A stretch of 37,555 nucleotides of DNA, taken from positions 1 to 37,555 of the forward strand of contig JAKAFU010000017.1 in NCBI GenBank assembly GCA_021825865.1, read 5' to 3'. The DNA comes from a bacterium. Its GTDB lineage: Bacteria; SZUA-79; Acidulodesulfobacterales; Acidulodesulfobacteraceae. Made by a program: the position numbers and the translations under genes. Below the pieces are notes generated by a model. That model saw only the letters and a list, made by a program, of their open reading frames with translations, was not told the DNA's origin and made no database searches. Numbering within the stretch: position 1 is the first letter of the stretch; each line of letters starts with the position of its first letter. Shown here piece by piece: positions 1-37,555 of this stretch.

Positions 1-390
1 GAGGTTATTTTGTCGGTGCACGATTTCAACTCTTTTATTAATTTAAAAAAAGCAATGCAATTTTATATTGAAGCAAGCTATCTGAAAGCAGATTTTTTTA
101 AAATGGCGGCGCTTATCGCGTCAAAACAAGAAGTACTTGATATATTATCTATTTGTAATAAAATAAACGAATTAAGAAATTCGGATATTGAAAATTATCC
201 TGAATTTATAATTTTCGGAATGGGAGATAAAGGAAAATTAACCCGGATTCTTTCATTAAATTACGGGTCTTTTTTGGCATACTGTTCAATAAACGATGGA
301 TTGTCCACCGCTCCCGGGCAGATAGATATCGATACATTTAATAAAATTTATGAATCTTGCAATTCAGTAATGCAGCAACAGCGGCAATAG
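1..390 (+). CDS. aroD: 3-dehydroquinate dehydratase, type I (3' part)
   Basis: This is the C-terminal part of a type I 3-dehydroquinate dehydratase, the shikimate-pathway enzyme that converts 3-dehydroquinate to 3-dehydroshikimate through a Schiff base in the cytoplasm. The frame is open to the first base of the window, so the gene starts outside it. A TTG at 10 preceded by GAGG looks like a start, but homology runs through it: the segment VILSVHDF matches the family block with the active-site His. The Lys in ADFFKMA (codon at 100-102) fits the Schiff-base Lys. The family's substrate-binding end follows as GKLTRILSLNYGS and STAPGQI. The stop is TAG at 388-390. Family assignment is firm; gene position in any shikimate operon cannot be judged. 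Confidence 0.88.
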   Translation, partial: EVILSVHDFNSFINLKKAMQFYIEASYLKADFFKMAALIASKQEVLDILSICNKINELRNSDIENYPEFIIFGMGDKGKLTRILSLNYGSFLAYCSINDGLSTAPGQIDIDTFNKIYESCNSVMQQQRQ

Positions 391-499
391 CGGTAAAATA
401 GAAATATTGTTTTCAGCACAGCGTGTCCTAAAATCCTAATAAACATAGATTATAAATGCTAAAATACATAAATAGTTTTATATATAACTCACTATATTT

Positions 500-516
500 T
501 ATAGTATATTACTATA
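500..516. repeat. Small AT inverted repeat upstream of pilB
   Basis: TATAGTA and TACTATA are separated by three bases, in the otherwise very AT-rich 203-base gap between aroD and pilB. It may be a protein site or chance in such AT-rich DNA. No clear -35/-10 pair was chosen here. Confidence 0.3.
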
Positions 517-593
517 TATTAGAGTATTTTATAATTTTATTATGCGTTAATATTTAATATTACGGCAATATAGCAATATAAAACTACAAACAT

Positions 594-2354
594 ATGGCAA
601 TCTTAAATAATTTATTAAAATCAAGAAAACTTGGAGAAATTTTAGTCGATTCTAAGCTGCTTAATCCCACGCAATTAGAATATGCCCTTACCGAAGCAAA
701 AAAAAGGAATATGAGGCTGGGAACAGCTCTTGTCTCTCTTAATATCCTGACGGAAGACGATATAATTAACGCTTTATCCCAGCAGCTCAGAATTAAAAAA
801 ATAGACCTGACAAAAATCGCTATAGACCCTATAATAGGTAAAATTTTGCCTGAAACCCTTTCAAAACAGTTTAAGATGGTTGCAATTAATCTTTCGAACA
901 ATATATTGACAGTAGTTCTATCGGACCCTCTGAATGTTTTTGCCGGAGATGCTCTGAAAAAAGCAGTAAATTATGATATTGAAATTGCAGTTGCAAGAGA
1001 ACACGAGATACTTAGAGCTATCGATTTTGTATATTCCGCCAAAGATATTATAAAAGCCGATAATTCAGAGCGTATATCCTTAAATTTAAACAATGAACCG
1101 CAAAAAAGCACAACCGGCATCACTTCTGCTGCTTCTTCCGTTTTTGCCGCATCGGCAGACAATGATATAAATAAAGAAATTATAGAATCGGAAGATATAA
1201 ATATAATTAAATTAGTAAACGATATAATAGTTTCGGCATCAAAGAACAGAGCTTCGGATATACATATAGAACCGTTAGAAGATGAAATTTTAATAAGAGA
1301 AAGAATAGACGGAGAACTTTTTGAAACTAAAAAACTTCCAAAGCAATTCATAAATCCTTTAATTGCAAGAATTAAGATAATTTCTAATATGGATATTGCC
1401 GAAAAAAGAAATGCTCAGGATTCAAGATTTAATATCACGCTTTCAGGAAAAGAACTTGACATAAGAGTTTCTATATTACCTACAATCAACGGAGAAAAAG
1501 CAGTACTGAGAATATTAGATAAATCATCCAAAATAAATAAAATATCAGAATCTTCTTATATTGACGATATAACTAAAGGCAGGATATTAAAACTTATAAA
1601 TAAAAAATACGGATTATTTCTAATAACCGGACCTACCGGTTCAGGAAAAACAACTACCGCTTATTCTATATTGTCAGAATTAAATAAAATAAATAAAAAC
1701 TTAGTGACCGTTGAAAATCCTGTTGAATATAAGATAAAATATATAAATCAGGTTGAAGCTAATCTTAAAGGCGGAATGTCTTTTGCTAATATTCTGAGGT
1801 CGGTTTTGCGACAGGACCCGGATATTATACTTGTCGGAGAAATAAGGGATATAGAAACCGCTAAAATAGCGATACAGGCTTCATTAACTGGTCATTTTGT
1901 AATTTCAACCCTTCATACGCAGGATGCTTCAAGCACAATATCAAGGCTGATAGATATGCAGATAGAACCGTTTTTGATAGCATCGGCTATTGTTGGCATT
2001 ATAGGTCAAAGGCTGCTAAAAAAACTTTGCGATAAATGCAAAGAACCGTATGAGCCCAATGCAGAATTATTAAAGGAGTTGGGATTACAAGAAAATAAAA
2101 CGGCTTATTTTTATAAAGAAAAAGGCTGTCCTGAATGCAGAGGCACAGGGTTTAAAGGGAGAATTCCTATATATGAATTATTAGTCCCTGACAATAACAT
2201 ACAAAAATTGATTTTAGAAAAAGCTGATGCTTCTCTGATAAGAAATACGGCTGTTAAAAACGGCTTTATTACGCTGAGAAGATACGGCATAATAAAAGTG
2301 CTGGAAGGAATCACTACTATAGAAGAAGTACTGCAGGCAACACAAGATATTTAA
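594..2354 (+). CDS. pilB: PilB/GspE-type secretion/pilus assembly ATPase
   Basis: A hexameric cytoplasmic ATPase that powers extension of type IV pili or a type II secretion pseudopilus. The N-terminal 150 or so residues form an MshEN-like domain (KLGEILVDSKLLNPTQLEYAL). The Asp box starts at 222 (DIHIEP), Walker A is GPTGSGKT at 346-353, Walker B is DPDIILVGE at 408-416, and the His box has GH at 433-434. A four-cysteine zinc module is at C479, C482, C512 and C515. Its length (586 residues) is normal for the family. The Asp box reads IRERIDG, with Glu where many members have Arg, Tyr or Phe. No Shine-Dalgarno sequence precedes the ATG. The platform protein PilC follows, so these two likely work together. 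The sequence alone does not decide between pilus and type II secretion. Confidence 0.93.
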   Translation: MAILNNLLKSRKLGEILVDSKLLNPTQLEYALTEAKKRNMRLGTALVSLNILTEDDIINALSQQLRIKKIDLTKIAIDPIIGKILPETLSKQFKMVAINLSNNILTVVLSDPLNVFAGDALKKAVNYDIEIAVAREHEILRAIDFVYSAKDIIKADNSERISLNLNNEPQKSTTGITSAASSVFAASADNDINKEIIESEDINIIKLVNDIIVSASKNRASDIHIEPLEDEILIRERIDGELFETKKLPKQFINPLIARIKIISNMDIAEKRNAQDSRFNITLSGKELDIRVSILPTINGEKAVLRILDKSSKINKISESSYIDDITKGRILKLINKKYGLFLITGPTGSGKTTTAYSILSELNKINKNLVTVENPVEYKIKYINQVEANLKGGMSFANILRSVLRQDPDIILVGEIRDIETAKIAIQASLTGHFVISTLHTQDASSTISRLIDMQIEPFLIASAIVGIIGQRLLKKLCDKCKEPYEPNAELLKELGLQENKTAYFYKEKGCPECRGTGFKGRIPIYELLVPDNNIQKLILEKADASLIRNTAVKNGFITLRRYGIIKVLEGITTIEEVLQATQDI

Positions 2355-2358
2355 TCTT

Positions 2359-2389
2359 CTATACTATAATATAATATATTATAGTATAG
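2359..2389 (+). terminator. Stem-loop just after pilB
   Basis: A perfect 11-bp stem (CTATACTATAA / TTATAGTATAG) with a 9-base loop starts five bases after the pilB stop. No T-run follows, so it is not a classical intrinsic terminator. It may protect the pilB mRNA end or reduce read-through to pilC. Confidence 0.4.
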
Positions 2390-2518
2390 TATGCATTATA
2401 CATATATTTTATAAATATATTGTGATTAATGATTATTAAATTAATGATTATTAATTAATATATTAGTATAATAATTATAATTTATAAAAATAACATAATC
2501 CATAATAAATAATAACAA

Positions 2519-3730
2519 ATGTCAATTTATATTTATAGGGCGAGAAGCAGAAACGGCAAATTAGTTGTCGGTCAAATTGAAGCGGCTTCAATGCTTGCAG
2601 CGGAAAAGAACGTTGAAAATCTTCAACTGATTCCATTATCGGTTGTTGAAAAATCAAGCATTTCTATGAACGAACTTATTCCTTCTTTTCAATCTATATC
2701 AAAAAAAGACATAATTATTTTTTCCCGTCAGCTTGCCACTTTATACCAGTCAGGCGTTCCTATCGGCAAAAGTTTAACTTCTCTGATAGAATTTACGAGA
2801 AATAAGAAATTTAAAATTGTTCTTCAGGAGGTCAAAGATGACCTTGAAAGCGGTCAGACACTTGCAAAAAGCTTGAGCAATCATCCAAAAATATTTTCCG
2901 AAATATACGTTAACATGGTTGAGGTAGGCGAATCGACAGGTCTTTTATATGATGTTCTGGTCAGAATTGCCTTGCTTATGGAAAAAGAAATGGCTATTAA
3001 AACAAAAGTTAAAAGCTCGACATTTTATCCAAAATTAGTTATTACTGCTATAATTATTGCAACTGCCGTTTTAATAGGATTCGTTATTCCAAAATTTGCT
3101 ATGCTTTACAGCAGTTTTAATGTGCCTCTTCCTCTTGAAACCAGAATCTTAGTTGCTATTTCCAATTTCTTTGTTAATTTCTGGTATATTATGCTGGCAA
3201 TTTTTGCAGCGCTCATTATTTCCGTCAAACTTTATTTAAACTCTGTTGGCGGCAGGCTATGGTGGGATGAATACAAATTAAAAATCCCCATATTCGGAAG
3301 TATTTTTTATAAATCTATGATGGGTCAATTTACAAGAATATTCGGTCTTTTATTTCAAAGCGGAATACCGGTTAACCGTGCTTTTGAACTTATAAGAAAT
3401 GCAGTAGATAATAAATATTTTACAAAAAAAATAGATGAATTGCAGGAAGAAATCACAAAGGGCAAATCTATAACGCAAAGTTTTATAGATTCAAAAATTT
3501 TTTCTCCAATAATAATTCAAATGGTAAGCGTCGGCGAAGAAACGGGCCATATAGATGAGATGCTTAATAAAGTAGCCGATTATTTCGACGAAGATTTAGA
3601 CCATCAGCTTAATATATTGCAGGCATCAATAGAACCTATTCTGCTTAGCATTATATTTGGAATGGTTTTATTTTTAGCGCTCGCTATTTATCTTCCGATT
3701 ATAGACGTTATTAATTTTACTAAAAAATAA
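2519..3730 (+). CDS. pilC: PilC/GspF-type inner-membrane platform protein
   Basis: Polytopic inner-membrane protein that connects the assembly ATPase to the growing pilus or pseudopilus. It starts with the family's N-terminal motif (YRARSRNGKLVVGQIEA) and has two GspF repeats: the first near 70-190 (FSRQLATLYQSGVPI, then VEVGESTGLL), the second near 270-400 (FTRIFGLLFQSGIPV, then SVGEETGHI). Hydrophobic segments lie near 170-190, 215-235 and 370-395. The 403-residue length is typical. It is 164 bases downstream of pilB on the same strand. No Shine-Dalgarno is visible before the ATG; the leader is almost all A and T. A second PilB-type ATPase at 20832 could share this platform. Confidence 0.93.
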   Translation: MSIYIYRARSRNGKLVVGQIEAASMLAAEKNVENLQLIPLSVVEKSSISMNELIPSFQSISKKDIIIFSRQLATLYQSGVPIGKSLTSLIEFTRNKKFKIVLQEVKDDLESGQTLAKSLSNHPKIFSEIYVNMVEVGESTGLLYDVLVRIALLMEKEMAIKTKVKSSTFYPKLVITAIIIATAVLIGFVIPKFAMLYSSFNVPLPLETRILVAISNFFVNFWYIMLAIFAALIISVKLYLNSVGGRLWWDEYKLKIPIFGSIFYKSMMGQFTRIFGLLFQSGIPVNRAFELIRNAVDNKYFTKKIDELQEEITKGKSITQSFIDSKIFSPIIIQMVSVGEETGHIDEMLNKVADYFDEDLDHQLNILQASIEPILLSIIFGMVLFLALAIYLPIIDVINFTKK

Positions 3731-3768
3731 TATTTATCTTAAAATTCTCTCGGCATCGGCTTAAAAGT

Positions 3769-4701
3769 TTACAATCCTAATCTCTTCTTGAAATATTCAA
3801 TAGTTAATCTTAGGCCTGTTTCTATATCAACTTTGGGATTATATCCTAACTTTTCTTTAGCAAGGGTTAAATCCGGCTTTCTTTGGATAGGGTCGTCTTT
3901 AGGCAGTTCTTTAAATACTATCTTTGATTTAGAATCGGTTAAGGACAATACTAATTTTGCGAAATCTATCATCGTAAACTCGTAAGTATTGCCGAGATTA
4001 ACCGGACCTGTAAAATTTTTCGAGTTTTTTAAAAGCATAATTCCGTCTAATAAATCAGAAATATAACAGAAAGAACGATTTTGTTTTCCGTCTCCGTAAA
4101 CCGTTAAATCTATACCTTTTAACGCCTGAACTATAAAATTGGAGACCACTCTTCCGTCGTTCTCAAGCATTTTTGGACCGTATGTATTAAAGACGCGCAC
4201 TATTTTAATATCTGTGCCGTAAGTTCTGCTATAATCAAACATAATAGTTTCCGCCGCTCTTTTCCCTTCATCATAACAAGACCGTATTGATGTCGGATTA
4301 ACATTGCCGCTATAAGTTTCAGGCTGAGGATGTACAGACGGGGAACCGTAAACTTCGGACGTGGAAGTGTGCAGCACGGGAACATTTAATCTTCTTGCAT
4401 TCTCCATAACGTTAAATATTCCGAAAACATTATCTTTCATTGTTTTGAGAGGGTTTTTCTGATAGAACGGAACAGAAGCCGGACAAGCCAGATTAACAAT
4501 AAAATCAGCTTCAATATTAAAAGGTTCGGATATATCGTGCCTTATTAATTCGAAATTATAATTATCTTTAAATTCTTTTATGTTTTCTTTAGAACCTGTG
4601 AAAAAATTATCCATACATAAAACTTCGTCGCCTTCATTTAACAACCTTTCGCATAGATTAGAACCGATAAAACCCGCGCCGCCCGTAATTAAAACTTTCA
4701 T
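3769..4701 (-). CDS. uxs: UDP-glucuronate decarboxylase (UXS-type SDR)
   Basis: An extended short-chain dehydrogenase/reductase. The closest pattern known to me is UDP-glucuronate decarboxylase, which makes UDP-xylose from UDP-glucuronate with bound NAD, for surface polysaccharides. The NAD-binding glycine motif GGAGFIGS is at 7-14. The TSTSEVYG block is at 112-119, and the catalytic pair is Y143 and K147 in SCYDEGK. QNRSFCYISDLLDG, a typical sugar-nucleotide site, follows later. Length is 310 residues, normal for the bacterial enzyme. A GGAGG ribosome-binding site lies ten bases before the ATG. The gene stands alone and converges with pilC, so its glycan partners are not visible. Other NDP-sugar epimerases are the main alternative, but SCYDEGKR is characteristic of UXS. 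Confidence 0.85.
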   Translation of the reverse strand: MKVLITGGAGFIGSNLCERLLNEGDEVLCMDNFFTGSKENIKEFKDNYNFELIRHDISEPFNIEADFIVNLACPASVPFYQKNPLKTMKDNVFGIFNVMENARRLNVPVLHTSTSEVYGSPSVHPQPETYSGNVNPTSIRSCYDEGKRAAETIMFDYSRTYGTDIKIVRVFNTYGPKMLENDGRVVSNFIVQALKGIDLTVYGDGKQNRSFCYISDLLDGIMLLKNSKNFTGPVNLGNTYEFTMIDFAKLVLSLTDSKSKIVFKELPKDDPIQRKPDLTLAKEKLGYNPKVDIETGLRLTIEYFKKRLGL

Positions 4702-4711
4702 AGCAATGAAT

Positions 4712-4716
4712 CCTCC
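4712..4716 (-). promoter_or_regulatory. Ribosome-binding site of the decarboxylase gene
   Basis: On the minus strand this reads GGAGG, ten bases before the ATG at 4699-4701. It supports that start. Many genes in this window have no such site. Confidence 0.6.
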
Positions 4717-4965
4717 GCTTTTTTATAAACATTCGCTTTATAATTTTTTATTTTATTTTATTTTAATTTAATTTATTTTTATTGATTTGTAAGTTATATA
4801 ATTTTTTATATCTGCTTTATAGCTATTATACGCTTATTCTATACCAATTTTATACAGCATCTGCATCTTTTTTAAAATATTTTATTTATATTCACTTATA
4901 TGCCTAAACATATTTAATTTTATATTTATATTTTTTTGTGACGCTCTGCAATTTAGCAAATTATT

Positions 4966-5796
4966 TTATAATTGATATTTATTACCGTATCCCCTTCTTG
5001 TTATCATATAAAAATCTTTTACAAATGTGGTGCTATTGCCGATGATGATAGTAGTATTCATACTGACTAGAGAGAATTCATCTATATGTTCAAGGGTCGT
5101 TATAACAATTTCTTCGTCCGGTCTGGAAGCTGCCTTAACAATTGCGGCAGGTCTGGTTTTATTAATATTCTTTAATAAAATTTCTTTAGCAGCGGTTAAT
5201 TCATCTTTTCTTTTAGCGCTTTTAGGATTATAAATGATGATGACAAAATCTGCTTTTGAAGCAAAATCCAGTCTTTTTTCAATTTCCTCCCAAGGGGTCA
5301 AAAGATTAGACAGCGAAATAACGCAGAAATCATTCATAATAGGTGCGCCGACGGAACATGCGGCACTACAGAAAGCCGGAACGCCGGATATAAAATCCAA
5401 AGGAATCTTACCTATAAGCGATTTTTTTTCTAACAGTTCCAACAAAAGCCCGCTCATGCCGTAAATACCCGCATCGCCTCCTGAAACTATGACGACTCTT
5501 TCACCTTCCATAGATTTATTTATAGCTGCTTCGCATCTTGTAATTTCATCTTTCATATTAAAATGCAATTTTTCCTGATCTTCGCGCAGCATCGTGCTAA
5601 TTTGCTTCAAGTAAGTCGAATATCCTATTATAACGCTGCATTCTTCTATCGCTTCAACGGCCGCTTTCGTTAAATACTTAATATTACCGGGTCCGGTCCC
5701 TACCAAAGTAATTTTTCCGTACGTCGTGCTGCTGCAGTTCGAATCAGATGCTATATCGCAACAGCCATTGTTGTATTCATTTTCTTTTTTTTGCAT
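4966..5796 (-). CDS. cbiH: Precorrin-3B C17-methyltransferase (CbiH/CobJ)
   Basis: SAM-dependent methyltransferase that methylates C17 of the corrin macrocycle and drives ring contraction. The SAM-pocket motif is at 31-37 (LVGTGPG). The block VSGGDAGIYGM and the family signature IIYNPKSAKR are clear, as is the C-terminal region TTIIIGNSTTF. In front of the enzyme core is an extra segment of about 27 residues rich in Asn, Ser and Cys (C12, C13, C21), not usual for the family. The start is supported by AAGGAGT seven bases upstream and implies a 46-base overlap with cbiG, whose C-terminus is also conserved, so the overlap looks real. It is the last gene of the cbi cluster. Confidence 0.92.
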   Translation of the reverse strand: MQKKENEYNNGCCDIASDSNCSSTTYGKITLVGTGPGNIKYLTKAAVEAIEECSVIIGYSTYLKQISTMLREDQEKLHFNMKDEITRCEAAINKSMEGERVVIVSGGDAGIYGMSGLLLELLEKKSLIGKIPLDFISGVPAFCSAACSVGAPIMNDFCVISLSNLLTPWEEIEKRLDFASKADFVIIIYNPKSAKRKDELTAAKEILLKNINKTRPAAIVKAASRPDEEIVITTLEHIDEFSLVSMNTTIIIGNSTTFVKDFYMITRRGYGNKYQL

Positions 5797-7154
5797 ATTA
5801 ATAACTCCTTATTTATATAGGATGACAAAAGCGCGCACGGTTCGCAAACGGAATATGCGCCCGTATAGCGGAAGCAAGCAGAAGCACCGGCAGTCTCGTC
5901 CGGCTTTATATAATTATAATAATTGTCAGTTCTTAAATCCATTTGATATTTATACAAAAAATTATTAATTTCGTCTTTTGAAAAGAAATCAATGTATTGA
6001 GCGTATTGTCGGGCAAATTCTAAAATCCCTTTTTCTTCTGATTTAATATCTATAGTAGCAATATTTCTAATACTGAGCATAGAAAGGCTATTTTGATTAA
6101 ATATCTCTTGAATAAAATTTTCAATTTCTTCAAAAGCGGTATTTTTATTACATCCTATGCCTATTGACAGATTTCTCGGAAATAATCTGCATATAGTTAT
6201 ATTGTAATAACGTAATTTCGATAACAATGAATCATTGAGTGAACCGCTAAACAAACCATTAAATGTAAAATCCGGCATTGTAAAATCCTGCATTTTCAGA
6301 TTTAGAACATCTGTTTTATAAGAAATGACGATAATATTTAAATTTGTTGATTTATTACCATATGATTCGTCATTATTTGACTTATTATAATTTAACTCAT
6401 TGCAATGCTCTTTTAATATTTCTTCTATATCGTTTTTTTTGTAGATAAATTGTACTGGTTGATTAAAGTCTGCAAAATAGTCTTTAATTTTATTTTTAAA
6501 ATCTTCATTCCTGCTCATAATCAGGTCTGATTCAGGGATAAAAATTATTATTTTTTGAGCGCTTAAGGATGATTTATTAATGAATTTTATACAATTTTTA
6601 TTTTCAATATTCAAATTAAATTTTTTTGCGAACATATCTAAAGAAAACTTTTCCGAAATATCGGTAGCAGTCGTTATTACCGGAACAGCATCTATTATTT
6701 CGGCTATGGAGATACATAATTCATTGGCTCTTCCAATATGCCCCGAAAGCGCGCTTATTACATAATTGCCTTTTTCATCAATAACTATTATTCCCGGGTC
6801 AGACAGCTTGCTTGTTATAAGCGGAGATATAAGCCTTATGACTGCGCCAAGCGAAAGAAAAAAAATTAAAAAATCATATTCGTTAAAAGCGCGTTCTATA
6901 TTTTCACGGTAATTATCATTATCATAATTAAAAAATTCAAAAGTGCCGATACCGATATCAGAGGCATTGAGGCTATTAAAAATTTTATTGTCTCTCTTAT
7001 ATCGTTTTTCGTAATCACTATAGTGGGCATTGCCGCTGCAGTTTTTGCAATTAGCTTTACCGCCATATGTATAATAATTACGCAATCCTTCTGAAAGTTT
7101 TGATGCAAGTTTTTTACTGTTTTCGGTAAAAGCGAATATAGCTGCCTTATTCAC
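5751..7154 (-). CDS. cbiG: Cobalt-precorrin-5A hydrolase (CbiG)
   Basis: CbiG opens the delta-lactone of cobalt-precorrin-5A and releases acetaldehyde, a step of the anaerobic (cobalt-early) route. The central block has LGAVIRLISPLI, SALSGHIGRANELC and VPVITTATD, all typical. The C-terminal domain is recognisable by SIGIGCNKNT, SVCEPCALL and the ending KKKKMNTTMAVAI. The longest open frame starts at 7262, but I prefer the GTG at 7152-7154: it gives MNKAAIFAFTENS, the usual N-terminus, and removes an overlap of up to 95 bases with cbiF. From that start there is a CxxC at residues 36-39, in an Asn/Tyr-rich insertion before the conserved block. The 3' end overlaps cbiH. Confidence 0.87.
   Translation of the reverse strand: MNKAAIFAFTENSKKLASKLSEGLRNYYTYGGKANCKNCSGNAHYSDYEKRYKRDNKIFNSLNASDIGIGTFEFFNYDNDNYRENIERAFNEYDFLIFFLSLGAVIRLISPLITSKLSDPGIIVIDEKGNYVISALSGHIGRANELCISIAEIIDAVPVITTATDISEKFSLDMFAKKFNLNIENKNCIKFINKSSLSAQKIIIFIPESDLIMSRNEDFKNKIKDYFADFNQPVQFIYKKNDIEEILKEHCNELNYNKSNNDESYGNKSTNLNIIVISYKTDVLNLKMQDFTMPDFTFNGLFSGSLNDSLLSKLRYYNITICRLFPRNLSIGIGCNKNTAFEEIENFIQEIFNQNSLSMLSIRNIATIDIKSEEKGILEFARQYAQYIDFFSKDEINNFLYKYQMDLRTDNYYNYIKPDETAGASACFRYTGAYSVCEPCALLSSYINKELLICKKKKMNTTMAVAI
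5804..5810 (-). promoter_or_regulatory. Ribosome-binding site inside cbiG for cbiH
   Basis: Minus-strand AAGGAGT lies seven bases before the cbiH ATG, within the end of cbiG. It decides the cbiH start and confirms that the Cys-rich N-terminal segment of CbiH is translated. Confidence 0.6.
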
Positions 7155-7167
7155 ATAATTGCCGGCT

Positions 7168-7965
7168 TTATCGGCTTTTTTTTGCTTTCCTGAATGTGTG
7201 AAAAAAATTCTCGTCATATAATTTAGATTTATGGTCAATTGAATATTTACCTGCAAGCGCATTTCCTACAAGGAGTACTGCCATATTTCTGATAGAGTTA
7301 GCTTTTGCATTGATTAAAACATCTTTTAGTTTACATTCTATGAGTATTTCTGATTTTAAAGACACGTCTTTTGCTATTAAACAATATGTGTTTTCGTCAT
7401 AACTTTCTAAAAGGTCCGATACAACGGAGTCTATTAGTCCAAAGCTTAAATATATAGCCATAGTTGCTTTATGCGATGCAAGGCTTCTTATATCCTGTCC
7501 GTCAGGCAATTTTCCGGTTCTGCCTGCCGCCCTGCAAAATATTACAGTCTGAGAAACATCCGGCAATGTAAGCGTCGATTTGTTGGAAGCGCAGGCTGCA
7601 AAGGCGGCTGTGACACCCGGAATAATTTCATAGTTTGCCTGTTTTGTTTTAAGCAATGCCATCTGTTCGCTGATTGAAGAATAAAGCGATGAATCCCCCG
7701 CGTGAAGAACCGTTGTCATAATACCGGAGTCATACATTGTCTCTATTTTATCTGCAATTTCTTCAAAACACATGCCGCTCATATCATAGAGTATACAATC
7801 TGCATTTGGTATTTTCAATAGCTCTTTATTTATCAAAGAACCGGCATAAAAAACGCAGCCGGACGCCGATAATATTTTATGGGCTTTAACGGTCAATAAT
7901 TCAGGGTCTCCCGGACCGGCACCGATAAAATAAATCTTGCATTTTTCAGTATATTGCGTATCCAT
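7168..7965 (-). CDS. cbiF: Precorrin-4 C11-methyltransferase (CbiF/CobM)
   Basis: SAM-dependent methyltransferase acting at C11 of the corrin precursor. The protein begins with IYFIGAGPGDPELLTVKA, the family SAM motif. It continues with LHAGDSSLYSSISEQM, YEIIPGVTA, and the block LTLPDVSQTVIFCRAAGRTG, which is specific to CbiF/CobM. The end LYDENFFHTFRKAKK matches the normal C-terminus. Length (265 residues) is usual. It is followed by cbiG on the same strand with little or no gap. Upstream is a 287-base AT-rich repeat-like gap to cbiL, the largest break in the cluster. No clear Shine-Dalgarno precedes the ATG. Confidence 0.93.
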   Translation of the reverse strand: MDTQYTEKCKIYFIGAGPGDPELLTVKAHKILSASGCVFYAGSLINKELLKIPNADCILYDMSGMCFEEIADKIETMYDSGIMTTVLHAGDSSLYSSISEQMALLKTKQANYEIIPGVTAAFAACASNKSTLTLPDVSQTVIFCRAAGRTGKLPDGQDIRSLASHKATMAIYLSFGLIDSVVSDLLESYDENTYCLIAKDVSLKSEILIECKLKDVLINAKANSIRNMAVLLVGNALAGKYSIDHKSKLYDENFFHTFRKAKKSR

Positions 7966-8029
7966 AGTTTATTTAGTTTATGCTCAGTTTTTATGTTCAG
8001 TTTTTTTAGATTATAATAAGTTTAGACTC

Positions 8030-8215
8030 TGTTTTATTTAATTTGGTTTTAATTTAATTTATTCTGAATTTAGTATTAATTTAATATTAGTTCAATATTA
8101 GTTCAATTTTAATTTAATTTATTCTTAATTCATTCTTAATTTAATTTGATTTATTATTAATTTAATTTAGCCTTAATTTGGTTTTAGTTCACAGTCAGTC
8201 TTAGTTAGTGTTAGT
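8030..8215. repeat. Degenerate TTAATTTAATT repeat tract between cbiL and cbiF
   Basis: Much of the 287-base gap (7966-8252) consists of loosely repeated units such as TTTAATTTAATTTA, TTAGTTCAATA (twice in a row near 8090) and TTCTTAATT. It has no gene and no hairpin with a T-run that I can see. It looks like slippage-generated low-complexity DNA inside an operon. It could hold an internal promoter, but I cannot point to one. Confidence 0.5.
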
Positions 8216-8252
8216 TTATATTTTTTTTTCGCTATACTCTGCATTATACAAT

Positions 8253-9020
8253 CTATATAAAAATTACCGCGAGAATAGAAAAATAATCATAGACCTTGTC
8301 ATTGACAGACTCTAAAAATTCTAAATTGATATTGTCATCCAGAACGGATTTTTCCAATATATAAAATTTAAGTTTACCGTCTTTAAAATAATCATAAAAC
8401 ATTTTTTTATAAATTCTTAGTATATCATATATATTATTTCCGGCTTTCATATAAATGAGCATAGACGGTTTGTCTTTAGAAGACATAATAAAATTAATTT
8501 CTGATTCAAGTTCCTCATCAGTTTTGCCAATAGGTACGTTAATTAAAACAGAACTTTTTTTTACCGCATACGGCTCTTTTATAAGACTAAGCAAATAATT
8601 AAAAGATGAAATTCCGGAAATTATATTTATATTTAAAGCAATATTGCAGCGAGCAGCCAGTTGCTTCAAAGATTTGTAAAGTTCTGAATAAGTGCTGTAG
8701 AATGCGGGGTCTCCTATGGTTATATAAGAACAGCAATAATTTGCTTTTAATTTTTGAAGAATTTTTAATGCATTTTCATCATAAAGCGTTTTATTAAGAT
8801 TATAATTTTTTTTCATTTCTATACCTAAAGGTATAAGCTTAGAATCTTGAATATCGAGCATATTGCCTTTCAGGATATCTAAAGCAAAATTATTATTTGA
8901 ATATAAAACTCTCGGATAAAAAATAAAATCGCTCTCTCTAAGAGCTTTAACGGCTTTTAGCGTAATTAAATCAGGGTCTCCGGGACCTACTCCGACGATA
9001 TTAAGTAAATGTCCATTCAT
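8253..9020 (-). CDS. cbiL: Precorrin-2 C20-methyltransferase (CbiL/CobI)
   Basis: SAM-dependent methyltransferase that methylates C20 of (cobalt-)precorrin-2, the first committed ring methylation toward corrin. The SAM motif [15 protein letters not shown] is at 9-23. [13 protein letters not shown], typical of CbiL, comes next, then the [11 protein letters not shown] block. The C-terminal part is less conserved and ends [12 protein letters not shown]. Length (255 residues) is slightly over the usual. It starts 25 bases after the cbiET stop. No Shine-Dalgarno is visible. Another corrin methyltransferase is possible in principle, but CbiF, CbiH and CbiE are all accounted for here, which favours CbiL. 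Confidence 0.88.
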
Positions 9021-9045
9021 ATTGTTATAATAAATAAATTTTTTA

Positions 9046-10626
9046 TTATTTTGTTCTGATTATTTTTATAAGATAAACCTGATTTAATGCTTTAAAATAT
9101 GAACTATAAGATATTGATTCTAAACGTGAAATATTTAAAGAAATTATCTCATATCTTATTTTTGATTTATTGTTTTCTATATATGACATTACTTTATTAA
9201 GCGTATCAATCATAACGCAATTTACAACAATTATTCCGCCGGTTTTAAGCATATCAAAAGAAGATTGTATGACATCTTCGATAGATATACCTCCTCCGCC
9301 TATAAAAATAGCATTCGGCTGAATATGTTCAGCCGCAAATTTGTCATTCAAATCATTGAAAATTGCGGGCATATCTCCGCGTATTGCTTCTATATTAGGT
9401 CTTTTAAATTTTTTAATATTTTTTAATAAATTATTTATTTTTATTTTATTTTTGTCTATCGAATAAATCATTCCTTCCGAGGCGATTGCGGCGGCTTCAA
9501 TGCTTACGCTTCCGCTTCCGCATCCCGCATCAAGCAGAACGCTGTCTCTTTTAAGTTCAAGCATACTTAAGGCAGCCGCGCGTATTTCTTTTTTTGTAGG
9601 TTCTCCTTTGCCGTGAATAAAATCATCATCGTTTATCCCTAAGATATTAACACCAACATTAGCGTTAGTATGAACATTGGCATTTATAGTTGCATTAACA
9701 TTTTCATTTGCATCGGCAACGATTTTGATATCGGTATTAACATAGGCCTTAGTATCGATATTAACATCGGCGCCATTGCTAAGAGCAACCTCGGCGTGAA
9801 AAAAATCTGAACATATAACGGCATTATTTCCGGCATTATCATCTGCCGCGCAGCAGTTATTATCACAATTGCAGCAATTATCAACGACGCTGTTATTGGC
9901 GCTTTTGCCGGCATTGTTTTTTTTATTAATAATGTTTTCCAAAATTACAATATTTTTTGTATCTTCAAATTCTTCCAGAGCTTTTTGGATATTTATTTTA
10001 TTTAAATTTTGTTCCGTTTTAATAGTTAAGGATAATAGTTTTTCATTCTTGGAGCATAATTCGCTTAAAACATGAAACTTATAATAGCCGCCGAAACCTT
10101 TCTCCGTTAAAATTTTATAAATTTGATTCGGATTATTAATTTTATCCGTATATATACCTATATTTTTTGATGTATAAAGAGCATTAAAAAGGTTTAAGAT
10201 GTTTCTTCCGTGAAGGCTTATAATTTCAGAATCCGACATGGATATTCCAATGGATGCAAAACCTTTTTGCATATAGCTTGCCGCGGGAATGATTTCTATG
10301 TATCTTCTGAATTTTTCATCAATATTATTAAATATAGTTCCGGCAATTCCAAAAAAATTAGGGTCTCCGTCGGCTAAGACCAACACATTTTTTTTAGTTA
10401 TATTTTCTGTTATATAATCTAGTATAAAACGTATTTTACTGCCGTAAAAGATTTGAGAACTTTTTATTATATTGTTGTCATGTTTAATTTTTTTTAAAAT
10501 ATATTCATCTTCTTTTCTTGCAAAGATGGAATCTATATGAGAAATTTTTAATATAGACTGTTCCAACGAAATATTCGCGCTGAAGCATTTTGATACGCCG
10601 ATTATGTAAATTTTATTTAGTTTCAA
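9046..10626 (-). CDS. cbiET: CbiE-CbiT fusion, precorrin-6B C5,15-methyltransferase/decarboxylase
   Basis: Fusion that methylates C5 and C15 and decarboxylates the C12 side chain (CobL in aerobic pathways). CbiE covers about 1-232, with [15 protein letters not shown] at 82-96. CbiT covers about 328-526: [19 protein letters not shown], then the SAM motif [14 protein letters not shown] at 363-376 and [11 protein letters not shown]. Between them is an unusual linker of about 95 residues, first Asn/Cys-rich (C251, C252, C254, C258, C259, C272), then Asn/Val/Ala repeats. Its DNA (about 9640-9920) is visibly repetitive. The start is TTG, inside the last bases of cbiD (14-base overlap), with minus-strand GGGAG nine bases upstream. 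Confidence 0.93.
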
Positions 10627-12016
10627 ATATTTTTTCTCCCGAATATGATAAAAGTATCACCTTACATTTTACCTTATTGTCATTTATTTTTTCTATATTA
10701 TTTTTCGCATTATAAAGTATTTCATTAATGATTTCATTTTTGATAATTTCATTTTTTATGCTTTCTATGTAAGAAAATGCTTCCCTTGAAGTATTTGAAT
10801 TAGTCACTTTTTCATAAATCGCACTAAAATCGTCCTCATAATAATCATCAGGACCGGCACGCCGCATATATTCGCAATTTTTAATTATTTCTCCGATATA
10901 ATTTAGATTTAGCCGGCTATATTTAGCGTTGGTATTTCTTTCCCCCTGAGATATTTTAACAATTTTCCCGAACTGACCGATTAAAATAATATTTTTAATT
11001 CCGAAGTCCGCCGCCTTTCTCACTGAATATGATACAAAGTCGCCTATTTCTATAAAATATTCTTCCGTCAAATCCGTAAAAATTTTCATAGCGCATTTTT
11101 CGCTGAATCTGCCCGGCGTAAACACGCATAAATCAATGTTGTTTTCAGATAAAAAATTCAATGATGATTTAATAGTATCTAACCAAGCTTTTGCTGATAT
11201 CGGAATAACATAGCCTGTAGTTCCCAAAATACTTAATCCGCCGTTTATGCCAAGCCTTGAATTTAGAGTCTTTTTAGAAATTTCCTCACCGTCAGGTATA
11301 TATAATACCGATAAAAAAAAATTTTTGGTTTGTAAAACATCGACGGCATCAATATTATTTTCATTTATTTCATTAAATCTGCATAGCACGGTTGAATCAT
11401 TTATCTCATTTAAAGCATTTTTTTTTATCATGTCTTTCGGAACAGGATTTATAGCAGGATATCCTATATCGACCGGCAGCCCCTGTTTAGTGACTATGCC
11501 TATGCCTTCAGCCGATGAGAAGAGAAAATCTCCTGCACCGGTATTTATAATTTTATCATAAAAAGTTAATTTATTACGATAAAATTCGTTAAAATAATCT
11601 TTTAAATCATTTTCAAAATCTTCAACAATAATTTTATCAGAATCATTATTATAGTCATGAACATATTCATATCTGTCTGCACCTTTATTATTATTTTGAA
11701 TATTTAAGTTTCTATGAACTTTTTTGCCGATAAGTAAAAAATCGGCGTATATCTTAATGCCGCCGGTTACGTCTATATCGTCTCCTGAAAACTTCTGAAT
11801 AACGGCGGTAGATATTTTTAACCCGTTTTTTAAAAATTGATATGATAAATCCGTAACATCGATATTAACAGATTCTCCCCCGGGCATATCGACTGAGATA
11901 GTTTCAAATTTTTCTTCTGAAAAATAGTATCGTATTGACGACCTTATTGCGCCTGCACTGACTGTTCCTGTAGAAAAACCTTTTTTCAAACCGCCTTTAG
12001 AATATAATATATCCAT
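10613..12016 (-). CDS. cbiD: Cobalt-precorrin-5B C1-methyltransferase (CbiD)
   Basis: CbiD methylates C1 of cobalt-precorrin-5B using SAM and marks the anaerobic pathway. The N-terminus LKKGFSTGTVSAGAIRSSI is the classic start of the family. GAGDFLFSSAEGIGIVTKQG and GYPAINPVPKDMI follow, then ILGTTGYVIPISAKAW. Length is 467 residues, above the usual 360-400, because of Asn/Asp-rich insertions near 125-150 and a long C-terminal end. It is the first gene of the cluster on the minus strand. Upstream (12017-12249) I see no cobalamin riboswitch and no Shine-Dalgarno. Confidence 0.92.
   Translation of the reverse strand: MDILYSKGGLKKGFSTGTVSAGAIRSSIRYYFSEEKFETISVDMPGGESVNIDVTDLSYQFLKNGLKISTAVIQKFSGDDIDVTGGIKIYADFLLIGKKVHRNLNIQNNNKGADRYEYVHDYNNDSDKIIVEDFENDLKDYFNEFYRNKLTFYDKIINTGAGDFLFSSAEGIGIVTKQGLPVDIGYPAINPVPKDMIKKNALNEINDSTVLCRFNEINENNIDAVDVLQTKNFFLSVLYIPDGEEISKKTLNSRLGINGGLSILGTTGYVIPISAKAWLDTIKSSLNFLSENNIDLCVFTPGRFSEKCAMKIFTDLTEEYFIEIGDFVSYSVRKAADFGIKNIILIGQFGKIVKISQGERNTNAKYSRLNLNYIGEIIKNCEYMRRAGPDDYYEDDFSAIYEKVTNSNTSREAFSYIESIKNEIIKNEIINEILYNAKNNIEKINDNKVKCKVILLSYSGEKIFETK
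10636..10640 (-). promoter_or_regulatory. Ribosome-binding site for the cbiET TTG start
   Basis: Minus-strand GGGAG within the cbiD 3' end, nine bases before the TTG at 10624-10626. It supports the non-ATG start and coupled translation with cbiD. Confidence 0.5.
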
Positions 12017-12249
12017 ATCAATCTAATATTTTTCCGACACAGCTTAAATTTATATTATATATTGCAATAATACATAATAATATTAGACAGTAATACGTTA
12101 ATAAAGATGCATTATTGACGCATTATATATCATATTTGTTATTTTATTTTATTAAACTTCTATTTTGCCGCATTTATTATATTTGTATCTATAAATATTT
12201 ATATCTATTATATTATATTTATATTTACATTCCGAAAATTTTAAATCTG

Positions 12250-15171
12250 CTAAAAAGATGTTCCAACCGTAAAATTAACCCCTCCAGACGGCCAGTAGGG
12301 TTCTCTTGTCAAAATAAAACCGTATGAAAAACTTATCGGTCCTATCGGGGATAAATACATTATACCTGCTCCGGCAGATTTATACAGGACTAAAGGTTTA
12401 ATATCAGACGGGGTTAAGAAAACATTTCCTCCGTCCTGAAAGCCGAATAAATCAATATTGTGATATATCGGGATATTTAGCTGCAGATTATAATTTTCCA
12501 TAACGTCTCCGCCGTCGGCATAGCCGTATTGATTTATTACGCCGATAGAATCCTGCGGAAATCCCCTGACAGTTGTTCTGCCTCCAAGAAAGAATCTTTC
12601 GTTAATAGGTACCTGAGCCGTCGGCGACAATGGTCTTATATACCCGAATCTTAAAGAATATTCTAAAACCGTGTTATAAACAAACGGTATGAATTGTTCC
12701 GTATGGACAAAAAGTTTGGCAAAATTTATCTGCGAATCTAATATGGCTGACGAATAAGAGAATCTTATGTCGGTAAGATTGCCGGACGTCGGATTAAATA
12801 CGTTATTTTTTGAATTATAAATAAGCGACGCTTCAAGCGAGCTTATCCTTGTGAAACCGGTATCGCGCGGAGTGATATCAGCGCCCGGATTTAACCCTGA
12901 CAGATTGTCGTATGACATATTATAAGAGAATAAACCCTTTAAATTATGATTAAATTTTCTTATTAACGAAAAAGACGTTCCTTCTTTATGCAATGTATAA
13001 TTTAGAGTAATGATGTCGGAATCTAACGCTTCGGCGTTAAATGCCAGACCTCTGTAATTATAAATAGCTGGGTCATAATAATCAAATAGAAGATTGGTAT
13101 AAATAGCGCTTTTTGAAAACCTCATAGACAGAGATTTTCCTGAACCGAACAGATTGTCGTCGTTAATCTGAAAAAATCCCCTGTATCTCGTGTATGTTCC
13201 GTAGCCTGCCCCGAAACTTAAACTTATCGGTTTAGAATCTTTTACCTGAATAATTATGTTCTTATATTTTTTAATATTTTCAGGATTTTCTAATTTTATG
13301 ACAACCGAATTAAATAATCCCGTTTTATATAAATCATTTTGGGTTTTAATTACGCTGCCCTGGTTATAAACCTGACCTTTTTTAAATAAAATAAGCGATT
13401 TTATATATCCTGTTTTTGTTATGGTATTTCCGGTAATAAAAATATTTTTTATAATAACCTTTCGGCTTTTCTGCGTTGAATAATACAGGCTGCATTTGCT
13501 TTTATTTTTTGAATAAACTATTCGCAATCTTGTTTTTGAAAAAATATAGCCTGCATTAGAAAGGTCCGTTTCAATTAAATTTTTTCCGTTATCTGCGTCT
13601 AATATTTTAAGCGGTTTATCTATCATTTTTTTAAAATAACTTTTAACCTCATTTTTTACCTTCGGCGGAAGACCGTCAATGCTGATTCTTTTTATATATG
13701 TTCGTATATTTTTTATTATATTAATATATATTATTACCGATTTTTTATTTCTGCAGAATTTCAGACTGTAATTTGCCTTAGCATTCAAATAGCCCTGATT
13801 ATTATAAAAATTTTCTATATTTTCAATATCTCTTTTTAATCTTCTTTCGCAGAAAAACTCAGGAGCAAATAGCGAAGATACATGCGTCCGCATTAAAGAA
13901 TCTATTTTTGAGATGCTGAAAGGCTTATTGCCCTTAATTATTATATTTTTTACGGCAACTTTATAACCTTTATTAACTTTATAAAATAGGTTAATTATTT
14001 TGCTATGTTTATTTTTTATTTCTTTAAAGGAAATTTTATTAAAAAAATAACCTTTTGTTTTAAAAAAATTCCGTAAAACTTTTTTAAATGCTAAAAAAGT
14101 CCCCTTATCAAAAATGAAAACATTATGAACGGTAAAAACATTATTTTTAATAAAATCCGGCTCATACGGTTTGATTCCTTTAAAATGAAATAATATTTTA
14201 TAGCCGGGATGGATTGAAAATAATAATATAGTTTTATATTTGCTTATATATTTTATTACTGTGGGCTCTATTATAGGGTTCAGATAATCTTTCTTAATAT
14301 AAATATGCCTTATACGCTTTCTGAAGTTTTTTATTAAAGACCTGTTTAGAGGTTTACCTGAAATGTCTTTAATAGCCGAAGAAAGAATTTTCGCAGGATA
14401 GAATGTTTTCCAGTGTATGAAGACTTTTGAAATTAGGACGGGTTTATTTAAAACTATATTTATATTTATTATATATTTTTTATTTTTTCTGAGCACATAA
14501 GAATTAAGTGAAACACGGGCAAAAGGATAACCTGAATTTTTTAATAATTGTTTTATAATTTTTATTGATTCTTTTTTATAAGAATACATATACTGCCCGT
14601 TAATTTTTAATTTAATTCCGTTTAATATTAATTTTTTACCGATACCTGAATTGTTTAGCCCTTTTATAGTTATTGTTTTTATATAAACTTCTGGAAATAA
14701 AATAAGTTTCAAATATATTTTTCTATTTTTATATCTATAAAAAACCATTACGTTTGAGAAGAGTTTAGATTTATAAAGAGCTTTAATTGTTTTTTCAATG
14801 TTATACATAGAAAAATATTGCCCTTTTTTTATATAAATATAATATTTTATTGATTTAAGTTTAATATTTGACGGCAGGCGGTATGATATCGACCCTATTT
14901 TTGTTTTTAAGGGCAAAGAATAAATTAAGGCAGAACCGGCACTATAAGCAGAAGCGGAAGTGTTGACGGAAATTAACCCTGCGGGTGCTCTGCCGGCGGC
15001 GGTTGCGGTATATATGTTTTTATTTTTAGCGTTGTTATTAGCGGAAAATCCGTAAGATGCCGGCAGACTAAAACATAAACTGCCCGATAATATTAGTAAC
15101 ATTACCGTAAGAACAAATAAAAAATTTAAAAATAATTCTATTTTCGGTATAATATTTATATATTTATTCAC
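12250..15171 (-). CDS. Omp85-family outer-membrane assembly protein (BamA/TamA type)
   Basis: An outer-membrane beta-barrel insertase or translocation partner. A signal sequence lies in the first 45 residues (VLTVMLLILSGSLCFS). From about 85 to 645 there are seven stretches of 75-85 residues, each with a POTRA-like pattern (for example IKNIFITGNTITKTG in the last). The barrel begins near 648 (LSFGAGYGTYTRYRG), contains the loop-6 motif TTVRGF near 861-866, and ends in Phe, as barrel signals do. At 973 residues it is longer than typical BamA or TamA. The start is GTG with no Shine-Dalgarno. It lies 318 bases downstream of tamB, so it may be the TamB partner; sequence does not exclude that it is the main BamA. 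Confidence 0.85.
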   Translation of the reverse strand: MNKYINIIPKIELFLNFLFVLTVMLLILSGSLCFSLPASYGFSANNNAKNKNIYTATAAGRAPAGLISVNTSASAYSAGSALIYSLPLKTKIGSISYRLPSNIKLKSIKYYIYIKKGQYFSMYNIEKTIKALYKSKLFSNVMVFYRYKNRKIYLKLILFPEVYIKTITIKGLNNSGIGKKLILNGIKLKINGQYMYSYKKESIKIIKQLLKNSGYPFARVSLNSYVLRKNKKYIININIVLNKPVLISKVFIHWKTFYPAKILSSAIKDISGKPLNRSLIKNFRKRIRHIYIKKDYLNPIIEPTVIKYISKYKTILLFSIHPGYKILFHFKGIKPYEPDFIKNNVFTVHNVFIFDKGTFLAFKKVLRNFFKTKGYFFNKISFKEIKNKHSKIINLFYKVNKGYKVAVKNIIIKGNKPFSISKIDSLMRTHVSSLFAPEFFCERRLKRDIENIENFYNNQGYLNAKANYSLKFCRNKKSVIIYINIIKNIRTYIKRISIDGLPPKVKNEVKSYFKKMIDKPLKILDADNGKNLIETDLSNAGYIFSKTRLRIVYSKNKSKCSLYYSTQKSRKVIIKNIFITGNTITKTGYIKSLILFKKGQVYNQGSVIKTQNDLYKTGLFNSVVIKLENPENIKKYKNIIIQVKDSKPISLSFGAGYGTYTRYRGFFQINDDNLFGSGKSLSMRFSKSAIYTNLLFDYYDPAIYNYRGLAFNAEALDSDIITLNYTLHKEGTSFSLIRKFNHNLKGLFSYNMSYDNLSGLNPGADITPRDTGFTRISSLEASLIYNSKNNVFNPTSGNLTDIRFSYSSAILDSQINFAKLFVHTEQFIPFVYNTVLEYSLRFGYIRPLSPTAQVPINERFFLGGRTTVRGFPQDSIGVINQYGYADGGDVMENYNLQLNIPIYHNIDLFGFQDGGNVFLTPSDIKPLVLYKSAGAGIMYLSPIGPISFSYGFILTREPYWPSGGVNFTVGTSF

Positions 15172-15376
15172 GTTTTTATTTATGAAGCTATAGGGCTATG
15201 TAATTATAAAGTTTTTATAGTTTTAAAAATTATGGTTTTTTATTAAATATTTTATTTAAATTTTACAGCTTAAAATTACATATAATATACATTATATGAC
15301 ATATGATACGCCTGAGCATAATATAATAATTTTATGTGTATGTAAAGCCGCGCCCGTTTCATTGATATCTAAATAG

Positions 15377-15396
15377 CCTGCCATATTTTATTGTAT
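15377..15396. repeat. 20-base direct repeat, copy 1
   Basis: Reads CCTGCCATATTTTATTGTAT. Copy 2 at 15444-15463 differs at one base. Start-to-start distance is 67 bases, upstream of the Omp85 gene. Confidence 0.6.
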
Positions 15397-15443
15397 ATTT
15401 TAAATATAAAGCGCCTTATTTTTTATGATTTTATCAGCTTATA

Positions 15444-15463
15444 CCTGCCATATTTTATCGTAT
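15444..15463. repeat. 20-base direct repeat, copy 2
   Basis: Reads CCTGCCATATTTTATCGTAT, 19 of 20 bases identical to copy 1. Either duplicated regulatory sites or a small local duplication. Confidence 0.6.
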
Positions 15464-15489
15464 TATAAATATATTTTATAAATAAACAA

Positions 15490-18400
15490 TTAATAAAACC
15501 TGAAATGAAATTCGATAGTTCCGCCGACCTCGCTGTAAATATTAGAATTATTCGGCGCAAGTTCGTTATTTTCCCATTCCCCTACTAAAGATACATGATG
15601 AGTTATATTATAAGTGAGCGTAACAGATTGCGATGATTGGGAAGAAATAATATTGCTGTAGGAAACCGATAAGTTATGAGCAATTTTTTTCGTTACAAGT
15701 ACCTGAGGAGCCGCATTATGCGTTATAACGGAATATGACGGCGTTACCGACAAATTCTTAAAACCGAAATAGCTTGATATAGTTCCCGTAATACTGTGTT
15801 CCAGACCGCCGCCTATTGCTGAAGCCGCCTCCGATGCCGCTATGCTTCCCGCTGAATTGGCATAAATAGAATTGCTGGTAACGCCAAGGGCAAGCATTGA
15901 TACGATAGAAAGTTCCGAAAGAGGCGGCGTTGAGGAAAAATTAACGTTAAAATTTAAAAGCGAACCGTTCGCATTCATTCTGATAATGTACTGGCTTATA
16001 TGCGTATATGCCGATACGGCGAAAGAAGGCGATATTTTATAGGGATTATTAAAATCTAGATTTGCGTAATATAATTTAAATCTATTGCCTCTAAAATAAA
16101 TTTCTCCTTTTTTAGCATCGACGGCACCGGTTACGACAGGATTGTACAGCCGTCCTAAAATATTTAAATCTGCATTAAAAACGGCGTCTGCTATATTGTT
16201 TTTAATGAAAATAGTGTTATCCGCTTTTACCTTAATATTTAAAGAAGGATTAAAAATATTTTTTTTCACAGCGGGTTTAATAAAATCATATCTTTTATAT
16301 TTTATAAGAAAAGATGAAAAATTAATCTTTCTATCGTAAATAGCTTTTTTGATTTTTACGCTTCCCGAGATAAGTCCTTTTTTATTATTGCCGTTATACA
16401 TTAAAACTCCGCCTGCGATTGCGTAAAAATAGTTTGACTGACGGTAAACCGCCGAATTAAATTCAGTTCTTAAATGATAATAAACAGGTTTAAAATTTTT
16501 CATACGTATAAAACCGTTTCCCGAAAAAAATCCGTTTAACAGCCTTAACCGTAATTTGTTAATCATTAGCAAATTTTTATTAAAAGTAATATGCCCTCTC
16601 AAACGAGATACGGTATACATAGGATTTGCGGAGGTTTCGATTAATCCTTTTTTGATGTTTGCATATCCGTAAATTTCCGGGTGTTTTACCGGACCGAAAA
16701 TAACGGCTGAACTGGAAATAAATCCTGAAGAATTGATTATACTATTTGAGAAAAAATCTAAAATAGAAAGACTCGTGCTGGCATTAATAATAAGATTATA
16801 ATATTTATTCGTAATGTTGCCTCTGAGCTGAAAATAATTTAATTTACCTTTAAGTTTAAAACCGCTGATTGTCAGATTGCGGTTCATGTATGTAAGACGT
16901 ATATTTTTTACGTTTTTTAAAAACAGAGAACCGTGTTTTATATATAAATAGTCTAATTTGCTAAAAATATAGGAACTGCCGATAGAGGCTAAATTTCCGC
17001 TTCCGTAAATACCTCCGTCTAAAACAATTAATGTTTTTTTATAATTAACGCCGGCATCTTTTATTTTAGACAAAAACCTGAACGGATACCCTTTTTTTAG
17101 CATAACGGAGGCGTTAGTGCTTATTTTCCCGTTCATAGCGCTGACGCTTATTTTTATTTTTTTATTTTTTGCGGATAAAAATCTTGCGCTTATTGTATTT
17201 AAATAATAATTATTTAAATATATATCGTTTGCCGACATGCTGCCGCTAATGGCAGGAAATTTAAAAAAGCCGCCTATATGGAGATTAAAATTCAGCAGCC
17301 CTTTAATATTAATATTATTGCCGGAGGCGGTATTGATAATGTTTGCCGTTTTGCTTTTATTATTCTCATTTAGTTTCTCATCCATGTTCTTAATGAAATT
17401 AAGACTTGAAAGTTGTATATTGTCTGCGTAAATATTTGCGTTATAATTATAATTTCTGGTTTTTGACGCCTTAAAGTTAATGGTTCCGGAACAGCGGATA
17501 ACCGACGGAGCGTAAACCTGTTTGCCGGCTGAAAGCGATACGTGAGATTTTGCAAATTTACTGCCGTTGTTATAATTGTTTTCTGCCACAGCATTTTTAT
17601 ATATAACTGATAGCTTTTTAATTTTTAGGTTTCTTTTATTTACTATTAAACTTGAATTTAAATTATATAAATATTGCCTGTAAATATTTATTTTTCTGGA
17701 AAATAATGCAATATAAATATTCGGATTAGAAAAAGCTCCGCCTATTGAACCTTTTGCATTAAACATAGCTGCGATATTGTCTGCTCCGAAGTGTATATGT
17801 AACGCGTTAAAATCACCTTTAATAAAACTTTTCCTGTTGACCTTAAATATTTTGCCTGAAAAACTGATAGTGCCCGTATCGGCGCTTTTGGTGTTATAGT
17901 TTCTGCCGACTCTGTTTCCGATATAATTTTCTTTCAACAGAATTTTTTTAAAATAAACAGCTCCGTTCGGTAAAATATTTATATTGAATTTTCCGCCGTA
18001 GTCTTTAAAATATTTATTGATATACAGCGATTTTACGTTCCCTTTCAACAAATATGATATTGACCTGAAATTTCCCTTAATATTAACTTTTACCGCGCCT
18101 GAAGAAGCCGGACTGAAATATCTGCCTTTATATTTTTTTAATAAACTTACTTCAGGCATCGATTTATATTTACCGTTTATCAATATTGATAAGCTTCCTA
18201 TCTTAGATTGATAGGATATTACACCGGAGGAATCCGCTTTGATATATCTTGAATCTGCTCTGATATTGTTAAGCACAACTGAATTATTATTAATTAAAGT
18301 ATTTCCGATTACATTGATATTATTCAAATAATTTACGTAAATAATTTTTCTCACGCCTTTCGACCTGTATTTAAACAGCTCGACGGGTTTTTTAACCGTA

Positions 18401-19956
18401 AGGGTTTCTAAGTTGGCAACGTAGAAACTTTTTCCGATTCTTATAAACGTTTTAACTTTTCCGTAAACGCTTCCCGTAAATTGGGGAATCTTTTCGGCGT
18501 CATAAAAATCTATAATATTTCCTATGGACAGTTTACTTAATTTAGAATTAAATTTACCCTGCATATCTGCTAAATTTATCTGCCCTTTTGAATAAAATCT
18601 GCCATTAAACATTGATAATTTAATTTCAGGAAATTTTACAATACCTCTAAGATGAAAAACATTTTCTTTTTTAAGGCGTTCGTTAGAAATATCAGATATG
18701 TTAGATGCATTAGATGCATTAGACTTGCCGCGCTTATTAAATTTACCGGTTTTGCCGTCTTCAGACTTGGAGGCTTTGCGGTATCCGGCGGTTTTAATAT
18801 GTTTAATATTGGCGGTATGTTTAATATAATTAGTATGTTTAAAAGATTTTGCCAAATCAAGAGAATAATTTGCAAGTATGACTCCTTTTTTAATAGCTGC
18901 CCCGGAAAAAACAAAATCAGTAAGCCGAATTTTACTTTTTACTTTTAAATTTCTAAGTAAATTTCCGGAAGCGCGAATCTTTAAATTTAATCCGCCCTTA
19001 ACCGGAAACGGTTTTATATTTTCGGGAAGTTTGGAAAGACTTGGAATGTTTATATCGGAGGTAATATAAAACCCTTTAATAAAATCAATAGAACGGTCCA
19101 ATGAATTTTCTTTATTTCCGCTACTGTTTTTGACGTTTTGTTTTTTGCTCAGTTTTTTATTCTTTTTATAGGGATATCCTCCTGAATCCGGATATTTTTT
19201 AAAATAAATTATTCCGTTTGAAACTGTTTTAAAATATTTTGCGGAAAATGACAGATTTTTTATTTTAACAAAACGGTTAAACATATGAATATAAGTTGAA
19301 GATGACGAAAAAATCTGATTGTAAACCGCAGTTTTTAAATGTATATACGGCGCATCATAACTTAAAAATTTACCATACCCGTAAACGCCTTTTAAAAAAG
19401 CGCTGCTGCTTTTTTTAATAAAAAAATCAAGCTTAAATTTTTTTACGGTCAAATTAAGTTTTTTACCGATGTCTTTAAATCTTAAACCGCCGCCTCGCAC
19501 TGCTATATGTTTAACTGATACGGATAAGAGCGAAAAAGACGGTTTTTTGGAAAAAGATTTTAAAACTTTTCGAAAACCTGTATAATTAAGTATTTTATTT
19601 TTCTTTAAAATTATTTTTACTGCCGGTTCGTCTACAGAAATTTTATTGATTATAATTTTTCTACCGAAGAAATCAAACCGTCCAAAATATATATTGATTT
19701 TTTTTATTGACGTAAAACCTATTAATTTTAAATCGGTTATTCTAACCTGAGGGGAAAATAAGGAAATTTGTAATTCTTTTATAGTCGTCTTTTTGTGCAG
19801 CATTTTCGTCAGATAATTCTGCGCATAATTTTTTGCAATATTATCAAAATAAGGAGAAGTCAAAAATAGTATAGAGCTTAAAGAAAAAATTATAAGCAAT
19901 AGAAAAAAAAATACTAATAGATATCTTCTTTTTTTAAATAATGAAAACAATTTCAT
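15490..19956 (-). CDS. tamB: TamB-like translocation/assembly protein (DUF490)
   Basis: A very large periplasm-spanning protein, probably a lipid-transfer or assembly bridge between inner and outer membrane, acting with an Omp85 protein. One N-terminal membrane anchor follows RR at about 12-35. The AsmA-like start follows (ISLFSPQVRITDLKLIG). The long middle is rich in beta-strand repeats and very basic. The last 220 residues are the DUF490/TamB domain (NIADAVFNADLNILGRLYNP, then STPPLSELSIVSMLALG). A Lys/Ser/Asn-rich linker near 365-430 is encoded partly by a tandem 9-base repeat. Length (1488) is in the range of TamB. Gene order is tamB then Omp85, the reverse of the usual tamA-tamB. No Shine-Dalgarno is seen. 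Confidence 0.88.
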   Translation of the reverse strand: MKLFSLFKKRRYLLVFFFLLLIIFSLSSILFLTSPYFDNIAKNYAQNYLTKMLHKKTTIKELQISLFSPQVRITDLKLIGFTSIKKINIYFGRFDFFGRKIIINKISVDEPAVKIILKKNKILNYTGFRKVLKSFSKKPSFSLLSVSVKHIAVRGGGLRFKDIGKKLNLTVKKFKLDFFIKKSSSAFLKGVYGYGKFLSYDAPYIHLKTAVYNQIFSSSSTYIHMFNRFVKIKNLSFSAKYFKTVSNGIIYFKKYPDSGGYPYKKNKKLSKKQNVKNSSGNKENSLDRSIDFIKGFYITSDINIPSLSKLPENIKPFPVKGGLNLKIRASGNLLRNLKVKSKIRLTDFVFSGAAIKKGVILANYSLDLAKSFKHTNYIKHTANIKHIKTAGYRKASKSEDGKTGKFNKRGKSNASNASNISDISNERLKKENVFHLRGIVKFPEIKLSMFNGRFYSKGQINLADMQGKFNSKLSKLSIGNIIDFYDAEKIPQFTGSVYGKVKTFIRIGKSFYVANLETLTVKKPVELFKYRSKGVRKIIYVNYLNNINVIGNTLINNNSVVLNNIRADSRYIKADSSGVISYQSKIGSLSILINGKYKSMPEVSLLKKYKGRYFSPASSGAVKVNIKGNFRSISYLLKGNVKSLYINKYFKDYGGKFNINILPNGAVYFKKILLKENYIGNRVGRNYNTKSADTGTISFSGKIFKVNRKSFIKGDFNALHIHFGADNIAAMFNAKGSIGGAFSNPNIYIALFSRKINIYRQYLYNLNSSLIVNKRNLKIKKLSVIYKNAVAENNYNNGSKFAKSHVSLSAGKQVYAPSVIRCSGTINFKASKTRNYNYNANIYADNIQLSSLNFIKNMDEKLNENNKSKTANIINTASGNNINIKGLLNFNLHIGGFFKFPAISGSMSANDIYLNNYYLNTISARFLSAKNKKIKISVSAMNGKISTNASVMLKKGYPFRFLSKIKDAGVNYKKTLIVLDGGIYGSGNLASIGSSYIFSKLDYLYIKHGSLFLKNVKNIRLTYMNRNLTISGFKLKGKLNYFQLRGNITNKYYNLIINASTSLSILDFFSNSIINSSGFISSSAVIFGPVKHPEIYGYANIKKGLIETSANPMYTVSRLRGHITFNKNLLMINKLRLRLLNGFFSGNGFIRMKNFKPVYYHLRTEFNSAVYRQSNYFYAIAGGVLMYNGNNKKGLISGSVKIKKAIYDRKINFSSFLIKYKRYDFIKPAVKKNIFNPSLNIKVKADNTIFIKNNIADAVFNADLNILGRLYNPVVTGAVDAKKGEIYFRGNRFKLYYANLDFNNPYKISPSFAVSAYTHISQYIIRMNANGSLLNFNVNFSSTPPLSELSIVSMLALGVTSNSIYANSAGSIAASEAASAIGGGLEHSITGTISSYFGFKNLSVTPSYSVITHNAAPQVLVTKKIAHNLSVSYSNIISSQSSQSVTLTYNITHHVSLVGEWENNELAPNNSNIYSEVGGTIEFHFRFY
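18701..18718. repeat. Tandem 9-base repeat within tamB
   Basis: TTAGATGCA occurs twice in tandem, followed by a partial TTAGA, in the Lys/Ser/Asn-rich linker region of TamB. It encodes repeated Asn-Ala-Ser units on the minus strand and preserves the frame. Confidence 0.6.
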
Positions 19957-20241
19957 TGCAGCTTAATAATATACGTCAGTATCAGTTAAATAAATATCCG
20001 TTAAATATCAGTTGAATGTCGGCACAATATAGGTTCGATAAAATAAATACTATACTTGTTCTATTATACTTATTTTAAATTAATATTGCATTAAAATATT
20101 GTTTAAGCTGCTGCATTACAGATATTTTATTTTAAAAATACCGGCTGTATTTCTGCATTTAAAATACTATGTATTAAAATATTTCGCTAATAAATCGCAA
20201 AACTATTAAAAAAATTAAAAAGTTGCATATAACAAAATGTA

Positions 20242-20270
20242 TTGCAAAATTAACAAAAAAATATTATTAT
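20242..20270 (+). promoter_or_regulatory. Candidate sigma70 promoter of tusA
   Basis: TTGCAA at 20242-20247 and TATTAT at 20265-20270 with a 17-base spacer, 45 bases before the tusA start. In DNA this rich in A and T such matches can occur by chance. Confidence 0.35.
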
Positions 20271-20299
20271 AGTTAAAAATTTATATAATTAATATTAGC

Positions 20300-20304
20300 G
20301 GAGG
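20300..20304 (+). promoter_or_regulatory. Ribosome-binding site of tusA
   Basis: GGAGG lies 11 bases before the ATG at 20316. A nearer ATG at 20308 is in another frame, only 3 bases from this site, and opens just a 12-codon frame, so 20316 is the better start. Confidence 0.55.
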
Positions 20305-20315
20305 GCTATGCGTCA

Positions 20316-20570
20316 ATGGCAGCAAATGCGGATAAAACAGTCGTAAACGCTGACAAAACTTTCAACGCATCAGGTTTATTCTGTCCAGAACCCATTCTTA
20401 GAATGAGAAAAGAATTTGAAAGTTTGAACAGCGGAGAGATTTTAGAATTTATAATAACAGACCCGGGTTCTACAAACGATGTGCCTGCATGGTGCAAAAG
20501 AACCGGCAATGAATTAGTTGAATCCGTCGAAGATAACGGCATATATAAATTTTATATACGAAAAAAATAA
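20316..20570 (+). CDS. tusA: TusA-family sulfur carrier protein
   Basis: A small cytoplasmic sulfur-transfer protein. TusA relatives carry persulfide sulfur on one Cys for tRNA thiolation, molybdenum-cofactor enzymes or sulfur oxidation/reduction. The active motif is NASGLFCPEPILRMRKE, with C23 as the persulfide-bearing Cys in CPxP. A second Cys (C60, in AWCKRTGN) is at a position seen in some relatives. The C-terminal part FIITDPGSTNDVP is typical. The 84-residue length fits, with about 15 extra N-terminal residues. It is not next to obvious sulfur-metabolism genes, so which pathway it feeds is unknown. Confidence 0.9.
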   Translation: MAANADKTVVNADKTFNASGLFCPEPILRMRKEFESLNSGEILEFIITDPGSTNDVPAWCKRTGNELVESVEDNGIYKFYIRKK

Positions 20571-20831
20571 ATATGCTATATAAAATATAAATGTAAAAAA
20601 ATAATAGATAATGTATAACTTATAAGTATATATAAACTAAAAAAATAAACGTTAAAAAAGATAATTGTGCCAAATAATTGCAAAATAAAATTAAAATCAC
20701 CATTTTTAGAATCTATATTATAGCAGATAAATAATAATAATAAACTAAACTAATTAAATAACTAAATTAAATAAATAAATATAAAAATATAATAAACTGA
20801 CAATAATAGTTAATATAATAAATTTAAATAT

Positions 20832-22589
20832 ATGAAGGCTAAATTAGGCGAATTATTAATAAAAAAAGGCATTACCGACGAACTGGCAATAAACAATGCT
20901 TTAAGCACACAAAAAAAATTAAACGATTTAGAAAATAAATATCTTAAATTAGGCGATATTTTAGTGAGAAGCGAAATAATCACACAACCTCAATTAGACG
21001 AAATATTAAACGAACAGAAAGAAAAACAAGATTCATTAGTAGGTTCGTCATCTAAATTACAATTTGAAAAAAATGACGGATTTATTGATTTTCTGTCTTC
21101 TGAATTTCAAGAGTTAGACTCTGATAAAAATATTCTGAAAACTATAGACCAAGATTTGATACGGCTTATTCCCGTCTCCATTGCGCTTAATTACGACATT
21201 GTTCCGTATAAAAAAGAAAATAATAAATTATATGTTTTTACTGCAAACCTTTTAGACAACGCGGCTGAAGATGATTTAAAATTTTATGTGGGATGCCCCA
21301 TTGAGCAGAAAATTATCTCTAAATCAGAAATTAATCAGCTAGTAGGCAAATATTATAATGCGGGAACTATTTTAAACGAAAGCGGAATTAATAAAAATGA
21401 ACCGGAAAGCAAAACAGAACTAACAGACATCACAATTCCCGACAGCAATAAAATAATACAGTTCGTAAACAGGATTGTATCTGATGCAATTAAAATAAAC
21501 GCTTCCGATATCCATATAGAATGCTATGAAAAAGAATTGCTGATAAGATATCGGCTTGACGGCAAACTTATAGAAGCGTCATCGGCTTCATCGGACCTTA
21601 AAAATGCTATAATATCAAGAATAAAAATAATGGCAAATCTTGATATATCCGAACAGAGGCTGCCTCAGGACGGTCATTTAAAGGTAAATTATAAAGGCAG
21701 CTATATTGATTTAAGAGTTTCTACTCTCCCGTCGCTTTACGGCGAAAAAACCGTACTGAGAATATTAGACAAAGGCGCAATTGAACTTAATATCTCAAAA
21801 TTAGGATTTTCAGAAAATAATATAAAAATGCTTAAAAATGCAATACATAAACCTTACGGCATAACGTTGGTTACCGGACCTACAGGTTCCGGCAAAACTA
21901 CTACTCTATACAGCGCTCTTAACGATCTCGACAGAAAGTCTCTGAATATAACAACTGTCGAAGACCCTATAGAATATAATATGGATAGGATAACGCAGGT
22001 TAACGTCAGAGAAAAAATAAATTTCACTTTTGCGGAGGTTCTTCGCGCTCTATTAAGGCAGGACCCTGATATTATTATGGTTGGTGAAATAAGAGATAAA
22101 GAAACGGCTGAAATTTCTATAAAAGCGGCGTTGACCGGTCACATGGTGCTTTCAACAATCCATACGAACAACGCAATATTAACTATTTCAAGACTGATAA
22201 ACATGGGTATAGATCCGTATCTTATAGCTTCAAGCCTAAATCTTGTAATAGCCCAAAGATTAGTGAGAAAGCTGTGTCCCGTATGTAAAGAAATCGATTC
22301 CGCTTACCCTCTTAAAAATAAAGATATTAGAGTATATAAGAAAAAAGGATGTCCCGAATGCATGCATACCGGATTTAAAGGCAGAGCCGCAATTTACGAG
22401 ATGCTTGAAGTCGATGAAAATATAAGCAAGTTAATATATCAAAATGCCGACGAATCTAAAATAACTGAATACGCCCATGAAAACGGCATGCTTTTTTTAA
22501 GAGATTCTGCTATTGAAAAATTAGAAGCCGGCATTACTTCCTATGACGAAATATCGGAATATTTGTCGGAAGAAGAAAAAAAGTCATAA
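20832..22589 (+). CDS. pilB: Second PilB/GspE-type assembly ATPase
   Basis: A paralogue of the ATPase at 594. It has an MshEN-like N-terminal domain (KLGELLIKKGITDELAINNAL, then LGDILVRSEIITQPQLDEIL), an Asp box ASDIHIECYEKELLIRYRLDG, Walker A GPTGSGKT at 349-356, Walker B DPDIIMVGE at 411-419, and a His box with TGHMVLSTIHT. The zinc cysteines are C482, C485, C507 and C510. All catalytic motifs are intact. No PilC-type gene is beside it; the only one in the window is at 2519. It may serve a second pilus or secretion machine, or be an alternative motor. The retraction ATPase PilT lacks this N-terminal domain and is unlikely. No Shine-Dalgarno is visible. Confidence 0.92.
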   Translation: MKAKLGELLIKKGITDELAINNALSTQKKLNDLENKYLKLGDILVRSEIITQPQLDEILNEQKEKQDSLVGSSSKLQFEKNDGFIDFLSSEFQELDSDKNILKTIDQDLIRLIPVSIALNYDIVPYKKENNKLYVFTANLLDNAAEDDLKFYVGCPIEQKIISKSEINQLVGKYYNAGTILNESGINKNEPESKTELTDITIPDSNKIIQFVNRIVSDAIKINASDIHIECYEKELLIRYRLDGKLIEASSASSDLKNAIISRIKIMANLDISEQRLPQDGHLKVNYKGSYIDLRVSTLPSLYGEKTVLRILDKGAIELNISKLGFSENNIKMLKNAIHKPYGITLVTGPTGSGKTTTLYSALNDLDRKSLNITTVEDPIEYNMDRITQVNVREKINFTFAEVLRALLRQDPDIIMVGEIRDKETAEISIKAALTGHMVLSTIHTNNAILTISRLINMGIDPYLIASSLNLVIAQRLVRKLCPVCKEIDSAYPLKNKDIRVYKKKGCPECMHTGFKGRAAIYEMLEVDENISKLIYQNADESKITEYAHENGMLFLRDSAIEKLEAGITSYDEISEYLSEEEKKS

Positions 22590-22678
22590 ATAAATATTAA
22601 AAATATAAAAGAAAATGCTGCGGAATGCTGATATTAGTTCTATTAACAATACTATTAATAATAAATTAAGATAAACAT

Positions 22679-23323
22679 ATGAAAATAAGCATGGAGATTA
22701 CAATCTCTATAGACAATAAAGATATAAACGGAAGCATGGAAATTCCGCCTGCCGCTAGAGGAATTGTTTTATTTGCGCATGGGAGCGGAAGCAGCAGATT
22801 CAGTTCAAGGAATAGATATGTAGCAAAAATTCTGAATGAAAATAATCTTGGCACACTTCTTTTTGACCTGCTTACCGAAGAAGAAGAAAAGATTGATATA
22901 TATACTGCAGAGTATCGTTTTAATATAAGACTCCTTGCTGAAAGATTAGTTGCGGTAACAGATTGGCTGCTTAAGTATCAGTTTATAAAAAATTTAAAGG
23001 TTGGTTATTTTGGGGCAAGCACTGGAGCTGCGGCGGCTTTAATAGCGGCGGCTGAAAAATCAGATGTAATTTTTGCCGTAGTTTCAAGAGGCGGCCGTCC
23101 GGACCTTGCTATGGAGAGTCTGACTATGGTTAAAGCACCGACCTTGTTAATAGTAGGAGGGGAAGACTTTCAGGTTATAGAATTAAATGAAACTGCTTTA
23201 AAAATGATTAATGCAAAAAAGAAACTTGAAATTATACCCGGGGCAACTCATCTGTTCGAAGAACCGGGAGCATTGGAAAAAGTTGCGGCGCTTTCGGCAA
23301 AGTGGTTTATAGAAAACTTATAA
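22679..23323 (+). CDS. Alpha/beta hydrolase (dienelactone-hydrolase-like)
   Basis: A small cytoplasmic serine hydrolase of the alpha/beta fold. The nucleophile elbow is GASTG with S114. The probable acid and base are D163 (GGEDF) and H191 (GATHLF), and the oxyanion region is AHGSGSSR at 33-40. Length is 214 residues. Proteins of this type are often fused to or beside COG1926 phosphoribosyltransferases, and one follows here after about 115 bases. The true substrate is unknown. Start: ATG at 22679, with M5 as an alternative; no clear Shine-Dalgarno. Confidence 0.82.
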   Translation: MKISMEITISIDNKDINGSMEIPPAARGIVLFAHGSGSSRFSSRNRYVAKILNENNLGTLLFDLLTEEEEKIDIYTAEYRFNIRLLAERLVAVTDWLLKYQFIKNLKVGYFGASTGAAAALIAAAEKSDVIFAVVSRGGRPDLAMESLTMVKAPTLLIVGGEDFQVIELNETALKMINAKKKLEIIPGATHLFEEPGALEKVAALSAKWFIENL

Positions 23324-23441
23324 TTATTTTTACTATTTCTATTTAATTAAACTGTTTTATTTAAATTTATTTAAACTATTTTAATTATAATTAATTTATT
23401 ATTTATTTAATTCATTAATATTTACGGTGATAAATATTATT

Positions 23442-24080
23442 ATGTTTAATGATAGAAAAGATGCAGGGAATAAGTTAGCGACAGCTCTTAAAGAATATAA
23501 AGACAAAAATGTTTTAATTCTTGCTATACCAAAAGGAGGTGTAGAAGTTGCATTAGAAGTCGCAAAATATCTTAATGCCGATTTTTCATTGGCTATTATA
23601 AGAAAATTTCCTTTTCCTGATGAACCAGAAGGCGGTTTCGGAGCAATTGCAGAAGACGGAAGTATATATATAAATCGTGAAACATCGCGATATTTAGATA
23701 ACGAAACAATCAAAAAAATAGTAAATGAACAGAAAAATGAAATTAAAAGAAGAATAAGCGTTCTTAGAAATGGAAAACCTCTGCCTGAGCTTAAAAATAG
23801 AACAGTGATTTTGATTGATGACGGAATTGCGGCAGGTTCTTCTATGCGGGCGGCAATTATGCTCCTTAGAAATAATGAAGTGAAAAAAATAGTCGTGGCT
23901 TCCCCTGTTGCAGGCAAGGAAGTCGTTCTCAAGCTAAAAAAATTGGCAGATAAAATTGTAATACTTGAAATGCCGCAATTCTTCAGAGCTGTTGCCCAAG
24001 TTTATCGAAATTGGTACGATGTTTCCGACAAGGAAGTTTTAGAATTGATTAAAAGATTTACCGATAAAAAAAACAATTAA
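23442..24080 (+). CDS. Phosphoribosyltransferase (COG1926-like), copy A
   Basis: A PRTase-fold protein that probably uses or binds phosphoribosyl pyrophosphate. The PRPP loop is ILIDDGIAAGSS at about 123-134 from the start used here. The N-terminal AIPKGGVEVALEVAKYL is typical of this group. I start it at ATG 23442 because the second copy (24490-25149) begins the same way (MFKNRVDAG and MFNDRKDAG); an upstream GTG at 23427 would add five residues. It follows the hydrolase on the same strand. Substrate unknown. It differs from copy B at KFPFPDEPEGGFGAI, where B has KLGAPAQEELAIGAI, so the two may differ in specificity. Confidence 0.85.
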   Translation: MFNDRKDAGNKLATALKEYKDKNVLILAIPKGGVEVALEVAKYLNADFSLAIIRKFPFPDEPEGGFGAIAEDGSIYINRETSRYLDNETIKKIVNEQKNEIKRRISVLRNGKPLPELKNRTVILIDDGIAAGSSMRAAIMLLRNNEVKKIVVASPVAGKEVVLKLKKLADKIVILEMPQFFRAVAQVYRNWYDVSDKEVLELIKRFTDKKNN

Positions 24081-24228
24081 GATGTTTATAGGCTGTTAAA
24101 ACGGGATTGGACAACGAGATAAAATAATAGTATGTTCTTTGACATAGTCATAATAATAATTTTCGTTGTTAAATTAGTATTGCTATCTCAGCTAATAATA
24201 TAAGTTTCATTACAAATTATTATTGTTA

Positions 24229-24254
24229 TATTATTTTATAGCAATAAAATAATA
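24229..24254. repeat. 11-bp perfect hairpin, AT-rich
   Basis: TATTATTTTAT pairs with ATAAAATAATA over a four-base AGCA loop. With A/T-rich flanks it could work as a terminator in either direction between the two convergent genes. Confidence 0.5.
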
Positions 24255-24359
24255 AGAAGTTTTGCTGTTGAATTAGCTTACTATCTTAGCAGTATAAATT
24301 ATTATATAACCTTAAATCATCGTTAGAAACTATTAAAATTGTTTCAACATATAATAAGT

Positions 24360-24411
24360 ACCGGATTCTCGCGAAAGTGAGAACGGTTTAAATCCGTCGG
24401 TATTTAGACGG
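24360..24411 (+). ncRNA. Candidate structured RNA: two adjacent hairpins, first with GAAA loop
   Basis: Read on the plus strand, hairpin 1 (24360-24387) pairs ACCG with CGGT and TTCTCGC with GTGAGAA (one G-U pair), has a two-base bulge, and is closed by a GAAA tetraloop. Hairpin 2 (24394-24411) pairs CCGTC with GACGG over an eight-base loop. The spot is less AT-rich than its surroundings. GNRA loops favour the plus strand as the RNA. I could not match it to a known riboswitch, group II intron domain V or hammerhead ribozyme. Confidence 0.35.
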
Positions 24412-24489
24412 CTCATCCAGAAAATAAATTTATAACGGTGATTTAAGATATTATATGCGTTATCTAAAATGATGTTTACATAACGAAAT

Positions 24490-25149
24490 TTATGGCTTTA
24501 TAAAACATAAATTCTGATTTGCTTTATCTAAAAGGCTAATCACTTCTTCATCCGATGTTTGGCTAAAATCATCATAAAATGCTCCTACAGCGTAAAACTG
24601 CTCAGGAACCGACAAAACGGCGATTTCATCCACTTCCCTTTTTAATTCTGCTATTGTTTCAACAGGAGCAACAGGAACGGCAATAATTATTTTTTTTGGA
24701 TTTTCTGATTTTAAAGATTTTATTACTGCTTTAATAGATGCGCCCGTTGCGATACCGTCATCAACAACAATTGCAATTTTACCGGCAATATCTATTCTGT
24801 CTCTTCCGCTTCTATAAATTGTTTCACGTTTTCTGATTTCTGAAAGCTTAATTTTAATAATTTTATCAATATAATCTTTTGTAATATTAAGATGTCCGAT
24901 AATTTCATTATTAAGAAATATTTGAGGATTTTTTCCGTCAACTATTGCGCCTATTGCAAGTTCTTCCTGCGCCGGAGCTCCTAATTTTTTAACTAAAGCA
25001 ACATCTAAATATGCGCACAGCGCATATGCTATTTCAAAAGCGACGGGAACACCCCCTCTGGCAAGTCCGATGACAACGGCTTTATCATTTTTATATTCCA
25101 ACAATTTTTTTGCCAGCAATTTTCCGGCATCTACTCTATTTTTAAACAT
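24490..25149 (-). CDS. Phosphoribosyltransferase (COG1926-like), copy B
   Basis: A second PRTase-fold protein of the same family as copy A, convergent with it. The PRPP loop is VVDDGIATGAS at 128-138, closer to the usual family form than copy A. The N-terminal MFKNRVDAGKLLAKKL and GLARGGVPVAFEIA match the family. Length is 219 residues. The exact reaction is not known for this group. The ATG has no Shine-Dalgarno. It may be the housekeeping copy, with A a diverged partner of the hydrolase. Confidence 0.87.
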   Translation of the reverse strand: MFKNRVDAGKLLAKKLLEYKNDKAVVIGLARGGVPVAFEIAYALCAYLDVALVKKLGAPAQEELAIGAIVDGKNPQIFLNNEIIGHLNITKDYIDKIIKIKLSEIRKRETIYRSGRDRIDIAGKIAIVVDDGIATGASIKAVIKSLKSENPKKIIIAVPVAPVETIAELKREVDEIAVLSVPEQFYAVGAFYDDFSQTSDEEVISLLDKANQNLCFIKP

Positions 25150-25500
25150 TTAATTAATTAAATAACAATTATTATAATAATTTAATTTCAATTTAATTAC
25201 TAATTATACGACAATAAAATAATAATACTAAAGTAATCAATTTGGCACATCTGAATGTTTTTAGACACTAACTTCATCGCGTGTAAAATAAATATCATCT
25301 ATAAGCTGCGCCTTTGCTCAACACTCATATAACTGGAGTAAACTAAGACACTTTTTTGTTATAATTTATCTTGTTTTATAATATATCATAAATTACTAAT
25401 ATTATCTATGTATTTTTAGAAGGATCTATAAAATTATCATATTGAGCCAAATCTATTGTAGAATTATTAGCTATATGCTCTATAAACCATTCAATTTAGG
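25150..25500. other. 351-base gap with repeat copy A
   Basis: No gene seen. It contains copy A of the 85-bp direct repeat (25334-25418) and, before it, a short segment with an AGACACT motif that recurs at the repeat edge. Confidence 0.5.
25334..25418 (+). repeat. 85-bp direct repeat, copy A
   Basis: Begins TGGAGTAAACTAAGACAC and ends GTATTTTTA. It matches 33737-33821 in the same orientation with 7 mismatches in 85 bases by my hand alignment. The edges stop abruptly. It may be a mobile-element end or remnant. It has no coding potential. Confidence 0.8.
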
Positions 25501-28500
25501 CTAATTAGTATCCTCTCTGTTTTTGTTTAAGTCTTTGCCGAAAAACATATATACTGTCGGAACTATAAATATAGTTAAAAAAGTACCTATGCCCAGTCCG
25601 GCGGCTATAACCAACCCTATGTCGAACCTGCTGACTGCGCCTGCTCCAGTAGCAAGAAGAAGCGGCACGACGCCGAACACCATTGCAAAAGTAGTCATAA
25701 GTATCGGTCTCAACCTTATAGAGGCCGCCTGCTCTATCGCCGTGCGCTTATCAACGCCGTCTTTCTGTAAATCGTTTGCAAACTTTGTAATAAGAATACC
25801 GTGTTTACTTACGAGACCTATAAGCGTAACAAGTCCGACCTCCGTATAAATATTGATAGTTGCAAAACCTAAACTTAAAAATATTAACGCTCCTGTTATA
25901 GACATAGGAACGCTTATTAATATAATAACAGGGTCGATAAAACTATCAAATAGAGCGGCAAGAACGAGATAAATTATAATCAGGGAAAAGAAAAACGTTA
26001 CTATCATGGCCGAACCTTGCTGAACGAACTGCCGCGACTGACCGGCAAAATTATATGAAAAACCTTTCGGGAAAATCTTTTTGGAAGCTTTTTCAAGGAA
26101 ACTCAATGCCTGTCCTATAGTTACTCCGGGTTTAGGTATAGCGGAAATGGTAACGGAATTGAGCTGATCAAACTGGTTTAGCGATTCCGGCACGGTAACG
26201 GTCTTAAAACTTACAAAGCTGGAAAGCGGGACCATATTGCCGTTTGAAGCGGTTACGTAATAATTTTTCAGTAAACTTTGGTCGAACCTGTACTTTTGAA
26301 TTACCTGCGGTATGACCTTATAGCTGTAGCCGTCCATTTCAAACCAGTTTACATAATTTTCGCTCAGCATAGTAGAAAGCGTATCTCCTATTGTCGCCAT
26401 ATTAATGCCCATACTTTGAGCTTTATTTTTATTTATAATAATTTTTATTTGAGGCTCATCATATTTCAAGTCTTTATCTATATACAAAAACAGTCCGCTC
26501 TGCATAGCTTTTTGCTCAAGCCGGAGAGCGACGCTCCTCATCTCAAGATAATTGTTTGTAGATGTAATAACGAACATAACGGGAAGACCCTGCGAACCAG
26601 GAAGGCTCGGAAGCGCAAATGCCGCAAGCTGTAAACCCGTTACAGAGTTTAATTTTTCCTGTACCATAGGGGTAAGCTGCATCTGGGTTAATTTTCTCTG
26701 ACTCCAAGGCTTAAGAATCATGCCGGATATTAATGTGTTGTTGCCTGAAGCTCCCAATGCCATAAAATACCTGTCCATTTGCGGAAAAGAATCGTAAATA
26801 CGTCCTATCTGCTTTGCGTAATGTTTTAAATTTTTATAAGTAGAGGTAGGCGATGCGGTGCCCTGCACGAAAACGACGCCCTGGTCTTCCGTAGGGGCAA
26901 GTTCGCTCTTCGTTGTAACAAACAAAAAATAGGCGGCGGTTAAAACGACTATTATAACTAGCGCCACCACCGGTTTATAATCAAGAACTCCGTGAAGTAT
27001 CTTTGCATATATATTTTTTATTTTTTCAAAAGTTACGTCAAGAAAATGAGTAAGCCCTTTTTTACCCATATCCGCTTTTAAAAATTTTGACGTCATCATA
27101 GGAGAAAGAGTTAAAGCTAAAATTCCGGAAATAAGCACCGCTCCCGCAAGAGTAAAAGCAAATTCGGTAAAAAGCGCTCCTGTAAGACCGCCCATAAAGC
27201 CAATCGGAAGAAAAACCGCCACTAATGTAATGGACATGGCTATGATTGGCACGCCTAGCTCTTTTGCGGCAATAATAGCCGCATCGAACGGTTTTTTACC
27301 CTCTTCTATATGTCTGCTGACGTTTTCAACTACTATAATAGCGTCGTCGACTACCAAGCCTATAGCAAGGACGAAAGCTAAAAGCGTCAGTAAATTAATT
27401 GAATAGTTAAGATAATACATTATAAACAGGTCGCCTATTATGGATAGAGGTATAGCTATTACCGGAATAAATACGCTTCTTGCCGAACCGAGAAATAAAA
27501 ATATAACTATTATAACTATTAAAAGTGTCTCTACTACCGTTTTAATAACCTCGTTAATAGAACTGCTTATAAAAATAGTTCTGTTAAACGCAACCCTGAG
27601 TTTCATATGCGCAGGCAGCTGTTTTCTTAACGAAGGTATCATGCCTGTAAGTTTTTTTACAACCGTCAGCGGGTTTGCCGTAGGATTAGTAAAAATACCC
27701 ACAACCACCGATCTTTTGCCGTTCATTATATTTCCCGCATCGTTGCTTACGGCTCCCATTTCTACGGTGCCTATATCTTTAACCCTTACCAAGGTGCCAT
27801 TGTCGTCTGCAACTACTAAATTTCTAAACTGTTTTACGCTAGTTAAAAGCGTATCGGCCGAAATATTAACCTGAACGTAATTTCCTTTTGTGTAACCGTT
27901 AGAAGCTATATAATTGTTGTTTGCAAGAGCGTTTGAAACGTCTATGGGCGTAACGTTAAATTCCGCCATTTTTTTAGGGTTAAGCCATATTCTCATGCCG
28001 AACTGCTTGTTTCCGTAAATCTGAACCTGTCCGACACCGCTTACCGCTTGAATTTTTGGCTGAACCGCCCTCGTTATATAATCCGTTATCTGAGAACTCG
28101 ATAGCGTATTTGAAGTAAAAGCCAGATATAAATAAGCAAGATTGGTCACGCTAGTTTTAGTAATAACCGGCAGTTGAGACTGCTTAGGCAGCTGATTTAA
28201 TACGGAATTGGTCTGTGAGAGCACCTCGGCAAGAGCCGCATTAGAACTAAAGTTCAACTTCATAAAAACCTGTATGGTGCTTACGCCTTCCGTGCTCGTC
28301 GAAGTCATATAATCTATACCTTCCGAAGAAGCTATAGCTCTTTCCAAAGGCATAGTAATAAAACCCTGCACTACCTGCGAGCTTGCTCCCGGATAAGCCG
28401 TTTGAACGGTTATAAGGGTATCTTTTACTTTAGGATACTCCCTTAACGTCAATTCGGAAAGAGATCTTACTCCAAGTATTAATATAACAAGACTTATGAC

Positions 28501-28572
28501 TATTGCAAGGACGGGACGCTGAATAAATATATCGGTAAAACTTTTCGTTTTTTGCGGCTTTATTTCGTTCAT
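25501..28572 (-). CDS. RND efflux pump, inner-membrane transporter (HAE1 type)
   Basis: Proton-driven exporter of the AcrB/MexB class, forming the inner-membrane part of a tripartite pump. The N-terminus FIQRPVLAIVISLVILILG and the segment YPGASSQVVQGFIT are typical. The proton-relay pair is in GLVVDDAIIVVENVSRH (about 408-409), and the matching Lys is in GLVSKHGILITKF (about 925). Length is 1023 residues with the usual repeated halves. It begins directly after the adaptor gene and is preceded by AAAGG eight bases before ATG. Substrates cannot be predicted; acid, metal or lipid stress exporters of this class exist. Its HAE1 features argue against a metal-ion CusA type. Confidence 0.94.
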   Translation of the reverse strand: MNEIKPQKTKSFTDIFIQRPVLAIVISLVILILGVRSLSELTLREYPKVKDTLITVQTAYPGASSQVVQGFITMPLERAIASSEGIDYMTSTSTEGVSTIQVFMKLNFSSNAALAEVLSQTNSVLNQLPKQSQLPVITKTSVTNLAYLYLAFTSNTLSSSQITDYITRAVQPKIQAVSGVGQVQIYGNKQFGMRIWLNPKKMAEFNVTPIDVSNALANNNYIASNGYTKGNYVQVNISADTLLTSVKQFRNLVVADDNGTLVRVKDIGTVEMGAVSNDAGNIMNGKRSVVVGIFTNPTANPLTVVKKLTGMIPSLRKQLPAHMKLRVAFNRTIFISSSINEVIKTVVETLLIVIIVIFLFLGSARSVFIPVIAIPLSIIGDLFIMYYLNYSINLLTLLAFVLAIGLVVDDAIIVVENVSRHIEEGKKPFDAAIIAAKELGVPIIAMSITLVAVFLPIGFMGGLTGALFTEFAFTLAGAVLISGILALTLSPMMTSKFLKADMGKKGLTHFLDVTFEKIKNIYAKILHGVLDYKPVVALVIIVVLTAAYFLFVTTKSELAPTEDQGVVFVQGTASPTSTYKNLKHYAKQIGRIYDSFPQMDRYFMALGASGNNTLISGMILKPWSQRKLTQMQLTPMVQEKLNSVTGLQLAAFALPSLPGSQGLPVMFVITSTNNYLEMRSVALRLEQKAMQSGLFLYIDKDLKYDEPQIKIIINKNKAQSMGINMATIGDTLSTMLSENYVNWFEMDGYSYKVIPQVIQKYRFDQSLLKNYYVTASNGNMVPLSSFVSFKTVTVPESLNQFDQLNSVTISAIPKPGVTIGQALSFLEKASKKIFPKGFSYNFAGQSRQFVQQGSAMIVTFFFSLIIIYLVLAALFDSFIDPVIILISVPMSITGALIFLSLGFATINIYTEVGLVTLIGLVSKHGILITKFANDLQKDGVDKRTAIEQAASIRLRPILMTTFAMVFGVVPLLLATGAGAVSRFDIGLVIAAGLGIGTFLTIFIVPTVYMFFGKDLNKNREDTN

Positions 28573-29709
28573 TTAATTACCTTTTATAGTTATAGTACTG
28601 CTTTTAATTTTATTTTTGCTTTTATTATCTGCGCCTTCGTTTTTTACAGCTACAGGTATGCCGTTTCTCAGTTTTACCTGTCCAGCCGTAACGACTTTTT
28701 CGCCGGCTTTTAAACCTTTTAGTATAACCACTGCCCCGTTTCTTTCTTCACCTGTTTTAACATAATCGGTTTTAACGATATTGACGCCGTTTTTCTTAAC
28801 AACGACGTAAACAAAATCGCCGTATGGGTTGTAAGTTACGGCGGTAGCCGGAACCGTCACTACATTACGTATTACAGGCAGGAAAACTCTTCCTGTAACA
28901 AACATGCCCGGCCTTAAATACATTCCTTTATTGTCAACTATGACCCTCGCCGTTATATTACGGGATACGGTATTGACGTCTATACTTATAGTTTTTATTT
29001 TGCCGTAAAAAATTTTATTGTAGGAATCCAACTTAATCTTAACCTTTTGATTTACTTTCAAGCTGTGCAAATCATTTTGCGGCATAGTAAAGTCTATATA
29101 TATCGGATTAATTGAATAAAGAGGTATTATATTTGCTCCCGGCTGTACGTATTGACCGAGATTTACGGAACTTGAATTCCTAATCCCCAGTATTCCGGAA
29201 AATGGCGCCCTTATCGTCATATCGGCTATAGTCACTTCCGCCTGTGATATCTGAGCTTCGTTCTGCCTTAATGTAGAAAGCATCGATACGTATGATGCTC
29301 TGGAAACTGCATTTTGAGCGTAGGCTTTTTTGTACTGTTCATAGTTAAATTTATCGGCTATAAACTGGGATTTGTATTGATTTAGCTGAGCAATCTGAAG
29401 AGAATCGTCAAGAGTCGCTAATGGCTGATTTTTATGAACAAATTCACCGGACTTAAAATATATGCCGTTAACCTGACCGGCAACCTGGGTCGTTACGTTG
29501 ACTGAATTTATAGCGGATACATTGCCTATAGTGTGTATATAGGGCTGCCAATTTCCTATTTTAGAAATCGCCACCGACACGGAAACAGGCGGAAATTTTC
29601 TGGTTTTCATAAGCTGCCCGTTTATGTAGCCTTTATACGCTTTGTATCCGAATATTCCGCCGAAAATAACTATCAAAACAAGCAAAACTATAACAAAACG
29701 TTTAATCAT
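28573..29709 (-). CDS. RND efflux periplasmic adaptor (membrane fusion protein)
   Basis: Connects the RND transporter to the outer-membrane channel. It has an N-terminal membrane anchor (VIVLLVLIVIFGGIFGY) and a lipoyl half-motif near 75-100 (GQVNGIYFKSGEFVHKNQPL). A short coiled-coil hairpin of about 110-160 follows, then the family block IRAPFSGILGIRNSSSVNLG with GQYVQPG, a beta-barrel, and a C-terminal membrane-proximal domain (VVTVPATAVTYNPYGDFVYV). Length is 378. AAAGG stands before the ATG. It is the first gene of a two-gene minus operon, divergent from the outer-membrane factor with 156 bases between. Confidence 0.93.
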   Translation of the reverse strand: MIKRFVIVLLVLIVIFGGIFGYKAYKGYINGQLMKTRKFPPVSVSVAISKIGNWQPYIHTIGNVSAINSVNVTTQVAGQVNGIYFKSGEFVHKNQPLATLDDSLQIAQLNQYKSQFIADKFNYEQYKKAYAQNAVSRASYVSMLSTLRQNEAQISQAEVTIADMTIRAPFSGILGIRNSSSVNLGQYVQPGANIIPLYSINPIYIDFTMPQNDLHSLKVNQKVKIKLDSYNKIFYGKIKTISIDVNTVSRNITARVIVDNKGMYLRPGMFVTGRVFLPVIRNVVTVPATAVTYNPYGDFVYVVVKKNGVNIVKTDYVKTGEERNGAVVILKGLKAGEKVVTAGQVKLRNGIPVAVKNEGADNKSKNKIKSSTITIKGN

Positions 29710-29753
29710 ATCAATACCTTTAAAATAAGATTATTAAATTATTAATTTTTTAA

Positions 29754-29783
29754 TTGACAATATGACTTTATAGTCAGTATAAT
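29754..29783 (+). promoter_or_regulatory. Sigma70 promoter of the outer-membrane factor gene
   Basis: Perfect TTGACA at 29754-29759 and perfect TATAAT at 29778-29783 with an 18-base spacer. It lies 82 bases before the start of the outer-membrane factor gene. This is the best promoter match in the window. Confidence 0.7.
29763..29776. promoter_or_regulatory. Inverted repeat in the promoter spacer (candidate operator)
   Basis: TGACT, TTAT, AGTCA form a perfect 5-bp inverted repeat within the spacer of the promoter above. A repressor bound here would block it. TetR- and MarR-type regulators of efflux pumps often act this way, but no regulator gene is in the window. Confidence 0.45.
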
Positions 29784-29865
29784 TAGAATATAAAAAATTT
29801 CAAATTGAGTCAATCAAAAAAATAACATAAAACTAAAATGAATTAAAATAAACTAAATAAAAATT

Positions 29866-31320
29866 ATGAAACTTAAAAAAACTGTATTCTTATTTTTTTT
29901 TACTGCTTTCGCGTCAATGTTTATTCTCAGCGGATGCAGTTTATTTACGCATCCAAAAAAAATTACCGTTAAAATCCCAAAAAGATTTAAATATGCATTA
30001 AAGAATGAAAATTTTAAAATAAAAAACGACTGGTGGAAAAATTTTAAAAGCAATAAGCTTGACGGTTTAGTATCAAAGGCAATAAAAAACAATTTAAATT
30101 ATCTAATAGCTATTAAAAATATTCAGGTTGCAAAAACATACGTTTCGCAGAACGAATCTAACCTGTTTCCAACCGTTAATTTCAGCTACGAAGCAACAAG
30201 AAATAAAATGCCCGGCTATGAAACTTCTGTATTTTCCGGCGGAGCTTCTTCCGGTTCCTCCTCGACTATTATTTATAATCTAAATCAGGCAGGCTTAAGC
30301 GCTTCATATGAATTAGACGTTTGGAACCAGTTAAATAACGCAGTTAAACAGGCAAAAGCTAACGTCTCGGTATCAAAGGAAGATGCGGACGTAGTAAAAC
30401 TTACCCTTATAAGCAACGTGGCGCAAGTTTATTTTCAGATACAATCTTTAAAAGAATCTATTATTAACTTAAAAAAACAATATAGAGCAGAAAAAAAAAT
30501 TTTAAAACTTTATGAAGTACAGTGTAAAGACGGTCTTACCAATGCGGAACCAATAGTAAATACAAAAACAAACCTTGAGATTTTAAAAACCGACCTAAAT
30601 GATTCTATAAAGCAAAAAGATATTACACAAAATACGCTTGCATATTATCTGGGAAAATTTCCGGAAAGATTTAAGCTGACAGTTAAATCTAATATAAAAA
30701 ACATTTTGAATTTTAAACGTAACGGTTATTCTAAGTTAGTACCGCCTGATATTCCATCTGAAATTTTAACTCAAAGGCCTGATGTTAAAGAAGCGGAATA
30801 TAACGCTCTTGCATATGCGTACGCTAAAAAAGAAAGCCTCGCCAATTTTTTTCCCGTATTTAACCTGACAGGAAGTTATGGATATGCAAGTCCAAGCTTA
30901 AACAACTTTGTAACCGACGCAAACAGCGTATGGAATTTTGGATTAGATATTCTTGCGCCGATATTTAATTATAAAACTAATATAAGCATATATAAAAGGT
31001 CAAAACTGCAGTATCAGCAGGCAATATTGAACTACAGAAATACCATAATAAACGCTTTCAGCGAAACCGACAGCGACCTTGCCGATTTTCAGAAAGATAT
31101 GCAAACATTGGAAAGTTACGAAAAAAATTATCGCTATGCCCTAAAACTTTTCAATATTTATAAAGTGCAGTATGAAACCGGAATTTCTTCTAAAATAACT
31201 TATCTTACCTATAAAGAAAATTTACTTAATGCCGAATATAACCTGATAAATCAAAATTTATCGGTAAAGGAAGACGTCATTAACGTTTATAACGCTCTAG
31301 GTATGGGATTAAAAGATTAA
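29866..31320 (+). CDS. Outer-membrane factor lipoprotein (TolC/NodT family)
   Basis: Outer-membrane channel of the tripartite pump. A lipoprotein signal ends at LSGC with C24 as the lipidated residue. The start of the mature protein has the typical WWKNFKSNKLDGLVSKAIKNN. The channel domain is a repeat: LFPTVNFSYEA and FFPVFNLTGSYGYASPSLNN mark the two halves, with long helices in between and at the end (ALKLFNIYKVQYETGISSKI). Length (484) is normal for OprM-type proteins. It is divergent from the adaptor and pump genes, so all three may respond to one signal. No Shine-Dalgarno is visible before the ATG. Confidence 0.92.
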   Translation: MKLKKTVFLFFFTAFASMFILSGCSLFTHPKKITVKIPKRFKYALKNENFKIKNDWWKNFKSNKLDGLVSKAIKNNLNYLIAIKNIQVAKTYVSQNESNLFPTVNFSYEATRNKMPGYETSVFSGGASSGSSSTIIYNLNQAGLSASYELDVWNQLNNAVKQAKANVSVSKEDADVVKLTLISNVAQVYFQIQSLKESIINLKKQYRAEKKILKLYEVQCKDGLTNAEPIVNTKTNLEILKTDLNDSIKQKDITQNTLAYYLGKFPERFKLTVKSNIKNILNFKRNGYSKLVPPDIPSEILTQRPDVKEAEYNALAYAYAKKESLANFFPVFNLTGSYGYASPSLNNFVTDANSVWNFGLDILAPIFNYKTNISIYKRSKLQYQQAILNYRNTIINAFSETDSDLADFQKDMQTLESYEKNYRYALKLFNIYKVQYETGISSKITYLTYKENLLNAEYNLINQNLSVKEDVINVYNALGMGLKD

Positions 31321-31489
31321 TACTTCGGTAAATTCCTTAAATTTTTTTCAAGTTCTATATAAAGCAAAAGTTCCATATTTTTTGGGGCGTTGTCGGCAAA
31401 ACTTTCGTACTTGCGTGCTATAAATATATAAGTTAGTTATATTATTATCTTACAGTTTTATTTTTAATTGAATTATTTATGATATCCAG

Positions 31490-31512
31490 AGAAAAAGACG
31501 GGATATTTCAAA
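31490..31512 (+). repeat. 23-base dispersed repeat, copy 1
   Basis: AGAAAAAGACG, one variable base, then GATATTTCAAA. Copy 2 is at 37288-37310, same orientation, differing at that single base. It sits in the 266-base gap after the outer-membrane factor, where I find no gene. Confidence 0.6.
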
Positions 31513-31586
31513 ATGAATAAGAATTTAAGTCCGTATAACGAATTCAATGTTATCTGTCTCCATTATTTCGTCAATAAGGTTTTCAT

Positions 31587-32048
31587 TTATTTAACGCTGC
31601 ATGCGCCGATTCTTTTTCCTGTAAGTTTGATGTCTGAATTAGCATTCATTGTCCTGCCTTGATATGTGTTGATAGTATTAATATGTCCATGCATATGCAT
31701 TGTTTTATCGTTGGGAAAATACTCAAAAATAAGTTCTTTTATCTCTGAACCGGTTTTAATAGAACATTCAAAGCTAGTAACTACCGTTTTACCATGAATA
31801 GTTACGACGGGTTTTGGACATTCAGCCGGCATATCGGGATTCTTCTGCAACAGCGGTTTAAATTTATTGCCGATGCAGGTTGAATAAGTAGAAGTCATAG
31901 GCGGCGCAGAGTATGCAAGTCCGGAAACAGTCGTCGTGATTTTTTGGGTATATTGCCATAATCCAGGCAAAAACAGCCTGCTTGCAAATGCGTTGGAAGT
32001 AAAAGCTAAGCTCATAAATATACTTATTAATACAAATATTTTCTTCAT
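31587..32048 (-). CDS. DUF3617-family periplasmic protein
   Basis: A secreted protein of a family of unknown function. The signal peptide is KIFVLISIFMSLAFTSNAFA, probably cleaved after residue 22. The mature start LPGLWQYTQKITT and the end LTGKRIGAC are hallmarks of DUF3617. Four Cys (C58, C77, C95, C150) could form two disulfide bonds. Length is 153. A GAGGG ribosome-binding site precedes the ATG. It is convergent with the outer-membrane factor gene. The function is not known, so no role in efflux is claimed. Confidence 0.8.
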   Translation of the reverse strand: MKKIFVLISIFMSLAFTSNAFASRLFLPGLWQYTQKITTTVSGLAYSAPPMTSTYSTCIGNKFKPLLQKNPDMPAECPKPVVTIHGKTVVTSFECSIKTGSEIKELIFEYFPNDKTMHMHGHINTINTYQGRTMNANSDIKLTGKRIGACSVK

Positions 32049-32310
32049 ATTTTTCCCTCAATTTTTATAAAATAATTATAAATACGGTTATCAGGCCTAT
32101 TTTAAATGTTTTTTTATTTTTTTATATAGTATAAATTAATTATAGAATTATATTAATTATATTACTTGCCAAATAGCAGCATTATCAGTTTAACCAAACA
32201 ATTTTATTCCATAATCCGTTCATTTTGAATTAAGCTATTATCTCAATAAATATTTAAAAAAACAATCTAAAAATTATGCGGTTATATTGGCGATAAAATA
32301 GAAGGATTTT

Positions 32311-33495
32311 TTAATATATCGGGCGATATTTCTTAGCTTCATTAACGGCAATTTTTATCTGTTTTGCGTTCATGCAGCGTTTAAGCAAATCATTCAAAGC
32401 CCTATTAAGCAGGCAATATTTTTTACTGAATACAAAACCGTAAGAGCGTGCAATAATAAACCATTTAAGGGATTTAATGTAATTTTTCATTACAGCGTTT
32501 CCTTTATAATAAGCATACCCTAACATTGCCTGTGCAGATGAATCTCCCTGATTTGCAGAAAACTTAAACCAATGTACAGCCGATTTATAGTTTCTTCTTA
32601 CGCCTTTTCCATAATAATACATTCTGCCTAAATTGTATTCCGCTGTATAATTACCTTGACGCGCGGCTAAATTAAACCAGAATAACGCGATTCTGTAATT
32701 TTTCTTAACGCCGTGTCCTGCAAAAAAACAGAGTCCCAAATTATTTTGTGCGCATGCGTTATTTTGTATAGCAGGCAGATTATACCATTGAACTGCTTTT
32801 TTATATGCATCCCGCATATAGCTCTGTTCATAAGCTGTATTTATTTCAGTCTTGACAATTTTACTATATTCCTGATTGATTGCATATCTGTACCAGTAAT
32901 GTTTCCGCATCCATTTTTCAGGTATTAATTCTTTATTGTAATACATATGACCAAGCATAAATTCAGCATATTTTCCGTAAATATAGTAATGATTTGCTAC
33001 TTTTTTTAACCAGTATGCGGCTTGCTTAAATTTTTTTTTAATCCCGTAGCCGTAATAATATTGAAAACCGAGATTATATTCGCCTCCAATATATTTCTGC
33101 TCAGCGGATAATTTCCACCAGTAAAGAGCTTTTTTATAATTTTTAGGCGTTCCCAATCCGTAAAAATAATCGTTGCCTAAGTCCAGTTGTGATACGGCGT
33201 CTCCCTGTTTTGCGGCTAATTTAAACCAGTAGTTTGCTTTTAGGTAGTTTAACGGTACGCCGTAACCCTTAAAGTACATAAAGCCGAGTTTTCTCTGAGC
33301 CGCAGGATTGCCTTTTAAGGCAAATACTTTAAGAATCGAGAAAGCTTTTTTATAATTATGCTTTGCCCAGTATGAATTTACTTTATTTATCATAACGCCG
33401 TATGGTTTCATAGCGTAAGAAGTTTCGGAGCGGAACAGAGTGAGCACGAAAAACATTGAAAATAATAAGAATAATAATATTTTAATTTTATACAT
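32311..33495 (-). CDS. Sel1-repeat protein, secreted
   Basis: A periplasmic or surface scaffold of Sel1-like (TPR-related) repeats. A signal peptide covers about the first 29 residues (ILLFLLFSMFFVLTLF). Seven or so repeats of about 36 residues follow; clear ones contain KLGFMYFKGYGVPLNY, DLGNDYFYGLGTPKNY, NLGFQYYYGYGIKKKF, NLGLCFFAGHGVKKNY, NLGRMYYYGKGVRRNY and MLGYAYYKGNAVMKNY. An irregular stretch lies between the third and the later repeats (about 175-240). GGAG stands eight bases before the ATG. Such proteins bind other proteins; the partner is unknown. Confidence 0.9.
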   Translation of the reverse strand: MYKIKILLFLLFSMFFVLTLFRSETSYAMKPYGVMINKVNSYWAKHNYKKAFSILKVFALKGNPAAQRKLGFMYFKGYGVPLNYLKANYWFKLAAKQGDAVSQLDLGNDYFYGLGTPKNYKKALYWWKLSAEQKYIGGEYNLGFQYYYGYGIKKKFKQAAYWLKKVANHYYIYGKYAEFMLGHMYYNKELIPEKWMRKHYWYRYAINQEYSKIVKTEINTAYEQSYMRDAYKKAVQWYNLPAIQNNACAQNNLGLCFFAGHGVKKNYRIALFWFNLAARQGNYTAEYNLGRMYYYGKGVRRNYKSAVHWFKFSANQGDSSAQAMLGYAYYKGNAVMKNYIKSLKWFIIARSYGFVFSKKYCLLNRALNDLLKRCMNAKQIKIAVNEAKKYRPIY

Positions 33496-33569
33496 TTATA
33501 GCTCCAAGAAATTTTTATTATGGAAAATTTTCGGCTGTATTTTAGAACATACAAAATTAATACTATGGT

Positions 33570-33610
33570 GAATGAAAATAAAAATAAAAAAATAAAAACC
33601 GGACGGTTTT
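33570..33610 (-). terminator. Candidate intrinsic terminator or attenuator
   Basis: On the minus strand AAAACC pairs with GGTTTT over four bases, followed by a long T-rich stretch broken by single A bases. It lies 75-115 bases upstream of the Sel1-repeat gene on the same strand, so it would end transcripts from the right or attenuate that gene's leader. Confidence 0.4.
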
Positions 33611-33736
33611 CATATTTATGGAAGTAAAATTTTTACATTACTGTCTTGATTTATTGGTTCATTATACATATGGTTAATAAACAGCATTACGGCTGTAAAT
33701 CACCCCGCAGAATATAATTATATTATGCAACAAATA

Positions 33737-33821
33737 TGGGGTAAACTAAGGCACCTTTTGGTTATAATTTATCTTGTTTTATAATATATTATAAATTACT
33801 AATATTATCAATATATTTTTA
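33737..33821 (+). repeat. 85-bp direct repeat, copy B
   Basis: Begins TGGGGTAAACTAAGGCACC and ends ATATTTTTA. Same orientation as copy A at 25334-25418, 7 differences in 85 by hand alignment. Together the two copies flank the efflux, DUF3617 and Sel1 genes. Confidence 0.8.
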
Positions 33822-33937
33822 TATTATATAAATATTATCAGCTTTAAAAAATTGAGCTCAGGCGCAAAAAAAGTAAGGATATAAATTTCTAAGTCAGGAT
33901 TTGGGACGGCAGGCCGCGGGCCAAAAACATTTTTGTA

Positions 33938-33946
33938 TGGTATAAT
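33938..33946 (+). promoter_or_regulatory. Extended -10 promoter of the flavin oxidoreductase gene
   Basis: TGGTATAAT, a full extended -10 element, 53 bases before the ATG at 34000. No good -35 is seen at the expected distance, where the sequence is locally GC-rich; extended -10 promoters can do without one. Confidence 0.5.
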
Positions 33947-33999
33947 TTAAAATATTATTATATTCCATTTCATGCTAACGGGGGCGGAAGAAAATTTAT

Positions 34000-35433
34000 A
34001 TGGATATTCAAACGGTTAAGACTGTAACGGCCGACGTGCTTATCATAGGCGGAGGGCCGGCTGGAATGATGACCGGAATAACCGCCGTACAGTTCTTGCC
34101 CGATAAAAAAGTTCTTGTGGTTAGAAGGGAATTCGACGCCGTAATTCCTTGCGGAATTCCGTATATTTTCGGCACGCTTCATGGAACCGACGAAGACATG
34201 GCCGGAAGACTCCCTTTAGTTGCAGCCGGCGGCGAACTGTTAATCGGGAATATTATAGATATAAACGTAAAAAGCCGCACGGCTTATATGGAAACAATAC
34301 CGTCAGACAGTCCTTTTGAAAACAAACCGAATAAACTAGAAAATTCAAAAGAAGTTACCGAAATTAAATTCGATAGGCTCGTTTTGGCGATGGGAGGAGA
34401 AAATTTTATTCCAAATATAAAAGGCACCGGGCTTAATGGCGTTTTTACTATACAAAAAGATTATAACTATTTGGAAAGATTATTTAACGACCTTATCCCT
34501 AAAGTTAAAAGGCTTGCGATTATAGGCGGCGGATTTATAGGTGTGGAGTTTGCCGACGAAATTAGGAAATTAGGCATAGAAGTGCATATAATAGAAACGC
34601 TTCCTAATCTTCTTCAGGTTTCGTTCGATAAAAACGTGTGCGTCAGAATCGAAGAAATATTGAAATCAAGGGAAGTTAAAATACACACAAACTCTCAGGT
34701 TCAAGAAATTTTGTCCGACGTATCCGGCAAAAACGTAAAAGGACTCGCAATAAAAGATAAAGACGATATTGAAGTCGATGCCGTATTGATTGCCATAGGA
34801 GTAAGGCCTAACGTGAAACTTGCCGAAAAAATGGGATTAACACTTTCAAGGTCGGGGGGAGTCTGGGTCGATGCATTTCAGAGAACTCGTGAAGATAATA
34901 AAATATTTGCGGTGGGAGACTGTGCTCATAAGCAGGATTTTTTTACCAGAAAGGCAAATCATTCCATGATTGCTTCCGCGGCGGCGGCGGAAGGCAGGAT
35001 AGCGGGAATGAACTTGTTTAATCTGCGCTTATCCCGATATAATGCGGGGTCGGTATCGGTTTACTCAAGCGAAATCGACGGACTTGCTTTCGGTGTGGCA
35101 GGCTTGACGGAAGCTCAGGCCGTTGCCGAAGGGTTCAACATACTTATAGGAGAATCGAGACTTCCCGACCACCATCCGGCTTCGATGCCGGGTACCGTCG
35201 AAATATATTGCCGTTTAATATTTTCAAAAGATTCTTTGCAGCTGCTCGGAGGTCAAATTACGGGCGGTTCTACCACGGGAGAATTAGTCAATACGATAGG
35301 TCTCGCTATTCAGATGCATGCAACTGCTACGGACATAGCCACGATGCAATTCGGAAGCCAGCCGAGGCTGACTCCCTCCCTTCATCCTATGGTGGCGGCA
35401 ACCGGAGACGCTTTAAAGAACGATATAGTTTAA
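34000..35433 (+). CDS. FAD/NAD(P)-dependent oxidoreductase (CoA-disulfide reductase/NADH oxidase family)
   Basis: A cytoplasmic flavoprotein with the pyridine nucleotide-disulfide oxidoreductase fold. FAD-binding GGGPAG is at 17-22. A single redox Cys, C51, is in VIPCGIPYIFG, matching the active Cys of CoA-disulfide reductases, NADH oxidases and polysulfide reductases rather than a CxxxxC pair. NAD(P) binding is at about 172-187 (LAIIGGGFIGVEFADE), and the second FAD motif is IFAVGDCAH near 305. A C-terminal dimer domain ends HPMVAATGDALK. Length 477. Codons appear more GC-rich than in neighbours, suggesting transfer or stronger expression. It may reduce disulfides, persulfides or oxygen; sequence does not decide. 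Confidence 0.85.
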   Translation: MDIQTVKTVTADVLIIGGGPAGMMTGITAVQFLPDKKVLVVRREFDAVIPCGIPYIFGTLHGTDEDMAGRLPLVAAGGELLIGNIIDINVKSRTAYMETIPSDSPFENKPNKLENSKEVTEIKFDRLVLAMGGENFIPNIKGTGLNGVFTIQKDYNYLERLFNDLIPKVKRLAIIGGGFIGVEFADEIRKLGIEVHIIETLPNLLQVSFDKNVCVRIEEILKSREVKIHTNSQVQEILSDVSGKNVKGLAIKDKDDIEVDAVLIAIGVRPNVKLAEKMGLTLSRSGGVWVDAFQRTREDNKIFAVGDCAHKQDFFTRKANHSMIASAAAAEGRIAGMNLFNLRLSRYNAGSVSVYSSEIDGLAFGVAGLTEAQAVAEGFNILIGESRLPDHHPASMPGTVEIYCRLIFSKDSLQLLGGQITGGSTTGELVNTIGLAIQMHATATDIATMQFGSQPRLTPSLHPMVAATGDALKNDIV

Positions 35434-35632
35434 TTTTGATTTGAGTATCTCGCGATTGTCTTCTATTTAATTCGCAGGTTTCATTTGGATATTACCCAAA
35501 TCTCGATTTAGAATTGTATAATATACTAAACAATAATAAGGGTCAACTGCGAGATAAGTGTCTAATTAAAAACGTAATCGCTGTCCAGTAATTTCCGTAA
35601 AGAGTGTTCAGTAAGAACGGAATATACACCTT

Positions 35633-36036
35633 ATGGCAAAAAGTTATATAATTTCCAAATTCGGAGATAAATATTTTGAAAATTGCATCTATAAAAATAA
35701 GGACGGTTCCAAAGACGCTCACGAAGCAATTAGACCGGCAGACGTCAATAAATCTATTAACGGCTTATCCGAAGACGAGGAACAAAGTTTAGAATTTAAT
35801 CTTAAACTGTTTTATAGCGTCTTTTATAGCGTCTCAGATGTCTTCCGCCATGTACGACCAGACGGTTATTACGGTTAAAGTCGGCTGCGTATATATAGAG
35901 GGAGCCCATGCAAGCGTAATGAAATTTAAAGGATACAAACCCGTTTGCAACGACAAAGAAAAAGACGACAAAAACCATATTGGCGGGTATCGAAAAAGGG
36001 GACGTCAACGTGTTAAGCGTGAACGTTAAGGATTAA
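35633..36036 (+). pseudogene. topA: DNA topoisomerase I remnant, split over three frames
   Basis: A decayed internal piece of type IA topoisomerase. Frame 1 (35633 to about 35815) gives AKSYIISKFGDKY and the signature DAHEAIRPADVN. Frame 2 (about 35823-35970) continues with FIASQMSSAMYDQT and SVMKFKGYKPV. Frame 3 (about 35974-36036) gives ILAGIEKGDVNVLSVNVKD and a stop. These follow each other in the order found in intact TopA, so at least two frameshifts occurred. A 12-base tandem duplication (35810-35833) lies at the first shift. The N-terminal toprim domain, active-site Tyr region and C-terminal domains are missing. A weak trace of the RTDS motif (VRTEYT) may lie just upstream. The end overlaps the next gene by 11 bases. 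Confidence 0.85.
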
Positions 36037-36547
36037 AAAACGAAGCCGCCCGCGCAATTTCTTTTAATTCATTAATCCTTATAACAGCCTCCCCTCTCAA
36101 TGGAAAATGCATGACATAGAATTTTGTTTCGCCGATAGATTCTTTTTGCCAACCAAATGTAAAATCTTTTGAATTTATATATTTTTCATAAGTTATTTTG
36201 CCGATAAAACAGACTACTTTAGGCTTCTCCTCTTTTATTATTGAACAAATCTTTTTACGTCCCGGTAATTCTTCGCCGGTATGAATTTTAGAAACATCAC
36301 GGGTAGGTCTGTTAATAATATTTATAAATCCCAATTTATAGAATTTATTAAACTTAGTGTTGTATAATAATCTTAATGAGTCGTCGTCCTTAAGTTCATT
36401 CCTTTTTTCCCCGATAATCCCGGCATCGGAAAGAAGATACCAAAACATTTTATTATTAGAAAACGGTACGCCTTTATCGTATGACCCAAAATGCGGATTG
36501 ATGCCTACGAAAAGTATTTGCGGTTTTTTGTATTGATAATGAATCAT
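36026..36547 (-). CDS. Mug/TDG-like uracil-DNA glycosylase family protein
   Basis: A DNA repair enzyme of the uracil-DNA glycosylase superfamily. LFVGINPHFGS at 12-22 is the family 2 (Mug/TDG) motif, with N17 as the catalytic Asn. FSNNKMFWYLLSDAGI follows, as do INIINRPTRDVSK and a VVCFIGKITYEKY strand. The second active loop, near HFPLRGEAVIRI (147-158), is not the usual NPSG form, so this is a divergent member. Length is 173. Such enzymes remove uracil or other deaminated bases from mismatches. Convergent with the topA remnant. No Shine-Dalgarno is seen. Confidence 0.75.
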   Translation of the reverse strand: MIHYQYKKPQILFVGINPHFGSYDKGVPFSNNKMFWYLLSDAGIIGEKRNELKDDDSLRLLYNTKFNKFYKLGFINIINRPTRDVSKIHTGEELPGRKKICSIIKEEKPKVVCFIGKITYEKYINSKDFTFGWQKESIGETKFYVMHFPLRGEAVIRINELKEIARAASFFNP

Positions 36548-36761
36548 ATTGCCATAAATAATGCGGAGAAATGTTCAATAATTAATTTAATTTAATTATT
36601 ATAATAAATATATTCAAACAAATCATTAAAAAAGCTTATTATAATGTCTGCAAGAATGAATTAATAATATTCGTTATATATAAATATTGACGTTAAAACC
36701 AAAATTTTAGATTTTATTATTTGGAAATTCTTTTTCTTTAATGATTTTAAATGTTAAAATT
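36548..36761. other. Gene-free stretch beside the HEPN remnant
   Basis: AT-rich, no gene or clear structure seen. Together with the HEPN remnant and 37002-37337 it makes 790 bases without an intact gene. Confidence 0.5.
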
Positions 36762-37001
36762 TCAATTTGATTTATAAAGTTTTTCAGCTTTATCAAGCCA
36801 TTCTTTTACTTCTTCATTAACGAACTTATATACTTTATAATCTCATTCCTGCCGTTTGTCAAATATTTCAACGTAAAAATCCTTTAATTCTCTGCTAGCT
36901 AAACCTTTATTTGCAATTTCTCTATTAAAATTAGACAACATTCCAGAGTACTTTGATGTCGATAATTCAAATAAGTGTTTATTGCATAATATAATTACCA
37001 A
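36762..37001 (-). pseudogene. HEPN-domain remnant with in-frame stop
   Basis: Translating the minus strand gives KYSGMLSNFNREIANKG, then SRELKDFYVEIFDKRQE, a TGA stop at 36843-36845, then DYKVYKFVNEEVKEWLDKAE and a final stop. This is the C-terminal half of a HEPN-domain protein (PF05168 type), where RQxxDY is a strongly conserved spot; a Gly codon GGA mutated to TGA would explain the break. The N-terminal half and any MNT nucleotidyltransferase partner are missing. These proteins are usually found as toxin-antitoxin or stress modules. It is short and not functional as read. Confidence 0.6.
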
Positions 37002-37337
37002 TTATTGCAAACAAAATTACCTAATTTTGCAATGTTGGTTTCCCAAAAATTGCTATTAATAAAATTGCATACTTTTGACAGTTAACAAAGACATTTTTGC
37101 TATTTTAATTCGGGCAAAAATATCCCTTGATATTCAATATGAGATTTATTATCCTTTTTAAATTTTAAAAAAAAGAGATTTGAAGTCGCGAAAACATATA
37201 CGACATAAGAAAGCTTTACTAAGATAAAACCTTATACAAAGCTCTTACAAAAGAGATAGGCTAAATGATATACTTTAAGTGTCCGACAGAAAAAGACGAG
37301 ATATTTCAAATTATAACTTGCAGGAATAATTAATTTA
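37002..37337. other. 336-base gap before the methyltransferase end
   Basis: No gene seen. A 22-codon frame (37268-37336 region, plus) overlaps the second copy of the 23-base repeat; it is too short to call. Confidence 0.4.
37288..37310 (+). repeat. 23-base dispersed repeat, copy 2
   Basis: AGAAAAAGACG, variable base, GATATTTCAAA; 22 of 23 identical to 31490-31512. It lies 28 bases beyond the stop of the methyltransferase gene. Confidence 0.6.
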
Positions 37338-37555
37338 TTAGTTAAAATTGCAGTTTTTACGTTTTATAAACCCTGCATCTTTCAGCCATGCAAAATGTTC
37401 GCTGAGAGTAACGGGCGTGTCTTTTTGCATATGTTTTGAATACCAAAATTCCGGGTCTTCTCCGCTTGATTTGATAAATCTCTTCCAGAGCTCATATTGC
37501 TGCGTTCTTACGTCTTCGTCTTCATCGATTATAATATCGCGGGATATAAACATCC
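37338..37555 (-). CDS. SAM-dependent methyltransferase, C-terminal part (gene runs off the window)
   Basis: The frame is open to the right edge, so the gene starts outside. MFISRDIIIDEDED, then WYSKHMQKDTPVTLSEHFAWLKDAGF, is the typical end of a class I SAM-dependent methyltransferase: a strand after a missing PGG motif, a helix, and the domain for the last beta hairpin. The protein ends GFIKRKNCNFN, shorter than usual, lacking the final strand. It may be truncated or frameshifted near the repeat that follows. Substrate unknown. Confidence 0.6.
   Translation of the reverse strand, partial: MFISRDIIIDEDEDVRTQQYELWKRFIKSSGEDPEFWYSKHMQKDTPVTLSEHFAWLKDAGFIKRKNCNFN

Follow-up and report, generated by a model that had tools for sequence, protein, structure and literature searches.

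We consider it probable, taking the three parts together, that the two 85-bp direct repeats bracketing the efflux genes of the window (the whole 37,555-bp stretch of DNA analysed here) are remnants of an IS3-family end, that the bracketed DNA is a mosaic, and that a core kept in both repeats may be an outward promoter serving the adjacent minus-strand genes.

The two direct repeats described in the initial annotation were recovered. Copy 1 (25334-25418, plus strand) and copy 2 (33737-33821, plus strand) have the same orientation, are identical at 78 of 85 positions (92%, 7 mismatches) and lie 8403 bp apart; their longest exact common run is 29 bp, and a gapped likeness extends about 20 bases beyond 25418 and 33821. 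In a whole-genome search with the repeat, the second copy was found with an E-value of 1.5e-29, far above chance. The genome searched is a 1.9 Mb draft in 74 contigs (90.5% complete), and the two window copies were its only strong matches among the best 40 of 55 and the best 40 of 48 candidates, and again in a separate search in which all 14 candidates were scored; the remaining matches among the candidates scored were partial (38-49 bases). Draft assemblies lose repeats. Other direct repeats of the window, D6 and D8, are accounted for by a pair of genes for type II/IV secretion ATPases (T2SSE with MshEN) at 594-2354 and 20832-22589.

Both copies carry AGTAATTTAT in their core, which is absent from the other 23 aligned rows. 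The best of the 23 copies elsewhere agreed with copy 1 at 75 of 85 positions (L025) and with copy 2 at 74 of 85 (L024), and the mutual likeness of the window copies thus exceeds their likeness to outside copies only slightly. The naive chance that two randomly placed copies fall within 8.4 kb is approximately 0.9%, or approximately 0.4% with equal orientation, and we counted the closeness of the sole two strong copies against the explanation by IS remnants. A local duplication or recombination step may have taken place while this part of the genome was rearranged.

The repeat family was matched in all seven genomes of the genus, although the piece matched in G004 was only 43 bases long in one search and 65 in another, and a search with the family consensus matched the repeat in 10 of 30 family genomes. 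The initial annotation had named many copies at unrelated gene borders as a sign against its block reading; such a spread was borne out across the genus and the family, but not within the source genome, where two strong copies and a few partial ones were found. In the aligned copies, the outer end of the repeat is sharply defined (TGGTCTAACCCCCATATTGTTGGAGTAAATTAAGACAC), and approximately 65 A+T-rich bases come after it. An inverted partner of this end could be assigned in six loci, four of which hold short elements of 115-194 bp (L024, L046, L049 and L057) and two of which hold longer ones (L044, 1509 bp; L054, 1257 bp); L060 and L029, in which both ends are present but cut or decayed, were left out of these six. 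The paired ends of the six elements provide the terminal inverted repeats of an IS3-family element.

The element at 127-1635 of L044 contains open orfA and orfB genes between its inverted ends. Its OrfB scored 165.9 bits against the IS3 transposase model NF033516 (cut-off 160) and contains rve, rve_3 and HTH_21 domains, and orfA (1256-1570, minus strand; HTH_Tnp_1) lies upstream of orfB on the same strand. L054 contains short ORFs only, which by eye resemble pieces of the L044 orfB, and L047, judged by its resemblance to L044, contains orfA and a truncated orfB. At an E-value of 1e-20, OrfB was matched in one of the seven genus genomes (G006), with no match in the other six, the source draft included. 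The ends of the paired elements look by eye like the TG...CA type, which is the rule for IS3-family elements, with ATACA after the aligned right end in five of the six, shifted by a base in one of them. A short target duplication of 3-5 bp is expected for IS3-family elements; visual inspection of the sequence flanking the six paired elements, whose exact right border is uncertain, revealed none. In a hand count made without a control, 11 of 28 repeat rows (those of the 29 family-consensus rows with contig size available) were 700 bases or less from a contig end, and mobile repeats often sit near contig ends in draft assemblies. We also observed an IS200/IS605-type pair (Y1_Tnp and OrfB_IS605) at 3047-5061 of L029 (G002); ends of the IS3-type family flank it, a decayed left one on one side and a right one on the other.

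This spread through the family, together with a better preserved copy that has both inverted ends and transposase genes, leads us to read the 85-bp repeats as two decayed remnants of one IS3-family end, from an element once mobile in the genus and family. Two remnant mobile-element ends had been offered in the initial annotation as an alternative to a movable segment, and it is this alternative that the ends and the transposase in relatives uphold. Of the two ends of the element, the one downstream of orfB is the counterpart of the window repeat, and both window copies match this end well past the core, out to a TGG(A/G)GTAAACTAAG stretch. The outer tip of copy 1, from 25314, is faint (by our own count, 11 of 20 bases agree; 10 of the 39 positions at 25314-25352 are mismatched, nine of them within the first 20), and that of copy 2 is lost. 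No orfA or orfB remnants were found in the window (best E-value of 0.11). A possible decayed opposite end at 33955-33985 (plus strand) is uncertain, with 4 of 1000 shuffles scoring as well; after copy 1, no opposite end was found (616 of 1000 shuffles scored as well), and a candidate at 25487-25500 was rejected, its likeness not exceeding that of shuffles and its position overlapping the conserved 3' end of the pump gene. As membership of the IS3 family takes both ends and a transposase, the window copies are remnants and not members. Non-coding RNA was also rejected, there being no Rfam match at the gathering score in 24000-36000.

The genes reported between the repeats were all confirmed. 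The efflux trio consists of an RND pump (25501-28572, minus strand), a HlyD-type adaptor (28573-29709, minus strand) and an outer-membrane factor of the OEP channel type (29866-31320, plus strand), the latter two passing their NCBIfam cut-offs. The pump scored below the cut-offs of its best NCBIfam models (1155.9 vs 1250 and 1192.3 vs 1763), so its substrates are left unnamed. The segment at 25499-31488 showed 87-88% DNA identity to three loci, L005, L011 and L015, the pumps of which are 95.5-96.8% identical to the window pump at the protein level. The corresponding values within the genus were 83% (G003) and 79% (G006), and the other four genus genomes contained pump homologues of 30-31% only. 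The three loci share one common neighbourhood, in which seven flanking proteins compared were 94.7-98.7% identical. We placed them outside the genus because the best phosphoribosyltransferase matches in the genomes of L005, L011 and L015 were 37%, 58% and 57%, respectively, against 87-92% within the genus, although this comparison may partly pair paralogues, as copies of 92% and 59% are both present in G006. In the pump tree, the window joined L015 and then L005 and L011, with supports of 83/86 and 90/100 that are both under the program's star level and with a very distant outgroup.

In L015, the efflux genes are flanked by genes for a binding protein, two permeases, an ABC ATPase and PhoU, which is the make-up of a pst-phoU operon. 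A truncated C-terminal remnant of PhoU was found in the window at 31320-31489 (minus strand; 39 residues at 74%, E-value of 4e-14); 10 further PhoU residues lie in another frame and lack significance by themselves, but the DNA alignment extends to 31488. In the other lineage, the PhoU gene and the efflux genes are neighbours, and in the window the scrap adjoins the outer-membrane factor gene. DNA homology beyond the outer-membrane factor gene, to 31435-31488, was also present in L006, L007, L008, L009, L010 and L014, and in two members of the genus, G003 (L016 and L097) and G006 (L013 and L098), homology ended at 31307. The efflux genes thus look transferred across lineages, and the PhoU scrap and the stop of homology at 31488 may be read as the scar of this transfer. 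In L005, approximately 110 bases of the 3' end of the pump gene are duplicated right after the gene (12205-12319), with 86% identity to 25499-25609 of the window.

The remainder of the bracketed DNA has a different origin. The region at 31573-33619 (minus strand) matched contig 5 of G003 with DNA identities of 92% (31573-33520) and 88% (33514-33619), which identifies the DUF3617 gene (31587-32048) and the Sel1 gene (32311-33495), both on the minus strand, as native to the genus. On the left of the repeats, the phosphoribosyltransferase gene (24490-25149, minus strand) had best matches of 87-92% in six other genus genomes. Just outside copy 2, the product of the FAD/NAD oxidoreductase gene (34000-35433, plus strand) was approximately 76% identical to proteins of G002 and G003, with no match at an E-value of 1e-30 in the other four genus genomes, and the region of this gene was approximately 75% alike in DNA. 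The phosphoribosyltransferase gene has a paralogue at 23427-24080; the two lie side by side on opposite strands, are 36% identical and are not adjacent in the loci of relatives that were compared.

Homology ceases by 25202 in the phosphoribosyltransferase region and at 33619 in the Sel1 region; the foreign trio starts at 25499. Judged from these alignments, both repeat copies sit where genus synteny stops, and IS remnants at rearrangement points are common. The left repeat lies approximately 80 bp from the transferred piece, and the right repeat lies 2.2 kb past its end. At an E-value of 1e-3, the repeat had no match within 2 kb upstream of six phosphoribosyltransferase orthologues (467 bp covered in L101) or within 2 kb upstream of three Sel1 relatives (L104 being a fragment). 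The genus relatives showed differing gene orders at the loci compared. Contig 5 of G003 contains a hydrolase gene and PRT1 and, 2.5 kb on, the FAD, Sel1 and DUF3617 genes without the efflux trio; its gene order and orientation differ, for which reason it does not count as a clean empty site. Approximately 400 bp beyond DUF3617, this contig has a weak match to copy 2 (72 bases, 75%).

Since the 8.4 kb are a mosaic of a foreign trio and native DUF3617 and Sel1 genes, the repeats do not delimit a mobile block. The proposal that the segment between them was gained, excised or amplified was not supported, as the acquired part stops at 31488 and the DNA at 31573-33619 is native. A composite transposon around the efflux genes was likewise rejected, for there are like ends only, no transposase, and foreign cargo that stops at 31488. 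It is nevertheless conceivable that the repeats are footprints of the arrival or movement of a block, in which a circle or fragment bearing the IS underwent recombination with a resident copy, leaving direct repeats behind, and that homologous recombination could still delete or duplicate the 8.4 kb. The equal orientation of the copies, their 92% identity and 29-bp exact run, their standing as the only two strong copies found among the candidates scored in the draft genome, and the foreign trio between them all fit such an event. We regard it as unlikely, since the foreign part ends 2.2 kb short of the right copy and is followed by native genes, both ends are far decayed, and a single-copy empty site was not seen in the compared loci, where gene orders differ within the genus. 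Recombination between copies 1 and 2 is possible in principle; an excisable or amplifiable efflux block is not supported.

The best kept part of the IS3-type end is its core, which on the minus strand fits TTGAYAATATTAGTATTTTATGAYAWATTA, a pair resembling -35 and -10 elements 17 bases apart. The core of copy 1 (25408-25380, minus strand) reads TAGATA-17-TATATT and points at the phosphoribosyltransferase gene; that of copy 2 (33811-33783, minus strand) reads TTGATA-17-TATATT and points at the Sel1 gene. With up to three mismatches, the core occurred one to four times in each of the seven genus genomes, and a backward control gave 0. With up to four mismatches, 27 rows in the compared loci (2 of them duplicates) gave 25 distinct places, of which 21 were counted, as 4 had no downstream ORF in the compared DNA. 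The core was co-directional with the downstream gene at 19 of these 21 places and not at 2, a count made less independent by orthologous places, as compared with 57% of random intergenic points (1935/3420), or 49% within 500 bp. When orthologous places were counted once and the GGDEF group was left out, 12 of 14 were co-directional; p ranged from 0.005 to 0.02. Promoter scans gave no clear excess over shuffles (5 vs 2.5, 3 vs 2.9 and 1 vs 0.8), and the scan of the best preserved element missed the core, its -10 being weak.

The GGDEF group comprises L105, L106, L107 and L109 (G000, G002, G004 and G003, respectively), where a core with 2 mismatches and no visible IS ends precedes a GGDEF gene, the identity of which was tested by Pfam for L105; a further place of this type, L108, is cut by a contig end. 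These places would suit a promoter or operator motif native to the genus and captured by an IS, in which case the core would not be IS debris. We find this very improbable, as the window copies match the IS end far beyond the core and the proteins downstream of the core places look unrelated by eye. An IS-derived core is preferred, and its conservation and direction suggest, without proving, that an outward promoter of the IS was reused at both window copies, which is plausible. The retained core would now serve the phosphoribosyltransferase and Sel1 genes, and such reuse would explain both the same direction of the two copies and the retention of the core. More tentatively, and with somewhat less than even confidence, we propose that the genus received a complete outward promoter from an IS3-type element now close to extinction, and that this promoter was repeatedly domesticated before unrelated chromosomal genes; the promoter core would survive while the transposition end decays, and the window copies would be two such cases.

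We compared these features with known systems. L044 resembles IS3-family insertion sequences (copy-out paste-in) in its orfA and orfB with rve domains, its inverted ends and its length of approximately 1.5 kb, whereas the window copies are 85- to 105-bp remnants of one end without a transposase. The pump, adaptor and outer-membrane factor occur together as in tripartite RND multidrug efflux systems, although the outer-membrane factor gene of the window is divergently oriented. The two-ended 115-194 bp copies in relatives (four of the six paired) resemble the IS-derived miniature elements described in the review PMC9330008, whereas the window copies may be single ends with a putative promoter role. 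The same review reports outward promoters, complete ones, as confirmed in IS3-family elements, and the promoter-like core described here is similarly directed outward through the end.

The tempting reading of a repeat-bounded, amplifiable efflux island was removed as unsupported. In its place stand an efflux trio that appears to have passed between lineages, its scar still visible, and IS end remnants that, as far as sequence comparison can indicate, may serve resident genes of this uncultivated group as promoters.
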